Origin: Mucilaginibacter boryungensis
GTDB taxonomy: Bacteria; Bacteroidota; Bacteroidia; Sphingobacteriales; Sphingobacteriaceae
Length of the DNA stretch: 64,000 nt
Reading direction: 5' to 3'
NCBI RefSeq assembly: GCF_015221995.1
Contig: NZ_JADFFM010000001.1
Location: 620,001 to 684,000, forward strand
How positions within the stretch are numbered: position 1 is the first letter of the stretch; each line of letters begins with the position of its first letter. Of the stretch, positions 1 to 64,000 are shown piece after piece. A model generated the notes under the pieces. That model worked only from the letters and a program-made list of their open reading frames with translations, did not search any database and had not been told where the DNA came from. The translations under genes and the position numbers were made by a program.

Positions 1-1820
1 AAAGATCATATATATTTTTATTAACAGCCTGCACAGCATCATTAATGCTTAGCAACTGTAAAAAAGTTTTGGAAAAAACTGATATTGGCGCCTTTACTGC
101 AAGCCAGGTATACAACGACTCTATTACAACAAAATTAAGTATCGATTACTTATACGGGCAAAATCAACCCGGTTGGTTTGGTAATTCGGGTGGCAGTATA
201 AGCGGTACTTTAAATACCCTTGCTGATGAGCAATATGGGGACAATGTTTATGTCAGGGGTACAGCAACAATTGAAAGTGTAACAGATATTGGTGTTGCTA
301 ACAGCACCAGTAATGCCTATGGTAAAATACGCCAGCTAAATATGTTTATCAGGGATGTTAACGCTGGTACGTTAGACCCGGCAGTGAAACGCAGGTATGC
401 TGCCCAAGCCTACTTCTGGCGTGCATATCGTTATTTTGAATTGGTAAAGCTATACGGTGGTGTGCCGTTGGTGCTTACACCACTTGATGAGGTGGGCGAT
501 GATGCCAGAAAAGCAGCGTTAATACCCCGCAGCCAAACTTCGAAGGTTTTCGCGCAAATATCTGCCGACTTAGATAGCGGCATTAAATATTTGCCAACAA
601 AGTGGCCTAATACTGCTGACTATGGACGCCTAACTTCATGCGCCGCTGCAGCAATGAAAAGCCGGGTAACCTTAACCTGGGCCAGCCCGCAGTTTAACCC
701 TACACATGATAACACCAGGTGGCAAACAGCTTTTGACGTGGCTAGTCAGGCAATTTCTCTTTGTAATGGTATTTTTTCACTGTATCCCAAGTTTGATGTA
801 ACGATGTGGACAACAGAGAGGAACGTTGAATCGGTATTAGTGACAGAGTATAACACTACAAGCACTGATAACGGCGCTAACAATAATACATATCCCACTA
901 ATACTATTCCTAAAACTGTAGGTGGTACAGGTGGCTCAAACCAGCCAACCTGGGACATGGCCAGGGCATTCCTGATGAAAGATGGTAAGGATACTTTGAC
1001 CTCGAAATACGCTTATAGCGCGCAAACCTTTTACAAAAATCGTGACCCGCGTTTCGATCAAACCATTGCTTACAATGGAGCGCTTTGGCCGGTGTTGGGT
1101 AATTCTACTCAACGTTTATGGACATATTATTATTCAGCAAAAGATAAAAATAATAATGTGGTACAAACCAGCACGGAAATCGGGGGAGCTGGTACTACGG
1201 GGTTGTATCTTCGTAAAGCTATTGACCCGGCGCTGAACAGTGCAAGTTTACCTACAGCAGGTACCGACTGGATTGAAATACGTTATGCTGAAATACTATT
1301 AAACCAGGCGGAAGCAGCAGCCGAATTAGGGCGCTTGGGTACTACACAGGAAGCTTATGCTAACGTAATTGCAGTGCGTAAAAGAGCTGGTATAGAAGCT
1401 GGTGCAGATAATCTTTATGGCTTAACAACGCCCTTAACTTCTGCACAAATGGTAGATGTGATTATGAAAGAAAGACAAGTAGAGTTTGCTTTTGAAGGTA
1501 AACGCTATTGGGATTTGCGCCGCCGTAAATTACTGGAAAGCACATTGAACAATAAACGAAGAATGGGTGTAGTGATTACTTTGGCAAATAATAATAGTTA
1601 TACTGATTATATCGCTAATACCCGTGATGCTTCTGCCTCTACATCGCTAGATGCTTTATACGCCAGCAGTTTTACTGTAAAAACTAAAAGTGTAGATACA
1701 TATAATATCGCTGTCCAAACAGCCGATTATTTCTTTGGTATTCCTACTAATGCATTGCTTAATAATTCTGCTTTGCTACAAAATAACACCTGGGGCGGGA
1801 CATTTGATCCGTTACAGTAA
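1..1820 (+). CDS. SusD/RagB-family glycan-binding outer-membrane lipoprotein, 5' end outside window
   Basis: SusD proteins bind glycan at the cell surface and cap a SusC TonB-dependent transporter. The frame is open from base 3. Residues before the first in-window ATG (base 45) read as a hydrophobic leader ending in a lipobox-like LSNC (Cys at 57-59), so the start lies left of the window and the ATG at 45 is internal to the signal peptide. About 605 residues are visible, the usual family length. Family marks are the AYFWRAYRYFELVKLYGGVPL helix region, the RYAEILLNQAEAAAELG segment and the VEFAFEGKRYWDLRR motif near the C-terminus, ending with the usual short tail. The partner susC is presumably just left of the window. 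A strong terminator follows, so susCD and the enzyme genes are probably separate transcripts. Confidence 0.93.
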   Translation, partial: RSYIFLLTACTASLMLSNCKKVLEKTDIGAFTASQVYNDSITTKLSIDYLYGQNQPGWFGNSGGSISGTLNTLADEQYGDNVYVRGTATIESVTDIGVANSTSNAYGKIRQLNMFIRDVNAGTLDPAVKRRYAAQAYFWRAYRYFELVKLYGGVPLVLTPLDEVGDDARKAALIPRSQTSKVFAQISADLDSGIKYLPTKWPNTADYGRLTSCAAAAMKSRVTLTWASPQFNPTHDNTRWQTAFDVASQAISLCNGIFSLYPKFDVTMWTTERNVESVLVTEYNTTSTDNGANNNTYPTNTIPKTVGGTGGSNQPTWDMARAFLMKDGKDTLTSKYAYSAQTFYKNRDPRFDQTIAYNGALWPVLGNSTQRLWTYYYSAKDKNNNVVQTSTEIGGAGTTGLYLRKAIDPALNSASLPTAGTDWIEIRYAEILLNQAEAAAELGRLGTTQEAYANVIAVRKRAGIEAGADNLYGLTTPLTSAQMVDVIMKERQVEFAFEGKRYWDLRRRKLLESTLNNKRRMGVVITLANNNSYTDYIANTRDASASTSLDALYASSFTVKTKSVDTYNIAVQTADYFFGIPTNALLNNSALLQNNTWGGTFDPLQ

Positions 1821-1844
1821 TTTAAACTATTGATTTTTGGAAAA

Positions 1845-1870
1845 GGGAAGCATAATGCTTCCCTTTTTTT
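1845..1870 (+). terminator. Rho-independent terminator after susD
   Basis: A 7-bp GC-rich stem (GGGAAGC / GCTTCCC, extendable by A-T pairs) with a short loop at 1845-1863 is followed directly by seven T residues. It lies 25 bp after the susD stop codon. Confidence 0.85.
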
Positions 1871-2259
1871 GTGTCTTTAATATTTATTTATGTATCATTT
1901 TAACACTATTCGAGGCACTTACCCGTTAATTAAAATGGCAGATTATCGCGGACGAAAAAATAAAAAATATGTATTTTTAACCTGTTTTGTAACATAAGCG
2001 CGACAATTTAATTGAATTGAGGCTAAAAATTTCAATAAGATAAAATCCTATAAAAGCTTGTCAATATGATACATTAAACAGCAGGCTGTAGCTTGCATAT
2101 TTGGATAAGTATAAATTATAACCAATTAATACCTAAAGCCTCCCCAAATTATTTTTATGGCAGTTTTAAATGTCGGTGCGTATATTATACTGCGGATGAT
2201 TTAATGGGGCTGCCTTACCAATTATGGTGCCTGGTATAAATTGTTTAAACGATCTTAAT
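1871..2259. other. Intergenic region before the enzyme operon
   Basis: About 390 bp of AT-rich DNA with no supported gene. It must contain the promoter for the long enzyme operon unless there is read-through. I found no clean match to the Bacteroidota promoter (TTTG, about 19-21 bp, TAnnTTTG), only weak TATTT-type elements such as the one around 1969-1977. No repeat or riboswitch-like structure was recognised. Confidence 0.5.
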
Positions 2260-3915
2260 ATGAAAAGAAGACTTTTGTTGCTATCGGTATTTGCCGTTGC
2301 ATTATGCTCAAACGCGGCGTTTGCCCAATACCCGCAAGTCCCCCGGAATGTACAGCAGGAAGCTGAAACTTTGATGAAAAATGCTCAGGCGCATTCAGAT
2401 TCGGCCTGGGCGGTGGCATTGCCAATTATACAGGCCGACCAGCGCAAAGGTAAGGTATTCGTTCCCTGGGCTTCCCGTCCTACCGATTTGCCACAGGCAA
2501 AAATCCCTGCATTTCCAGGTGCCGAAGGTGGTGGTAAATTTACTTTCGGCGGTCGCGGGGGAAGGGTACTTGTAGTGACCAACCTTAACGATGATGGCCT
2601 TGGTAGTTTACGCTGGGCCTGCGAACAAGGTGGCGCGCGTATTGTAGTTTTTAATGTAGCTGGTATCATACATCTTAAATCGCCAATTATGGTAAGGGCG
2701 CCTTATATCACTATTGAAGGCCAAAGCGCACCGGGTGATGGGGTTTGTGTGGCAGGTGAATCATTCTGGGTGAATACGCATGATGTGATCATCCGTTATA
2801 TGCGTTTCCGTCGTGGCGAAACCAATGTTGGCCGCAGGGACGATTCGTTGGGTGGTAACCCGGTAGGCAATATTATAGCCGACCACGTTTCGGCCAGCTG
2901 GGGGTTAGATGAGAACTTCTCTATGTACCGCCACATGTTCGATCCGGGAGATGGCTCGAAAGAAGAGAAACTGGGTACAGTGAATATTACTATTCAAAAT
3001 TGTATCTATAGCGAATCATTAGATTACTGGAACCATGCGTTTGGCAGCACTACCGGCGGCGAGAACAGCTCGCTAATGCGTAACCTTTGGGCGGATAATA
3101 CAGGTCGTAACCCATCTGTAGGCTGGAATGGTGTTTATACCTTTGTGAATAACGTAGTATTTAACTGGCATCACCGCAGTATGGATGGCGGCGATTATAC
3201 AACCAACTATAACGTAATCAATAACTACTTTAAACCAGGCCCGGTAACACCGAAAGATGAACCGGTAGGCCATCGTATCCTTAAACCGGAATCGGGTCGT
3301 AGTAAACTGAAAGAAAAATATTTTGGCCGTGTTTATGCCGTTGGTAATATTATGGAAGGCTTTCCCGAAATTACCAAAGACCCATGGAAAGGTGGTATAC
3401 AAGTGGAAGGCGAGGGCGGTAAGGAATTGCCTGATGCTGGTAAATATAAAGATTACATGAAATCAGACGAGCCGTTCCCAATGCCACCGGTTACTATTAT
3501 GCCGGCCACCGAAGCGCTGAAGTTTGTAATTGCCAATGCTGGCGCTACATTGCCAGTGCGCGACGCGGTTGATAAGCGCATAACAGAACAAGTACGCACC
3601 GGAAAAATTGACGCGAAGGAAGTAAGAACAGATACCGCTTTCCAGTTCAAGATCCGTAAACTGCCTAAAGATTCGTATAAACTGGGTATAATTACAGCCC
3701 CATGGCAGGTAGGTGGCTATCCTGATTATAAAGGTACGCCATATAAAGATTCGGATAACGATGGTTTACCTGATAGCTGGGAACTTAGCCATGGCTTAAA
3801 CCCAAAAGATGGTAAAGATTCGGCCCTGCCTGCTAAAAACGGCGGTGGCTATACCAACATAGAAGTATATCTGAATACCCTGGCCGAAAAAGGCGAGAAG
3901 AAAATTAGTAAATAA
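2260..3915 (+). CDS. Secreted polysaccharide lyase family 1 (pectate lyase-like)
   Basis: Predicted pectate lyase that cleaves the homogalacturonan backbone by beta-elimination outside the cytoplasm. The start at 2260 is preferred over the in-frame ATG at 2224 because it puts a signal peptide (MKRRLLLL...NAAFAQ, cleavage near residue 22) at the N-terminus; the protein is then 551 residues. The core begins at about residue 80 (PAFPGAEGGGKFTFGGRGG) and contains the repetitive beta-helix and the DHVSASWGLDEN block (about 208-219) common in Bacteroidota PL1 proteins. The C-terminus has a calcium-binding-type DSDNDGLPDSWE motif and a YTNIEVYLN segment, also usual for this group. It is the first gene of the enzyme run and fits RG-II, whose backbone is homogalacturonan. 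Confidence 0.88.
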   Translation: MKRRLLLLSVFAVALCSNAAFAQYPQVPRNVQQEAETLMKNAQAHSDSAWAVALPIIQADQRKGKVFVPWASRPTDLPQAKIPAFPGAEGGGKFTFGGRGGRVLVVTNLNDDGLGSLRWACEQGGARIVVFNVAGIIHLKSPIMVRAPYITIEGQSAPGDGVCVAGESFWVNTHDVIIRYMRFRRGETNVGRRDDSLGGNPVGNIIADHVSASWGLDENFSMYRHMFDPGDGSKEEKLGTVNITIQNCIYSESLDYWNHAFGSTTGGENSSLMRNLWADNTGRNPSVGWNGVYTFVNNVVFNWHHRSMDGGDYTTNYNVINNYFKPGPVTPKDEPVGHRILKPESGRSKLKEKYFGRVYAVGNIMEGFPEITKDPWKGGIQVEGEGGKELPDAGKYKDYMKSDEPFPMPPVTIMPATEALKFVIANAGATLPVRDAVDKRITEQVRTGKIDAKEVRTDTAFQFKIRKLPKDSYKLGIITAPWQVGGYPDYKGTPYKDSDNDGLPDSWELSHGLNPKDGKDSALPAKNGGGYTNIEVYLNTLAEKGEKKISK

Positions 3916-3927
3916 TTTGCTTTGGAA

Positions 3928-6900
3928 ATGAGCAGTTTTAAATTGAAAGGTCTTCATACTTTAGTTTGGTTTATAATGGGGTGTGTGCTGATGCATGCAC
4001 CCTTATTTGCTCAGGACAAAAAGAAGGCATCTAAGCCTCAATCCCCCGTTGCGGCCGAAAAAGGTGGAAAACTGGTTTACCTTACCTATCCAAATGGCGA
4101 CCGTATCCCCGATTATTCTTACGCGGGTTATATGGCCTCAGAAAAGCCTATCCCAACTGCGCAGGTTAAAGTTACGGTCCCTGTAAAACCCGGCGACGCC
4201 ACCTTGCGCATACAGGCTGCTTTAGATTATGTAGCTGGCTTACCCACTAATACCGATGGCACCCGTGGCACGGTTTTATTAGAAAAAGGGACTTACGTAG
4301 TTAATGGCAGTTTAAAGATCAACGCTTCAGGTGTGGTATTGCGCGGCAGTGGTATGGGTACTAATGGTACGATACTGTTGGCTGCTGGTACTGATAGAGA
4401 AACTTTTATTAAGATCATTGGAAAAAATGATCGCCGCAAAGAAAAAGAAATAAAAATTGCTGATGCTTATGTGCGGGTAAATGCCATGAGCTTTCATGTG
4501 ACATCTGCGGGAAATTTAAAAACCGGCGATATGGTAGTAGTGCGCCGCCCAAGCACAGCAGCCTGGATAGCCAAACTGGGTACCCAAACCTTTGGTGGCG
4601 GTCTTAGCGCTTTAGGCTGGCATCCCGGCGATGAAGATATTTATTGGGACAGGAAGATAACTGGTGTTAGTGGAAACACCATTACCATTGATGCTCCTAT
4701 CACCACTGCTTTAGATACAACTTACGGTGGGGGTACCGTAGCTAAGTACGAATGGCCGGGCCGCATAGACCAGGTTGGGGTGGAGAATATTTGCCTGCGC
4801 TCGGCTTATGACGTAAATAACCCAAAGGATGAAGCCCACCGCTGGATGGCCATCACCATGGAAAACGTAAGCGATGCCTGGGTACGCCAGGTTACTTTTC
4901 AGCATTTTGCTGGTTCGGCAGTTTATGTGCTGGAAACCGCAAACCGTATTACGGTTGAAGATTGTAAATCATTAGCCCCGGTGTCTGAAATTGGCGGCTA
5001 TCGTCGTAACACCTTCTGGACAATGGGTGGCCAAACCCGGTTCCAGCGCTTGTATTCTGAAAATGGTTACCACGATTTTGGTACTGGTAATTGCACACCC
5101 GGGCCAACTGCTTTTGTACAGTGTATGAGCTGGCAATCGTTAAGCTTTAGCGGTGGTTTGGATAGCTGGGCATCAGGTGTTTTATTTGACGTAGCCAGCA
5201 TTGATGGGCAAGCGTTAAGTTATAAAAACCGCGAGCAGGATGGACAGGGTGCCGGTTGGAACGCTGCCAATAGCCTTTTCTGGAACTGCACTGCATCGCG
5301 TGTAGATAATTATAACCCGCCAACCGCGCAGAATTGGGCCTTTGGTACCTGGGCGCAATTTGGTGGTGATGGTTATTGGGAGGAATCGAACAGCAGCATT
5401 AACCCGCGCAGCTTTTTTTATGCGCAATTAGCTAACCGCCTGAATAAGGACGTAAGCAAACAGGCTGATTTGTTGCTAATCATGACCGAGCCATCAAGCA
5501 GCCCTACGCCTGAACAGGCCGCCGCACTGATGGCTGAAGCCCGCAAACCCGCGACAACTATTAGCGATTGGATTGACGGCGCGCCTAAGCGTAACCCGAT
5601 CAATACATCAGCCGCTGGCGCAAAAACTATTGACGCAATAGGTTACAAAGTACCTGCAACACCGGGTTTAGCACCCAAAATGACGGTGACCAACGGCTGG
5701 CTGGTACGCGGTAACACCATTTTACAGGGTATGCACTTTGAAGCGCCGTGGTGGAATGGTAACGTGAAACCGAACTATTTGGAGAAAACTGCCAAGCCGC
5801 AAATCAGTCGTTGGGTGCCGGGCCGTACAGGTACAGGCTTGACTGATGATATTGATGATGTGGCCAACTGGATGGTAAAAAGCCATATCGAGGTTTTTGA
5901 ACACAACTACGGCTTATGGTACGAGCGTCGCCGCGACGACCACGAACGTATCCGCCGCTCGGACGGCGATGTTTGGGCGCCATTTTATGAACTGCCCTTT
6001 GCCCGCAGTGGCCGCGATAAGGATTTGGCTTACGATGGTTTAAGCAAATACGATCTGACCAAATACAATACCTGGTATTGGAACCGCCTGAAACAATTTG
6101 CTGATGTGGCTGACCAAAAAGGATTAGTCCTGCTGCATCAAAATTTCTTTCAGCATAATATTATTGAGGCAGGCGCCCATTATACCGATTTCCCATGGCG
6201 CACGGCTAACAATATCAATAACACCGGCTTCCCCGAACCGGTTAACTATGCAGGCGACAAACGCCAGTTTATGGCCGAACAGTTTTATGATGAAACCAAC
6301 CCGGCAAGGCGTGGCCTATTGCAAGCCTACATCAATAAATGCATGGATAATTTTGCTGATAATAATGGCGTTATCCAATCCATTGGCGCTGAATTTACCG
6401 GGCCGCTGCATTTTATGCAGTTTTGGGTAGAAACTGTAAAGGCCTGGGAAACCACGCATAAAAAGAAACAGATCATCGCGCTAAGCGCTACCAAAGATGT
6501 GCAGGATGCTATACTGGCTGACCCCGCAAAAGCAGCTATAATTAATGCTATTGATATCCGGTACTGGTATTACGAAGGTAGCGGCAAATTGTATGCACCG
6601 GCAGGCGGCCAAAGCCTGGCACCGCGCCAGCAAGAGCGTATTTACAAACCTAAAGCGGTATCGTTTGAATCGGTTTATAAAGCGGTGCATGAATACAGCA
6701 CTAAATACCCCGACAAAGCAGTACTATTCTCAGCAGATGGTTTCGACCACTTTGGCTGGGCGGTGTTTATCGCGGGTGGATCGTTACCCGTACTACCTGC
6801 TGGTACCGATAAACAGTTTTTAGCTGATGCAAGTGTTATGAAGCCTATGGATTTGCCCGGCACGCCAAGCAGTCAGTGGGCGTTGGGCAGCGCAGCTAAG

Positions 6901-7095
6901 GGAATGATTGTCTATAACAATACTGATAATGCCATCCATTTAAACCTGGTGGCGAATGCCAATTATAAAGTACAATGGCTTGACCCTAAAACAGGGCAGG
7001 TTTTAACCGGCGGGCAGCAGGTGAAAGGCGGCAACGGTGTGGAAATTAAAAGTCCAAGCACCGGTGCGTCTATCCTGTGGTTATCCCGCATTTAA
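3928..7095 (+). CDS. Secreted two-part protein: beta-helix region plus DUF6298
   Basis: Large (1055-residue) exported protein of unproven activity. I start it at the ATG at 3928; the codon at 3922 is TTG. A signal peptide ends at about residue 28 (HAPLFAQ). Residues about 60-560 look like a right-handed parallel beta-helix with pectate-lyase-3 character (repeated short strands, GTVLLEKGTYVVNGSL, VVLRGSGMGTNGTIL). Residues about 590-1055 match what I recall as DUF6298: HFEAPWWNGNVKPN, HNYGLWYERRRDDHERIRR, LLHQNFFQHN and an IGAEFTGPLHFMQFW segment that suggests a TIM-barrel-like hydrolase with a Glu. It lies 12 bp after the PL1 gene and just before GH140, so it probably acts on the same pectin. 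The domain names are from memory. Confidence 0.72.
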   Translation: MSSFKLKGLHTLVWFIMGCVLMHAPLFAQDKKKASKPQSPVAAEKGGKLVYLTYPNGDRIPDYSYAGYMASEKPIPTAQVKVTVPVKPGDATLRIQAALDYVAGLPTNTDGTRGTVLLEKGTYVVNGSLKINASGVVLRGSGMGTNGTILLAAGTDRETFIKIIGKNDRRKEKEIKIADAYVRVNAMSFHVTSAGNLKTGDMVVVRRPSTAAWIAKLGTQTFGGGLSALGWHPGDEDIYWDRKITGVSGNTITIDAPITTALDTTYGGGTVAKYEWPGRIDQVGVENICLRSAYDVNNPKDEAHRWMAITMENVSDAWVRQVTFQHFAGSAVYVLETANRITVEDCKSLAPVSEIGGYRRNTFWTMGGQTRFQRLYSENGYHDFGTGNCTPGPTAFVQCMSWQSLSFSGGLDSWASGVLFDVASIDGQALSYKNREQDGQGAGWNAANSLFWNCTASRVDNYNPPTAQNWAFGTWAQFGGDGYWEESNSSINPRSFFYAQLANRLNKDVSKQADLLLIMTEPSSSPTPEQAAALMAEARKPATTISDWIDGAPKRNPINTSAAGAKTIDAIGYKVPATPGLAPKMTVTNGWLVRGNTILQGMHFEAPWWNGNVKPNYLEKTAKPQISRWVPGRTGTGLTDDIDDVANWMVKSHIEVFEHNYGLWYERRRDDHERIRRSDGDVWAPFYELPFARSGRDKDLAYDGLSKYDLTKYNTWYWNRLKQFADVADQKGLVLLHQNFFQHNIIEAGAHYTDFPWRTANNINNTGFPEPVNYAGDKRQFMAEQFYDETNPARRGLLQAYINKCMDNFADNNGVIQSIGAEFTGPLHFMQFWVETVKAWETTHKKKQIIALSATKDVQDAILADPAKAAIINAIDIRYWYYEGSGKLYAPAGGQSLAPRQQERIYKPKAVSFESVYKAVHEYSTKYPDKAVLFSADGFDHFGWAVFIAGGSLPVLPAGTDKQFLADASVMKPMDLPGTPSSQWALGSAAKGMIVYNNTDNAIHLNLVANANYKVQWLDPKTGQVLTGGQQVKGGNGVEIKSPSTGASILWLSRI

Positions 7096-7104
7096 ATTTA
7101 AGTG

Positions 7105-8493
7105 ATGTTAAAAAGACTTGCTATAACGGCTGCTGCATGCTGTTTACTTTTCTCATTTAAAGGCGACCCGTCGAAGGTTTTGCCACCGTTAAAAATATCC
7201 GCCAACCACCGCTATTTTACTGCTGATGGTAAACCATTTTTTTGGTTGGGCGATACAGGCTGGCTGCTGTTCAGTAAAATGAAGCGGGCCGAAGCGTTTG
7301 AATACCTGGAAACCCGCCGCCAGCAGGGCTTTAATGTGATACAAGTAATGGTGGTGCATAGCATTAAGGAAGTTAATGCCTATGGCGATTCTGCCTTAAC
7401 AGGCAAAAAAATAACTGAGCCTAAAGTTACACCGGGTAATACCTTTGGTAAAGACGATGAGTACGACTATTGGGACCATATAGACTGGATCATTAGCCAG
7501 GCGGCTGACAAGGGCTTGTATGTGGCGCTGGTGCCGGTTTGGGGGTCGGTAGTAAAGGAAGCGCATATTAATCCAGCCCAGGCTAAAGCTTATGCCGAAT
7601 TTTTAGCTAACCGTTACCGCAACCACTCCAACATTATCTGGATGAACGGCGGTGATGTTCCCGGAACAGACTCGCTGCGTACATGGCAGGCTATCGGTAA
7701 TACTATCCACCAGGTTGATCCTGCACACCTGATGACCTTTCACCCACGTGGACGTACGCAATCATCAACTTGGTTCCATAACGAGGAATGGCTGAATTTT
7801 AACTGCTTCCAATCGGGGCACCGCAATTACGCGCAGGATACGTCTAAAAAAGATTTGAACTATGGCGAGGATAACTGGCGCTACGTGCAGGCTGATTACG
7901 CTAAAACACCGGTTAAACCAACGCTGGATGCAGAGCCATCTTACGAAAATATTCCTTATGGTTTGCACGATGTGAAGTTGCCGCGCTGGCAGGCAAACGA
8001 TGTAAGGCGCTATGCTTATTGGTCGGTTTTTGCAGGTGGCTGCGGCTTTACATATGGTAATAACGATGTGATGCAGATGCACAAAGCAGGCGAAAAGGTA
8101 GGTTCCTACGGATCAAAAGACCCCTGGACAAAGTCCATCAACGCGCCGGGCGCCAGGCAAATGGTTTATCTGAAAAAGCTGATGCTATCCCGGCCGTATT
8201 TTGACCGCGTGCCTGACCAGTCATTAATTGCTGCGGGGCAAGGTAAAAGGTATGACAGGCTTATCGCGACACGCGGCAGTAAATATGCCTTTATTTATAC
8301 CTACAATGGCCGTGATATGCAGATAGATGCCAGTAAGCTGGAGGGCAGCAAGTTAAAGGCAACATGGTACGATCCGCGCAACGGGCAAATAACTGTAATA
8401 GGTACGTTTAATAAATCGAAATTGCTTAAATTTAATCCTCCCGGCGAGAAAATGAACGGCAACGATTGGGTGCTGATACTGGACGCTGTATAA
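7105..8493 (+). CDS. GH140 family, probable apiosidase acting on rhamnogalacturonan II
   Basis: GH140 (DUF4038 TIM barrel plus a C-terminal collagen-binding-like domain) is known for hydrolysing the apiose-GalA linkage that anchors RG-II side chains A and B. I use ATG 7105 (GTG at 7102 is the alternative). A hydrophobic leader is present at residues 1-20. The barrel starts with YFTADGKPFFWLGDTGWLLF. The two likely catalytic acids are Asp about 184 in WMNGGD and Glu about 277 in LDAEPSYE, close in position to the pair I recall for the characterised Bacteroides enzyme. The smaller C-terminal domain (from about 375) ends in DWVLILD. Ten bases separate it from the genes on either side. This is the most diagnostic gene for an RG-II target. 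Confidence 0.85.
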   Translation: MLKRLAITAAACCLLFSFKGDPSKVLPPLKISANHRYFTADGKPFFWLGDTGWLLFSKMKRAEAFEYLETRRQQGFNVIQVMVVHSIKEVNAYGDSALTGKKITEPKVTPGNTFGKDDEYDYWDHIDWIISQAADKGLYVALVPVWGSVVKEAHINPAQAKAYAEFLANRYRNHSNIIWMNGGDVPGTDSLRTWQAIGNTIHQVDPAHLMTFHPRGRTQSSTWFHNEEWLNFNCFQSGHRNYAQDTSKKDLNYGEDNWRYVQADYAKTPVKPTLDAEPSYENIPYGLHDVKLPRWQANDVRRYAYWSVFAGGCGFTYGNNDVMQMHKAGEKVGSYGSKDPWTKSINAPGARQMVYLKKLMLSRPYFDRVPDQSLIAAGQGKRYDRLIATRGSKYAFIYTYNGRDMQIDASKLEGSKLKATWYDPRNGQITVIGTFNKSKLLKFNPPGEKMNGNDWVLILDAV

Positions 8494-8503
8494 ACCAAAT
8501 AAA

Positions 8504-9436
8504 ATGAACCGTGCTTTTAAATATTTGCTGACTGGTTTCACCGCCATGGTTTTGCTATCGTGCAAAAGCACAAAAAGCGTGTATGTTTTCACATCCTTCC
8601 ACGAACCGGCTAACGAGGGCTTAAGGTTCCTTTACAGTTACGATGCTTATCATTGGAATGACCTTAACCACATTTACCTGAAACCAGAAGTTGGTGACGC
8701 TAAAATAATGCGCGACCCATCTATTTGCCAGGGGCCTGATGGTACCTTCCACTTGGTGTGGACTACTGGCTGGAAAGATGATAAAGGCATTGGTCATGCC
8801 AGTTCAAAAGATCTGGTGCATTGGTCGCCGGAGGAGCATATTGATGTGATGGGTTACGAGCCGACTGCCAAAAACGCCTGGGCACCCGAGTTGTTTTATG
8901 ATGATGAGGCCGGGCAATACATTATTGTTTGGGCATCGTGCATTCCATTCCGTTTTCCCAAAGGAGAAGAACCCGAGGATAACAATCACCGGCTATATTA
9001 TACCACTACTAAGGATTTTAAAACCTTTGCGCCAACTAAATTATTTCTTGATCCTGGCTTCAGCGTGATCGATGCCGAAATACTAAAACGAGGTAAAAAC
9101 GATTATGTGCTGGTAATGAAAGATAATACCCGGCCCAACCGCAATATCCTGGTGGCATTTGCCAGCAACCCGCTGGGGCCATATCACGATTACAGTAAAC
9201 GGTTTACGGAGTTGTTTAGCGAGGGGCCATCAGCAATTAAAGCGGGTGATAATTGGTTGATCTATTACGACTCATACCGACTGAAACGTTACGGCGCTAT
9301 GCGCACCACCGACTTTAAAACCTTTACCGATATAGCCGACAGCGTAAAAGTACCCGAGGGACACAAGCACGGCACCATTTTTAAAGTGAGCAAAAAAGTA
9401 TTGGCCGGCCTTAAACAAGCCGCAGGCCAACCATGA
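8504..9436 (+). CDS. GH43-like five-bladed propeller glycosidase, lipoprotein
   Basis: Probable exo-acting arabinosidase/xylosidase/galactosidase of the GH43 type (310 residues, single propeller domain). The N-terminus is a lipoprotein signal with LLSC, Cys 20, so the enzyme is membrane-anchored. The three GH43 acids are plausibly Asp 71 (MRDPSICQ, base), Asp 190 (VIDAEILK, pKa tuner) and Glu 240 (SEGPSAIKAG, acid). No extra binding module is present. Substrate cannot be read from sequence. In an RG-II locus, arabinose or a similar side-chain residue is likely. The stop codon is 6 bp before the next start. Confidence 0.8.
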   Translation: MNRAFKYLLTGFTAMVLLSCKSTKSVYVFTSFHEPANEGLRFLYSYDAYHWNDLNHIYLKPEVGDAKIMRDPSICQGPDGTFHLVWTTGWKDDKGIGHASSKDLVHWSPEEHIDVMGYEPTAKNAWAPELFYDDEAGQYIIVWASCIPFRFPKGEEPEDNNHRLYYTTTKDFKTFAPTKLFLDPGFSVIDAEILKRGKNDYVLVMKDNTRPNRNILVAFASNPLGPYHDYSKRFTELFSEGPSAIKAGDNWLIYYDSYRLKRYGAMRTTDFKTFTDIADSVKVPEGHKHGTIFKVSKKVLAGLKQAAGQP

Positions 9437-9442
9437 AAATAT

Positions 9443-11284
9443 ATGAGCAGGAAGATAGCGATAACGATATTAAGTTTTGTAAGCCTGGCGTTTGCTACCC
9501 ATGCGCAGGATACCGTGCATTATACCGGGAATACGGTGGTGAATGTGGATTATCACGATGGGCGGTTAACCCCGGCGGTAGGTGTGCACAATATGCAGAT
9601 ATTCCGTGCCAACCGTGAGCATCCTGAACTGGCTGAAGGCTTTGGTTTTACTTATAACCATGCCCCCATGCTGGCTTACTGGAACAACACTTTTTATGTA
9701 GAATACCTGAGCGATAAAGTAGGAGAGAGCGTTCCACCGGGACAAACGCTGCTCATTACCTCAAAAGACGGCCAAAACTGGAGCAAGCCCGAAGTTATTT
9801 TTCCTCAGTATAAAATACCTGACGGTACAACTAAAGAAGGCCACACGCAGGTAGCTAAAGACCTGTATTCGGTAATGCATCAGCGGATGGGTTTTTATAC
9901 TTCCAAATCTAAACGCTTGCTGGTGCTGGGCTTTTATGGGATAGTATTAGAACCGCATGACGACCCTAATGATGGGTTGGGCATTGGCCGCGTTGTCCGC
10001 GAAGTTTTACCCAATGGTAAGTATGGCCCCATCTATTTTATCCACTACAACCCTAAATGGAACGAAAAAAACACCTCGTACCCGTTTTACAAAACCAGCA
10101 AGGATAAAGGTTTTGTACAAGCCTGCGATGAGTTAATGGCCAATCCCTTAATGATGATGCAATGGGTGGAAGAAACCGACCGGAAAGATCCGTTGATCCC
10201 ACTGCATAAGGAATATAAGGCGTTTAGTTTTTATCACCTGCCGGATGGGAGGGTAGTGGGGTTATGGAAAAACGGCCTGACCGCCATCAGTAAAGATAAT
10301 GGCAAAACCTGGCCGACTAATGCCACCCGTGCACCGCGCATAGTAACCAGCAATGCCAAAATATGGGGCCAGCGCACATCTGATGGTAAATATGCTACCG
10401 TATACAATCCGTCGGAATTCAGATGGCCGCTGGCGGTATCGGTAAGTAAAGATGGACTGGATTATACCAACCTGCTGCTGGTAAACGGCGAGATATCAAC
10501 CATGCGTTATGGGGGTGCTTATAAATCATACGGGCCGCAGTATACCCGTGGTATTATTGAAGGCAACGGCGTAGTACCCGATGGCAAGTTGTGGGTAACC
10601 TACAGCATGAACAAGGAAGATATTTGGGTATCCAGCATCCCCGTGCCTATCACCGATATGGCCGATGGCCCGGCTAATGATGATTTTAATGCACTGCCTG
10701 CTGGTCACGAGCTGGACAAATGGAATACGTTTAGTCCGCTGTGGGCAAAGGTTGAAATAGAAAAAATGAGCGATGGTACGAAGGCTTTAGCACTGAACGA
10801 CCACGACCCATTTGACTACGCCCGTGCCGAACGTGTGGTGCCCGAAGGTAAACGCATGTCGGTTGATTTTACGTTGGTGCCGGGACAAAATAATACCGGT
10901 ATGCTGGATATAGAATTCCAGGATGCAAAAGGTAACGCAGCCATCAGGCTAACGCTTGATTCAACGGGGGCATTTATCACTAAGGCGGGGTATCGCAACA
11001 AAAACCTGATGAAATATGAGGCAAATAAGCCGCTGCACATCATTTTGAAACTAAATACTGATACCCGTTTTTACAGTCTGAACATTAATGGAAAAGATTT
11101 GGCGCCCAACCTGTTCTTCGCGCCGGTATTGGCGATAAAAAGGGTGGTGTTCCGCACAGGCAGCGTGCGCCGTTTCCCTGATGCGGATACCCCAACCGAT
11201 CAGGATTACGACTTGCCAAAAGCAGGCGAGCAGGCAAAACCAGCGGTATTTTATATCAAATCATTTAAAACAGGAAAATATTAG
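9443..11284 (+). CDS. Exported sialidase-like beta-propeller protein with C-terminal beta-sandwich
   Basis: 613 residues with a signal peptide (cut near FATHAQ, residue 22). Residues about 30-410 form a propeller with Asp-box-like repeats (TSKDGQNWSKPE at about 106, SKDNGKTWP at about 283, SKDGLDYTN at about 335). Residues about 415-613 look like a beta-sandwich (concanavalin-like) domain. Sialidase-fold enzymes hydrolyse 2-keto-3-deoxy acid glycosides. RG-II contains two such sugars, Kdo and DHA, and the DHA hydrolase family GH143 is my preferred but unproven assignment. It lies between GH43 and an esterase in the same transcript. The function remains inference; it could instead be an uncharacterised family. 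Confidence 0.6.
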   Translation: MSRKIAITILSFVSLAFATHAQDTVHYTGNTVVNVDYHDGRLTPAVGVHNMQIFRANREHPELAEGFGFTYNHAPMLAYWNNTFYVEYLSDKVGESVPPGQTLLITSKDGQNWSKPEVIFPQYKIPDGTTKEGHTQVAKDLYSVMHQRMGFYTSKSKRLLVLGFYGIVLEPHDDPNDGLGIGRVVREVLPNGKYGPIYFIHYNPKWNEKNTSYPFYKTSKDKGFVQACDELMANPLMMMQWVEETDRKDPLIPLHKEYKAFSFYHLPDGRVVGLWKNGLTAISKDNGKTWPTNATRAPRIVTSNAKIWGQRTSDGKYATVYNPSEFRWPLAVSVSKDGLDYTNLLLVNGEISTMRYGGAYKSYGPQYTRGIIEGNGVVPDGKLWVTYSMNKEDIWVSSIPVPITDMADGPANDDFNALPAGHELDKWNTFSPLWAKVEIEKMSDGTKALALNDHDPFDYARAERVVPEGKRMSVDFTLVPGQNNTGMLDIEFQDAKGNAAIRLTLDSTGAFITKAGYRNKNLMKYEANKPLHIILKLNTDTRFYSLNINGKDLAPNLFFAPVLAIKRVVFRTGSVRRFPDADTPTDQDYDLPKAGEQAKPAVFYIKSFKTGKY

Positions 11285-11287
11285 CAG

Positions 11288-12745
11288 ATGAAAAGAAGTG
11301 GTGTAGTTGCTGTGTTAATATTGCTGTTATGCTGCTTTGGTGGCTATGCCGAAGTGGTACTGCCTAAAATATTGGGTAATGGTATGGTATTGCAGCGCGA
11401 GAAACCTGTACCTATTTGGGGAACTGCTGCTGCGGGTGAAAAGGTTACTGTTAAGTTCAATAAACAAACTAAAACAACAACTGCCGATGCCGCAGGAAAC
11501 TGGAAGTTAATGCTTGATGCCATGCCGGCATCGGCTAAAGGCGCCACCTTAACCATTTCAGGTACAAATACCATTAAGCTTACCGATATTTTGGTGGGTG
11601 AAGTTTGGTTGTGTTCAGGGCAGTCGAATATGTTGTACGAGATGCGCAAGAACAGTAAAGTGAACAAGCCCGATACTATGACCACGGCCTATTCGCCGGT
11701 TGATGAGATCGAGCACGCTCATAATCCGCAGATACGAATATTTTTGGTGACGCAGAAAAACCTGGCCAAGCCCGATTCTACCCATTCGGGCTGGAGCATC
11801 GCGCAGGATTCGGCTTTGCGGGCATTTTCGGCAGCAGGTTACTTCTTCGCCAAAAACTTAAATCACGATTTAAATGTACCCGTGGGCGTAGTTTGCGCGG
11901 CCGTAAGCGGCAGCCGCATTGAGCCCTGGATACCCGAAACGGCATTTGCTGAGTCGCCCTATTTTAAACGGGTAAGTAAAGATTCGGCCCAGGTAAGCGG
12001 TGCCGATGGTAAATTCTGGCACCGTATGATCTCACCCTTAGCGCCATTGGCTATCCGCGGCTTTTTATGGTACCAGGGCGAAGCTAATATGACAGAAACA
12101 GTTAGCTACATCCACAAAATGCAGTTGCTGATCAACAGCTGGCGCGATGCCTGGCATGAACCGACCATGCCGTTTTATTACGTGGAGATCGTGCCGTACT
12201 ACTATTCTAAAATGAAAAGTACGGTAACCATTAGCCCGCAAATGCTGCCCCGGTTTTGGGAAACACAAAGCCAGGTACAAAACATCCCCAACACAGGCAT
12301 GATCATCACTACCGATTTAAACGATGACGTTAAAAACCTGCACCCGCCATTTAAATGGGAAGTAGGCAGGCGCCTGGAATTGCTGGCTTTAGCCAAAACC
12401 TACAAAAAGCCGGTGGTGTATTCAGGCCCGGTTTATAAGCAAATGCACAGCAGCGAAAACAAAATTATATTAGAATTTACAGGCGTAAGTAAAGGATTGA
12501 TCAGCCGCGATGGCAAGCCGCTTAACTATTTTACCATAGCCGGGACTGATGGCGTATTTGTTGATGCCAACGCTGTAATTAAAGGTAATACAATTGAGGT
12601 TTCAACCCCCTCAGTAAGCAAACCAACCGCGGTGCGCTTCGCCTGGAGCGAAGATGCCCAGCCTAATTTTTACAATAAAGATGGTTTCCCTGCCGCGCCT
12701 TTCCGCACGGATAACCCTTTGAAATTTAACCCAACCGATAACTAA
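11288..12745 (+). CDS. SGNH hydrolase of the sialate O-acetylesterase type
   Basis: Carbohydrate O-acetylesterase of 485 residues that removes acetyl groups blocking other enzymes; RG-II carries acetyl groups on aceric acid and methylfucose. A signal peptide is seen at 1-21. An N-terminal beta-sandwich (about 25-105) precedes the SGNH fold: block I GQSNM with nucleophile Ser 113, the block II region CAAVSGSRIEPW (about 203), block III WYQGEAN (about 261-267), and the catalytic Asp/His region DDVKNLHPP with His 352. Its start is 3 bp after the previous stop, so the genes are probably co-translated. Family could be CE6- or CE20-like; I cannot separate them here. Confidence 0.82.
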   Translation: MKRSGVVAVLILLLCCFGGYAEVVLPKILGNGMVLQREKPVPIWGTAAAGEKVTVKFNKQTKTTTADAAGNWKLMLDAMPASAKGATLTISGTNTIKLTDILVGEVWLCSGQSNMLYEMRKNSKVNKPDTMTTAYSPVDEIEHAHNPQIRIFLVTQKNLAKPDSTHSGWSIAQDSALRAFSAAGYFFAKNLNHDLNVPVGVVCAAVSGSRIEPWIPETAFAESPYFKRVSKDSAQVSGADGKFWHRMISPLAPLAIRGFLWYQGEANMTETVSYIHKMQLLINSWRDAWHEPTMPFYYVEIVPYYYSKMKSTVTISPQMLPRFWETQSQVQNIPNTGMIITTDLNDDVKNLHPPFKWEVGRRLELLALAKTYKKPVVYSGPVYKQMHSSENKIILEFTGVSKGLISRDGKPLNYFTIAGTDGVFVDANAVIKGNTIEVSTPSVSKPTAVRFAWSEDAQPNFYNKDGFPAAPFRTDNPLKFNPTDN

Positions 12746-12750
12746 TCCTT

Positions 12751-15552
12751 ATGAAAACTGCCGGATATAAATTACTACTGTTTGCTGTGCTGATCTTATC
12801 AGCCATAACTACCCGCGCCCAGGAAACGCAAAAAATATTCCTGAGCGGTACCGGCAGCGATCGTACCGTAAACTGGCAATTCTTTTGTACCGAAGGCCGT
12901 AATTCGGGCAAATGGACAACCATTCCCGTGCCCTCAAACTGGGAGTTGCAAGGCTTTGGTAAATACAACTACGGGTTGGATAAGGACAGCCTTAAAGGCC
13001 GTGAGAAAGGCTTGTACAAGCACGAATTTATGGTGCCGGCCAACTGGCAGGGCAAAGCTATCAATATTGTTTTTGATGGCGTAATGACCGATACAGAAGT
13101 TAAAATAAACGGCAAACCGGCAGGCGATATGCACCAGGGTTCATTCTACCGTTTTAAATATGATATCAGTAAATTATTAAACTACGGCAAAACCAATTTG
13201 CTGGAAGTAACTGTCGCCAAATATTCGGCCAATCCATCAGTTAACAACGCTGAACGTAAAGCTGATTTTTGGGTGTTCGGTGGCATATTTCGCCCGGTAT
13301 TTTTGGAAGTTTTCCCTGTGGCGCACATCAAACAGCAAGCGGTAAATGCCCGCGCTACCGGCGCTTTTGATGCGGTATTACAATTGGCTAATGCTAAAGC
13401 CGGCACAGTAACCGGACAGATTTATACTTTATCAGGACAAAAATTTGGCCCGGTATTTTCGACAAAAATAAATGCGGGCGATACGGCAGCTCATTTGAGG
13501 GCGGCTATCAAATCACCCAAATTATGGTCGCCAGAGTTTCCTAATCTTTATAATGTGGTATTTACCCTAAACCAGGGTGGGAAGATTGTGCACACTGTAA
13601 AACAACGTTTCGGCTTCCGTACGGTTGAACTGCGCGTGCACGATGGAATTTACGTGAACAATGTAAAGATCAAATTCAAAGGGGTTAACCGTCACTCGTT
13701 TTGGCCAACAACAGGCAGGGCTATGAATAAAACCCAAAGCATTGCCGATGTGAAAATGATCAAAGATATGAACATGAATGCGGTGCGGATGTCGCATTAT
13801 CCACCCGATGATCATTTCCTGGATGCCTGCGATTCATTAGGTCTTTTTGTGTTAGACGAGCTAACCGGCTGGCACGGCAATTACGATACTAAAGTGGGTG
13901 CCAAACTGGTGCATGAAATGATTGCTAAAGATGTAAATCACCCGGCTATAGTAATTTGGGATAACGGCAACGAGGGCGGTTTTAATCTTGAGCTTGACCA
14001 CCTGTTTGGCGAACTGGATATACAGCAACGCCCGCTTATCCACCCATGGACAATATTCAACGGCACCAACACACAGCATTATATCAACTACGATTATGGC
14101 ACCGCAACAAACTTCCACGGTCACGATGTAACTTTCCCAACAGAGTTTCTGCATGGCTTATATGATGGTGGCGCAGGTGCGGGCTTGGATGATTTTTGGG
14201 AACTGATGTGGCATACACCGCTTTCAGCTGGTGGTTTCATTTGGGTTTTTGCTGATGAGGACGTTGTGCGTACCGATAAAAACGGTGAACTGGATTCGGA
14301 TGGCGACCACGCGCCCGACGGTATTGTTGGCCCTTATCATGAAAAAGAAGGCAGCTATAACGCCATTAAGGAAATTTGGTGCCCGGTACGCCTTGATTCC
14401 CGCGAAATTACTCCCCGGTTTGATGGAAAATTGCATTTGGAGAACCGCTATTTCTATACCAATTTGAAGCAGTGTACTTTTAGTTATAAGCTTACCAAAC
14501 TGGCTAATCCATATCAAAAAATTGCACCAGATACCAAAACTGGCACCATTACAGCGCCCGATGTGGCTCCGGGTCAATATGGTTACCTACAAATGGCATT
14601 ACCCGCAGGCTGGCAAAATTACGATGTGTTATACATGACGGCTTACGGCCCTGATAAACGCGAACTATACACCTGGAGCTGGCCTATTACCGGGCACCAG
14701 GCAATTACCGCCCGTATGGTTACTAAAACCGGCGGCAGCAAACCTGTGATTACCACAACCGACTCGCTGTATAAAGTGAGCGCTAATGGTATAAACCTTG
14801 AATTTAGCCGTAACAGTGGTGTGCTGGTAAAAGTTAAAAATGCTAAGGGTGAGATACCGTTCAATAATGGACCTGTCCTTGCCGAGGGCGGCGAGAAAAC
14901 AGGCTTCAAGCAACTGAACTATCATTACGAAAACAATAATCTGGTAGTTGAGGGCGAGTTTGAGAAAAAAGCAAATGCCGCGCAATTAAAATGGACGATA
15001 TACCCTTCGGGTTGGGTTGAACTGGCCATGCGCTACTGGCCCGTAGGCGAGGAAGGCAATTTGTTAGGCATCAGTTTTTCCTATCCTGAAAAGGATGTTA
15101 AAGGGGTTATGTATATGGGCGATGGCCCTTATCGCGTTTGGAAAAACCGGATGAAAGGCGTTACATTGAATGTTTGGGATAAAAAATACAATAACACCAT
15201 AACAGGCAATCCTGAACCGAAGATAGAATATCCGGAATTCAAGGGGTATTATTCAAACCTGTACTGGCTGAAGCTGCAAACTACCGGTCAGCCGGTAACC
15301 ATTGTTTGTGATAACCAGGATGTATTTATGCGCCTGTTTACCCCGGCCAACCCTAAAAAGGTGTACAATACGGCACCGGCGTTCCCATCGGGCGATATCT
15401 CATTTATGAATGGCATCACACCGATTGGAACCAAATCGCAAAAGCCCGAAAAATTGGGTACACAGGGTTTCCCTAATAAATATTTTGATTACTACCGCGA
15501 TATTAACATGGCGTTACATATCACCTTGTATTTCGATTTTTCGGGGAAATGA
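12751..15552 (+). CDS. GH2 glycosidase (beta-galactosidase/beta-glucuronidase type)
   Basis: 933 residues with a signal peptide (ITTRAQ, about residue 24). The order is the GH2 sugar-binding jelly roll (about 55-190), immunoglobulin-like domain (about 190-290), and TIM barrel starting at FGFRTVELRVHDGIYVNN. The barrel holds GVNRHSFWP, the MSHYPPDDHFLDACDSLG segment and the acid/base Glu 408 in DNGNEGG. The nucleophile is probably Glu 465 in FPTEF. A long C-terminal beta-rich part (about 560-933) lacks the LacZ small-chain signature seen in the second GH2 of this locus, so the two are not recent duplicates. Stop and next start overlap (ATGA). GH2 enzymes of RG-II systems act on glucuronate, galactose or arabinopyranose; the choice is open. 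Confidence 0.85.
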   Translation: MKTAGYKLLLFAVLILSAITTRAQETQKIFLSGTGSDRTVNWQFFCTEGRNSGKWTTIPVPSNWELQGFGKYNYGLDKDSLKGREKGLYKHEFMVPANWQGKAINIVFDGVMTDTEVKINGKPAGDMHQGSFYRFKYDISKLLNYGKTNLLEVTVAKYSANPSVNNAERKADFWVFGGIFRPVFLEVFPVAHIKQQAVNARATGAFDAVLQLANAKAGTVTGQIYTLSGQKFGPVFSTKINAGDTAAHLRAAIKSPKLWSPEFPNLYNVVFTLNQGGKIVHTVKQRFGFRTVELRVHDGIYVNNVKIKFKGVNRHSFWPTTGRAMNKTQSIADVKMIKDMNMNAVRMSHYPPDDHFLDACDSLGLFVLDELTGWHGNYDTKVGAKLVHEMIAKDVNHPAIVIWDNGNEGGFNLELDHLFGELDIQQRPLIHPWTIFNGTNTQHYINYDYGTATNFHGHDVTFPTEFLHGLYDGGAGAGLDDFWELMWHTPLSAGGFIWVFADEDVVRTDKNGELDSDGDHAPDGIVGPYHEKEGSYNAIKEIWCPVRLDSREITPRFDGKLHLENRYFYTNLKQCTFSYKLTKLANPYQKIAPDTKTGTITAPDVAPGQYGYLQMALPAGWQNYDVLYMTAYGPDKRELYTWSWPITGHQAITARMVTKTGGSKPVITTTDSLYKVSANGINLEFSRNSGVLVKVKNAKGEIPFNNGPVLAEGGEKTGFKQLNYHYENNNLVVEGEFEKKANAAQLKWTIYPSGWVELAMRYWPVGEEGNLLGISFSYPEKDVKGVMYMGDGPYRVWKNRMKGVTLNVWDKKYNNTITGNPEPKIEYPEFKGYYSNLYWLKLQTTGQPVTIVCDNQDVFMRLFTPANPKKVYNTAPAFPSGDISFMNGITPIGTKSQKPEKLGTQGFPNKYFDYYRDINMALHITLYFDFSGK

Positions 15553-18293
15553 AAAACCGCATCCATATATTAACCCTGCTGGCATTGGTGCTTTTATCCT
15601 ATCAATGCTTTGCCGCTAGTGGCACACAAAACCTGCGCTGCGAAATGCTGGTGAACCCGCAAGGCATTGGCACAACACACCCGCGACTAAGCTGGGAAAT
15701 TACCGGCGATGGCCGCGGCATTATCCAAACTGCTTACCAAATATTGGTAGCCAGCACCCCTATAAAGCTGGCGGCAAACCAGGGCGACCTGTGGGATTCA
15801 CACAAAATGACGTCAGACCGCTCGGTGATGGTAGCCTATGCAGGCAAACTGCTGATGAGTCGCACGGCCTGTTATTGGAAAGTAAAGGTATGGACAACCA
15901 ACGGCGAAAGCGCCTGGAGTAACCCGGCGCAATGGACTATGGGCCTGCTTAACCCCGCCGACTGGAAAGCCAAATGGATAGGTTATGATAACGGCTTCCC
16001 CTGGGATAGCGTTTCTAAATTTTCAAGGCTATCCGCAAGGTATTATCGCAAGCAATTCGATGTCTCCCAAACCATAAAAAAAGCCACGGTTTACGTAGTA
16101 GGCTTAGGTCATTACGAACTGTTTGTGAACGGCAAACAAATCGGTGACCAGGTATTGTCTACCCCGCCAACCGATTATACCGAATCGGTGATCTACAATA
16201 CTTTTGACGTCACTAAAGAAATTAAGCCGGGTACAAACGCCATTGCCACTACCTTGGGTAACGGCAGATTTTTTACCATGCGGCCAAAGTATAAGCCTAA
16301 AAAAATAAAGGAATTTGGCTTCCCCAAAATGCTGCTGCAACTGGAATTGGAGTATACCAACGGCACCAAACAAACCATTGTGAGCGATGGCAGCTGGAAG
16401 TTTACCGCCGATGGCCCAATCCGTACTAACAACGAATACGATGGCGAGGAATACGACGCTACCAAAGAAATGGCGGGCTGGAACCATACAGGGTTTGATG
16501 ACAGTAAATGGCTGAAACCTGAACTGGTGCAAGCTCCGGGTGGGAAGCTGGTACCGCAAATGAATGAGCCTATCCGTGTGGTGAAGCTGGTTAAACCGGT
16601 ATCAATAAAACTGGTCAAACCGGGGATGTATGTGATGGATATGGGGCAGAATATGGCGGGCTGGCTGAATATGAAAGTTACAGGTAACCGGGGACAAAAA
16701 GTGCAGTTACGCTATGCGGAGACTACTAAAGATGGTGAGCTATACGTAACCAACCTGCGCGATGCCAAAGTGACCGACGTATACACCCTAAAAGGTGACG
16801 GCCCGGAAAGCTGGCACCCGGTATTTGTTTATCATGGCTTTCGTTACGTGGAAATTGTGAACTATCCTGGCACCCCAACGGTTGATGATTTTGAAGGCCA
16901 GGTAGTGAATGATGATCTGGAGATTACCGGCAGCTTTGAAACATCAAACGCGTTGGTAAACCGCATTTATCAAAACGCGGTTTGGGGTATACAGGCCAAC
17001 TATAAAGGTATGCCGTTGGATTGCCCTCAGCGTAACGAGCGTATGCCTTGGCTGGCCGACCATGCCACCGGCAGCTATAGCGAAAGCTTTGTGTTTGACA
17101 ACGCCAAACTTTACGCCAAATGGCTGGACGATATTGAACAAGCACAAAAACCAAACGGTTCTATCCCCGATGTGGCCCCTGCTTACTGGAATTACTACAG
17201 CGATAACATGACCTGGCCTGCTACGTACCTGCAGGTAGCCGATATGCTATACCAGCAATATGGCGATAAGGAACCTATTGCTAAGCATTATGCTTCTATG
17301 AAAAAGTGGCTGGCTTACATGCGCACTTTTATGAAGGATTACATTGAAACCAAGGACAAGTATGGCGACTGGTGCGTACCGCCTGAATCGCCGGAATTGA
17401 TCCATTCTAAAGATACCCTGCGCACAACAGATGGGCAGCTAATTGCGACAGCTTACTATTACCGACTGTTGGGCACTATGCAAAAGTTTGCCAAACTACT
17501 GAACAAGCCACAGGATATGCAGGAGTTTGCCGCGCTGGCCGCGAAGATCAAAGCCAGGTTTAATCAAAAATACTTTGATGCGAAAACGGCGCGGTACAGC
17601 AACAATTCGGTAACATCGAACCTGCTGCCTTTGTATTTTGATATGGTTCCGGCGGGTGAGCGCAAAGCTGTCTTTAAAAATATCGACGATAAAATTGTGG
17701 TGGCCAATACCGGGCATATCAGTACCGGGGTAATTGGCACGCAGTGGTTAATGCGCGGGTTGACAGATAATGGTCGCCCGGATATTGCCTGGCATATAGC
17801 TACCAACACTGATTACCCAAGCTGGGGCTATATGGTAAGCAAAGGCGCTACCACATTTTGGGAATTGTGGAACGGCGATACGGCTAATCCATCAATGAAT
17901 TCGCAAAACCATGTAATGCTTTTGGGCGATCTGCTGGTATGGTTTTATGAAGACTTGGCCGGTATCAAATCCGACGCAACGAGCACGGCTTTCAAAAAGA
18001 TCATTATGAAACCGGAAGCGGTTCGTGGACTGGATTTTGTGAACGCCAGTTATCATTCCATCCATGGCTTAATTAAAAGCGACTGGAAAAATATCGGAGG
18101 TAAATTCCATTGGAGCATTACTGTTCCGGCTAATACTACGGCGATGGTTTACGTCCCTGCAAAATCTGCGGAAGCGGTGACTGAAGGCGGTCAAAAAGCA
18201 AATGCGTCAAAAAGTGTGAAATTCATTAAGATGGAAAATGGACGGGCTGTGTTTGAAGTAGGTTCTGGAAATTACGTGTTTGACACTAAATAA
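15549..18293 (+). CDS. GH78 alpha-L-rhamnosidase (multidomain)
   Basis: 914 residues, signal peptide ending at about residue 22 (CFA). It has the full GH78 layout: an N-terminal fibronectin-like domain (NPQGIGTTHPRLSWEI), Bac_rhamnosid N domain (WKAKWIGYD, about 137), the concanavalin-like domain (about 350-450), (alpha/alpha)6 barrel and C-terminal sandwich. The general acid is Glu 497 in DCPQRNERMPW and the base is Glu 772 in ATTFWELWNG. It overlaps the upstream GH2 by 4 bp, so the two are translationally coupled. Rhamnose occurs in several RG-II side chains; the specific linkage is not visible. Confidence 0.92.
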   Translation: MKNRIHILTLLALVLLSYQCFAASGTQNLRCEMLVNPQGIGTTHPRLSWEITGDGRGIIQTAYQILVASTPIKLAANQGDLWDSHKMTSDRSVMVAYAGKLLMSRTACYWKVKVWTTNGESAWSNPAQWTMGLLNPADWKAKWIGYDNGFPWDSVSKFSRLSARYYRKQFDVSQTIKKATVYVVGLGHYELFVNGKQIGDQVLSTPPTDYTESVIYNTFDVTKEIKPGTNAIATTLGNGRFFTMRPKYKPKKIKEFGFPKMLLQLELEYTNGTKQTIVSDGSWKFTADGPIRTNNEYDGEEYDATKEMAGWNHTGFDDSKWLKPELVQAPGGKLVPQMNEPIRVVKLVKPVSIKLVKPGMYVMDMGQNMAGWLNMKVTGNRGQKVQLRYAETTKDGELYVTNLRDAKVTDVYTLKGDGPESWHPVFVYHGFRYVEIVNYPGTPTVDDFEGQVVNDDLEITGSFETSNALVNRIYQNAVWGIQANYKGMPLDCPQRNERMPWLADHATGSYSESFVFDNAKLYAKWLDDIEQAQKPNGSIPDVAPAYWNYYSDNMTWPATYLQVADMLYQQYGDKEPIAKHYASMKKWLAYMRTFMKDYIETKDKYGDWCVPPESPELIHSKDTLRTTDGQLIATAYYYRLLGTMQKFAKLLNKPQDMQEFAALAAKIKARFNQKYFDAKTARYSNNSVTSNLLPLYFDMVPAGERKAVFKNIDDKIVVANTGHISTGVIGTQWLMRGLTDNGRPDIAWHIATNTDYPSWGYMVSKGATTFWELWNGDTANPSMNSQNHVMLLGDLLVWFYEDLAGIKSDATSTAFKKIIMKPEAVRGLDFVNASYHSIHGLIKSDWKNIGGKFHWSITVPANTTAMVYVPAKSAEAVTEGGQKANASKSVKFIKMENGRAVFEVGSGNYVFDTK

Positions 18294-18311
18294 TTACGGG
18301 AAAATATCACC

Positions 18312-19043
18312 ATGAAAAAACTTACAATAACAGGAATTTTAGTAGCGGCGGGTTTGTCGTTCGCCACGATGGTTAATGCGCAGGAAGTATCTAAAATACC
18401 AGCTCCCTTATCCGCGGAAGCGCAAGCCAAAGCGGATGCCGATGTAGATAAAAAAGCCACAGAATATGTAGCCGCCCTAAACCTGACTGATGAGGCCAAA
18501 GCTACCCGGGTAAAGGAAGTGGTTTCTACTCATATGAAAGCCGTGCGCGATTGGAACAACACCCACAACGCCGATATGGTACCAGCTGGTATTAACCCGC
18601 TATCAGGTAAGCCATTAAGCGCTATGGATAGGCAGATCATCGTCAATTCGTCCATCCCTAAATCTGTACATGAAAACCTGATGACCGGCTTACGCAAAGA
18701 CCTGACTGAAGACCAGGTTGAAGTGATACTGGATAAATACACTATTGGCAAAGTAGCGTTCACGCTGAACGGTTATAAGTCCATCGTGCCCGACCTTACC
18801 CCGACCGAGGAAGCCGTGATTTTAGCCAATTTAAAACAGGCCCGCGAGCAGGCGGTCGACTTTAAAAACATCAAACAAATCTCGGCCATATTCGAGATTT
18901 ATAAAACCAAAAACGAGCAATACCTGAACGAGCACGGCCGCAACTGGCACCAATTATATGGCGACTACACCAAAATGATCATCGCAAAAAAAGCCGCCGA
19001 CAAAGCCGCGAAAGAAAAAGCAGAACAGGATAAAAAGAACTAA
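18312..19043 (+). CDS. DUF3826 family exported protein
   Basis: 243 residues, signal peptide ending at about residue 23 (MVNAQ). The mature part is mostly helical and charged, with a conserved-looking HMKAVRDWNNTHN segment, KVAFTLNGYKSIVPDLT in the middle and WHQLYGDYTKMI near the end, followed by a Lys/Ala-rich tail. I recall this family (DUF3826) as recurring in Bacteroidota pectin loci, but its role is unknown. It starts 18 bp after the GH78 stop and 2 bp before a sialidase-like gene. No catalytic motif is recognisable. Confidence 0.75.
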   Translation: MKKLTITGILVAAGLSFATMVNAQEVSKIPAPLSAEAQAKADADVDKKATEYVAALNLTDEAKATRVKEVVSTHMKAVRDWNNTHNADMVPAGINPLSGKPLSAMDRQIIVNSSIPKSVHENLMTGLRKDLTEDQVEVILDKYTIGKVAFTLNGYKSIVPDLTPTEEAVILANLKQAREQAVDFKNIKQISAIFEIYKTKNEQYLNEHGRNWHQLYGDYTKMIIAKKAADKAAKEKAEQDKKN

Positions 19044-19045
19044 AA

Positions 19046-20182
19046 ATGAATAAAAAGACGATATTAACGATAAGTGTGTGGTTGCTGGTATTTGCTGCTT
19101 TTGGACAGATAAATCCGTGGCGAAAAGGCATTGTGACGGATGAATTTATTTACGAAAAAGCCCCTTACCCCGAGTGCCATGCTGCAACCATTGCCGAAAC
19201 GCCGACCGGTTTTGTAGCGGCTTGGTTTGGCGGGACAAAAGAGCGTAACCCCGATGTGTGTATTTGGGTAAGCCGACTGGTTAACGGCAAATGGACGGAA
19301 GCCATTAATGTGGCTGATGGTATCCAGAACGCAACCCTGCGCTACCCTACCTGGAACCCGGTGTTGTTCCAGGTGCCTCATGGCGATCTGTGGCTGTTCT
19401 ACAAGATCGGCCCAAGCCCGTCAACCTGGAAGGGGTACATGAAAACATCTGCCGATGGCGGCAAAACCTGGTCTGCGCAAAAGGCCTTACCTGAAGGTTT
19501 TTTAGGCCCGATAAAGAATAAGCCTGTATTGCTGAACGATGGCACTATCCTATGCCCAACCAGTACCGAAGGCAAAGGCTGGCAGGTGCATTTTGAAGCT
19601 ACAAAAGACCTGGGCAAAACCTGGACAATGATAGGGCCCATCAACGAAATAGGCGGTGAAATGAAGGCTATACAACCCAGCATATTATTTCATAAAGGTG
19701 GCAAGTTGCAGATACTTTGCCGCAGCCAAAATAGAGCAGTGTTAACCTCATGGTCGAACGATAACGGTAAAACCTGGTCGCCGCTGAAGAAAACATCATT
19801 GCCGAATAATAATTCCGGTACCGATGCTGTAACGCTGAAGGATGGCCGCCAGTTGCTGGTTTATAACCATGTACTGCCACCGGGAAAAGAAATTAAAGGA
19901 GCGCGTACGCCACTGAACGTAGCGGTATCTAAAGACGGTGTTAAATGGTATGCAGCCGCTATTTTGGAAGATTCGCCCATCAGCCAGTATTCGTACCCAT
20001 CAGTGATTCAGTCATCGGATGGGATGGTGCATGTGGTTTATACCTGGCGCAGGCAAAAAATAAAACATGTGGTGATTGATCCGGCTAAACTGCAGATGAA
20101 AAAAATTAAGAACGGCATTTGGCCGGCGGTAAAAGGTTATACCCTCCCCGTAGTAACCGGCGAGGTTGACGTAATGAAATAA
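19046..20182 (+). CDS. Sialidase-family (BNR-repeat) exported protein
   Basis: 378 residues with a signal peptide (FAAFGQ, about residue 21) and one six-bladed propeller. Asp boxes are clear: SADGGKTWS (about 135), the degenerate TKDLGKTWT (about 187), SNDNGKTWSP (about 235) and SKDGVKWYA (about 300). The YPECHAATIAE start and the YSYPSVIQSSDGMVHVVYTW end are typical of the BNR_2 group often labelled exo-sialidase. Pectin has no sialic acid, so a 2-keto-3-deoxy sugar (Kdo or DHA of RG-II) or an uncharacterised pectin linkage is more likely. It lies 2 bp after the DUF3826 gene. Confidence 0.75.
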   Translation: MNKKTILTISVWLLVFAAFGQINPWRKGIVTDEFIYEKAPYPECHAATIAETPTGFVAAWFGGTKERNPDVCIWVSRLVNGKWTEAINVADGIQNATLRYPTWNPVLFQVPHGDLWLFYKIGPSPSTWKGYMKTSADGGKTWSAQKALPEGFLGPIKNKPVLLNDGTILCPTSTEGKGWQVHFEATKDLGKTWTMIGPINEIGGEMKAIQPSILFHKGGKLQILCRSQNRAVLTSWSNDNGKTWSPLKKTSLPNNNSGTDAVTLKDGRQLLVYNHVLPPGKEIKGARTPLNVAVSKDGVKWYAAAILEDSPISQYSYPSVIQSSDGMVHVVYTWRRQKIKHVVIDPAKLQMKKIKNGIWPAVKGYTLPVVTGEVDVMK

Positions 20183-20185
20183 GTT

Positions 20186-21580
20186 ATGAAAAAGCTATTG
20201 TTTTTATGTTTAGGATTGCTGATTACAGGCAGCACCTACGCTCAGCAAAATTCTGACGACCGATACAGGGAGCCATTAAAAGATGTGCTGTTGAAAATAC
20301 AGGACCGCTATCACGTAAAGATAAAAATGAACGAAGCGCTGGTGAAGGACAAGTTTGTGAACTACGCCGAATGGCGCTTTCGTCAGGATGCCGAAACTAC
20401 GCTGAATAATGTGCTGGCGCCTTTTGATATGAAGGTAAACAAGGAAGGCCCCAATAGCTACAAACTGAAAGATTACGAATACTACCGGTGGGAAGTGCAG
20501 GATGGCTGGAAGGAACTTGACCGCATAGCCTCGCAATATCACGACAAAGCCAGCTTTGAACAACGCAAAGCCTTACTGAAACCACAGCTATACCAGGCGC
20601 TTCAACTATCCCCTTTACCGACTAAACCGGCATCTGCACCTATTATTACCCCGAAACGTGTTTACGATGGGTATACTGTTGAAAATATAGCTATTGAGAT
20701 TTTGCCGGGTTTATATATTAATGGATCATTATATAAACCGTTGAAGATAAGGGGTAAAATCCCTGTAGTGCTTAGTCCCGATGGGCACTGGGACAAACAA
20801 CGCTATCGTGCCGATTGCCAGATACGCTGCGCCAGTATAGCCCGTATGGGCGCCATGTCTTATAGCTATGATCTGTTTGCATGGGGTGAATCTTTGCTGC
20901 AATTTAAAGGCGAAGACCATCGCCGCAGCCTGGCGCAAAGCATACAGGCTTTGGGTGCTATCAGAATACTGGATTATATGTTGAGCCTGAAAGAAACTGA
21001 CCCTACGCGGATAGGCATCAGTGGCGGATCGGGTGGTGGTAGCCATACCGCTTTAATGGCTGCAATTGATGACCGCATTACGCTGAGCGCGCCGGTGGTT
21101 GCTATCTCCTCATACTTTTACGGCGGTTGCCCTTGCGAAAGCGGGATGCCGATAGCCCAATGCGGCAATGGCAGCGATAATGTGGAACTGGCCGCTATGG
21201 CCGCGCCGCATCCGCAGTTGCTGATATCAGACGGCAGCGACTGGACGGCCAACATGCCCGAACACGATTTCCCGTACCTGCAAAAGATATACGGCTATTA
21301 CGGCGCAACGGATAAAGTAGAGAACGTTCACCTGCCAAACGACAAACATGACTTTGGCCCCAGCAAACGCTTTCCGTTGTACACGTTTTTGGCTAAAAAC
21401 TTTCATTTAGATATTAAGAATATACAGGACAAAGACGGCAAGTTCGATGAATCGCACGTAACGGTGGAGAAAGAACCGATGCTATATGTGTTTGGCGATA
21501 AAGGCGAGAAGCTGCCTAAGAATGCTATCCATGGGTTTGACCAGTTGGAGCGGGTTTGGGCAATGAATGTGCATAAATAA
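20186..21580 (+). CDS. Exported alpha/beta-hydrolase esterase with an N-terminal STN-like domain
   Basis: 464 residues, signal peptide ending near STYAQ (residue 20). Residues about 27-97 resemble the short STN domain of SusC/FecA-type receptors (PLKDVLLKIQDRYHVKIKMN, then DAETTLNNVLAPFDMKV), unusual on an esterase. The hydrolase domain (about 160-440) is of the acetyl-xylan-esterase/dienelactone-hydrolase kind: the nucleophile elbow GGSGG has Ser 282, the acid is probably an Asp near SDGSDW (about 350), and His 388 is in KHDFG. It probably deacetylates or demethylates pectin. Start 3 bp after the sialidase-like stop. The transcript then meets a palindromic repeat. Confidence 0.78.
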   Translation: MKKLLFLCLGLLITGSTYAQQNSDDRYREPLKDVLLKIQDRYHVKIKMNEALVKDKFVNYAEWRFRQDAETTLNNVLAPFDMKVNKEGPNSYKLKDYEYYRWEVQDGWKELDRIASQYHDKASFEQRKALLKPQLYQALQLSPLPTKPASAPIITPKRVYDGYTVENIAIEILPGLYINGSLYKPLKIRGKIPVVLSPDGHWDKQRYRADCQIRCASIARMGAMSYSYDLFAWGESLLQFKGEDHRRSLAQSIQALGAIRILDYMLSLKETDPTRIGISGGSGGGSHTALMAAIDDRITLSAPVVAISSYFYGGCPCESGMPIAQCGNGSDNVELAAMAAPHPQLLISDGSDWTANMPEHDFPYLQKIYGYYGATDKVENVHLPNDKHDFGPSKRFPLYTFLAKNFHLDIKNIQDKDGKFDESHVTVEKEPMLYVFGDKGEKLPKNAIHGFDQLERVWAMNVHK

Positions 21581-21589
21581 AGTGCTTTA

Positions 21590-21684
21590 CGTCATCCCGA
21601 ACTTGTTTCGGGATCTCACTTGCAAAGTGATTGACTTTATGGGCGACCTACCAGATGGGATGCCGAAACAAGTTCGGCATGACG
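21590..21684. repeat. Palindromic intergenic repeat, family A copy 1
   Basis: A 95-bp element with imperfect terminal inverted repeats (CGTCATCCCGAACTTGTTTC at the left; the right end is the reverse complement of CGTCATGCCGAACTTGTTTC). Each arm also folds on itself: TCCCGAA/TTCGGGA at the left and TGCCGAA/TTCGGCA at the right, around CTTGT. It fills the gap between two operon genes. A near-identical copy is at 30475-30567 and a truncated one at 41633-41700. Confidence 0.9.
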
Positions 21685-21726
21685 TGTTGGATTTTGACAG
21701 AAGATATATACAGTTGAACAAAACAT

Positions 21727-22593
21727 ATGAAAAACAAAGTTATATTAGGATTGATCGCAGTTTTGGCTTTACCGATCATCGTATCCGCGCAAGCCAACAG
21801 CCAACGCTACAAAGTGGCTGTGGCCGATATCATGATCATTAAAAGGCAAAAACTGGGTGCCTTTCAACTCACCAAAACCATTGGTGCCGATGGTGTAGAG
21901 GTAGATATGGGCGGTATGGGCCCGCGCCCTACTTTTGAAAACACCCTTGCGGTTGATTCGGTACGCAAACAGTTTTTGGATAAATCAAAAGAACTGAATA
22001 TCGAAATTTCATCGCTGGCCATGACCGGCTTCTTCGCGCAGCCATTTGGCACCCGCGAAACCGCCGTTAAGGCTGTTGGCGATTGTATTACCACCATGAA
22101 ACAAATGGGCGTGAAGGTGGCGTTCCTGCCGCTGGGTGCCAGCGATCCCGCTACTAAACCCGAACAACGTGAAGCTGTTATAGCACGCCTGAAAGAAGTT
22201 GGCAAAATGGCCGAGAAAGAAGACGTAGTGATAGGCATTGGCACAGCATTACCGGCTAAAGACCAGGTAGCACTGTTAAAAGAGATCGGTTCGCCAGCTG
22301 TGAAAAGTTATTTCAATTTTCAGGATGCGCTGGACAACAACCGAGACCTGGAAAAGGAACTGAAAACCTTAGGGAAGAAAAATATTGTAATGATCCATTG
22401 TACCGATACCGACGGCGAATGGCTGCAAAACGACCCTAAAATAGATATGAAAAAAGTAAAAGCCACGCTGGATAAAATGGGCTGGAGCGGCTGGCTGGTA
22501 TTAGAACGTTCGCGCGATGTGAAGGATGTGCATAATGTGAAGAAGAACTTCGGCGCTAATACTGCTTATGTAAAATCGATATTTCAACAGTAA
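21727..22593 (+). CDS. Exported sugar phosphate isomerase/epimerase-like TIM-barrel protein
   Basis: 288 residues of the xylose-isomerase-like TIM-barrel superfamily (AP endonuclease 2 type). A signal peptide (about 1-21, ending IIVSAQA) makes it extracytoplasmic, unlike true sugar isomerases. Barrel marks are TIGADGVEVDMGG (strand 2), ISSLAMTGFF, VAFLPLG, SYFNFQDA, IVMIHCTDTDGEW and the final GWSGWLVLERSRD with Glu and Arg. Some metal ligands (Glu, Asp, His, Glu) are plausible. It is in the operon between an esterase and a beta-helix protein. The substrate is unknown; exported members of this family are common in Bacteroidota sugar loci. Confidence 0.78.
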   Translation: MKNKVILGLIAVLALPIIVSAQANSQRYKVAVADIMIIKRQKLGAFQLTKTIGADGVEVDMGGMGPRPTFENTLAVDSVRKQFLDKSKELNIEISSLAMTGFFAQPFGTRETAVKAVGDCITTMKQMGVKVAFLPLGASDPATKPEQREAVIARLKEVGKMAEKEDVVIGIGTALPAKDQVALLKEIGSPAVKSYFNFQDALDNNRDLEKELKTLGKKNIVMIHCTDTDGEWLQNDPKIDMKKVKATLDKMGWSGWLVLERSRDVKDVHNVKKNFGANTAYVKSIFQQ

Positions 22594-22620
22594 CTGACCA
22601 TGTACACTCAAAACCAGAAT

Positions 22621-22715
22621 GTCATTTCGAACATAGTGAGAAATCTTATACGATATTCCCATAAACAATGCACCGCGTATAAGATTTCTCCTGTACTACG
22701 CTTCGTCGAAATGAC
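22621..22715. repeat. Palindromic intergenic repeat, family B
   Basis: A 95-bp element with ends GTCATTTCGA / TCGAAATGAC and an inner inverted pair GAAATCTTATACG / CGTATAAGATTTC. It sits between the isomerase-like gene and the beta-helix gene, and its last bases contain the ATG used as start by the latter (22711). Ends match the GTCATnnCGA pattern of the other two families in this window. Confidence 0.85.
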
Positions 22716-24618
22716 ACGGTTTTTTGCTGTTTGTTTTTTCCTTTTCATCATAACCTTTACCGCCAGCGCTGCCGATATCTATGTTGCTAAAAATGGTTCG
22801 GATAAAAATGATGGTACGAAGGAAAGGCCGCTGGCATCGGTAGCTATGGCCTTGCGCAAAGCGCGCGAACTGCGCCGGCTGAACGACCCATCCGTGAAAG
22901 GTGGCATCAGCATTAAAGTTGGCGCGGGCGTTTATCAATTAGAAGAAACCCTGTTCATCCGTCCTGAAGATTCGGGTACGGCTGATAATCCGACAGTAAT
23001 TGAGGGCATAGATGGCGAAGCTGTTTTGAGCGGTGGCATTAATATCCATAACTGGAAAAAGGCTATCGGCATTATTCCCGGTTTGCCTACTGAAGCCAAA
23101 GGCAAAGTTTGGGTGGCCGACGCGCCTATGATAGGTAATGAAAGCTTATTGTTCCGACAGCTATGGGTGAACAACATAAAAGCTACCCGTGCCCGCGATG
23201 TGGACGCGCCGCTAATGAACCGCATATTATCGTGGGATAAAAAGAGTGAAACCTGCTGGATACCTAAAGCCAAAGACATGGATATTAGCCGGGTTAAGGG
23301 CATGGAAATGTTTATTCACCAATGGTGGGCCATTGCTATGCTGAGGATAAAAAATGTACAGGTGCAGGGTGATAGTGTACGTTTATCTTTTTATCAGCCC
23401 GAAAGCCGTGTGGAATCAGAACACCCCTGGCCTGCGCCCTGGATATCGAAGAAAACGGGCAATTCCGCATTTTATCTAACCAACGCCATTCAGTTTTTAA
23501 ATAAGCCGGGCGAATGGTATTTGGATCAACTCCATCAAAAGATCTATTACATCCCCCGCGCAGGTGAAGACATGCGCACCGCTACAGTAACCGCGCCTTA
23601 TTTGGAAACACTGGTAAAAATGCTGGGGACAATTGATAACCCGGTGAGTTATGTACGTTTCAAAAACATCGCGTTTCAGCATAGTACCTGGCTGTTGCCA
23701 TCAAAGCAAGGTTTGGTACCCCACCAGGCGGGTATGTATATGACGGATGCTTACAAGTTGAAAATCCCCGGTACGCTGGATAAAAAAGGTTTGGAAAACC
23801 AGGCCTGGGTTGGCCGCCCGGCGGCGGCTATAACCGTGGCTTACGCCGACCATACCGGCTTTGAAGCCTGCAAGTTTGAACATTTGGCCGCGACAGGTTT
23901 AGATTATCAGCGCGGTACACATGATGATGAAATAAAAGGGAACTTGTTTAAAGATATTGGCGGCACAGGCATAATGGCCGGTGTTTTCTCTGACGAAGGA
24001 CAGGAAGTGCACCTGCCTTACAATCCTAAAGATAAACGGGAGATATGCACTAACGACCGCATTGAAAATAACCTGGTGACCGATGTAACCAACGAGGACT
24101 GGGGCTGTGTAGGCATTGGTGCGGGTTACGTAAAGAACGTTACCATTGTCCATAATGAGGTGTGCGAGGTAAACTACACCGGCATCAGCGTAGGCTGGGG
24201 CTGGACTAAGACCGAAAACGCCCTGCGCGATAACCACATCACCGCTAACAAAATTCACCACTACGCCCGCAATATGTACGATGTGGCGGGTATCTACACC
24301 CTGTCATCGCAAGCGGGAACAGTAATCAGCAATAACAGTATCGACAGTATTTACAAAGCCCCTTACGCGCACGATCCGGTGCATTGGTTTTACCTGTATT
24401 GCGATGAAGGTTCATCCTACATCACCGTGAAAGACAATTGGTGCCCGGCTGAAAAATTCCTAAAGAATGCCAACGGCCCGGGTGATGTGTGGGAGAATAA
24501 TGGTCCGCAGGTAAGTGCTGAAATTAAGAATGCTGCAGGCCTGGAAGCGCCGTATCAATACCTGTTAAAATATAAAGTCACAAACCCGGCTAACCAACCT
24601 ATAAATCATAAAGAATAG
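22711..24618 (+). CDS. Exported right-handed beta-helix protein, GH141-like
   Basis: 635 residues when started at 22711, where a signal peptide (MTRFFAVCFFLFIITFTASAA) begins. An in-frame ATG at 22600 would add 37 residues translated from a repeat element, so I reject it. After the signal come the DIYVAKNGSDKNDGTKERPL opening and GVYQLEETLFI, a common start of parallel beta-helix glycanases, then a beta-sandwich insert and the helix proper, with HDDEIKGNLFKDIGGTGIMAG and HNEVCEVNYTGISVGWGW repeats. GH141 alpha-L-fucosidase of RG-II has this architecture. RG-II side chains carry fucose, so this is a reasonable but unproven assignment. Four bases separate it from the mutarotase-like gene. Confidence 0.75.
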   Translation: MTRFFAVCFFLFIITFTASAADIYVAKNGSDKNDGTKERPLASVAMALRKARELRRLNDPSVKGGISIKVGAGVYQLEETLFIRPEDSGTADNPTVIEGIDGEAVLSGGINIHNWKKAIGIIPGLPTEAKGKVWVADAPMIGNESLLFRQLWVNNIKATRARDVDAPLMNRILSWDKKSETCWIPKAKDMDISRVKGMEMFIHQWWAIAMLRIKNVQVQGDSVRLSFYQPESRVESEHPWPAPWISKKTGNSAFYLTNAIQFLNKPGEWYLDQLHQKIYYIPRAGEDMRTATVTAPYLETLVKMLGTIDNPVSYVRFKNIAFQHSTWLLPSKQGLVPHQAGMYMTDAYKLKIPGTLDKKGLENQAWVGRPAAAITVAYADHTGFEACKFEHLAATGLDYQRGTHDDEIKGNLFKDIGGTGIMAGVFSDEGQEVHLPYNPKDKREICTNDRIENNLVTDVTNEDWGCVGIGAGYVKNVTIVHNEVCEVNYTGISVGWGWTKTENALRDNHITANKIHHYARNMYDVAGIYTLSSQAGTVISNNSIDSIYKAPYAHDPVHWFYLYCDEGSSYITVKDNWCPAEKFLKNANGPGDVWENNGPQVSAEIKNAAGLEAPYQYLLKYKVTNPANQPINHKE

Positions 24619-24622
24619 CGTT

Positions 24623-25354
24623 ATGAAATTCAGAAGTGTTTTATTAATGGCGCTTATCGCGTTATCTGTTGCGGCATGTGAACGGTCGCACCCGATAAAG
24701 AATACAGTTACTATTAAACCCAACACGGTTAGGCCTAAAATTGTGCTTCACCCGGTAATTGTGGAACTTATCAATCCGCGGATTACTAGCATGGGCGATG
24801 CCTTTGGCGATACCAAGAGTTTGGCGGAATGGGGAGCTAATATTAATCAATGGCAAAATCGCGTGACCATATTTGCTATGGTACGTAATCCAGATGAATT
24901 GACGAGAGAGATCAAAGAAAATTTTCATGGATCATACGATAGCCTCGTAGTTTTTGACAAACCTTTTTACAATTTCAACAGGAAATTATGTACCGATACA
25001 ACCAGTTCGAAAGAATGGACGAACATATTTTTAACAGCCAACCTGGTGGCCGACCCTAAACTTCAACAGGAATATTTAGATTATCATAAAACCCAATTCC
25101 AAAAATGGCCCGAGGTTTCGCAAGGGTTTTGCAACGCGCAGTTTCAGCAATTGCTTGTGTTTAAAAGTGGGCGGCAGTTAATTATCGTCATCAGTATCCC
25201 TAAAGGGAAAACACTGGACGAATTAAACCCGCTGACTACTAAAAATAACCCACGGGTTGATGAATGGAACAAAACGATGAGCAAATACCAGGAAGGTTTA
25301 CCGGGAACTAAGAAAGGGGAGACCTGGGTGTTTTTGAAACCGATAGGTAGCTAA
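24623..25354 (+). CDS. L-rhamnose mutarotase-like lipoprotein
   Basis: 243 residues. A lipoprotein signal with VAAC (Cys 19) places it outside the cytoplasm. The C-terminal half (about 135-243) resembles the small ferredoxin-like RhaM mutarotase family: VADPKLQQEYLDYHKTQF, WPEVSQGF, then NNPRVDEWNKTMSKYQEGLPG and a GETWVFL end. RhaM itself is about 104 residues and cytoplasmic. Here the N-terminal half (GDAFGDTKSLAEWGANINQW, about 60-80) adds a second region. It would speed anomer interconversion of rhamnose released by the locus's three rhamnosidases. The family call is from memory of the motifs. Confidence 0.68.
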   Translation: MKFRSVLLMALIALSVAACERSHPIKNTVTIKPNTVRPKIVLHPVIVELINPRITSMGDAFGDTKSLAEWGANINQWQNRVTIFAMVRNPDELTREIKENFHGSYDSLVVFDKPFYNFNRKLCTDTTSSKEWTNIFLTANLVADPKLQQEYLDYHKTQFQKWPEVSQGFCNAQFQQLLVFKSGRQLIIVISIPKGKTLDELNPLTTKNNPRVDEWNKTMSKYQEGLPGTKKGETWVFLKPIGS

Positions 25355-25357
25355 CTT

Positions 25358-25441
25358 GTCATTGCGAGGAGCGTAGTGACGTGGCAATCTCGTAGGTTGA
25401 TTTGCGTACTACGAGATTGCCGCGCTATTGCTCGCAATGAC
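25358..25441. repeat. Palindromic intergenic repeat, family C copy 1
   Basis: An 84-bp element beginning GTCATTGCGAGGAGCG and ending in CTCGCAATGAC, with an inner pair GGCAATCTCGTAG / CTACGAGATTGCC. A second copy is downstream of uvrA (60356-60441). It fills a gap inside the enzyme operon. Confidence 0.9.
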
Positions 25442-25529
25442 ATATGTTTTGTGGTGATTAAGAGCAGGACGGCATAGGAAGATAAAAACAATATTGTTGC
25501 AGATATTACGCAATTCAAACCAACTATAA

Positions 25530-25569
25530 TCTTCCGGACTTAGGGTCTTGCCGACTTCCGGACTAAAAA
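25530..25569. repeat. Degenerate 8-bp-period tract before the oxidoreductase gene
   Basis: Five successive octamers: TCTTCCGG, ACTTAGGG, TCTTGCCG, ACTTCCGG and ACTAAAAA. The tract ends 6 bp before the start codon at 25576. Function unknown. Confidence 0.55.
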
Positions 25570-25575
25570 ATACAA

Positions 25576-26664
25576 ATGTTAAAAATAGGCATATTAGGAT
25601 TAGGCGAGGGCCGCAGCACCATGTCGGCGGCTTTGCAAAGCCCCAAAGTGGAACTGAAGATGGTGTGCGACAGGGATTTGGAAACCTGTAAGCAGCGCGC
25701 ACATGAGTTTAATTTTCACAACTACACCACCAGTTACCAGGATATGCTGGATGATGCGGAGATAGACATCATCGCTATCTACACGCCCGATCACCTGCAT
25801 GCACAGCACGTAAAACAAGCCTTGCTGGCGGGTAAGCATGTTATATGTACTAAACCTTTTATTGATGACCTGGCCGATGCGGCAGAGTTGTTGGAGGTTG
25901 CTGAGCAATCGGGCAAGAGGGTATTTGTAGGGCAAAGCTCGCGTTTTTTTGAACCTGCAAAACGTCAGCGCAAGGATTATGAGGCAGGTTTGATAGGCGA
26001 ACTCATCACCATTGAAGGCGAATACAGCGCCGACCACCGCTGGTTTTTAGAAAAGCCCTGGGCGCTGGAGGAATCATTCAAATGGCTGTACGGTGGCTTA
26101 AGTCACCCGGTTGATTTTGTACGCTGGTACCTGCCCAATATTGAAGAAGTGATGGGCTACGGGATGATCAGCGCCAACGGCAGCGCCGCCGGTTTGAAGA
26201 ACGAGGATACCATGCACTTTATCTTCAGGGCAGCCGATGGCCGCATTGCCAGGGTGAGCGGCGCTTATACAGGCCCGACACAACCCGCCCAACGCGATAG
26301 TGGCATGAGCACTATTTTGCGTGCTACCGAAGGCGCTTCGCAGGCTGATTATCATGAACTGCGTTACGCCATTACCGATAAAACCGGCGAAGAAAAGATT
26401 GTGGTTTGGGGCGATAAAACCCTGAAACATTACTTTAGGTTTGAAGGCCAAAGTCACCACGCTGGTGAATACCAAAACTACCTGGAATACTTTGCCGATA
26501 GCATTACTGAGGGCTTTACTGCTTATCCTGATATCAAAGAGGGCATAGGCACAGTAGCTTTACTACAAGCTATGGATAGGTCGCTTCAAACCGGCATGCC
26601 CGTAAAGGTTGACGCGATACTGGCGGAGTACAATTTATCACGTAACCAATTGAGCGCATCATGA
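25576..26664 (+). CDS. Gfo/Idh/MocA-family NAD(P)-dependent oxidoreductase
   Basis: Cytoplasmic dehydrogenase of 362 residues, no signal peptide. The Rossmann start is KIGILGLGEGRS (residues 3-14). DIIAIYTPDHLHAQHV and the GKHVICTKPF segment (the family's EKP-type motif with Thr at the Glu position) follow. The C-terminal domain has WLYGGLSHPVDFVRW (about 170-185) with a likely catalytic His/Asp. It overlaps the next gene by 4 bp (ATGA), so oxidation of a sugar or inositol-like compound is probably tied to import by the symporter. The substrate cannot be read. It and the symporter are the only two members of the operon that are clearly cytoplasmic or inner-membrane proteins. Confidence 0.85.
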   Translation: MLKIGILGLGEGRSTMSAALQSPKVELKMVCDRDLETCKQRAHEFNFHNYTTSYQDMLDDAEIDIIAIYTPDHLHAQHVKQALLAGKHVICTKPFIDDLADAAELLEVAEQSGKRVFVGQSSRFFEPAKRQRKDYEAGLIGELITIEGEYSADHRWFLEKPWALEESFKWLYGGLSHPVDFVRWYLPNIEEVMGYGMISANGSAAGLKNEDTMHFIFRAADGRIARVSGAYTGPTQPAQRDSGMSTILRATEGASQADYHELRYAITDKTGEEKIVVWGDKTLKHYFRFEGQSHHAGEYQNYLEYFADSITEGFTAYPDIKEGIGTVALLQAMDRSLQTGMPVKVDAILAEYNLSRNQLSAS

Positions 26665-28265
26665 TAGCCATGAGCAACATTGTATCCCGTCTTACCACGC
26701 TGGATTATGCCATTGTGGCGGCCTATCTGGTTATCCTGTTCGTGATAGGCTACCGCGCCAGCTTCGGCAAAAAGAAGAAATCGGAAGAGAATGATACGCT
26801 GTTTTTGGCCAACAAATCGTTAGGGTGGAGTAGTATTGGCTTTAACATGTGGGGCACCAATGTGGGCCCATCTATGCTGGTGGCATTTGCCAGTATCGGT
26901 TTTAAAACGGGTATTGTGGCCATTAATTTTGAATGGTATGCCTTTATATTCCTGATGCTGCTGGCGCTGGTTTTCGCGCCGCGGTACATCGCCGCCAAAG
27001 TATCAACAATGCCCGAATTTATGGGTAACCGTTACGGCGATTCCACTCAAAACATTTTGGCCTGGTACGCGCTCATCAAAATACAGATCTCGTGGTTAAG
27101 TCTCGGCTTGTTTGCAGGCGGCTTTTTGGTACGGCAAATCTTAGGCATCCCCATGTGGCAATCGGTTATTGTGCTGGTTTCCTTTGCGGGGATATTCGCT
27201 TACGCTGGGGGCCTGAAAGCTATTGCTAAAGTAAATGTGTTTCAGATGTTGCTGCTTATAGGCGTTTCCATTACGCTTACCATCATCGGCGTGAACAAAG
27301 CCGGTGGACTGGTAAATATCTATCACAAAGTCCCTTCGCATTTCTGGAACCTGGTGCGCCCTGCCAGCGACCCAGATTACCCCTGGTATGCTATTTTATT
27401 AGGTTACCCGGTATCCGCGGTAGCGTTTTTCTGTACCGACCAGGCTATGGTGCAATCAGTTCTGGGCGCTAAAAACCTTGAACAGGGTCAATTAGGAGTG
27501 AACTTTATCGGCTGGTTAAAAATCCTGTCGCTCCCTTTGTTCATCCTTACGGGGATACTTTGCCTGCTCCTGTTTCCATCCTTAAAAAATCCTGACGAAG
27601 CCTACATGACAATGGTCACCAACCTTTTCCCGCCAGGAATGAATGGTTTGGTAATTGTGGTACTGATAGCGGTGCTGGTAGGAACTATTGGCTCGTCGTT
27701 AAACTCGCTGAGTACAGTGTTTACTATGGATGTCTACGCCAAAAAGATCAACCCAAAAGCTACCAATAAGCAACTCATCACCATGGGGCGCATTACAGTT
27801 GTAGTCGGCTGTTTGCTGGCTATTGGCGTGGCGCTGGCTATTGATAGCATTAAAGGACTGAACCTGTTCGATGTATTCCAATCGGTGCTTGGCTTCATCG
27901 CGCCGCCACTGTCCGTAGTGTTCCTGCTGACGGTATTCTGGCCGAGGATGAGTAAGCTATCGGTGAACCTGATCTTATCTGCGGGCTCGGCGGTAAGTTT
28001 GGGAACTGGCGTGTTGTATCTGTGGGTATTCCCGCAAAAGGAGTATCACATCTGGCCGCATTATCTGCTGCTATCGTTTCTCATTTTCGCGTTCCTGTTT
28101 GTGGCGGCCATTGTTATCGCCTTGCTGGACAGAGCGCCCGTGCGCTATGTAGCCACTGCCGAACAAACCGCCGAGATTGCTAAACCAACCAAAAAAGTAA
28201 AAATTGCGTGGGCTATGTTATGCGTAGTAATGGTAATTTTATATATCATATTTAACGGACATTAA
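26661..28265 (+). CDS. Sodium:solute symporter (SSS family)
   Basis: 534-residue inner-membrane protein with about 13-14 hydrophobic segments, as usual for the family. Marks are DYAIVAAYLVILFVIGY in helix 1, TLFLANKSLGWSSIGFN, GFNMWGTNVGPSML, and FYCT-like FFCTDQAMVQSVLGAKN, close to the AKD-type loop of SSS sugar carriers. It probably imports a monosaccharide or uronate made in the periplasm. It starts inside the last codons of the oxidoreductase gene and is followed 6 bp later by a rhamnosidase. A second, different SSS symporter lies on the minus strand at 41701-43275. Confidence 0.9.
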   Translation: MIAMSNIVSRLTTLDYAIVAAYLVILFVIGYRASFGKKKKSEENDTLFLANKSLGWSSIGFNMWGTNVGPSMLVAFASIGFKTGIVAINFEWYAFIFLMLLALVFAPRYIAAKVSTMPEFMGNRYGDSTQNILAWYALIKIQISWLSLGLFAGGFLVRQILGIPMWQSVIVLVSFAGIFAYAGGLKAIAKVNVFQMLLLIGVSITLTIIGVNKAGGLVNIYHKVPSHFWNLVRPASDPDYPWYAILLGYPVSAVAFFCTDQAMVQSVLGAKNLEQGQLGVNFIGWLKILSLPLFILTGILCLLLFPSLKNPDEAYMTMVTNLFPPGMNGLVIVVLIAVLVGTIGSSLNSLSTVFTMDVYAKKINPKATNKQLITMGRITVVVGCLLAIGVALAIDSIKGLNLFDVFQSVLGFIAPPLSVVFLLTVFWPRMSKLSVNLILSAGSAVSLGTGVLYLWVFPQKEYHIWPHYLLLSFLIFAFLFVAAIVIALLDRAPVRYVATAEQTAEIAKPTKKVKIAWAMLCVVMVILYIIFNGH

Positions 28266-28271
28266 ACCTGT

Positions 28272-30464
28272 ATGAATACCACTAACCTGAAAAAACTGAG
28301 TAAATATATTGGCGTGGCCCTATGCTTCGGTATGCTGTTTTTTGCCGATGCCGCCGTGGCCCAAAAAGCTACCTGGATATGGTACCCCGGCGATTACGAG
28401 ATTTGGCTGAGCAACAAAATGCAAAACCGCCGCACCGAACGCGGCGCGTTCCTGCCGCCACTGTGGAAAGAGGACAGCCATTATGTGCTGATAGAGTTTC
28501 ATAAAGATTTTACTCTGCCCAAAGCCGAAAAGGTTGAGCTATCGATTGAAGGGCAATACAACGTGAAAATAGATGGTAAGGCATTTGCGGGTTATCCAAA
28601 ATCAATAGATGTCCCCGCAGGGAAGCACCGCATCAGTCTGAAAGTTTACAACCAGGCTAATGTGCCGTCAATCTATGTAAAAGCCCCCGATTTGGTATCG
28701 GATGAAACCTGGCTGGCTACTTTCGAGGATAAGGAATGGATAGATGCATCGGGCAAAAGTTCCGATCTGTCGGCTACCAAATATGTAAATGCGGGTGCCT
28801 GGAATTTCTATGATCCAAACTCGGGTCCGGCCGAATTTAAACTGCCTACAGAGGAGCATAAGGCGGTTAAAAAGGAGATGATGAACAGTGCCATCCTTGT
28901 TGATTTTGGTAAAGAAACCTTTGGGTTTATCAAGTTCCTGGGCTTAAAAGGTAAGGGGAAGGTAACGCTATATTATGGCGAGTCAAAAGAAGAAGCGTTA
29001 TCATTTGATCATGCCGAATTGGTAGATGAATTGCCGGTAGACCAGTCACAAAAAAGCGATGTAGTAATGGAAGGGTCGCGGGCATTCCGTTATGTCAATG
29101 TTAAATTGGAAGGAAATATAAGTGCCGATGATATCACCATGCTATACGAATACTCGCCCGTTGAACAGCGGGGCAGTTTTAAATGTAACGATGAGCAGAT
29201 CAACAAAATTTGGGATGTGGCGGCCTATACCCTGCACCTGAATACCCGCGAGTTTTTTATAGACGGTATTAAACGCGACCGCTGGGTATGGAGCGGTGAT
29301 GCTTACCAAAGCTACGCCATGAATTACTACCTGTACTTTGATTCTCCAACCGTAACCCGCACGCTGTACGCCCTGCGCGGTAAAGACCCGGTGACCAGCC
29401 ATATCAATACCATTATGGATTATACTTTTTACTGGTTCCTGGGCATTCATGACTATTACCAGTATAGCGGTGATAAGGCGTTTATCCAACAAATTTATCC
29501 GCGCATGCAAACGCTGATGAACTGGTGCCTGGCGCGACGCGATAAAGATGGCCTGATGACTGGCCTGCCGGGCGATTGGACATTTATAGACTGGGCCGAC
29601 GGCTTAAGCAAAAAAGGCGAAATAAGCTTTGAGCAATTGCTGCTTTGCCGCAGTTTGGAAACCATGGCTCAATGCGCCGATTTAATGGGTGAGAAAGCCG
29701 AAAGTGCGAAATACAAGCAAATGGCTGCCTCGCTGAAAACCAAAATATTTCAATACTACTGGAACCCGCAAAAAGGGGCGCTGGTGCACAGTCGCGTTGA
29801 TGGCAAGCAGACAGATAACGTAACCCGTTACAGTAATATGTTCTCTATCTTCTTCAACTACTTTACCGAGGCACAGAAGCAGCAGGTGAAGAAATCGGTG
29901 TTGCTGAATGATAAGATCCAGAAGATCACCACGCCGTACATGCACTTTTATGAACTGGAAGCGCTATGCGCCATGGGCGAACAAAATTATGTGTTGAAAG
30001 AAATGAAAGATTACTGGGGCGGCATGCTAAACCTGGGCGCCACCACTTTTTGGGAAGAGTACAACCCGGCCAAATCGGGCGCCGACCATTACAGCATGTA
30101 TGGCCGCGAGTTTGGCAAAAGCCTGTGCCATGCCTGGGGGGCCAGCCCGATATATCTTTTGGGTAAATACTACCTGGGCGTGAAACCAACCGCGCCGGGT
30201 TACAGTCAGTACACCATCACTCCCAAACTGGGCGGCTTGCAATGGATGGAAGGCAGCGTACCTACACCTAACGGCGATATTAAAGTACGCTGCGACGCCA
30301 AACAAATAAAGGTAAGCGCCGAAACCGGCACAGGTACCCTGCACTTTACCAGCAGCACCATACCAGTTTGTAAAGAAGGTGCAGTAGTTGCTAAGGGCAA
30401 AAATGTTTATGAGGTAACTATCGCTAAAGGGAAGAAGTATACGGTGGAGTATAGTGCGATGTAA
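28272..30464 (+). CDS. GH78-type alpha-L-rhamnosidase, short form
   Basis: 730 residues, signal peptide ending at about residue 30 (DAAVAQ). It lacks the N-terminal fibronectin-like domains of the longer GH78 at 15549. Layout: N-terminal sandwiches (TWIWYPGDYEIW; VLIEFHKDFTL), then the (alpha/alpha)6 barrel and a C-terminal sandwich (ITPKLGGLQWMEGSVPTPNG). The general-acid region reads DGIKRDRWVWSGD (Asp 336 at the usual Glu/Asp position), and the base is the Glu pair in GATTFWEEYNP (about 595). It follows the symporter by 6 bp and is followed by repeat family A copy 2. Linkage specificity is not visible. Confidence 0.87.
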   Translation: MNTTNLKKLSKYIGVALCFGMLFFADAAVAQKATWIWYPGDYEIWLSNKMQNRRTERGAFLPPLWKEDSHYVLIEFHKDFTLPKAEKVELSIEGQYNVKIDGKAFAGYPKSIDVPAGKHRISLKVYNQANVPSIYVKAPDLVSDETWLATFEDKEWIDASGKSSDLSATKYVNAGAWNFYDPNSGPAEFKLPTEEHKAVKKEMMNSAILVDFGKETFGFIKFLGLKGKGKVTLYYGESKEEALSFDHAELVDELPVDQSQKSDVVMEGSRAFRYVNVKLEGNISADDITMLYEYSPVEQRGSFKCNDEQINKIWDVAAYTLHLNTREFFIDGIKRDRWVWSGDAYQSYAMNYYLYFDSPTVTRTLYALRGKDPVTSHINTIMDYTFYWFLGIHDYYQYSGDKAFIQQIYPRMQTLMNWCLARRDKDGLMTGLPGDWTFIDWADGLSKKGEISFEQLLLCRSLETMAQCADLMGEKAESAKYKQMAASLKTKIFQYYWNPQKGALVHSRVDGKQTDNVTRYSNMFSIFFNYFTEAQKQQVKKSVLLNDKIQKITTPYMHFYELEALCAMGEQNYVLKEMKDYWGGMLNLGATTFWEEYNPAKSGADHYSMYGREFGKSLCHAWGASPIYLLGKYYLGVKPTAPGYSQYTITPKLGGLQWMEGSVPTPNGDIKVRCDAKQIKVSAETGTGTLHFTSSTIPVCKEGAVVAKGKNVYEVTIAKGKKYTVEYSAM

Positions 30465-30474
30465 ATATTTCTTA

Positions 30475-30567
30475 CGTCATCCCGAACTTGTTTCGGGATC
30501 TCACTTGCTTAGTCGTAAGGTATATGAGACTTGTCTTATGGGATGCAGACACAAGTTCGGCATGACG
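30475..30567. repeat. Palindromic intergenic repeat, family A copy 2
   Basis: 93 bp, with the same CGTCATCCCGAACTTGTTTC left end as copy 1 and a right end CAAGTTCGGCATGACG. The centre differs, and the right arm has lost part of its local hairpin (GCAGACACAAGTTCGGC). It fills the gap before the GH2 gene, ending 14 bp before its start codon. Confidence 0.9.
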
Positions 30568-30581
30568 ATAACTTTAATTAA

Positions 30582-37153
<6,572 letters not shown>

Positions 37154-37157
37154 AGTT

Positions 37158-39182
37158 ATGAAAAGATTATTGTGTGCAGGAATTGGATTAATGTTGATGA
37201 TAGCATCCGCGAACGCGCAAACCAAGGCGTTAACTAATACCAGCGCCAGTCCGTACGCCAGGTTAAGCAGCGTAGACATGGGCAACGTAACCTGGACCAA
37301 AGGCTTCTGGGCCGATAGGTTTAAGGTTTGCCGCGATACCATGATCCCCAATCTTTGGAAAATCTATACCGACCCAAAGATTAGTCACGCGTTCAAGAAC
37401 TTTGAGATAGCTGCGGGGTTAGACACCGGTTCGCACGAAGGCCCACCATTTCACGATGGCGACTTTTACAAGCTGATGGAAGCCGTTGCCAGTATGTATG
37501 CTACTACTCACGATCCAAAACTGGATGCGCTTATGGATCATGCCATCGCGGTAATTGCCAAAGGTCAGCGTAAGGATGGGTACATCCATACCCCGGTAAT
37601 TATCTCCGCGCAAAAAAAAGGGCAGGAAACCGCTTTTAAAGATCCTAATAACTTTGAGGCCTATAATCTTGGTCACCTGATGACGGCGGCTTGCGTGCAT
37701 TATCGGGTGACCGGGAAAAAGAATTTCCTGAACATCGCTATTAAGGCTGCTGATTACTTGTATAACTTTTATAATTCATCTTCAGCCGAGGCATCGCGCA
37801 GCGCCATTTGCCCGTCGCACTATATGGGGGTGGTTGAAATGTACCGCACTACGGGTAACCCCAAATATCTGCAGCTATCTAAAAAACTAATTGATATACG
37901 CGGTACCACAGGCAACGGCACCGATGATAACCAGGACAGGATCCCTTTTCGCCAGCAAACCAAGGCCATTGGGCACGCCGTGCGTGGTAATTACCTGTAC
38001 GCCGGTGTTGCCGATGTTTACGCCGAAACAGGCGACACCACGCTAATGCATTCGCTTAACGCGATATGGGACGATATGGTGACCCGCAAAATGTACATAA
38101 CCGGCGCTACCGGCGCTTTGTACGATGGTGTATCACCCGATGCTACCTCATATAATCCCAAAGAAATACAACAGGTGCACCAGGCCTACGGCAGGGATTA
38201 CCAGTTGCCTAACTACACTGCCCATAACGAAACCTGCGCCAACATTGGCAACGTGCTTTGGAACTGGCGCATGCTGCAGGTAACGGGCAAAGCCGAATAT
38301 GCTGATGTAATGGAACTTGCATTATATAACAGTGTACTATCAGGCATCAGCCTGAGCGGTCGTGGGTTTTTATATACTAATCCCTTAAGTGTTTCCGATG
38401 ATGAACCGTTTACGCCCCGGTGGTCTAAAGACCGGGTAGGTTATATTAAACTGTCCAATTGCTGCCCGCCAAATGTGGTGCGTACCATTGCCGAGATCAG
38501 TGATTATGCCTATAGTATTTCCGACAAGGGCTTGTACTTTAACCTATACGGCGGCAATAACCTGTCGACCAAACTAAAGAATGGTTCGGCTATCAAACTA
38601 TCACAAGTGACTGATTACCCCTGGAATGGCAGGATCAGCATCACGCTGGAACAAGTCCCGGCCAATGCTTTTTCTATGTTCTTCCGTATCCCGGGCTGGT
38701 GCAATGATGCAAGCTTAACTGTGAACGGCAAGGCAGTTAATGCAAGCCTTATTTCAGGCGAATATGCTGAAGTTAACCGCAACTGGAAAAGCGGCGATAA
38801 AGTTGAACTGGACCTGCCTATGTCCGCCAAACTAATGGAATCGAACCCGCTGGTAGAAGAAACCCGCAACCAGGTAGCCGTAAAACGTGGGCCAATAGTT
38901 TACTGTCTTGAATCGGTAGATCTGCCCCAAGGCCAAAAAATATTTAATGTGGCCCTGCCTGCTAAAATAGACCTGAAACCCGAGCTGATCCAAATTGACG
39001 GCAGCAATATAATGGCCCTAACCGGTAAAGCCGACCTGCGCAACGAAGCTAACTGGAAAAACCAATTGTATAAAGAGGTAAGCAACGATAAGCAATCGGT
39101 AAACATCCGCCTGGTACCCTACTACGCCTGGGGGAACCGCGGCCATGTGGATATGGAAACGTGGATACCGTTGGATAGGTAG
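37158..39182 (+). CDS. GH127 family (beta-L-arabinofuranosidase or aceric-acid hydrolase type)
   Basis: 674 residues, signal peptide ending SANAQ (about 21). GH127 uses a zinc-held cysteine as nucleophile. All four expected ligands are visible: Glu 358 and Cys 360 in HNETCANIGN, and Cys 435-Cys 436 in SNCCPPN, with the first of the pair as the likely nucleophile. The (alpha/alpha)6 barrel runs from GNVTWTKGFWADRF (about 42) to about 470, followed by two beta-sandwiches. Family members include arabinofuranosidases, and one RG-II member that, as I recall, removes aceric acid. It is the last plus-strand gene of the run and is followed by a very long hairpin. Confidence 0.9.
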   Translation: MKRLLCAGIGLMLMIASANAQTKALTNTSASPYARLSSVDMGNVTWTKGFWADRFKVCRDTMIPNLWKIYTDPKISHAFKNFEIAAGLDTGSHEGPPFHDGDFYKLMEAVASMYATTHDPKLDALMDHAIAVIAKGQRKDGYIHTPVIISAQKKGQETAFKDPNNFEAYNLGHLMTAACVHYRVTGKKNFLNIAIKAADYLYNFYNSSSAEASRSAICPSHYMGVVEMYRTTGNPKYLQLSKKLIDIRGTTGNGTDDNQDRIPFRQQTKAIGHAVRGNYLYAGVADVYAETGDTTLMHSLNAIWDDMVTRKMYITGATGALYDGVSPDATSYNPKEIQQVHQAYGRDYQLPNYTAHNETCANIGNVLWNWRMLQVTGKAEYADVMELALYNSVLSGISLSGRGFLYTNPLSVSDDEPFTPRWSKDRVGYIKLSNCCPPNVVRTIAEISDYAYSISDKGLYFNLYGGNNLSTKLKNGSAIKLSQVTDYPWNGRISITLEQVPANAFSMFFRIPGWCNDASLTVNGKAVNASLISGEYAEVNRNWKSGDKVELDLPMSAKLMESNPLVEETRNQVAVKRGPIVYCLESVDLPQGQKIFNVALPAKIDLKPELIQIDGSNIMALTGKADLRNEANWKNQLYKEVSNDKQSVNIRLVPYYAWGNRGHVDMETWIPLDR

Positions 39183-39201
39183 TCTGAACCGGGATTTAAC
39201 G

Positions 39202-39264
39202 AAAGCTTTGGGCCATGTGCGCTTCCCTCCCTTGGGGAGGGAAGCGCACATGGCCCAAAGCTTT
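39202..39264. terminator. Long perfect hairpin between convergent genes
   Basis: Left arm 39202-39230 (AAAGCTTTGGGCC...TTCCCTCC) and right arm 39236-39264 are exact reverse complements over 29 bp, extendable by one pair, around a 3-5 nt loop. It lies between the GH127 stop (39182) and the minus-strand DUF5703 stop (39275), so it can end transcription from both sides. T-runs beside it are short (CTTTT at right). Confidence 0.75.
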
Positions 39265-39274
39265 TGCATTGGTT

Positions 39275-41590
39275 TTACTTCAACATCACCTCCACATCCT
39301 TCATCCGTTCAGCAGGCAACACTTTTAATTCAGTGACTTTGCCATCTTTTAACACACCTTCTACTGTGGTGTTGTAGGGGGCGTGGAGTTTAAAGTGGGT
39401 ATCCCAATCTTTTGGCCAGGCGGGGAACAGGTAGATTTTGCGGCCATCCACCTGCATCAGCATTTCCTGTAAGCCTATCATGCCTGAGCCTCCCCAGTTA
39501 TGGTCGGGTGTCCAATCGAAACCGGGGCCCCAGAAAGCGGGGAAACGCCTGCCGGAATCTTTCAGTTTAAAGGTGGTCAGGTCGGCCGCTTCTTTGGTTA
39601 GACCAAGTCGCGCCGCCCAAATGTTGTCCTGCTTCCAGCCCTTGCCGCTGCGGAACTTGATAGCCAGCGTATCATATTTCCAGGTGTTCAGGGCAATGTT
39701 CAGGTCGGGTTTATTTAATCCATGTATGCCCCAGGGGAACACACTGTAAAACTGGGTGCTTTCTTCATTGTTAATGCGCTCCCAACTTTTGGCTGGTGAT
39801 AGCATCTGGTGACCGTTCATTTCGCGGTAAGTGATCGGCGGTATACGTTTGGCAAAGGCTTGCAATTTGCTACGCTCTTCTTTGGTTAGATAAATATCCG
39901 GCAATTCCAGCAGGCGTTTGGTAATGGTTTGCAGCGCCGCAATGGTGGAGTTGGAATTATAGGCCATCTTATAAGTTTCGGCACCAGCGCCGGGATATAG
40001 TATCAAATGTCCGTTACCATCAAGTGCTTTAAAACCACGCTGACGGGCCAGGTATTGGTAATGCTCATCAAAAAAAGTGAGGCAGCTTTGTATAAAAGGC
40101 AGGTATTGGTGAATGTCCTTCGCTTCGTAACGTTCTGTTTCCAGCATCATCAGGCAAAATTCAAAAACGGTATCCCAGGTGTATTCCAGCCAGGCGTTAT
40201 ATTCCACGCCCTTGTCAAAATTGGCAGGGCGTTTCCAGGTGTATTCGGCGCTGTTGGGTAGACCGAAATTTTCCAGTTGTTCGGTAAAGGCCGCGCCGCC
40301 GTGGTTCCAGTAAACTTTGCTGCGCAGTTCGGCGTTGTGCAGTGATCGCATATAGAAATCAAACTGCGGCTTCATCATATCAATATCGCCTCCCTTTAGC
40401 ATGGGAAAATAAACCAAACGCTGATTTTGCGCAGTCATTAAACCGCCGCCCCAGTTACGGAAATCGGGGGTGAAGTTTTGGCCTTTCGCAACAAAAAGCG
40501 GGTCGTAGGTAAACAAGCCGCCATTAAATTTAGTAGGGTATCCCCCATAAGCATTACAACCCAGCATGTAGCGGAATAACTGATAATTTTTCCCGGTTTG
40601 GTAGGCGGCAGATGTATCTGCTTTGCCGGTATTAATGTACACGAAGCTCCTGTCCCAATATTGCTGCCACCACGCGGCGGTTTTTTGCCAGACGGTTTTT
40701 TTATTCGCTTCCGCGGATGCGATGGTATTGTTTAAGCCTTTTTGCCACTCCGCTACAGATGGTGTTTGAGCAGTATTCAGATAAATAGTAATGTCTTGTT
40801 GTTTAGTTGCCGATTTGCTCGCTAACTTCCAACCTTCAAAATCGGTATCCTGATACTTGCCGCTGTAAGTTCCTGCGGGTTGCAGGTTGTCACCGTGCAT
40901 GGTGCCGCCGAAGGTTAGGTTCTTTAACGGGTTAAACATTTCGCCTTTTACGGCTTCCATCCCTTGTTGCTTTATGGTAGCATCAAAAATAGTGGCCTCA
41001 AGGTTGTGATGATAAAATTCAACAGCATTTCCTTTAAAAGCAATGTTATCCTTTAAAGTATTTACCGGCCCTTGCGGCGCAAATTTCCATGAGCCCTGGT
41101 TATTCTCGCGCCCTACAACTGGTCTATCTTTATAACGCCAGCTTTCGTAGTCAGCCTCGGTTTTTACCGGTTGGTTGCTTTGTACCTGCACATGTATCAC
41201 CGGGCGAAAAACATCAACCCATACTTTTATTTGCGTGGCTAAGCTGCCGTTTTTACCATTGATAAGCACCGAGCCGTTTTGCAACATCAATTGCTGCTTA
41301 AAATCGTTACCATCAAAAGGGTTGGGGCTTAGCTTTACCTTCACCCGGCCCAGTTTCAGCATGGCATTGTTTTCGTCGAATGTGCCGCTGCGGGCTATGT
41401 AAAAGTATAGTTCGCCTTTTTCTACCCATACGTTAAGGCCAATATCGCCGCCGCCGCAAGGCATGCTTTCGCTGCTGTTTTTACTCTGACTGGTCCAGAT
41501 TGCATTGTACTGGTCAATCTCTGCTGGTTTTTGGGCATAGCAGCTGATACATACATACAGGAGAAAGCAGATGAGGGCCAGTTTTTTCAT
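39275..41590 (-). CDS. DUF5703-containing putative glycosidase, exported
   Basis: 771 residues, signal peptide ending CYAQ (about 20). The N-terminal part (about 25-300) has the DUF5703-like pattern IWTSQSKNSSESMPCGGGDIG and ELYFYIARSGTFDENN, resembling the N-terminal sandwich of GH95-type enzymes. Residues about 320-700 look like an (alpha/alpha)6 barrel: LFRYMLGCNAYGGYPTKFNGG, LYPGAGAETYKMAYNSN, FWGPGFDWTPDHNWGGSGM. Candidate acids are the Glu in PGAGAETY and the Asp residues of the last motif. Activity is unproven. Separated from the symporter gene by a truncated family A repeat, it could still be the last gene of that minus-strand transcript. Confidence 0.7.
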   Translation of the reverse strand: MKKLALICFLLYVCISCYAQKPAEIDQYNAIWTSQSKNSSESMPCGGGDIGLNVWVEKGELYFYIARSGTFDENNAMLKLGRVKVKLSPNPFDGNDFKQQLMLQNGSVLINGKNGSLATQIKVWVDVFRPVIHVQVQSNQPVKTEADYESWRYKDRPVVGRENNQGSWKFAPQGPVNTLKDNIAFKGNAVEFYHHNLEATIFDATIKQQGMEAVKGEMFNPLKNLTFGGTMHGDNLQPAGTYSGKYQDTDFEGWKLASKSATKQQDITIYLNTAQTPSVAEWQKGLNNTIASAEANKKTVWQKTAAWWQQYWDRSFVYINTGKADTSAAYQTGKNYQLFRYMLGCNAYGGYPTKFNGGLFTYDPLFVAKGQNFTPDFRNWGGGLMTAQNQRLVYFPMLKGGDIDMMKPQFDFYMRSLHNAELRSKVYWNHGGAAFTEQLENFGLPNSAEYTWKRPANFDKGVEYNAWLEYTWDTVFEFCLMMLETERYEAKDIHQYLPFIQSCLTFFDEHYQYLARQRGFKALDGNGHLILYPGAGAETYKMAYNSNSTIAALQTITKRLLELPDIYLTKEERSKLQAFAKRIPPITYREMNGHQMLSPAKSWERINNEESTQFYSVFPWGIHGLNKPDLNIALNTWKYDTLAIKFRSGKGWKQDNIWAARLGLTKEAADLTTFKLKDSGRRFPAFWGPGFDWTPDHNWGGSGMIGLQEMLMQVDGRKIYLFPAWPKDWDTHFKLHAPYNTTVEGVLKDGKVTELKVLPAERMKDVEVMLK

Positions 41591-41632
41591 GATGCTAAGT
41601 TATATCAATTACAACATTGTCAAAATCAATTA

Positions 41633-41700
41633 CGTCATGCCGAACTTGGTTCGGCATCTCACTTGCAAAGTCTTCGCTTTATTAATCTGCGCGATGGGAG
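41633..41700. repeat. Truncated palindromic repeat, family A copy 3
   Basis: The left arm is intact (CGTCATGCCGAACTTGGTTC, hairpin TGCCGAA/TTCGGCA) and the central part ends GATGGGA exactly where the symporter's stop codon begins (41701). The right arm that full copies carry after GATGGGA is missing. Confidence 0.75.
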
Positions 41701-43275
41701 TTACGAATTCTTTTCTTCCAGTTTATGGGCACGTTTAGCTTCCAGCCAACCACTGTACAACAGGTTTTTATCCAGCACAGGTTTCGGGAAAAACAGGCTG
41801 GCCAGATAGCCTACAATAATTACTACAAAATGACTGTAAACCCCAAGCATATATTTATGCTGTGTGAAGTTGTATTTACCCAGGTTCAGCAAAATGTGTT
41901 TCTGATCGCCCAGGCCAATTTTGGTTGAGGTTAAAAACGCCCAGGCGGTAAATATTACGCAAGCGATGATCCCAATATTTAAACCCTGCCTGTTAGCCCG
42001 TGAACTGAACAAGCCCAGCAGGAATATCCCTACAATACCACCAGAGAATATGGCGTAAAGCGTAAATACAATACCCAATGCGCCCTCACCGCCAACAACA
42101 AGATATAAAGTTGCTATCAGGATAGCGCCAATACCGGCCAATACCACAATCCAGCGACCAGCCTTCAGGTAAGTTTCATCTGATTTTCCCGGTCGGAATT
42201 TCTTGTAATAGTCTTCCACACCAATTGCGGAAAGGCAATTCAAATCGGCGCCCAGGCTGGAGATCGCCGCTGATATTAACGCGGCCAATATCAACCCAAC
42301 TACGCCCGGCGGTAATTCGCTCATAATAAAATAGGGAAATACAGCATCATCCTTAATACCTGCCGGTAAGGGGTGTTGCTGATAGAAAACAAACAAAGCC
42401 GTCCCAATAAACATAAACAGACCCCAAAGCGGTACGGTTAATGCCACGCCTAACAAAGAAGCGCGGATGGCACCCTTATCAGTTTTAGCAGTAAGATAAC
42501 GCTGTACCATAGTTTGGTCGGTGCCATATTTTTGAATGGCGTAGAACACACCGTTAATGGCCATCACCACAAAGGTCAGTTTTTTAAAGTTCCAGGTGTA
42601 GGGGCCAAAGTTTGTTTTATGGTGCAATGTTGCCACTTTCCATAGTTCGGGGAAGCCGCCTTTGATAGAAAATACCAAAATGAAGAATGAGGCGATACCA
42701 CCTGCTATCAGCAGGAAACCCTGAACCACATCGGCCCAAATTACGGCCTCGATACCACCAATCAGCGTAATAACCACTATTACAAACCCAATTACCCAAA
42801 TAATGGCATAGGTGTTAGTATTGGTCATATTAGCCAGCGCCAAGGCCAGCAGGAAAAACACGGTACCCATTTTAGAGAAATGCGTGAGCACAAAGCCTAC
42901 CGAACTATAAAAGCGTGCAAACAGGCCAAAGCGTTTCTCGAAATATTCATAAGTGCTTACGCCGATAACTTTACGGTAAAGCGGCACTACAAACCACACC
43001 ATGCATAGCAATACTACCGGCACCATTAAGCCTTGCACCAATAATATCCAGTTAGATGAGAAGCCCTCGCCGGGATAAGCCAAAAAAGTAACACTGCTAA
43101 TAAGTGTTGCCATCAGCGACATGCCGATGGCCCAGGCCGGTAACGATCCACGCGATACAAAATATTTTTTTGTAGAGTTTTGCCCTTTTGAAAAACGCAG
43201 GCCAATAGTGAGGGATGTAGCCAGCGCCACAGCAATTATAATATAATCTATCAGGTGCAGGGTTTCGTGCTTCAT
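41701..43275 (-). CDS. Sodium:solute symporter (SSS family) of the acid-sugar cluster
   Basis: 524-residue inner-membrane carrier with about 13 helices. Helix 1 is IDYIIIAVALATSLTIGLRF; KKYFVSRGSLPAWAIGMSL and TLISSVTFLAYPGEGFSSNW match the family's sodium-site region. YGTDQTMVQRYLTAKTDKGA and SAAISSLGADLNCLSAIG are further family marks. It starts inside the last codons of the acid-sugar kinase gene (4-bp overlap), so it is coupled to that pathway and probably imports its substrate, an acidic sugar. The C-terminus (EEKNS) ends against a truncated repeat. It shares family but not close sequence with the plus-strand symporter. Confidence 0.88.
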   Translation of the reverse strand: MKHETLHLIDYIIIAVALATSLTIGLRFSKGQNSTKKYFVSRGSLPAWAIGMSLMATLISSVTFLAYPGEGFSSNWILLVQGLMVPVVLLCMVWFVVPLYRKVIGVSTYEYFEKRFGLFARFYSSVGFVLTHFSKMGTVFFLLALALANMTNTNTYAIIWVIGFVIVVITLIGGIEAVIWADVVQGFLLIAGGIASFFILVFSIKGGFPELWKVATLHHKTNFGPYTWNFKKLTFVVMAINGVFYAIQKYGTDQTMVQRYLTAKTDKGAIRASLLGVALTVPLWGLFMFIGTALFVFYQQHPLPAGIKDDAVFPYFIMSELPPGVVGLILAALISAAISSLGADLNCLSAIGVEDYYKKFRPGKSDETYLKAGRWIVVLAGIGAILIATLYLVVGGEGALGIVFTLYAIFSGGIVGIFLLGLFSSRANRQGLNIGIIACVIFTAWAFLTSTKIGLGDQKHILLNLGKYNFTQHKYMLGVYSHFVVIIVGYLASLFFPKPVLDKNLLYSGWLEAKRAHKLEEKNS

Positions 43276-44441
43276 TTATAATCAGGTAAATTGGCTGGCT
43301 GCCAAACTATGGCGGGCCATTGGTAGCTGCCGGGTTTTAAAGTTACATATAATTGGTTGCCTGGCACACTGGTACATATTACACCTGGCGCCATTTGCTT
43401 AACAGGGGTTAGTTTGCTAATATGCATATGCTGCAAAACGGCGGTGGCTGTAGCGCCGCCTTCTATCAATAATTCGTGCAGGGTAATTTGCTGATGGACG
43501 CGGTTTACCAAAAAGCCCATCTTATTGGTAAGCGTACATGGTTCAATACTTTTTTGGCTGGTTGCATTAGGGTGTATAGCCATAATGCAGTTGCCTTTTT
43601 CCTTTAACACGGTAATGATCTGTTGTACGTAGTTTTCGGCGATGGCCGCGGGTATCTTCTCGCCAAAAATAATTTCAGCGGGGATGTACAGTACCGGTAT
43701 ATTGTTCAGCAAACCGTTCTTAATGTTATGGCCGTCTTTATTAAAAGTGCTGCCAAAAACAAATAAACGGGGTGTGTTAAATGTTTTTTCGGGGTGATCA
43801 TCAGCCGATACTGTCGGTTTTAAATAATTAAGCAGGCTGTTAAATAAACCTGCCGCGCCAGCTATCAGGGTTTTGTTATCCAGTTTTTCAACCCAGCGGT
43901 TAAAATCGGCTTCTACAGCTACTTCACCTACAATAATACCAGTAGATGGCAACTGCTGGTGGTTTTTAAGTAGTTGTATACTACCATTGGCGCGCAGCAT
44001 TGTTTTTACATCCGATGATGTTACTGGGAAGCCGGGGTCATTAGCGTAATTGCTTAAATGCACGGGCTTATCCTGATAGTAGTAAATACCGTCGACAATG
44101 GTTTTACCGTGTAGCGGGTTGCCGGGCACTATCAGCGCACGTTGCAATCCCGAGGCTTCCAACTGACTGTTGATCTCGTCCAGCACGTTGCCCCGCAAAA
44201 CCGAGTCTATTTTTTTAAATATTAGCTTTGGCTGAAGCTGCATCAGTTGGCGGGTAAGGTCGGTTATCACCTGTTTGGCTTCAGCAGCAGGCAGCGAGCG
44301 GGTATCGGTGGCGATAATGAGCAGATCGGCATTGCTATTGGTATCTACAATGGTATCAATCTCGGTCTTCAGATGATAATTCAGCCCGATGCCGGCCAGT
44401 TCGGCCGCTCCTGTAAGGTCATCTGCAATAACCGCTATCAT
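43272..44441 (-). CDS. Four-carbon acid sugar kinase (DUF1537 family)
   Basis: 389 residues, cytoplasmic. DUF1537 kinases phosphorylate four-carbon acid sugars such as D-threonate and erythronate at C4. Seen: N-terminal IADDLTGAAELAG substrate-binding motif (residues 5-17), LLIIATDTRS (about 44), FKKIDSVLRGN (about 75-85) and a C-terminal nucleotide-binding GGATATA (about 330). The length is slightly short for the family (about 420). It overlaps both the upstream PdxA2-type gene and the downstream symporter by 4 bp. The established D-threonate route pairs this kinase with PdxA2, as found here. The exact stereoisomer cannot be read from the sequence. Confidence 0.88.
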   Translation of the reverse strand: MIAVIADDLTGAAELAGIGLNYHLKTEIDTIVDTNSNADLLIIATDTRSLPAAEAKQVITDLTRQLMQLQPKLIFKKIDSVLRGNVLDEINSQLEASGLQRALIVPGNPLHGKTIVDGIYYYQDKPVHLSNYANDPGFPVTSSDVKTMLRANGSIQLLKNHQQLPSTGIIVGEVAVEADFNRWVEKLDNKTLIAGAAGLFNSLLNYLKPTVSADDHPEKTFNTPRLFVFGSTFNKDGHNIKNGLLNNIPVLYIPAEIIFGEKIPAAIAENYVQQIITVLKEKGNCIMAIHPNATSQKSIEPCTLTNKMGFLVNRVHQQITLHELLIEGGATATAVLQHMHISKLTPVKQMAPGVICTSVPGNQLYVTLKPGSYQWPAIVWQPANLPDYK

Positions 44442-45490
44442 GCCGTAGTTTGTACTGATCTGTATTTGCTTAGTTGTATAGCCGATTCAATAGCTAAGAT
44501 CATCGCATCAGGACTGGCCACACCTTTGCCCGCAATTTCAAACGCGGTGCCATGGTCGACCGAGGTGCGGATAATAGGCAAGCCCATAGTGATGTTCACG
44601 CCTTTTACGCTATCCATTTGTTGTTTCTCACTGTTCCATTTAAAGCCGGTAAGTTTAAAGGGAATATGCCCCTGGTCGTGATACATAGCCACTACACCAC
44701 CATAATACCCTGTTGATGCTTTAGAGAACATAGTATCGGCAGGTACAGGGCCTTCCACATCATAACCCAAACGGCGTGCTTCTTCCACAGCTGGTAATAT
44801 CTCCATGTCGTCTTCGGTCCCAAACAGGCCCGAATCACCTGCGTGCGGATTTAAACCGGCTATGCCTATCTTCAGGTTTTTTTCACCTAAGGATATCAGG
44901 CCGTTGTGCAGCAGTTCGGTTACCTCAACAATACGATCTTTCTTTACCAGATCGCAAGCCTGGCGCAGGGATACGTGGGTAGATACATGGATCACTTTCA
45001 TATGATCTTCTACCAGCAGCATGGCGTATTTTTTAGTGTTGGTATAATGCGCGTAAATTTCGGTATGCCCGGCAAAATGGTACCCGGCTTCGTTAACTGA
45101 TTTTTTATTGATCGGGCCTGTAACGGTAGCGTCAATATCGCCGGCCATGGCCAGTTCAATTACTTTCTTCACCGCCTCGAACGATGCGCCGCCAGCCATA
45201 GCCGATATTTCGCCGAATTTGAACTGACTCATGTCTACATTCTTTAGGTCGTACACATCGGGTTCGCCATAAACATATTTAGCATCTTTAATATCGGTTA
45301 TAGCGTTTATTTTGGCTTTTGAACCAAAGCGTTCCACAATGGCTTCAAATACTTTAGCATCGCCTATAATAACCGGGCGGCAAACTTCAAACAAACGTTC
45401 GGTGAGCAGTGCTTTCACGGCAATCTCCGGGCCTATACTGGCCGGGTCGCCCATGGTAATGCCTATAATGGGTTTGTAACTGCTGCTCAT
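44438..45490 (-). CDS. pdxA2: PdxA2-type 4-phospho-D-threonate/erythronate dehydrogenase
   Basis: 350 residues of the PdxA family, which oxidises a 4-phosphorylated four-carbon acid with NAD and decarboxylates it. Seen: GITMGDPASIGPEI near the N-terminus, and three metal-binding His regions, AGHTEIYA (about 140), STHVSLRQA (about 170) and AMYHDQGHIPFKL (about 270), with GLNPHAGDSG (about 210) and the LPIIRTSVDHGTAFEIAG end. PdxA makes vitamin B6, whereas PdxA2 acts on threonate 4-phosphate to give dihydroxyacetone phosphate and CO2. Location beside a DUF1537 kinase, with 4-bp overlaps on both sides, favours PdxA2. A B6 role is not excluded. Confidence 0.85.
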   Translation of the reverse strand: MSSSYKPIIGITMGDPASIGPEIAVKALLTERLFEVCRPVIIGDAKVFEAIVERFGSKAKINAITDIKDAKYVYGEPDVYDLKNVDMSQFKFGEISAMAGGASFEAVKKVIELAMAGDIDATVTGPINKKSVNEAGYHFAGHTEIYAHYTNTKKYAMLLVEDHMKVIHVSTHVSLRQACDLVKKDRIVEVTELLHNGLISLGEKNLKIGIAGLNPHAGDSGLFGTEDDMEILPAVEEARRLGYDVEGPVPADTMFSKASTGYYGGVVAMYHDQGHIPFKLTGFKWNSEKQQMDSVKGVNITMGLPIIRTSVDHGTAFEIAGKGVASPDAMILAIESAIQLSKYRSVQTTA

Positions 45491-46419
45491 TGGTAGAAAG
45501 GTAAATTAAGGTTCTCTTTAGCGATAATGCTATGCAGCGTGCGCTGTAATTCGGCCGCATCCAGGTCAGATACCTGTTCCAACGGCGGCATCATATATGG
45601 CTGGCATAAACCAGCGCTCTGCATTAACGATTTTAACGCGGCTAATGACCCGCCCAGTAAGCGTTTGCTTTGGTACAGGTTACCCAACAGATCTGAATGG
45701 GCTTGCAGCATGTATGCTGTTTGATGATCGTCGCGTTCTACAGCGCCAATCATTTCCTGATAAATATCGGGGCAAAGGTTTCCGGTACTTGGCACTAATC
45801 CATCGCAGCCATTAATTAAAGCATACGCCGATTGCGCGGCCCAGCCCAAAAAGTGACTGAAATCGCTGCGGTTTGCCCACAAGGCTAATGATTGGTTTAA
45901 GCGTTCCTCGCTGCGCTCGGAATCTTTAGTGCCAACAATATTGTCATGATGACTCAACTCATCTATCAGTTTTAAGGGGATAGAGATATGCGTGGTTGAT
46001 GGAATGTTATAAATAATCAGCGGCAGGGGAATCATATCTGCCAATACTTCGAAATATTTTTTTATCTCGTGTTCGGTGAGGTTAAAGTAAGCGGGTAAAT
46101 GGGCTACCACCGCATCCACGCCTTCGTCAGCACAAAATTTCGCCATCTCAATCGATTCGGCTACGCAATTGGATGATACACCTGCATAAAGCATTTTGCC
46201 GGGTTGTTTAAGCTTTGCGGCTAACTGGATAAAATCTTTCTTCACATCAGCAGGTAATGATGATGCCTCGCCGGTAGTGCCTAAAATAAAAGGCACACCG
46301 CCATGGTTAAAAAAGCTGTCGAATATCTTTTCAACGGCTTTATGGTCCAGTTTGTGGTTCTCTGTAAGGGGAGTAATGGATGGAACCACCAATCCATTAT
46401 ATTTCTTTTTCACTTTCAT
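45487..46419 (-). CDS. DapA/NanA-family pyruvate-dependent aldolase or lyase
   Basis: 310 residues of the class I aldolase family that cleaves or forms 2-keto-3-deoxy acids through a Schiff base. Seen: the pyruvate-binding GTTGEASSLP (about 47), the Tyr of LIIYNIPSTTH (about 138) and the Schiff-base Lys in NIVGTKDSE (about 165). True dihydrodipicolinate synthase has Arg after YNxPS; here Thr-Thr replaces it, so lysine synthesis is unlikely. It overlaps the PdxA2 gene by 4 bp and lies 6 bp after the alcohol dehydrogenase. In this setting it probably splits an imported 2-keto-3-deoxy sugar acid into pyruvate and an aldehyde. Confidence 0.86.
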   Translation of the reverse strand: MKVKKKYNGLVVPSITPLTENHKLDHKAVEKIFDSFFNHGGVPFILGTTGEASSLPADVKKDFIQLAAKLKQPGKMLYAGVSSNCVAESIEMAKFCADEGVDAVVAHLPAYFNLTEHEIKKYFEVLADMIPLPLIIYNIPSTTHISIPLKLIDELSHHDNIVGTKDSERSEERLNQSLALWANRSDFSHFLGWAAQSAYALINGCDGLVPSTGNLCPDIYQEMIGAVERDDHQTAYMLQAHSDLLGNLYQSKRLLGGSLAALKSLMQSAGLCQPYMMPPLEQVSDLDAAELQRTLHSIIAKENLNLPFYQ

Positions 46420-46425
46420 TCTTAA

Positions 46426-47595
46426 TCAATAAGCCGCTTCGTAAATCGCAATCGCATCTTCCAAATTTATAGGGCGCGGATTGTTTTTTAGTAAGCGTGT
46501 AATTTTCATGGCATCGGCTGCCATTTCGGGTATCGCGTTTTTGGTGATGCCGGCTGCACTGAGCGTTGCCGGTATTCCACATTGTTTAATTAGTTCTTTT
46601 ATTTTATTGATGCCTGCCATGGCAGTTTCTTCATCGGTTGCGCCGCTATTGCAGCCCAATGCGCGTGCCACGGCCGCATGCCTTGCCGGCGATGCGGGCA
46701 TGTTATATTCCATTACGTAAGGCAAAAGTAATGCATTGGATAAACCATGCGCCAAGTGGAACATACTACCCAGCGGATACGATAGCGCATGTACCCCGGC
46801 AGTATTTACAGGGCCAAGACAAAAACCGCCCAGCATACTGCCAATAGCCAACTGGGTACGGGCATCCTCATTGTTGCCGTTGGTAACGGCTCCTACCAGG
46901 TTTTGGCTAATCAGGCGCATACCTTCGTACGCATACATGTCAATAAACGGATGGGCAAACAGGTTGGTGTAAGCCTCCAGGCAATGGGTTAACGCGTCAA
47001 GTCCCGTTGCGGCGGTTATGGCAGGGGGCAGGCTAACGGTCAGTGCCGGATCAATGATCACCACATCAGGTACAAGATACGGACTTATAATGCCTTTTTT
47101 CTGATTATCAGCCTCATCGACCAAAATGGCGTTGGGCGATACCTCGCTGCCTGTGCCCGCGGTGGTAGGGATGCATATCAGTTTTATACGGCGTTGTTTC
47201 AGCAGGCCGTTACCTACAATGTCATTCAGCGTTTGGGTGTTATCCATCTGCGCGGCTATTAGCTTGGCAATATCCAGCACACTGCCGCCGCCAATACCTA
47301 TCACCGCGTCGGCTTTAAGACCGTCGAAGCTTTGCAGCAGGGTATTAAAATCGGCAAAGGATGGTTCCTGTACAATAGAAGTATCAACCTTAACGGTAAC
47401 CCCCTGTGCCTGCAACTGTTGAATTACAGGCTGTAGTTTGGGCAATAGCGGTTCAATGGTAACTATAATTACAGTGGTAAATCCCGAAAGGGTTACCTCA
47501 TCAGTCAATTTAAGCAGCGCGTCCTTCCCGATAATGATCTGCCCGGGGAACCTGATTGTGATATCCCGGTAAGCATTATGCTCTGTTACTCCCAT
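46426..47595 (-). CDS. Iron-dependent (group III) alcohol dehydrogenase
   Basis: 389 residues when begun at the ATG at 47595 (MGVTEHNAYRDITIRFPGQI). An in-frame ATG at 47631 would add 12 residues with no family match. The NAD-binding GIGGGSVLDIAK (about 92) and CIPTTAGTGSEVSPNAIL (about 140) are typical. Metal ligands are the Asp and His of GLDALTHCLEAY (about 195) and the two His of the SMFHLAHGLSNALLLP region (about 263-280). It is the first gene of the minus-strand cluster. Such enzymes usually reduce aldehydes, here perhaps the four-carbon aldehyde acid made by the adjacent aldolase. A lactaldehyde reductase role for rhamnose or fucose catabolism is an alternative. Confidence 0.86.
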   Translation of the reverse strand: MGVTEHNAYRDITIRFPGQIIIGKDALLKLTDEVTLSGFTTVIIVTIEPLLPKLQPVIQQLQAQGVTVKVDTSIVQEPSFADFNTLLQSFDGLKADAVIGIGGGSVLDIAKLIAAQMDNTQTLNDIVGNGLLKQRRIKLICIPTTAGTGSEVSPNAILVDEADNQKKGIISPYLVPDVVIIDPALTVSLPPAITAATGLDALTHCLEAYTNLFAHPFIDMYAYEGMRLISQNLVGAVTNGNNEDARTQLAIGSMLGGFCLGPVNTAGVHALSYPLGSMFHLAHGLSNALLLPYVMEYNMPASPARHAAVARALGCNSGATDEETAMAGINKIKELIKQCGIPATLSAAGITKNAIPEMAADAMKITRLLKNNPRPINLEDAIAIYEAAY

Positions 47596-47710
47596 ATGGT
47601 TAAAATAGCAATCAGTAAAAATAGGGAACAATTATACTTTCACTTTCATAGGCCATCCTTGTCGTCATTATTTTTACAGATGTGATAGGATTGTTACCAA
47701 TTTGCCCGAA

Positions 47711-47750
47711 AAACAAAGCCCCTTGTCGAAGCTGACAAGGGGCTTTGTTT
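47711..47750 (-). terminator. Terminator of the barrel/GLPGLI transcript
   Basis: A perfect 17-bp inverted repeat (AAACAAAGCCCCTTGTC at 47711-47727, complement at 47734-47750) with a 6-nt loop. Read on the minus strand it lies 14 bp after the GLPGLI stop and is followed by a T-rich stretch, so it ends that transcript just before the alcohol dehydrogenase promoter region. Confidence 0.85.
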
Positions 47751-47763
47751 GAAATCAGTGTAA

Positions 47764-48543
47764 TTACCACATCAGCACTTTCATGTACGATGCGCCTTCT
47801 TCGCGCCAGTCTTTCAAGGCTTCGTTCAGTTTTAACTTTAATTCTTTATTATTTACCGGCTTGCCTTTTGTTGGCGGGTTAAGCGCATTGGGCGGCAGGG
47901 TAGTGTCGGTTACCTTGGTGGCAAACCAGGTATAATCATCGTGTGGAACGGCTACGCCCAGTATCATGCCAGGCAAACCCGTGAACGATTCGGGGCCGCT
48001 GCTTACCGGTATCTCAATGGTATAAAATGCCACTACGTAAATGGAATCCATAATTAAGGCGTTAGCGCGGCGACAGGTATAACCGGCAATCTCGCGGGTT
48101 TCATCGGTTATTTTCCAGTTGATCTTGCGGGTGCTGTCCTTCAACAAGAATATTTCTTCGAATGCCTTTTTCTGGATTACGCTCATACCCGTATTCAAGT
48201 CGTTATAAACAGTATTGGGTTGCTGTACAGTTGGTGCCGCATTCCAAACATAGTTGTTATTGGTGGTTGGTTCATCAGGCACCGGTACATACAGTGACTT
48301 GTCTTTAGAAAACGACAATACACTTTTCTGCACCTTAAACTGCGGATTGCTTTTTTTGTAGTTATCATACATCTGCTGCATGTAACTCTCGTTATACTTG
48401 TTTATTTGCTTTTTCAGCACGTTAAACATGTTTAACCGGCGCTCAAATTCAATAGTGCCCGAGGTGGTAAAATGTTGTTTGCCCTGGGCAAACAGGTTTT
48501 GCCCAATTGATATAATCACTAATAATATGATGATCTTCTTCAT
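47764..48543 (-). CDS. GLPGLI family exported protein
   Basis: 259 residues with a signal peptide (about 1-19, ending NLFAQ). The family is named for a short motif, seen here as ESFTGLPGMILGV (about 194). Other marks are SGTIEFERRLNMF near the N-terminus and ITDETREIAGYTCRRANA (about 145). The role is unknown, but these proteins are often encoded beside TonB-receptor-like barrels. That is the case here: it starts 8 bp after the upstream barrel gene stop, and both end at a shared terminator. Confidence 0.88.
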   Translation of the reverse strand: MKKIIILLVIISIGQNLFAQGKQHFTTSGTIEFERRLNMFNVLKKQINKYNESYMQQMYDNYKKSNPQFKVQKSVLSFSKDKSLYVPVPDEPTTNNNYVWNAAPTVQQPNTVYNDLNTGMSVIQKKAFEEIFLLKDSTRKINWKITDETREIAGYTCRRANALIMDSIYVVAFYTIEIPVSSGPESFTGLPGMILGVAVPHDDYTWFATKVTDTTLPPNALNPPTKGKPVNNKELKLKLNEALKDWREEGASYMKVLMW

Positions 48544-48551
48544 TGTTAATA

Positions 48552-51368
48552 TTATTTGGAGTTAGGTTGCGGGGCACCGCCCATTTTGTTAAAATCCCAG
48601 GTAATGCTGAACAGAAAATACCTGCGGATAGAGGTATAACTACTTTGTGTAATGGTACCATTAGACGAGTTACGGTTAAACCCACGGTTCTGATCGAACA
48701 GGTCGTTTCCACTTAACGACAGCTTTAGATTGTCCTGTTTCAATAATGTTTTAACAATAGACGCATTCAGGATAAACTGCGAAAAGGTTTCGTTAAAGGT
48801 TTGTGTTTTACCACGGTATTGATAATTGCCGTCAGAATTGATCTGTATTTTACCCGGCAGATACAAATTTAAATAACTATAACCCTGGAAAGTATAACCA
48901 TTGTTATTAATATTTGGCTGTAATGATGTTTTACCAAAGCTATATCCCGGACCGGCAGCTAGGCGGAAATCATATTTTTTTTGCTGCGATTTGTATAAAC
49001 TTAGCTGGCCGCTAAAGCCGCTTGTTGTGGTAGTATTAAGCACACCGTTTGAAAAGTTGTACGATTTACCACCATTACCACCAAAGAACAAGCCGGCGTT
49101 AATATTAATGCCGGGTATTTTTTTGCCATAATTGCCATTAAAAGAAAAATTATATGGCTGATGCCCCGTTAGGTTTACCGACTGATAAGTGTTTACACCA
49201 TTTTTGTAGGTATTATTATTTACAATGGCATTGCCGGTAAAACTGTACGAGCCGCTAAACCAGATAGACTCATCGGAAATTATTTTATACGAGTTGTAGT
49301 TAATACTAAAACGGTTATTGAATGCAGGTGATAGCAATGGGTTACCTGCCTGTATGTTCAACGGGTCGGTATTTACACGTACGGGTTGTATCTGATCAAT
49401 AGAGGGTTGGTTGGTATTACCAAAATACGAAATCCTGAACGACTTTTGTTGTGTAAACCTGTATTGATAACTGGCATTAGGGTTCCAGTTTAGAAAGTTA
49501 CGGCTAAGGCCGGTATGTGCTATTTCATCTGTTTGTTTATAATTAACCGCTGTTGCCCGTGCGCTTACATTAAGCGTTGATTTTGGTGCGCGGTAGTTTA
49601 AAGAAGCGCCAAAGTTGTTTGATAATTGATTAACGGTATAATCGTTACTGAATTTGGTATCTAAAGCGTTGTACACCCCGCCATTGTTGTTGAATGATTT
49701 TCTGTCGGAATTACTATTGATATCACCCAGACCATAATTGAATATTATTGATGTTTTTTTGTTCAACGGCTCGGTATAAGTGGCATTGCCGTTAAAATTA
49801 TGGGTTTTGGTAACCGTGGTTTTGTATTGATCGGTTTTTTGGGTACTATCCAGCAATGCTGTTGTTTTGTTATAAAAATCAATTTCTGATTTTAAAAACC
49901 CTTTCGCATCACTGTTATTCATATTGCCGGCCACATTTATAGAGATAGTACGCCCGGTCTTTTTGAATTTCCTGGTATAAAATGCGCTGGCATTAAATAT
50001 CTGGTTATTTACGTTGTTGGTCAGCGCACGCTGGTTAGTATTCAGTAAAGTATCAGGAACACCGGTAACGAACGACGGGCTGCTGGTAGTAGTCATATTA
50101 GTGCTATTGTTTTTGCTGTTTTTCTGCGTTCCATCAATAGCTAATTTTAAGGTAGACATACTGTCCAGCTTAACCGTGTAGGTGTAATCCAGCTTTTGCC
50201 TGAATACGCTGTTTTTAAAGTCCTGGTTGGTATTATTGCTGAAGCTACTGCCGGGCAGTGTCCTTTGCGTTTGATTATTTGAACTCCCGGTAATTTCGAG
50301 ATACCCGGCTTTATAATTGGCGTTCGCGGTCTTCTTGTCATTATCCCATTTGTTATCATAATGTATACCGCCTGTTTGCGCAATAGGGATACCCTGGCCG
50401 TTATACCTTCCATCGAACGAGTCCAGGTCGCCACCACCACCCCCAAAAAAGATAATACCGCCGTCGTCCGTAACTTCGGTGTTGCTGGTGCCGTATTTAT
50501 TACTGTCTTCCCAGCCAAGCCCCGTTTTACCCGTGTTTGAAGCGATACCATAGGCCGAAAACTTTTTCTTACCCGAAAAACGGTTATACATGGCCTGTGC
50601 CGAATAATAGCCATCGGTGCCCGCACCCGCGTCAACCTTGCCAAAGTAGCCGTTCTTTTTATCCTCTTTAAGTTTAATGTTAATGGTCTTGGTTTTTTGT
50701 CCGTCATCTACACCCGTAAAGGTAGCCTGGTCGCTTTTTTTATCATAAAGCTGCACCTTATCCACCATATCGCCGCGAATGTTTTTGGTGACCAGGGTAG
50801 GGTCGTCGCCAAAAAACTCCTCGCCATCAACCAATACCTTCTTCACTGTTTCGCCTTGCGCGGTAATTTTCCCATCCTTATCTACCTGTATGCCGGGTAA
50901 TTGCTTCAGCAAGTCCTCTACTTTTGAATTGGGCTGAATGGTGTAGGCCTTAGCATTGAATTCGGTGGTATCGCCTTTAATTTTCATAGCAGCGACGGTC
51001 CCTTTTATCAATACCTCCTGTAGCAGCTTAGCTTTTAAGGTAAGCGATATTTTCCCAAAATCGTGCTGTGGTTTGGCCTCATCTAAAGCAAAATGTTCCA
51101 CATAGTCGGCATAATCGGGGTAGGATACCAACAGGATGAATTTCCCTTTGGTTAGTTTGTTTAAGCTGAAAGTTCCGTTTGCACCGGCCCTCACAAACTC
51201 GCGCAGGGTTGAATCCTTTGCATTTAAAACGCAGATAGTGGTGCTTACCAGCCGTATGTTCGACGAACTGTCAATAACCGATCCTTTAACCGAATAGGTG
51301 GTTTGAGCAAAAGTACGTGATGAAAAAAACAGGTATAGTAGCAGCAGTGGTAGAATTGTGATTTTCAT
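48552..51368 (-). CDS. TonB-receptor-like outer-membrane beta-barrel protein
   Basis: 938 residues, signal peptide ending RTFAQ (about 22). Order: carboxypeptidase-regulatory-like domain (about 25-115, YSVKGSVIDSSSNIRLVSTT), plug-like domain (about 120-250, VEDLLKQLPGIQVDKDGKI, KKVLVDGEEFFGDDP, IRGDMVDKVQLYDKKS), and a C-terminal barrel (about 250-938) rich in Asn, Tyr and Gly, ending in Lys rather than a typical aromatic residue. The family is the OMP_b-brl_3 type common in Bacteroidota. Cargo is unknown. It is not a SusC, having no SusD partner. A GLPGLI gene follows 8 bp later. Confidence 0.88.
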   Translation of the reverse strand: MKITILPLLLLYLFFSSRTFAQTTYSVKGSVIDSSSNIRLVSTTICVLNAKDSTLREFVRAGANGTFSLNKLTKGKFILLVSYPDYADYVEHFALDEAKPQHDFGKISLTLKAKLLQEVLIKGTVAAMKIKGDTTEFNAKAYTIQPNSKVEDLLKQLPGIQVDKDGKITAQGETVKKVLVDGEEFFGDDPTLVTKNIRGDMVDKVQLYDKKSDQATFTGVDDGQKTKTINIKLKEDKKNGYFGKVDAGAGTDGYYSAQAMYNRFSGKKKFSAYGIASNTGKTGLGWEDSNKYGTSNTEVTDDGGIIFFGGGGGDLDSFDGRYNGQGIPIAQTGGIHYDNKWDNDKKTANANYKAGYLEITGSSNNQTQRTLPGSSFSNNTNQDFKNSVFRQKLDYTYTVKLDSMSTLKLAIDGTQKNSKNNSTNMTTTSSPSFVTGVPDTLLNTNQRALTNNVNNQIFNASAFYTRKFKKTGRTISINVAGNMNNSDAKGFLKSEIDFYNKTTALLDSTQKTDQYKTTVTKTHNFNGNATYTEPLNKKTSIIFNYGLGDINSNSDRKSFNNNGGVYNALDTKFSNDYTVNQLSNNFGASLNYRAPKSTLNVSARATAVNYKQTDEIAHTGLSRNFLNWNPNASYQYRFTQQKSFRISYFGNTNQPSIDQIQPVRVNTDPLNIQAGNPLLSPAFNNRFSINYNSYKIISDESIWFSGSYSFTGNAIVNNNTYKNGVNTYQSVNLTGHQPYNFSFNGNYGKKIPGININAGLFFGGNGGKSYNFSNGVLNTTTTSGFSGQLSLYKSQQKKYDFRLAAGPGYSFGKTSLQPNINNNGYTFQGYSYLNLYLPGKIQINSDGNYQYRGKTQTFNETFSQFILNASIVKTLLKQDNLKLSLSGNDLFDQNRGFNRNSSNGTITQSSYTSIRRYFLFSITWDFNKMGGAPQPNSK

Positions 51369-51536
51369 TTAGGGTTGGTTAAAATAGATGTCGTCAAGAT
51401 ATAACTAAAAATTTAGTATTCAAAAAAAAATTAACATTCATTAACACATATGAAGCGTTTTTATTGTTAGCGTTGCTTTCGTGTTTAAATTAAATTTCAT
51501 GCTGCAAGGGTAACGCAACCCGCAACGGGTAGCAAT

Positions 51537-51571
51537 AAAATGTGATGAATGGTGCGGAAAATGTGATGAAT
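51537..51571. promoter_or_regulatory. 14-bp direct repeat in the divergent promoter region
   Basis: AAAATGTGATGAAT occurs at 51537-51550 and again at 51558-51571, 21 bp apart (two helical turns), between the minus-strand barrel gene and the plus-strand glycosylase gene. This spacing fits a regulator binding as a tandem pair on one DNA face. No regulator is identified. Confidence 0.4.
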
Positions 51572-51601
51572 TAGGCGCTACGCTTTTAAACCCTGACGTT
51601 T

Positions 51602-51609
51602 TATATTTG
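51602..51609 (+). promoter_or_regulatory. Candidate -7 element TATATTTG for the DNA glycosylase gene
   Basis: Exact match to the Bacteroidota -7 consensus TAnnTTTG, ending 23 bp before the ATG at 51633. No clear TTTG is found at the expected upstream spacing, so support is partial. Confidence 0.35.
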
Positions 51610-51632
51610 TTATTTAAATCAAAACCAAGACT

Positions 51633-52409
51633 ATGCCCGAACTACCCGATCTGCAAGTATTCAGCCACAACCTTACCAAAGCCCTGAAAGGCAAAAAAGT
51701 AAAGCGTGTTGAAGTGCATAATACAAAAAAGCTAAACGTGAGCAGTAAAGAATTAAGTGCTGCGCTTGAAGGTAAAACCCTGAATAGGGTAGAGCGATCG
51801 GGCAAGGAACTGCACGTGCACTTTAGCGGCGACCAGGTACTTGGCCTGCACCTGATGCTGAACGGCAAACTGTATTTGTTTAAAGAAAAGAATGAGCAGA
51901 AGTATACCATTATTGAAATACTTTTTGATGATGACAGCGGCTTGGTAATGACCGATTTTCAGGGGATTGCGACGCCTACACTTAACCCCAAGGAGACGGA
52001 TGTCCCGGACGCCCTATCGGATGAGCTGGATTTGAAATACTTGCTGGCGCAACTGCAAAAGAAAAAAACCGCGGTAAAAAATATGCTGATGGACCAGCAT
52101 ATTGTGCGTGGTATAGGTAACGCTTATGCAGATGAAATTTTATGGGACGCCAAAATTTCGCCATTTTCCATAGCCAGGCAAATACCTGAAGAAAAAGTGA
52201 AAGAATTGCTAAAATCGATTAAAAACGTTTTAAAAGATGCAGAAAAGCAAATCCTGAAAACCCATCCCGATATTATAGCGGGCGAAGTACGCGACTTTAT
52301 GCTGGTACATAATTCAAAGAAGAAAGAAACTCCCGGCGGGCATAAAATTCACCAGAAACCAATAGCGTCGCGCAAGACTTATTATACTGACGAGCAGGTG
52401 GAGTATTAG
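51633..52409 (+). CDS. Fpg/Nei-family DNA glycosylase lacking zinc-finger cysteines
   Basis: 258 residues. The family removes oxidised bases using the N-terminal proline after Met removal: MPELPDLQVF has Pro 2 and Glu 3. Other marks are GLHLMLNGKLYLF (about 70), VKNMLMDQHIVRGIGNAYADEILW (helix-two-turn-helix, about 146-169, with the Asn-Ala-Tyr-Ala-Asp-Glu block) and a C-terminal SRKTYYTDEQVEY with the conserved Arg of the finger loop. Unlike classical Fpg, the last 40 residues contain no cysteines, so any finger is zincless, as in some eukaryotic and viral Nei-like enzymes. Substrate is uncertain. It ends 5 bp before the convergent TlpA gene. Confidence 0.85.
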   Translation: MPELPDLQVFSHNLTKALKGKKVKRVEVHNTKKLNVSSKELSAALEGKTLNRVERSGKELHVHFSGDQVLGLHLMLNGKLYLFKEKNEQKYTIIEILFDDDSGLVMTDFQGIATPTLNPKETDVPDALSDELDLKYLLAQLQKKKTAVKNMLMDQHIVRGIGNAYADEILWDAKISPFSIARQIPEEKVKELLKSIKNVLKDAEKQILKTHPDIIAGEVRDFMLVHNSKKKETPGGHKIHQKPIASRKTYYTDEQVEY

Positions 52410-52414
52410 GCAAA

Positions 52415-52984
52415 CTATTTGGAGATCTTATTCAGATATTCTAAAACTTTTGGGTTGCCGTAATCGGCACTGCCTTCCTGGTGAAAAACGATCTGGCCGT
52501 TTTTGTCAATAATAGTAGTGGCTGGTATAGAATTACTTACCAGGTTTGGCGGCACATTACTGGCCAGTTTATACAACGGCATATTGTAACGGTGCTTAGC
52601 CATAAATGGCAGGGATTTTGAGAAATTATGATCGGCATCGACTATAATAAACACTACGTTTCCATTATCTTTCAATTTCCCGTAAAGCTTATTGATAGAG
52701 GGCATTTCGGCAATACATGGCGGGCACCAGGTAGCCCAAAAATTCAGAAAAACTACCTTGCCTTTTTGATCGGCTAAGTGGATCTGTTTACCATCCGGGC
52801 TTTCAAAAATAACATCAGGCAAGCTGTTGGCTGTACTAACTGTGCTTACGTTTTTTGAAATATTGGGTTGGAAAAGCCCAACTTTCATCAACCCTTCAAT
52901 CACCAGGGCTTTTGCCGAGGGACTAAAGATCAGCATCAGTACGGCAACAAAAAACAACCCGTTAAATATTCTCGATCTGCTCAT
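52415..52984 (-). CDS. TlpA-family thioredoxin-like protein
   Basis: 189 residues. An N-terminal membrane segment (about 7-23) is an anchor or signal. The thioredoxin domain spans about 50-189, with the active site WATWCPPC (Cys 87, Cys 90) and the cis-Pro in NSIPATTIID (about 153). It belongs to the TlpA/ResA group that reduces disulfides outside the cytoplasm. Neighbours give no clue to the partner. Confidence 0.88.
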   Translation of the reverse strand: MSRSRIFNGLFFVAVLMLIFSPSAKALVIEGLMKVGLFQPNISKNVSTVSTANSLPDVIFESPDGKQIHLADQKGKVVFLNFWATWCPPCIAEMPSINKLYGKLKDNGNVVFIIVDADHNFSKSLPFMAKHRYNMPLYKLASNVPPNLVSNSIPATTIIDKNGQIVFHQEGSADYGNPKVLEYLNKISK

Positions 52985-53064
52985 TAGAGCAAATTAACAA
53001 ATAATGGACAGACTTACAAAGTTTTTAAAACTTCATAAGTCCCCAAAAATTCCCAAAAATTCCC

Positions 53065-53115
53065 ACTAATGACTAATGACTAATGACTAATGACTAATGA
53101 CTAATGACTAATGAC
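53065..53115. repeat. Seven-copy ACTAATG tandem repeat
   Basis: Seven perfect 7-bp units plus two bases. It reaches into the 3' end of the NTF2-like gene: the last codons (Arg-His-stop) of that gene are read from its right end. Two near-identical AAAAATTCCC units lie just left of it. Confidence 0.95.
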
Positions 53116-53458
53116 GTTCTAAAAGCGGCCGGGGATCGAACACGACCCTGATGTTGTTGATCTTCCCATCTATCACATGATACCAGCCACTGCTAAATAT
53201 GGTGTTATCGCCCATATTGATATCATAAAAAACCGAAACATCATCAGCATCGATAAACATGCGTTTGATCTCGTATTTAAACTTCATTTTTTCCATATCC
53301 TGGAAATAAGCATCGGCGCCATTGCGTGAGCCCAGTACTCCCACAAACTTCATATCATCGCGCGCATATTGGCGGGCTGCAGTAAAATCCTCATTGTTCA
53401 TGGCCTTCAGGAAAGCGTTAATAACTTCCCCGGCATTTGTTGGCTTTGTATTTTCCAT
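53108..53458 (-). CDS. NTF2-like / SnoaL-type small protein
   Basis: 116 residues when started at the ATG at 53458 (MENTKPTNAGEVI). An ATG at 53524 would add 22 residues of unlikely sequence. The fold is a small alpha+beta cone (NTF2-like superfamily): AGEVINAFLKAMNNEDFTAARQ helix, then MKFVGVLGSRNGADAY and strand pairs ending SGWYHVIDGKINNIRVVFDP. Members range from isomerases to stress-response ligand binders, so no role is proposed. Its stop codon lies inside a 7-bp tandem repeat. Confidence 0.75.
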   Translation of the reverse strand: MENTKPTNAGEVINAFLKAMNNEDFTAARQYARDDMKFVGVLGSRNGADAYFQDMEKMKFKYEIKRMFIDADDVSVFYDINMGDNTIFSSGWYHVIDGKINNIRVVFDPRPLLERH

Positions 53459-53560
53459 GGTTGTATAACAAGTGATGTTATAATTTGGTTTAAAGGATGA
53501 ATTGAACACCAATAATATGGACAAACTATTTTATAATCAGTAAGTTTACTTAAATGACCA

Positions 53561-55096
53561 ATGACAATGACTCAAACAGTACTTTTAAAAAGCACGGCAG
53601 GTAAATGGATAATGGTATCAACCATACTGGCATCGGCTATGGCCTTTATTGATGCTACGGCGTTAAATGTGGTATTGCCATCATTACAAAAAAGTTTAAA
53701 TGCCAGCGGCGCCGATCTGTTTTGGATACTAAATGCCTACTTGTTAATGCTGGCATCGCTGATATTGATTGGGGGCGCCATGGGCGATAAGCTGGGCCGG
53801 AAAAAGGTATTTATGGCCGGTATATCTGTATTTATACTCGGTTCGGCCGCTTGCGGCATTGCAAGCAGCGTGCTGTTGCTGGTAATATTTCGCATTATCC
53901 AGGGTATTGGCGGCGCCCTGATGATACCGGGTAGTTTATCTCTTATTTCATCATCTATTGATCCGAAAGAACGCGGTAAGGCCATTGGTACCTGGTCGGC
54001 ATTTACAACGGTAGTTACTATGGGCGGGCCAATATTGGGTGGGGCATTGGCCGACGCTGGTTTATGGCGTTACATCTTTTTTATTAATGTACCATTTGGC
54101 GTGGCAGCGCTAATAATGTTATGGTTAAAAGTGAAAGAGAACCATGATGACAGTGCTGATAAATCGCTCGATTTTCCTGGCGCTATAACCATTGCTTTTG
54201 GCTTAGCTTTAATAACTTTCGGCTTTTTACGGATACCTGCGGTTGGGTTATACAACTGGCAAGCATATGGGGCGTTGGCTGCTGGGGTAGTGTTGCTAAT
54301 TGTTTTTATTCTCATCGAACGTAAAAGCAAACACCCAATGATGCCTTTAGAATTATTTGCTAATGCCACTTTCAGCGGGGCTAATTTGCTTACATTTTTT
54401 CTATACGCGGGCTTAGGCGCGGGGATGTTGTTCCTCTCGTTAAACATGGTACAGGCGCAAGGGTATAGTCAGTTTCAATCTGGTTTAACTTTTCTGCCAT
54501 TTACCGTTTTAATGATATCACTCGCGCGTTTTGCTGGTAGCCTGGCAGATAAGTATGGTCCAAAATGGTTTCTGATCATTGGTCCGGCCGCAGCCGGGGC
54601 GGGTTTATTGATATTATCCTTTGTGAAGCAAACTAACGGTCCGGCCGATTATTGGACTACGTTTTTCCCCGGGGTGTTAGTACTTGGTTTGGGTATGTCA
54701 TTTACGGTAGCGCCGCTAACTACCGCCGTAATGACTTCGGTTAGCAACCATTTCTCTGGTACAGCCTCGGGCATCAATAATGCCATGACACGTATTTCGG
54801 GCGTTTTTGCTAACGCCATATTTGGGGCACTGGCGGTGTTGTTTTTTGCAGGGATGCTACAAAAGGAAATACAACCGCTAAAGCTTGATATTAAAGAAAA
54901 ACAAACTATTATGCAGCAAGCTAATAACCTGGGCAATGCCAATGTACCCAAAGCCTCAGGCAATCAGCATGCTGCTCAAATTGAAAAAGCCTACCATAAC
55001 AGCTTTATTAGCGCCTATGGCAAGATCATGAAAATATCTGCCGGGTTAGGGTTTTTAGGCGCGCTGATGGCATTGGTATTTATCAGAAAAAAATGA
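53561..55096 (+). CDS. MFS drug exporter, DHA2 (EmrB/QacA) type
   Basis: 511 residues with about 14 membrane helices, the DHA2 number. Motif A GGAMGDKLGRKKVF (about 67-80), RIIQGIGGALMIPGSLSLI (about 111-129) and motif C region TMGGPILGGALADAG (about 152-166) are seen. A short loop (AEKAYHNSFISAYGKI-like, about 475) precedes the last helix. It is probably a proton-driven efflux pump for small toxic compounds. The start could be 53561 or 53567. It is divergent from the NTF2-like gene, with about 100 bp between them. Confidence 0.9.
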   Translation: MTMTQTVLLKSTAGKWIMVSTILASAMAFIDATALNVVLPSLQKSLNASGADLFWILNAYLLMLASLILIGGAMGDKLGRKKVFMAGISVFILGSAACGIASSVLLLVIFRIIQGIGGALMIPGSLSLISSSIDPKERGKAIGTWSAFTTVVTMGGPILGGALADAGLWRYIFFINVPFGVAALIMLWLKVKENHDDSADKSLDFPGAITIAFGLALITFGFLRIPAVGLYNWQAYGALAAGVVLLIVFILIERKSKHPMMPLELFANATFSGANLLTFFLYAGLGAGMLFLSLNMVQAQGYSQFQSGLTFLPFTVLMISLARFAGSLADKYGPKWFLIIGPAAAGAGLLILSFVKQTNGPADYWTTFFPGVLVLGLGMSFTVAPLTTAVMTSVSNHFSGTASGINNAMTRISGVFANAIFGALAVLFFAGMLQKEIQPLKLDIKEKQTIMQQANNLGNANVPKASGNQHAAQIEKAYHNSFISAYGKIMKISAGLGFLGALMALVFIRKK

Positions 55097-55145
55097 GTGT
55101 ATAATTCTGTAGTTAAAGATACGGGTGTACAAATGACAAAATGGA

Positions 55146-55820
55146 TTACCCCGATACCTTTACGCTTCTTACCACCTTTTTGCTCATTACCTGTTCATAG
55201 TATTTACAAAACGATGTAAGGGGGCATATCTCGCATTTTGGCCGCCTGGCTATACAAATATAACGACCGTGCAATATTAGCCAATGGTGGGCTATCGCTA
55301 TTGTATGGCGGGGCAGGTGCTTCATCAACTGTTTTTCAACAGCTAAGGGTGTGCGGGCATTACTGGTTAAGCCAATACGGTTTGCCACGCGGAATACGTG
55401 CGTATCCACAGCCATTGCGGGTATATCATAAATAACCGAAGCAATTACATTGGCAGTTTTGCGGCCAACGCCCGGCATTTTCTGTAACTCGTTCAGGTCG
55501 GATGGCACTTCGCCTTTAAATTCGCCTATCAGCATTTTGGCCATGCCAACCAGGTGCTTTGCTTTATTATTAGGATAGCTTACACTGCGGATATAGGTAA
55601 AAACCTCTTCAGGGGTAGCTAAAGCTAAACTTTCGGGATTGGGAAAGCGATCGAACAGGGCAGGGGTAACCTGGTTAATACGTTTATCAGTACATTGTGC
55701 AGATAATATAACTGCCACCAGTAATTCGTATGGGTTGGTGTAATTTAATTCGGTAACCGGGTTGGGCTGATGCTCGGAAAAATATTCAACAAACAGGCGA
55801 TAGCGGTCTTGTTTAAGCAT
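55146..55820 (-). CDS. nth: Endonuclease III
   Basis: 224 residues; base-excision repair glycosylase/AP-lyase for oxidised pyrimidines. I start at ATG 55820 (the codon at 55826 is TTG). The helix-hairpin-helix LQKMPGVGRKTANV contains catalytic Lys 121, and the catalytic Asp 139 is in AVDTHVFRVANR. The iron-sulfur loop has Cys 189, 196, 199 and 205 in the standard C-x6-C-x2-C-x5-C spacing. The length is normal. It converges on the MFS gene with 49 bp between stops. Confidence 0.95.
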   Translation of the reverse strand: MLKQDRYRLFVEYFSEHQPNPVTELNYTNPYELLVAVILSAQCTDKRINQVTPALFDRFPNPESLALATPEEVFTYIRSVSYPNNKAKHLVGMAKMLIGEFKGEVPSDLNELQKMPGVGRKTANVIASVIYDIPAMAVDTHVFRVANRIGLTSNARTPLAVEKQLMKHLPRHTIAIAHHWLILHGRYICIARRPKCEICPLTSFCKYYEQVMSKKVVRSVKVSG

Positions 55821-55874
55821 CAGCAAATATAATGAAAGTCATTATGCCCGGCATCATGTTGCTATGGCGCATAG

Positions 55875-55946
55875 AAAAGTCTTAAGTCAATGATATCGGA
55901 TAGATAGAAAAGGTAAGCGCAAAATTGTATATGACTTAAGACTTTT
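55875..55946. repeat. 15-bp inverted repeat pair with 42-nt spacer
   Basis: AAAAGTCTTAAGTCA (55875-55889) and its exact complement (55932-55946) flank 42 nt between the nth start and the end of the small 65-residue gene. It could be a terminator for the minus-strand small gene or a repeat remnant. T-runs are short. Confidence 0.5.
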
Positions 55947-55960
55947 TTGTCGGGCTAAAA

Positions 55961-56158
55961 CTAACGAAGGCTTTTTGAGTAATTCAGGATATTGTCAATA
56001 GTTTGCTGTTCAGGTACTCTTTGCAGCAAATCCAGATCGGTACGGATAGCATGATAAAACACCATTTCATCCGGGTCCATTAACGCTATTTCATCTGATT
56101 CTTTCACGGCAGCCTGGTTATTAGTTACTTTTAAAGTTGTAGTAGAAGTTTCATCCAT
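55961..56158 (-). CDS. Small acidic protein of unknown function (65 residues)
   Basis: No family recognised. The sequence has an N-terminal Thr-rich start (MDETSTTTLKV), a central acidic segment (ESDEIALMDPDEMVFYHA) and a C-terminal helix (TIDNILNYSKSLR). There is no signal peptide or membrane segment. It occupies its own stretch between an inverted repeat and a long gap, so it is probably expressed alone. Real-gene support is moderate: correct strand context and clean frame, but short. Confidence 0.5.
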   Translation of the reverse strand: MDETSTTTLKVTNNQAAVKESDEIALMDPDEMVFYHAIRTDLDLLQRVPEQQTIDNILNYSKSLR

Positions 56159-56471
56159 AAGTTTTGTTTTGTTCGGTTATTCTGTTCTGTTTGTATGATT
56201 ATACAACGTAAGATACAAAGAGATATTTTGTTAAATGAAAATTAAATGAAATTATTTTAAGGGAAATAACAAGCAGGGTATCAATTTGTTGTTGTAATAT
56301 CATATCAACGTGCAGCGGGTGCGTAAAATTGCCTTTAAGGAATTTTTATTTCGTAATAAAATATGATCTGGTTAATAGCAACTCAGGGATAGGCGGGCAA
56401 AAAAAATGCCCCAGACGGGGCATTTTCAACATATTACTTTTTGCAGGAAATCACTCCTGTTGAACTATTTA
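56159..56471. other. Intergenic region between the small gene and the sigma-factor gene
   Basis: 313 bp, AT-rich. It contains the sigma-factor terminator (56403-56426) and otherwise no supported gene. It should include the promoter of the 65-residue protein, but no consensus match was found. Confidence 0.5.
56403..56426 (-). terminator. Terminator of the sigma-factor gene
   Basis: AAAATGCCCC and GGGGCATTTT are perfect complements around AGAC. On the minus strand the stem is followed by a long T-run. It lies 46 bp after the stop of the sigma-factor gene. Confidence 0.85.
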
Positions 56472-57056
56472 TTAGTTTTTAAAACTTAATTCTTTGTTCT
56501 GCATCATTTTACGCAGGTTATTAAGCGCGTAACGCATGCGGCCAAGGGCGGTGTTTATACTAACCTGGGTAATATCGGCTATTTCTTTAAAGCTTAGATC
56601 GCCAAAGTGGCGCATAATTAATACTTCTTTCTGTTCTTCGGGCAAAAGATATATTAACGATTTAAGGTCTTTATAGGTTTGTTCGCGCACCAGGCGGTCT
56701 TCGGCGCTTTCATCATAATTACCCAATACTTCAAAAATGTCAAAATCATCGCCACCATTAACCAGTGGGGTGCGTTTCTCGCGGCGGAAATGGTCTATCA
56801 CCAAATTATGCGCAATGCGGCTAACCCAGGGAAGAAACTTGCCTTCCTCGTTATATTTTCCGGCCTTAAGGGTATTAATTACTTTAATGAAGGTATCCTG
56901 GAAAATGTCCTCGGCCAGGGCCTCGTCTTTTACCAGCAGATAAATTGAAGTATATATTTTGGATTGATACCGCCTGATCAATTCTACCAAGCCACCTTCA
57001 TCCCCGGCAATATACAGATGGATTAAATCCTGATCACTTTTCAATTGAAAATCCAT
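56472..57056 (-). CDS. ECF-type RNA polymerase sigma factor
   Basis: 194 residues with the two sigma domains. Region 2 (about 10-95): DQDLIHLYIAGDEGGLVELIRRY, EDIFQDTFIKVINTL and WVSRIAHNLVIDHFRR. Region 4 (about 130-185): LKSLIYLLPEEQKEVLIMRHFGDLSFKEIA and a helix-turn-helix ending MRYALNNLRKMM. No anti-sigma gene adjoins it. In Bacteroidota such stand-alone sigma factors are common and their regulons vary. A 15-bp palindrome lies just upstream of its start. Confidence 0.9.
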   Translation of the reverse strand: MDFQLKSDQDLIHLYIAGDEGGLVELIRRYQSKIYTSIYLLVKDEALAEDIFQDTFIKVINTLKAGKYNEEGKFLPWVSRIAHNLVIDHFRREKRTPLVNGGDDFDIFEVLGNYDESAEDRLVREQTYKDLKSLIYLLPEEQKEVLIMRHFGDLSFKEIADITQVSINTALGRMRYALNNLRKMMQNKELSFKN

Positions 57057-57068
57057 AGAACTTGTGCT

Positions 57069-57083
57069 ACTTTAAATTAAAGT
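57069..57083. promoter_or_regulatory. 15-bp palindrome ACTTTAA-A-TTAAAGT upstream of the sigma factor
   Basis: Perfect 7-bp arms around one base, 12 bp upstream of the start codon. A related half-site (TTTTAAAGTAAAG) lies about 20 bp further upstream. Could be an operator; no regulator is known. Confidence 0.3.
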
Positions 57084-57481
57084 TAAAAACTAAAATATGT
57101 CTCTTTTAAAGTAAAGTTCTAATCTATAAGGGGCTCCTTTTGTGTTTTACGTTACCAAATAAAATGATTAATCATTAAAAAAACAAATAATTTACATTTA
57201 TTAACGTTTAAAGTTTTTTATTAAAAATCCACGTCAATTGATGTAGAATAAGCCATTTAATAATAATCGGCTGTTCACTTTATAAATATAAGGAATAAAT
57301 TTTGGTATTCCATAATAATTAAACTATTTTTTTAGTTGTCAAGCTGGCAAGTATTTTCATTACAATCACCTGATAATTAAAACTAAAACAGGTTTGGAAA
57401 GTGCTAAATTTTTTAGGATTTTTGCATTTTGGAAGAAAGTTCATGGTCTGTAGCCCGTATACCATGGTTTCTCCCCGCTAA

Positions 57482-57516
57482 CTATGGACTATGGTCCATC
57501 GACTATCGACCATCAA
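57482..57516. repeat. Degenerate 7-bp-period tract before uvrA
   Basis: Five heptamers: CTATGGA, CTATGGT, CCATCGA, CTATCGA and CCATCAA. The last ends 2 bp before the start codon of uvrA (57519). Confidence 0.6.
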
Positions 57517-57518
57517 AA

Positions 57519-60344
57519 ATGAATACAGAGACAGAAAAAGATCCACAACATCATATTATTATTAAAGGTGCCCGTGTCCACAACCTTAAAAATATGGATG
57601 TGGCCATACCCAAAAACAAACTGGTAGTTATCACCGGTATGTCGGGATCGGGTAAATCGTCATTGGCTTTTGATACGCTTTATGCCGAAGGACAGCGCCG
57701 CTATGTGGAAAGCCTTTCCAGCTATGCGCGCCAGTTTTTAGGCCGTATGAACAAGCCCGATGTAGATTATATAAAAGGTATTGCTCCTGCCATTGCTATC
57801 GAGCAAAAAGTAATTACATCGAATCCCCGTTCTACTGTTGGTACTTCAACCGAGATATATGATTACCTGAAGCTGCTCTTCTCGCGTATTGGAAAAACTA
57901 TATCGCCGGTATCGGGCAAAATAGTAAAAAAGGATACCGTTACCGATGTGGTTAACTTCATTGCCTCGCAACCCGATGAAACCCAGATAACTATACTTTG
58001 CCCGCTTCACCCGCATAATAACCGTAGCCTGAAAGAGGAACTGGCAGTATTGCTGCAAAAAGGTTTTATCCGCGTGGAATACAACGGCACCCTGGCCCGT
58101 ATTGAAAATATACTGGAAGATGAAAGCATAGTCAATTCAACTTTAGAAGAAGGCCATGCGCAAGTGAAAATAGTTGTTGACCGTATTGTAAAAAATAACG
58201 GAGACGAAACGTTAAGCCGTGCGGCAGATAGCGCGCAAACCGCTTTTTTTGAAGGGAAGGGCGATTGCTATGTACGCTACCAACTCCCCAATGCTGAGGC
58301 GGAAAATGAAATGTTTTTTTGCGACAGGTTTGAGTTGGACGGTATCCGTTTTGAAGAGCCGTCGGCCAATTTCTTCAGCTTTAACAACCCTTATGGCGCT
58401 TGTAAGCGTTGCGAAGGTTATGGCAAAATAATTGGTATTGACGAGGATCTGGTTATCCCTGATAAAAGTAAAAGCATATACGACGGCGCTATTGCCCCAT
58501 GGCGTGGCGAAAAGATGCGCGAATGGAACGACAGGCTGATAAAGAATGCTTTAAAATTCGATTTTCCGATTCATCGCCAATATAACCAGTTGACGGAAGA
58601 GCAGCAGCGGTTACTATGGACAGGTAATCAATATTTTACGGGTTTAGATGCGTTTTTTAAGGAGCTGGAAGAGCAAACTTACAAAATACAATACCGGGTA
58701 ATGCTGTCGCGCTATCGCGGTAAAACAACCTGCCCCGAGTGTAAAGGCAGCCGTTTGCGCCAGGACGCATCGTACGTAAAGATTGCCGGTAAAAGTATCA
58801 CCGATATTGTGCTGATGGCCCTGGATAAGGCGCTTGACTTTTTCCAGCATCTTGAATTAAGCAAACATGATGAGAAAATTGGTAAGCGATTGCTCACCGA
58901 GATCAACAACCGCCTGATGTTTTTAAACGATGTTGGTTTAAGTTATTTAACATTGAACCGTTTATCCAATACCTTATCGGGGGGCGAATCGCAAAGGATA
59001 AACCTGGCTACCTCGTTAGGTAGTAGTTTGGTGGGGTCTGTTTACGTGCTGGATGAACCCAGTATAGGTTTGCACCCGCGTGATACCCAGCGGTTAATTA
59101 CAGTCTTGAAATCTTTACGCGATGTTGGCAATACGGTGCTGGTAGTGGAACATGAAGAGGAGATTATGGAGGCTGCCGATTACCTGATAGATATTGGCCC
59201 GGCAGCAGGCACCCATGGCGGTGAACTTTGTTTTGCCGGCACCTATAAAGAAATTTTAAATGATGATAAAAGCCTTACCGGTAAATACCTGAGTGGTAAG
59301 GAGCAAATAGCTATTCCAGCCCAGCGCCGCAGGTGGAACGATTATATTGAACTGAAAGGCGCCCGCGAGAACAACCTGAAGCATGTAGATGTGAAATTTC
59401 CGCTACAGGCCTTAACGGTGGTTACGGGTGTATCCGGGTCGGGTAAAACCAGTTTGGTGAAACGTATTTTAGCACCGGCTTTGCAAAAAACACTGGGCAA
59501 TTATACCGGCGAGCAAACCGGCAGTTATGATAGCATTGAAGGCGATTATAACAAAATTGAGCAGGTAGAGATGGTAGATCAAAACCCCATTGGCCGTTCA
59601 TCGCGCAGTAACCCAGTTACTTATGTAAAAGCCTGGGACGAGATCCGTAACCTGTTTGCCGGGCAGCCGGCGGCAAAGGCTGCGGGCTTGAAGCCATCGG
59701 CATTCTCCTTTAACGTAGAAGGCGGTCGTTGCGATGTTTGCCAGGGCGAGGGTGAAGTAAAGATAGAGATGCAGTTTATGGCTGATATATTTTTGCCGTG
59801 CGAATCGTGCAACGGCAAGCGCTTTAAACAGCATGTGCTGGATGTGCAGTACCAGGAAAAAAATGTTGCAGATGTGTTAGGGATGACCATTGACGAAGCG
59901 CTGGAATTTTTCCGCAAAGAGCCTAAGATACTGAACAAGATAAAACCACTGGTTGATGTAGGTCTGGGATATGTACAATTAGGGCAGTCATCCAATACGC
60001 TTTCAGGTGGCGAGGCGCAACGTATTAAACTGGCTTCGTTCCTGGTAAAAGGCAATAACACCCATAAAACCTTGTTCATTTTTGATGAGCCAACCACAGG
60101 CCTGCATTTTGCAGATATAAAAAAGCTACTCAAATCATTCGACGCGCTGCTGGATAATGGCAACACCATTATTGTGATAGAACACAATATGGACGTAATT
60201 AAAAGCGCCGACTGGATCATAGACATCGGCCCTGAAGGGGGCGACAACGGCGGTAAAGTCATGTTTGAAGGTGTGCCTGAAGATATGATCAAACAAAAAG
60301 ATAGTTATACGGGTAAGTTTTTGAAGGAAAGGTTTGGTCAGTAG
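57519..60344 (+). CDS. uvrA: Excinuclease ABC subunit A (UvrA)
   Basis: 941 residues. I start at 57519 ([12 protein letters not shown]); the frame is open from an upstream ATG at 57429, but those 30 codons run through a simple-sequence tract and have no family match. Damage sensor of nucleotide excision repair. Two ABC modules: Walker [10 protein letters not shown] (about 48) and GVSGSGKTS (about 645), signatures LSGGESQRI (about 486) and LSGGEAQRI (about 830). Zinc sites are C-x2-C pairs: [24 protein letters not shown] and CESCNGKRF. The length is the family norm. Confidence 0.96.
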
Positions 60345-60355
60345 TACTTACACCC

Positions 60356-60441
60356 GTCATTGCGAGGAGCGATAGCGACGTGGCAATCCCCGAGTTGTAG
60401 ATCACCTCAGCATATCTGAGATTGCCACGCTACGCAATGAC
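60356..60441. repeat. Palindromic intergenic repeat, family C copy 2
   Basis: 86 bp beginning GTCATTGCGAGGAGCGATAG and ending GCTACGCAATGAC, with inner GGCAATC / GATTGCC. It lies between the uvrA stop and a hairpin. It is closely similar to 25358-25441. Confidence 0.9.
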
Positions 60442-60476
60442 GTGCTTTATGCAGCGAATTGACTAAAAAAAACAAA

Positions 60477-60503
60477 GGCTGCATTGAATCGCTCAATGCA
60501 GCC
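60477..60503 (-). terminator. Hairpin terminator of the two-component system
   Basis: GGCTGCATTGA (60477-60487) and its exact complement (60493-60503) with a 5-nt loop. On the minus strand it is followed by TTTGTTTTTTTT. It lies 77 bp after the histidine kinase stop. Confidence 0.7.
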
Positions 60504-60580
60504 TATCTAATAGGGGTAACTCGAAACTAAAACTTGCACGAAGTAAAACATCAAGTATGAAGATTTAGTGAAGTTTATAT

Positions 60581-61888
60581 TTAACTGTTAAAAGTTAAGG
60601 TAAATGCGGTCCCTTTGCCCCGGTTCGATCGGATGTCGATACTGATATGGTGAAACGTAGCAATACTTTTTACTATGGCTAATCCCAAACCGAAACTCTC
60701 CATTTCGTCGCTTTCCAGTTTTTCAAAACGGTTAAATGCCTTCTCTATTTGCTCGGGTTCCATACCTACGCCGCTATCAATTATAGTTAATATGTATTTA
60801 TCACCGGCCACCTGATCGGCTATTGTTAATGTTCCTTTGGGGTAATTGTATTTAACGGCGTTATTTATAATGTTAAATAACAGGGTATGCACCAGCGGCC
60901 TGTTCCCTGTTATGGTGTATTGGTATTTAATATTATTGTTAAGCACAATTTGCTTCGCTTCAAGGCGGTCTTCCAATTCCTCAATAATCTCGGTTAAAAC
61001 ATCAGTTATTTTTACGCTGTCACTTTTGTTGAACTGGTTATTTTCTACTTTAGATATCAGCAATAAACTATTAATGATAGACTTTAACCGGTTTAATGTT
61101 TTTAACGAGGCAAATAACTTATTTTCTGCTTCCTCACTTAAGTTTTCCTGTAGCATCAGGTTTTCCAGGCGCGAGCTGATGATAGATATCGGTGTCAGTA
61201 ATTCATGCGAAACATTGGCAATAAATTGTTTTTCCAGCAAGAATAGGTCGGTTATTTTTTTCATCAGCGAACTGATGCTATCATCCAGTAAATTGAAATC
61301 CTGGGTAGATGTCTTTACCTTTTCGTAGTCGAAGTTAAGCGGGTCGTTAACTTTTATCAGCTTGCGGTCTATTATTTTATAAAACGGATTAAGCAGGTAT
61401 TTGGTAAATATCAAATCGCTGGCAAGGGTAAGGGCAAGGGCAATAACCAATACTACCAGTGTAAACTTTTTAATAATGGTTTTCAGGTCTTCTACCGATT
61501 CGGTGCTTTCACCAATTTCGAGCAGGTAAGTTTTGTTCTTGAAATTAAACCGGGTGCTTAAAATGCGGTAAGTTTCGCTGTTATTATCTACCACTCTTTG
61601 CGCAGTACGATATTTAATAGCATTAGGTGGATTGGGCTCAAATACAATTGGTTTTATCAGTACATATTCCTGATTAAGAATATTATAGTCAGGCTGATTG
61701 ATCAGGAAATTTTTGATCTCGTTTGATGACATCTGCCTGATCACCATATCCTTACTTTTCTGAAGCCTTACTTCGATATGATTAACCGAGAGTTTTTCAA
61801 TAGCAAGTAGTGTAAACAAACCCGTAAACAGGATAACCGCTATTTTGGTAAGCGTGTTATAAAGGGCCAGTTTAAACTGTAATTTCAT
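60581..61888 (-). CDS. Sensor histidine kinase
   Basis: 435 residues. Two membrane helices (about 13-31 and 142-162) flank a periplasmic sensor of about 110 residues with no recognised family. HisKA has the phospho-acceptor His 228 in FIANVSHELLTP; the HATPase domain has N box NIINNAVKYN (about 330), G1 IIDSGVGMEP (about 370) and G2 SFGLGLAIVKSIATFHH (about 400). It pairs with the response-regulator gene, whose stop lies 7 bp upstream of this start. The signal is unknown. Confidence 0.92.
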   Translation of the reverse strand: MKLQFKLALYNTLTKIAVILFTGLFTLLAIEKLSVNHIEVRLQKSKDMVIRQMSSNEIKNFLINQPDYNILNQEYVLIKPIVFEPNPPNAIKYRTAQRVVDNNSETYRILSTRFNFKNKTYLLEIGESTESVEDLKTIIKKFTLVVLVIALALTLASDLIFTKYLLNPFYKIIDRKLIKVNDPLNFDYEKVKTSTQDFNLLDDSISSLMKKITDLFLLEKQFIANVSHELLTPISIISSRLENLMLQENLSEEAENKLFASLKTLNRLKSIINSLLLISKVENNQFNKSDSVKITDVLTEIIEELEDRLEAKQIVLNNNIKYQYTITGNRPLVHTLLFNIINNAVKYNYPKGTLTIADQVAGDKYILTIIDSGVGMEPEQIEKAFNRFEKLESDEMESFGLGLAIVKSIATFHHISIDIRSNRGKGTAFTLTFNS

Positions 61889-61895
61889 TAATGCT

Positions 61896-62573
61896 TTAAA
61901 TATTTATACGGTAGCCAATGCTTCTTACAGTTTCAAACCAATCAACCAGGGCAAATTGCGATAGCTTTTTGCGCAGATTTTTCACATGCACATCCACAAA
62001 ATTCGAGTCGGAATTGATCTCCAATACATCGCCCCAAACATGTTCTGTAAGGTTAGTGCGCGATATTACCCTGTTTTTGTTTAAAACCAGGTAGTTGAAT
62101 ATCTCGAACTCTTTTTTGGTAAGATTAATTCGTTCTTCATTATAATAAACCGTACGGTTTTGGATATTGATCCGAAAGCCTTTAATGTTTATTTCATTAC
62201 TATCCAGCTTGTGCTTACGCCGTGTAATAGCATGTATACGGGCCAGTAGTTCATTCAGGCTAAAGGGTTTTGGCAGATAATCATCAGCACCCTCTTCCAG
62301 ACCGTGTATGCGGTCATCTATAGCACCGCGGGCAGTTAAAATAATAACAGCATCCTCGCGGTTGGGCAGCTTTTTAAACACCTTCAGCAAGTCGAACCCG
62401 TCGCTGTCCGGCAAGCCCAGGTCAAGCAATATAAAGTCATAATTGTTTACAAAGATCTTTTCCTCGGCCGAACGGCGGGTACGGGCATGTTCAACCGTAA
62501 ACCCCTCGCGACTTAAAAATTCGTCAATTTCCAGTGCAAGGCTTTTCTCGTCTTCAACAATTAATACATTCAT
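61896..62573 (-). CDS. OmpR-family response regulator
   Basis: 225 residues. The receiver domain (1-115) has acidic pocket VEDE (6-9), the phospho-acceptor Asp 51 in FILLDLGLPDSDG, Thr in ILTARG (about 79) and Lys in DDYLPKPFSLNEL (about 100). The winged-helix DNA-binding domain follows (about 130-222): INLTKKEFEIFNYLVLNKNR, VDVHVKNLRKKL and TVRSIGYRINI. First gene of the two-gene system with the histidine kinase. Confidence 0.95.
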   Translation of the reverse strand: MNVLIVEDEKSLALEIDEFLSREGFTVEHARTRRSAEEKIFVNNYDFILLDLGLPDSDGFDLLKVFKKLPNREDAVIILTARGAIDDRIHGLEEGADDYLPKPFSLNELLARIHAITRRKHKLDSNEINIKGFRINIQNRTVYYNEERINLTKKEFEIFNYLVLNKNRVISRTNLTEHVWGDVLEINSDSNFVDVHVKNLRKKLSQFALVDWFETVRSIGYRINI

Positions 62574-62633
62574 AATTGGTGCAATTTACAAAAACATAAA
62601 ACTTATAGCAGTTGCAATTTGTCTTTATAATAT

Positions 62634-62645
62634 ATGTTGCAACAT
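62634..62645. promoter_or_regulatory. 12-bp palindrome ATGTTGCAACAT in a divergent gap
   Basis: Perfect palindrome between the response-regulator start and the GH130 start, 60 bp from the former. Candidate operator for either transcript; no regulator identified. Confidence 0.25.
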
Positions 62646-62687
62646 AATGTCTTTTTAAGTTAAACATTGTAAAATTGCTCAAATCAA

Positions 62688-62708
62688 TTTAACACGAATT
62701 GTGTTAAA
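62688..62708. promoter_or_regulatory. Operator-like palindrome TTTAACAC-GAATT-GTGTTAAA
   Basis: Perfect 8-bp arms with a 5-nt centre, 20 bp before the GH130 start. The spacing and symmetry fit a dimeric helix-turn-helix repressor or activator. Confidence 0.4.
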
Positions 62709-62728
62709 GATAAAACTTGTTTTTTTGT

Positions 62729-64000
62729 ATGAGACTTTCCATCGAACGTAAGCCCGTAAAAGTAAACCCCGATTCCAAACGTGTTATAGCCCGATTTTTT
62801 TTTAATGGTAATGATAGAGCCAAAGAGGTAATTGAGCGGGTAATGGATATTACTGAAGAAGAAGCGTTCGCGATAGTTTCACCTATTTTACAGGAGTATT
62901 CCAAGCGTCACCGCAACATTACCCGGGTACTTAACCGCCACTGCAGCAAACTAAAAAACCTGTTTGCCGAGCTTAAAGTTGATTTTGATAGCCTGACGGT
63001 GTACCGTAAATTGTTGATCGGGTCCTATTTTACACATGAATACTCCATTGAATCGGCCGCCTTTTTTAACCCTTCCATTGTAGATGACCCCGACCAAAGC
63101 GAGTTGGAAGACGGCGAACGCCGGGTGATCATTAGCTTCAGGGCGGTAGGCGAGGGGCATATCTCCTCCATCACCTTTCGCCGGGCAATGATTGATAAGA
63201 ACAATAATATTACCGTAATACCCGCCGGCGATTATATTGATGAAGCTGAGATTGTACGCAACGCGGTATATAATAAAAAGCTGTTTTTTGAGAAAGCAGT
63301 AGCCACGCAAATTAATGTTGATGTGTTGCGTGAGGTTGAACAAAAGCTTGATCATCATTTTGAATATGCCACGTTGCGCCGTATTATCCTCGATTCGCAA
63401 AACCTGCAGGAAAAGGATATAAATAAGCTGGAGTTTGATAAGATACTTTGGTTGGCCGATAGCTATTATGAAATAGTTTTCTCGCTTGATACGGATATTT
63501 CGGACAGGGTGATTTTCCCAATATCCGAATATGAGCGTAAAGGGATTGAAGATGCCCGTTTTGTGAAGTTTATAAACGATGACGGCACTTTTGTATACTA
63601 TGCTACTTATACAGCTTATGATGGTTCGCTGATTATGCCCAAACTGCTGCAAACGCGGGATTTTTACGATTTCCGTATTATGCCCTTATATGGTGATGGC
63701 GCGCAGAACAAAAACCTGGCCCTGTTCCCGCGTAAAATAAATGGCAAGTTTGTAATGATATCCCGTATAGACGGCTGCAACAACTATATCATGTATTCCG
63801 ACAAGATTAACCTGTGGGAAAAACCTATTTTACTGCAAAAACCAAAGTTTAGCTGGGAGTTTGTACAGATAGGGAATTGCGGCTCGCCAATTGAAACTGA
63901 AAAAGGCTGGATAGTGATTACCCACGGTGTTGGCCCTATGCGCCGGTACGTTTTGGGTGCCAGTTTACTTGACTTGGAAGACCCTACAAAAGAGATAGGC
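62729..64000 (+). CDS. GH130-type glycoside phosphorylase/hydrolase, 3' end outside window
   Basis: Open frame to the right edge; 424 residues visible. There is no signal peptide, so it is cytoplasmic. It has an N-terminal helical extension (about 1-100: MRLSIERKPVKVNPDSKRV, VIERVMDITEEEAFAIVSPIL) before the propeller. Later marks match GH130: EDARFVKFINDDGTFVYYATY (about 273), PRKINGKFVMISRIDG (about 333), IGNCGSPIETEKGWIVITHG (about 385) and GVGPMRRYVLGASLLDLEDP (about 404). GH130 enzymes usually act on beta-mannosides, by phosphorolysis or hydrolysis. Since the downstream genes are not visible, the partner pathway is open. Confidence 0.88.
   Translation, partial: MRLSIERKPVKVNPDSKRVIARFFFNGNDRAKEVIERVMDITEEEAFAIVSPILQEYSKRHRNITRVLNRHCSKLKNLFAELKVDFDSLTVYRKLLIGSYFTHEYSIESAAFFNPSIVDDPDQSELEDGERRVIISFRAVGEGHISSITFRRAMIDKNNNITVIPAGDYIDEAEIVRNAVYNKKLFFEKAVATQINVDVLREVEQKLDHHFEYATLRRIILDSQNLQEKDINKLEFDKILWLADSYYEIVFSLDTDISDRVIFPISEYERKGIEDARFVKFINDDGTFVYYATYTAYDGSLIMPKLLQTRDFYDFRIMPLYGDGAQNKNLALFPRKINGKFVMISRIDGCNNYIMYSDKINLWEKPILLQKPKFSWEFVQIGNCGSPIETEKGWIVITHGVGPMRRYVLGASLLDLEDPTKEIG

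Follow-up and report, generated by a model that had tools for sequence, protein, structure and literature searches.

A predicted hydrolase pair for the Kdo and DHA of RG-II and a putative DHA operon in Mucilaginibacter boryungensis

RESULTS

Two Asp-box propeller genes in an RG-II locus

The window analysed here, a stretch of 64,000 nucleotides from Mucilaginibacter boryungensis (contig NZ_JADFFM010000001.1, positions 620,001 to 684,000), carries two Asp-box propeller genes, at 9443 and 19046, among the following genes (Pfam scores unless stated otherwise):

7102..8493, + strand: apiosidase-like protein, RG-II marker (PF13204, 386.8 bits)
8504..9436, + strand: GH43-like protein, directly 5′ of the GH143 gene (PF04616, 41.5 bits)
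9443..11284, + strand: GH143-type protein, 613 aa, ATG start, equivalent to the BT1020 N-terminal half without the GH142-type half
11288..12745, + strand: SASA-domain esterase (PF03629, 75.9 bits)
12751..15552, + strand: GH2 protein (PF02836, 101.5 bits)
15549..18293, + strand: GH78 alpha-L-rhamnosidase, predicted to remove Rha from Rha-Kdo (PF17389, 369.6 bits)
18312..19043, + strand: DUF3826 protein, between the GH78 and BNR_2 genes (PF12875, 221.6 bits)
19046..20182, + strand: BNR_2 protein with sialidase fold, signal peptide (by eye), 378 aa, ATG start
22600..24618, + strand: GH141 protein, RG-II marker (PF21231, 235.5 bits)
33872..37153, + strand: GH106 rhamnosidase-like protein (PF17132, 550.8 bits)
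37158..39182, + strand: aceric acid hydrolase, RG-II marker (NCBIfam NF049879, 1192.6 bits, cut-off 950)

Since the protein at 37158 scores over the cut-off of the aceric acid hydrolase model, the locus is an RG-II locus. Further RG-II marker models are matched in the window by the apiosidase-like protein at 7102, which we take to be GH140, and by the GH141 protein at 22600, presumably also an RG-II enzyme (both by Pfam). The original prediction had placed two sialidase-like propellers of very different size and domain make-up in a locus without sialic acid. Its coordinates are exact, both proteins belong to the sialidase superfamily, and they differ as described (613 aa with PF24067 and PF22585 versus 378 aa with PF13088). 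A Pfam scan of 29 window proteins brought no sialic-acid-specific gene to our notice, the SASA and DHDPS matches in the window not being specific for sialic acid.

Several neighbours recur in other loci. The GH43-like gene adjoins GH143 in L071, L072, L076, L077, L082, L083, L110 and L132, and DUF3826 is a recurrent companion that adjoins the GH78/BNR_2 genes in L082, L144, L150, L151 and L160. For the GH2 protein, the top NCBIfam model is the exo-beta-1,4-galactosidase BT4156, at 990.7 bits and thus under the cut-off of 1700.

The protein at 9443 is a whole-length homologue of the BT1020 N-terminal half

The 9443 protein consists of a signal peptide (by eye), a BT_1020-like N-terminal beta propeller (PF24067, 416.7 bits, cut-off 27, residues 23-258) and a sialidase-like CBM (PF22585, 222.5 bits, residues 427-587), with an additional weak BNR_2 match at 31.5 bits against a cut-off of 31.4. 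Its residues 18-611 align to residues 21-610 of PDB 5mqr, which we take to be BT1020, at 776 bits, making it a whole-length homologue. One strict match to the Asp-box pattern [ST]xDxGxx[WFY] (at 283) and three further loose ones (107, 312, 335) were found, where shuffled sequences average 0.05 strict and 0.24 loose matches. The predicted model had a pLDDT of 49 from a 4-row alignment and was set aside, so that the evidence for a propeller fold comes from Pfam and from the homology to 5mqr. At E<=0.001, neither 9443 nor 19046 matched an NCBIfam model.

With its place in an RG-II locus and its whole-domain homology to BT1020 residues 21-610, 9443 is a member of GH143, a family that we assume to be DHA hydrolases, and is therefore a predicted exo-beta-DHA hydrolase for RG-II side chain D. 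Our assumptions on GH143 activity and on the assignment of BT1019 draw on general background and secondary papers. Like the N-terminal half of BT1020 from Bacteroides thetaiotaomicron (GH143, PDB 5mqr/5mqs), 9443 joins a propeller to a sialidase-like CBM; in contrast to BT1020 it is free-standing, and its GH142-type counterpart is encoded separately, at C1:591217 of the source genome, ∼27 kb upstream of the window. By hhalign, the families of 9443 and 19046 are homologous across the C-terminal half of the propeller (probability 96.8, E 2.8e-10), and GH143 gave no credible match to Bacteroides sialidases.

The protein at 19046 has a sialidase fold with a non-canonical predicted pocket

The 19046 protein matches BNR_2 (PF13088, 316 bits) over residues 56-330, a domain common in the source genome, where 15 stretches match, two of them inside the window. 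It contains three strict Asp-box matches (135, 186, 237) and one further loose one (295), against shuffled-sequence means of 0.02 and 0.085. The structure search proposed beforehand bore out a sialidase fold: the predicted model (pLDDT 85.3) matches solved sialidases with Z of 33.9-36.1 over 298-319 residues at 14-18% identity (best 50 rows), including 8u5o with Z 36.1 over 310 residues at 2.3 Å. The first Foldseek match is the uncharacterised Dyadobacter protein 5hx0, followed by sialidases.

To read the pocket we assumed the sialidase residue roles of the triad arginines, the Tyr nucleophile and the catalytic Glu of NanB. R226, R287 and Y315 line up with R440, R504 and Y535 of a Bacteroides sialidase, the NanB alignment giving Y317 instead of Y315, and Q210 stands opposite a Glu of NanB, near a gap in the Bacteroides sialidase alignment. 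In the N-terminal third, which was aligned to sialidases by eye only, there is no F/YRIP motif to bring in the first triad arginine, the sequence at that point being ECHAAT; H45 occupies the place of the FRIP arginine and is present in 65 of 65 aligned rows. By the same placement F61 sits at the acid/base Asp position, with E66 and D70 conserved nearby. The predicted pocket departs from that of a canonical sialidase, in that the FRIP Arg, the Asp and the Glu appear to be replaced by His45, Phe61 and Gln210. Compared with GH33 sialidases (NedA 1eur, NanI 2bf6, Bacteroides NanH type), 19046 shares the fold (Z ∼34-36), and its R226, R287 and a Tyr line up with theirs, but it is without the FRIP arginine, has Gln where the catalytic Glu would be expected and is distant in sequence.

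Cleavage of sialic acids by an ordinary sialidase would be in keeping with the fold and with the SASA-domain neighbour, but for either gene this is highly improbable given an RG-II locus in which no sialic-acid-specific gene was noticed among the scanned proteins. We rejected it for 9443 on its BT1020-like (5mqr) sequence and for 19046 on its missing FRIP motif and arginine.

Natural fusions and gene linkage point to side chains C and D

The C-terminal domain of the GH78 fusions in 42 named Bacteroidales loci is related to 19046, and in 41 of these loci the fusion is a single ORF (Pfam domain make-up checked on three). The 19046 protein is 43-59% identical to this domain, and the GH78 protein at 15549 is 41-57% identical to the N-terminal GH78 part, so that both parts are matched here; unlike in the fusions, they are two separate genes with DUF3826 between them. 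GH143 is in turn fused, in B. ihuae and in genome G683, to an MGH1-like domain that we take to be GH142-type. From these two kinds of fusion we conclude that, in each, the two joined enzymes serve the same RG-II disaccharide. Side chain C contains Kdo and side chain D contains Dha (PMC12168206), and their terminal sugars are Rha for C and Araf for D (PMC12282258). The Rha-Kdo of side chain C is thus reflected in the GH78/BNR_2 combination, and the Araf-DHA of side chain D in GH143 with the domain fused to it. Kinship with a domain fused to a GH78 rhamnosidase is expected of an enzyme acting on Rha-Kdo, and 19046 is a predicted exo-alpha-Kdo hydrolase for side chain C, a linkage that we infer. 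The fusions are BT1019-like and probably to be identified with BT1019, which is listed as a GH78 rhamnosidase (PMC6828813).

Across 300 genomes of the source genome's order, GH143 (kept above 80 bits; 117 of 129 genomes with any match) occurs in 117, a close 19046 ortholog (kept above 500 bits; 115 of 191 genomes with any match) in 115, and both in 115, at a distance of 4.9-11.2 kb in every case. No genome among these 300 has the close ortholog without GH143, and in one of the two exceptions, G118, the 19046 ortholog is truncated at a contig end. At the level of the phylum, a 19046 ortholog lies within 20 kb of GH143 in 18 of 21 GH143 genomes. RG-II-type BNR_2 is therefore linked to GH143 (115/117 genomes) and also to GH78, to which it is fused or close by.

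Around the 42 fusions, an apiosidase-like relative lies within the fetched stretch in 23 loci and GH143 in three (L095, L110, L132); in 14, no other window protein was matched in the fetched stretch at E<=1e-20 (L094 being almost without flank). Eight Bacteroides genomes drawn from the 42 loci were searched for GH143, recognised there by ORF size and a partial match. The fusion lies 11-14 kb from a GH143-sized ORF in four and 30, 119 and 293 kb away in three, and in one there was no GH143-sized ORF among the matches listed. In B. xylanisolvens, of five BNR_2 matches, only the GH78 fusion and the GH143-sized ORF fall in PUL 2, a locus with an assumed RG-II target that lists GH33 and GH78, the GH33 gene of the homologous locus going unnamed in the part of PMC4769552 consulted.

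Paralogs of 19046 and the choice of sugar

Eight paralogs of 19046 were looked at (47-57% identity), all outside RG-II loci. In Pfam scans of 10 neighbours, one stands by an FGGY kinase and an aldolase/short-chain dehydrogenase and two by sulfatases; one paralog is fused to an alpha-L-fucosidase domain. H45, E66, Q210, R226, R287 and Y317, nearly all the candidate catalytic residues, are kept in 8/8. These paralogs, together with the 14 fusion loci lacking another relative, would suit an exo-glycosidase acting on some other RG-II sugar (e.g. rhamnose or a uronic acid), of a substrate class common with the paralogs. We consider this unlikely for 19046, because the fused GH78 would already remove Rha, and because, along with the sialidase fold, two arginines and a Tyr are placed much as in sialidases.

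The tree likewise argues against it. Among its 65 rows, the eight paralogs are separated from 57 rows (15 free-standing and 42 fused, the latter labelled RG-II-type by fusion and not by context) across a branch with 100/95 support, several branches being long. RG-II-type copies also differ from most of the paralogs at N255, K284, S310 and Q314. The tree excluded L091 (same genome as L074), L094, L129 (fusion in three ORFs) and L133 on, and kept every third of L041-L070. Finally, the literature names a Kdo hydrolase of GH33 for RG-II: excerpts of PMC11214529 state that RG-II degradation requires 'Kdo hydrolase (GH33)', GH33 includes Kdo hydrolase (PMC9120202), and we count the part of PMC11288761 consulted as further support for the hydrolase pair. 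With such an enzyme already in print, the pair itself is not new, and the proposal that the two propellers are the RG-II hydrolases for Kdo and DHA is well supported as a prediction by the 5mqr homology, the GH78 fusions and this literature.

A five-gene operon tracks GH143

Downstream of these genes lies a minus-strand operon:

41701..43275, − strand: SSF symporter (PF00474, 131.5 bits)
43272..44441, − strand: DUF1537 kinase, predicted threonate kinase (PF07005, 114 bits)
44438..45490, − strand: PdxA-family dehydrogenase, predicted 4-phospho-threonate dehydrogenase (PF04166, 338.7 bits)
45487..46419, − strand: DHDPS/NAL-type aldolase, predicted DHA aldolase (PF00701, 132.9 bits)
46426..47631, − strand: Fe-dependent alcohol dehydrogenase (Fe-ADH), predicted to reduce the C4 aldehyde acid to threonate (PF25137, 181.8 bits; PF00465, 144 bits)

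The D-threonate pathway consists of a DUF1537 kinase and PdxA2, and the same two families stand side by side here; the window differs in adding an aldolase and an Fe-ADH within an RG-II locus, and in scores under curated cut-offs. The kinase reaches 128.5 bits with the D-threonate kinase model (cut-off 450), and the PdxA protein 302.9 bits with the D-threonate-4-P dehydrogenase model (cut-off 583) and 329.2 bits with pdxA TIGR00557, over its cut-off of 290. In the aldolase, GTTGE, YNIP and the Lys of KDSE are invariant across 21 operon copies.

DUF1537 occurs in 37 of the 300 genomes of the order, 36 of which are GH143-positive (Fisher 1e-15), and 25 of 31 same-contig pairs with GH143 are under 50 kb apart. 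The gene order (Fe-ADH, aldolase, PdxA, DUF1537, SSF, the last two adjoining) recurs in 19 of the 20 genomes fetched, which were taken from the 36 non-window genomes with a DUF1537 match. The kinase is missing, at E<=1e-50, from 81 of the 117 GH143 genomes of the order, and elsewhere in the phylum just 2 of another 18 GH143 genomes have it (E<=1e-20), G331 having a complete operon ∼645 kb from GH143.

Whether the operon serves DHA or Kdo bears on which propeller feeds it. It directly adjoins a 19046 ortholog in G273, G294 and G081; GH143 was not found in the 20 kb fetched around the five genes of G372 or the four enzymes of G470, and in G372 a BNR_2 protein adjoins the operon genes. DHDPS/NAL aldolases also include N-acetylneuraminate lyases. 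All this would fit catabolism of Kdo or another 2-keto-3-deoxy acid, a reading we nevertheless hold to be improbable: Kdo aldol cleavage gives D-arabinose, which requires neither a threonate kinase nor PdxA, and in G231 and G329 the operon lies near a GH143 gene that lacks a close 19046 ortholog alongside, although in G329 a weak BNR_2 protein adjoins GH143. These two genomes indicate that, as predicted at the outset for one of the pair, it is 9443 that would feed a DHA pathway. By stereochemical derivation, retro-aldol cleavage of DHA followed by reduction would lead to D-threonate, and the operon, the more novel part of the locus, fits DHA catabolism.

DISCUSSION

In the account we propose, which we regard as probable as a whole, 9443 is a DHA hydrolase, 19046 a Kdo hydrolase and the operon a route from DHA to DHAP. 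Both propellers would be exported hydrolases for RG-II's two 2-keto-3-deoxy sugars. On chain D, the GH142-type enzyme would take off L-Araf first and 9443 would then remove beta-DHA; on chain C, the GH78 at 15549 would take off L-Rha first, after which 19046 would remove alpha-Kdo. The SSF symporter may import the released DHA, the DHDPS-like aldolase would split it into pyruvate and a C4 aldehyde acid (threuronate), the Fe-ADH would reduce the latter to D-threonate, and the DUF1537 kinase and PdxA would convert D-threonate to DHAP and CO2.

Few pectins are as complex as RG-II, whose Kdo and Dha are, within plants, known from no other source (PMC12168206). Because the two predicted hydrolases are free-standing, and natural fusions suggest which substrates belong together, either linkage can be assayed directly on a small protein. 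The altered sialidase pocket of the BNR_2 clade would also offer a sequence criterion by which annotations from gut and soil could separate Kdo hydrolases from sialidases. If the operon is the DHA pathway, the fate of DHA carbon would be answered and DUF1537/PdxA threonate chemistry tied to a plant polysaccharide. We lean towards a complete, previously undescribed pathway, from GH143 outside the cytoplasm through SSF, aldolase and Fe-ADH to DUF1537/PdxA. Sulfatase-rich loci of another class hold related modules, which would hint at DHA-type sugars in further polysaccharides, algal ones perhaps. Among the papers listed for DHA aldolases and DHA catabolism, none was on topic; among those listed for Kdo hydrolase, most dealt with lipopolysaccharide.

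The two propeller genes and their relationship

The original prediction held that two genes with Asp-box propellers, very different in size and domain make-up, could be the hydrolases for the two keto-deoxy sugars of RG-II. Both open reading frames are present:

9443-11284 (+), 613 aa, GH143-type protein, predicted DHA hydrolase (side chain D)
19046-20182 (+), 378 aa, BNR_2 protein, predicted Kdo hydrolase (side chain C)

The Asp boxes were borne out, with three strict and one further loose box in 19046 and one strict and three further loose boxes in 9443, where shuffles gave chance levels of 0.02-0.05 (strict) and 0.085-0.24 (loose). Domain make-up also differs as predicted, Pfam assigning 9443 a BT_1020-like propeller plus a sialidase-like CBM, and 19046 BNR_2 alone. 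When the two were compared by hhalign, their C-terminal propeller halves were related (probability 96.8, E 2.8e-10), with a common R-x-P-L stretch that places R287 of 19046 opposite R327 of 9443, a match from which we take the two to be homologous, though widely diverged. BNR_2 is no rarity in the source genome, with 15 matching stretches, two of them inside the window.

The window (C1:620001-684000 of a 4.88 Mb genome) holds an RG-II locus, because gene 37158 scores 1192.6 against the NCBIfam aceric acid hydrolase cut-off of 950 and models for apiosidase, GH141, GH106, GH78 and GH2 also match in the window. DUF6298 and DUF5703 proteins, of Pfam families without stated function, lie at 3922-7095 and 39275-41590.

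Side chain D and gene 9443

Among PDB sequences, 9443 has a single match, 5mqr/5mqs, which we take to be BT1020, spanning residues 18-611 of 613 at 776 bits. The N-terminal half of BT1020 founded GH143 (DHA hydrolase) and its C-terminal half GH142. Whereas BT1020 carries both halves in one protein, 9443 is without the GH142-type half; a GH142-type homologue (50% identity, 540 bits) is encoded at C1:591217-592629, roughly 27 kb upstream of where the window starts, so both enzyme types for chain D seem to be present in the source genome as separate genes, and the RG-II genes may reach past the window. Divergent GH143 copies with 41-44% identity to 9443 were seen in three other stretches (L075 7634-9523, L079 10206-12098 and L159 from 9934), with no 19046 ortholog in the stretches fetched.

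Fold, pocket and fusion partners of 19046

Direct PDB matches to 19046 are weak (E 1e-5). In accordance with the predicted sialidase-like propeller, its AlphaFold2 model (pLDDT 85.3), which was also compared by Foldseek, aligned with sialidases of solved structure over 298-319 residues, at Z 33.9-36.1.

The arginine/acid pocket expected for a 2-carboxylate seems to be present in part. In an alignment with a Bacteroides sialidase, R226 and R287 fall at R440 and R504, presumably triad positions, whereas 19046 differs from a canonical sialidase in having His at the FRIP (first) arginine position and Phe, with acids close by, at the acid/base Asp position (both read by eye), and Gln aligned in place of the sialidase Glu. 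Thus the carboxylate pocket appears to survive in part, and 19046 would be mislabelled as a canonical sialidase. Across the aligned rows, H45, E66, Q210, R226, R287 and Y317 are kept in 65/65, D70 in 64/65, and Y315 in 57/57 RG-II-type rows and 5/8 paralogs; N255, K284, S310 and Q314 are largely typical of RG-II-type rows, the N255 position being Pro in all eight paralogs.

In three genomes (G444, G531 and G683), proteins of 1260-1274 aa combine an N-terminal GH78 rhamnosidase part with the 19046 homologue as C-terminal domain. A contig scan with the Bacteroides ihuae BNR_2 domain as query returned 42 named loci, 41 of which carry this fusion as one ORF; in the remaining locus, from Phocaeicola sartorii (L129 7185-11150), it is split over three ORFs. 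The fetched stretches held an apiosidase-like relative in 23/42 loci, GH143 in 3/42 (L095, L110, L132) and no further window-protein relative in 14/42. The GH143-type domain is in turn joined to an MGH1-like domain in B. ihuae (G531) and G683. Passages in print place Kdo in side chain C and Dha in side chain D (PMC12168206; PMC11288761), and a sentence that names Dha ahead of Kdo ends chain C in Rha and chain D in Araf (PMC12282258). Because of this chain composition, each fusion would unite two enzymes for a single disaccharide. BT_1019, which one table passage credits to Ndeh et al. as a GH78 rhamnosidase (PMC6828813), is, we infer, such a GH78-BNR_2 fusion.

DUF3826 (window 18312-19043) is a repeated companion of GH78/BNR_2, and in many Bacteroides loci it forms one protein with a relative of the window esterase at 20186. 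Elsewhere, a BNR_2 paralog is fused to an alpha-L-fucosidase and an F5/8 domain (L080 6870-9338).

Linkage of the two genes

Across 300 genomes of the order, GH143 (>80 bits) occurred in 117, a close 19046 ortholog (>500 bits) in 115 and both in 115, a count raised by near relatives, with the two 4.9-11.2 kb apart (median 9.6 kb) in all 115. In the exceptions, the ortholog is cut off by a contig end (G118) or a divergent GH143 (44% identity) stands without one in the 20 kb fetched (G266). At phylum level, the ortholog still lay within 20 kb of GH143 in 18/21 GH143 genomes; it was 177 kb off in G561, represented by only a paralog on another contig in G484, and not found at E<=1e-70 in G329. Among eight Bacteroides genomes, the fusion was 11-14 kb from a GH143-sized ORF in four and 30, 119 and 293 kb away in three; in one, no such ORF was among the matches listed. 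In a tree of 65 rows, in which the 42 fused rows were classed by fusion and not by context, a 100/95 branch parted the eight non-RG-II paralogs from the other 57, with a warning of long branches.

Homology, fusion logic and linkage together support the prediction that the pair are the matching Kdo and DHA hydrolases of RG-II. Published passages include 'Kdo hydrolase (GH33)' among enzymes needed for RG-II (PMC11214529), place Kdo hydrolase among GH33 activities (PMC9120202), and describe B. xylanisolvens PUL 2 with GH28, GH33, GH43 and GH78 and an assumed RG-II target (PMC4769552); two of the five B. xylanisolvens BNR_2 matches fall in PUL 2, one being the fusion and the other a GH143-sized ORF. 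So 9443 and 19046 are enzymes of already known kinds, and the part that could be new is a neighbouring operon.

A putative DHA operon

41701-47631 (-), SSF symporter, DUF1537 kinase, PdxA, DHDPS-type aldolase, Fe-ADH

By our own stereochemical derivation, cutting DHA (D-lyxo) between C3 and C4 would give pyruvate together with a C4 aldehyde acid of threo configuration; reducing this acid would yield D-threonate, the compound taken by the DUF1537/PdxA2 pathway; Kdo, by contrast, would yield D-arabinose. The literature search, with most subscription papers outside its scope, found no description of such a DHA pathway.

Of 300 genomes in the order, 37 had a DUF1537 match (E<=1e-50), and 36 of these were also GH143-positive (Fisher 1e-15). 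The kinase shared a contig with GH143 in 31 genomes, within 50 kb in 25, and the five-gene order was conserved in 19/20 fetched genomes; in the GH143-negative G160, kinase and PdxA alone were seen. In L144, L150 and L151 the operon adjoins the 19046 ortholog, and in L152 (G231) it adjoins GH143; in G329, which belongs to another class, about 9 kb separate it from a GH143 of 38% identity. Counted against a DHA pathway were operon family-model scores under cut-off, absence of the kinase (E<=1e-50) from 81/117 GH143 genomes of the order, and its presence in just 2/18 further GH143 genomes, in G331 within a complete operon about 645 kb from GH143. Also counted against it were two of the five kinase matches obtained in 267 phylum genomes: G372 carries all five genes and G470 the four enzymes, and in neither did the fetched 20 kb include a GH143.

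Operon enzymes were also seen in sulfatase-rich loci of another class (L153 14227-20000 and L081 1-16100 in G329; L172 in G372). The G329 locus includes sulfatases and a weak BNR_2 protein adjoining GH143, and the G372 genes have a BNR_2 protein and a sulfatase next to them; these loci perhaps target sulfated polysaccharides, possibly from algae, that contain DHA-type sugars.
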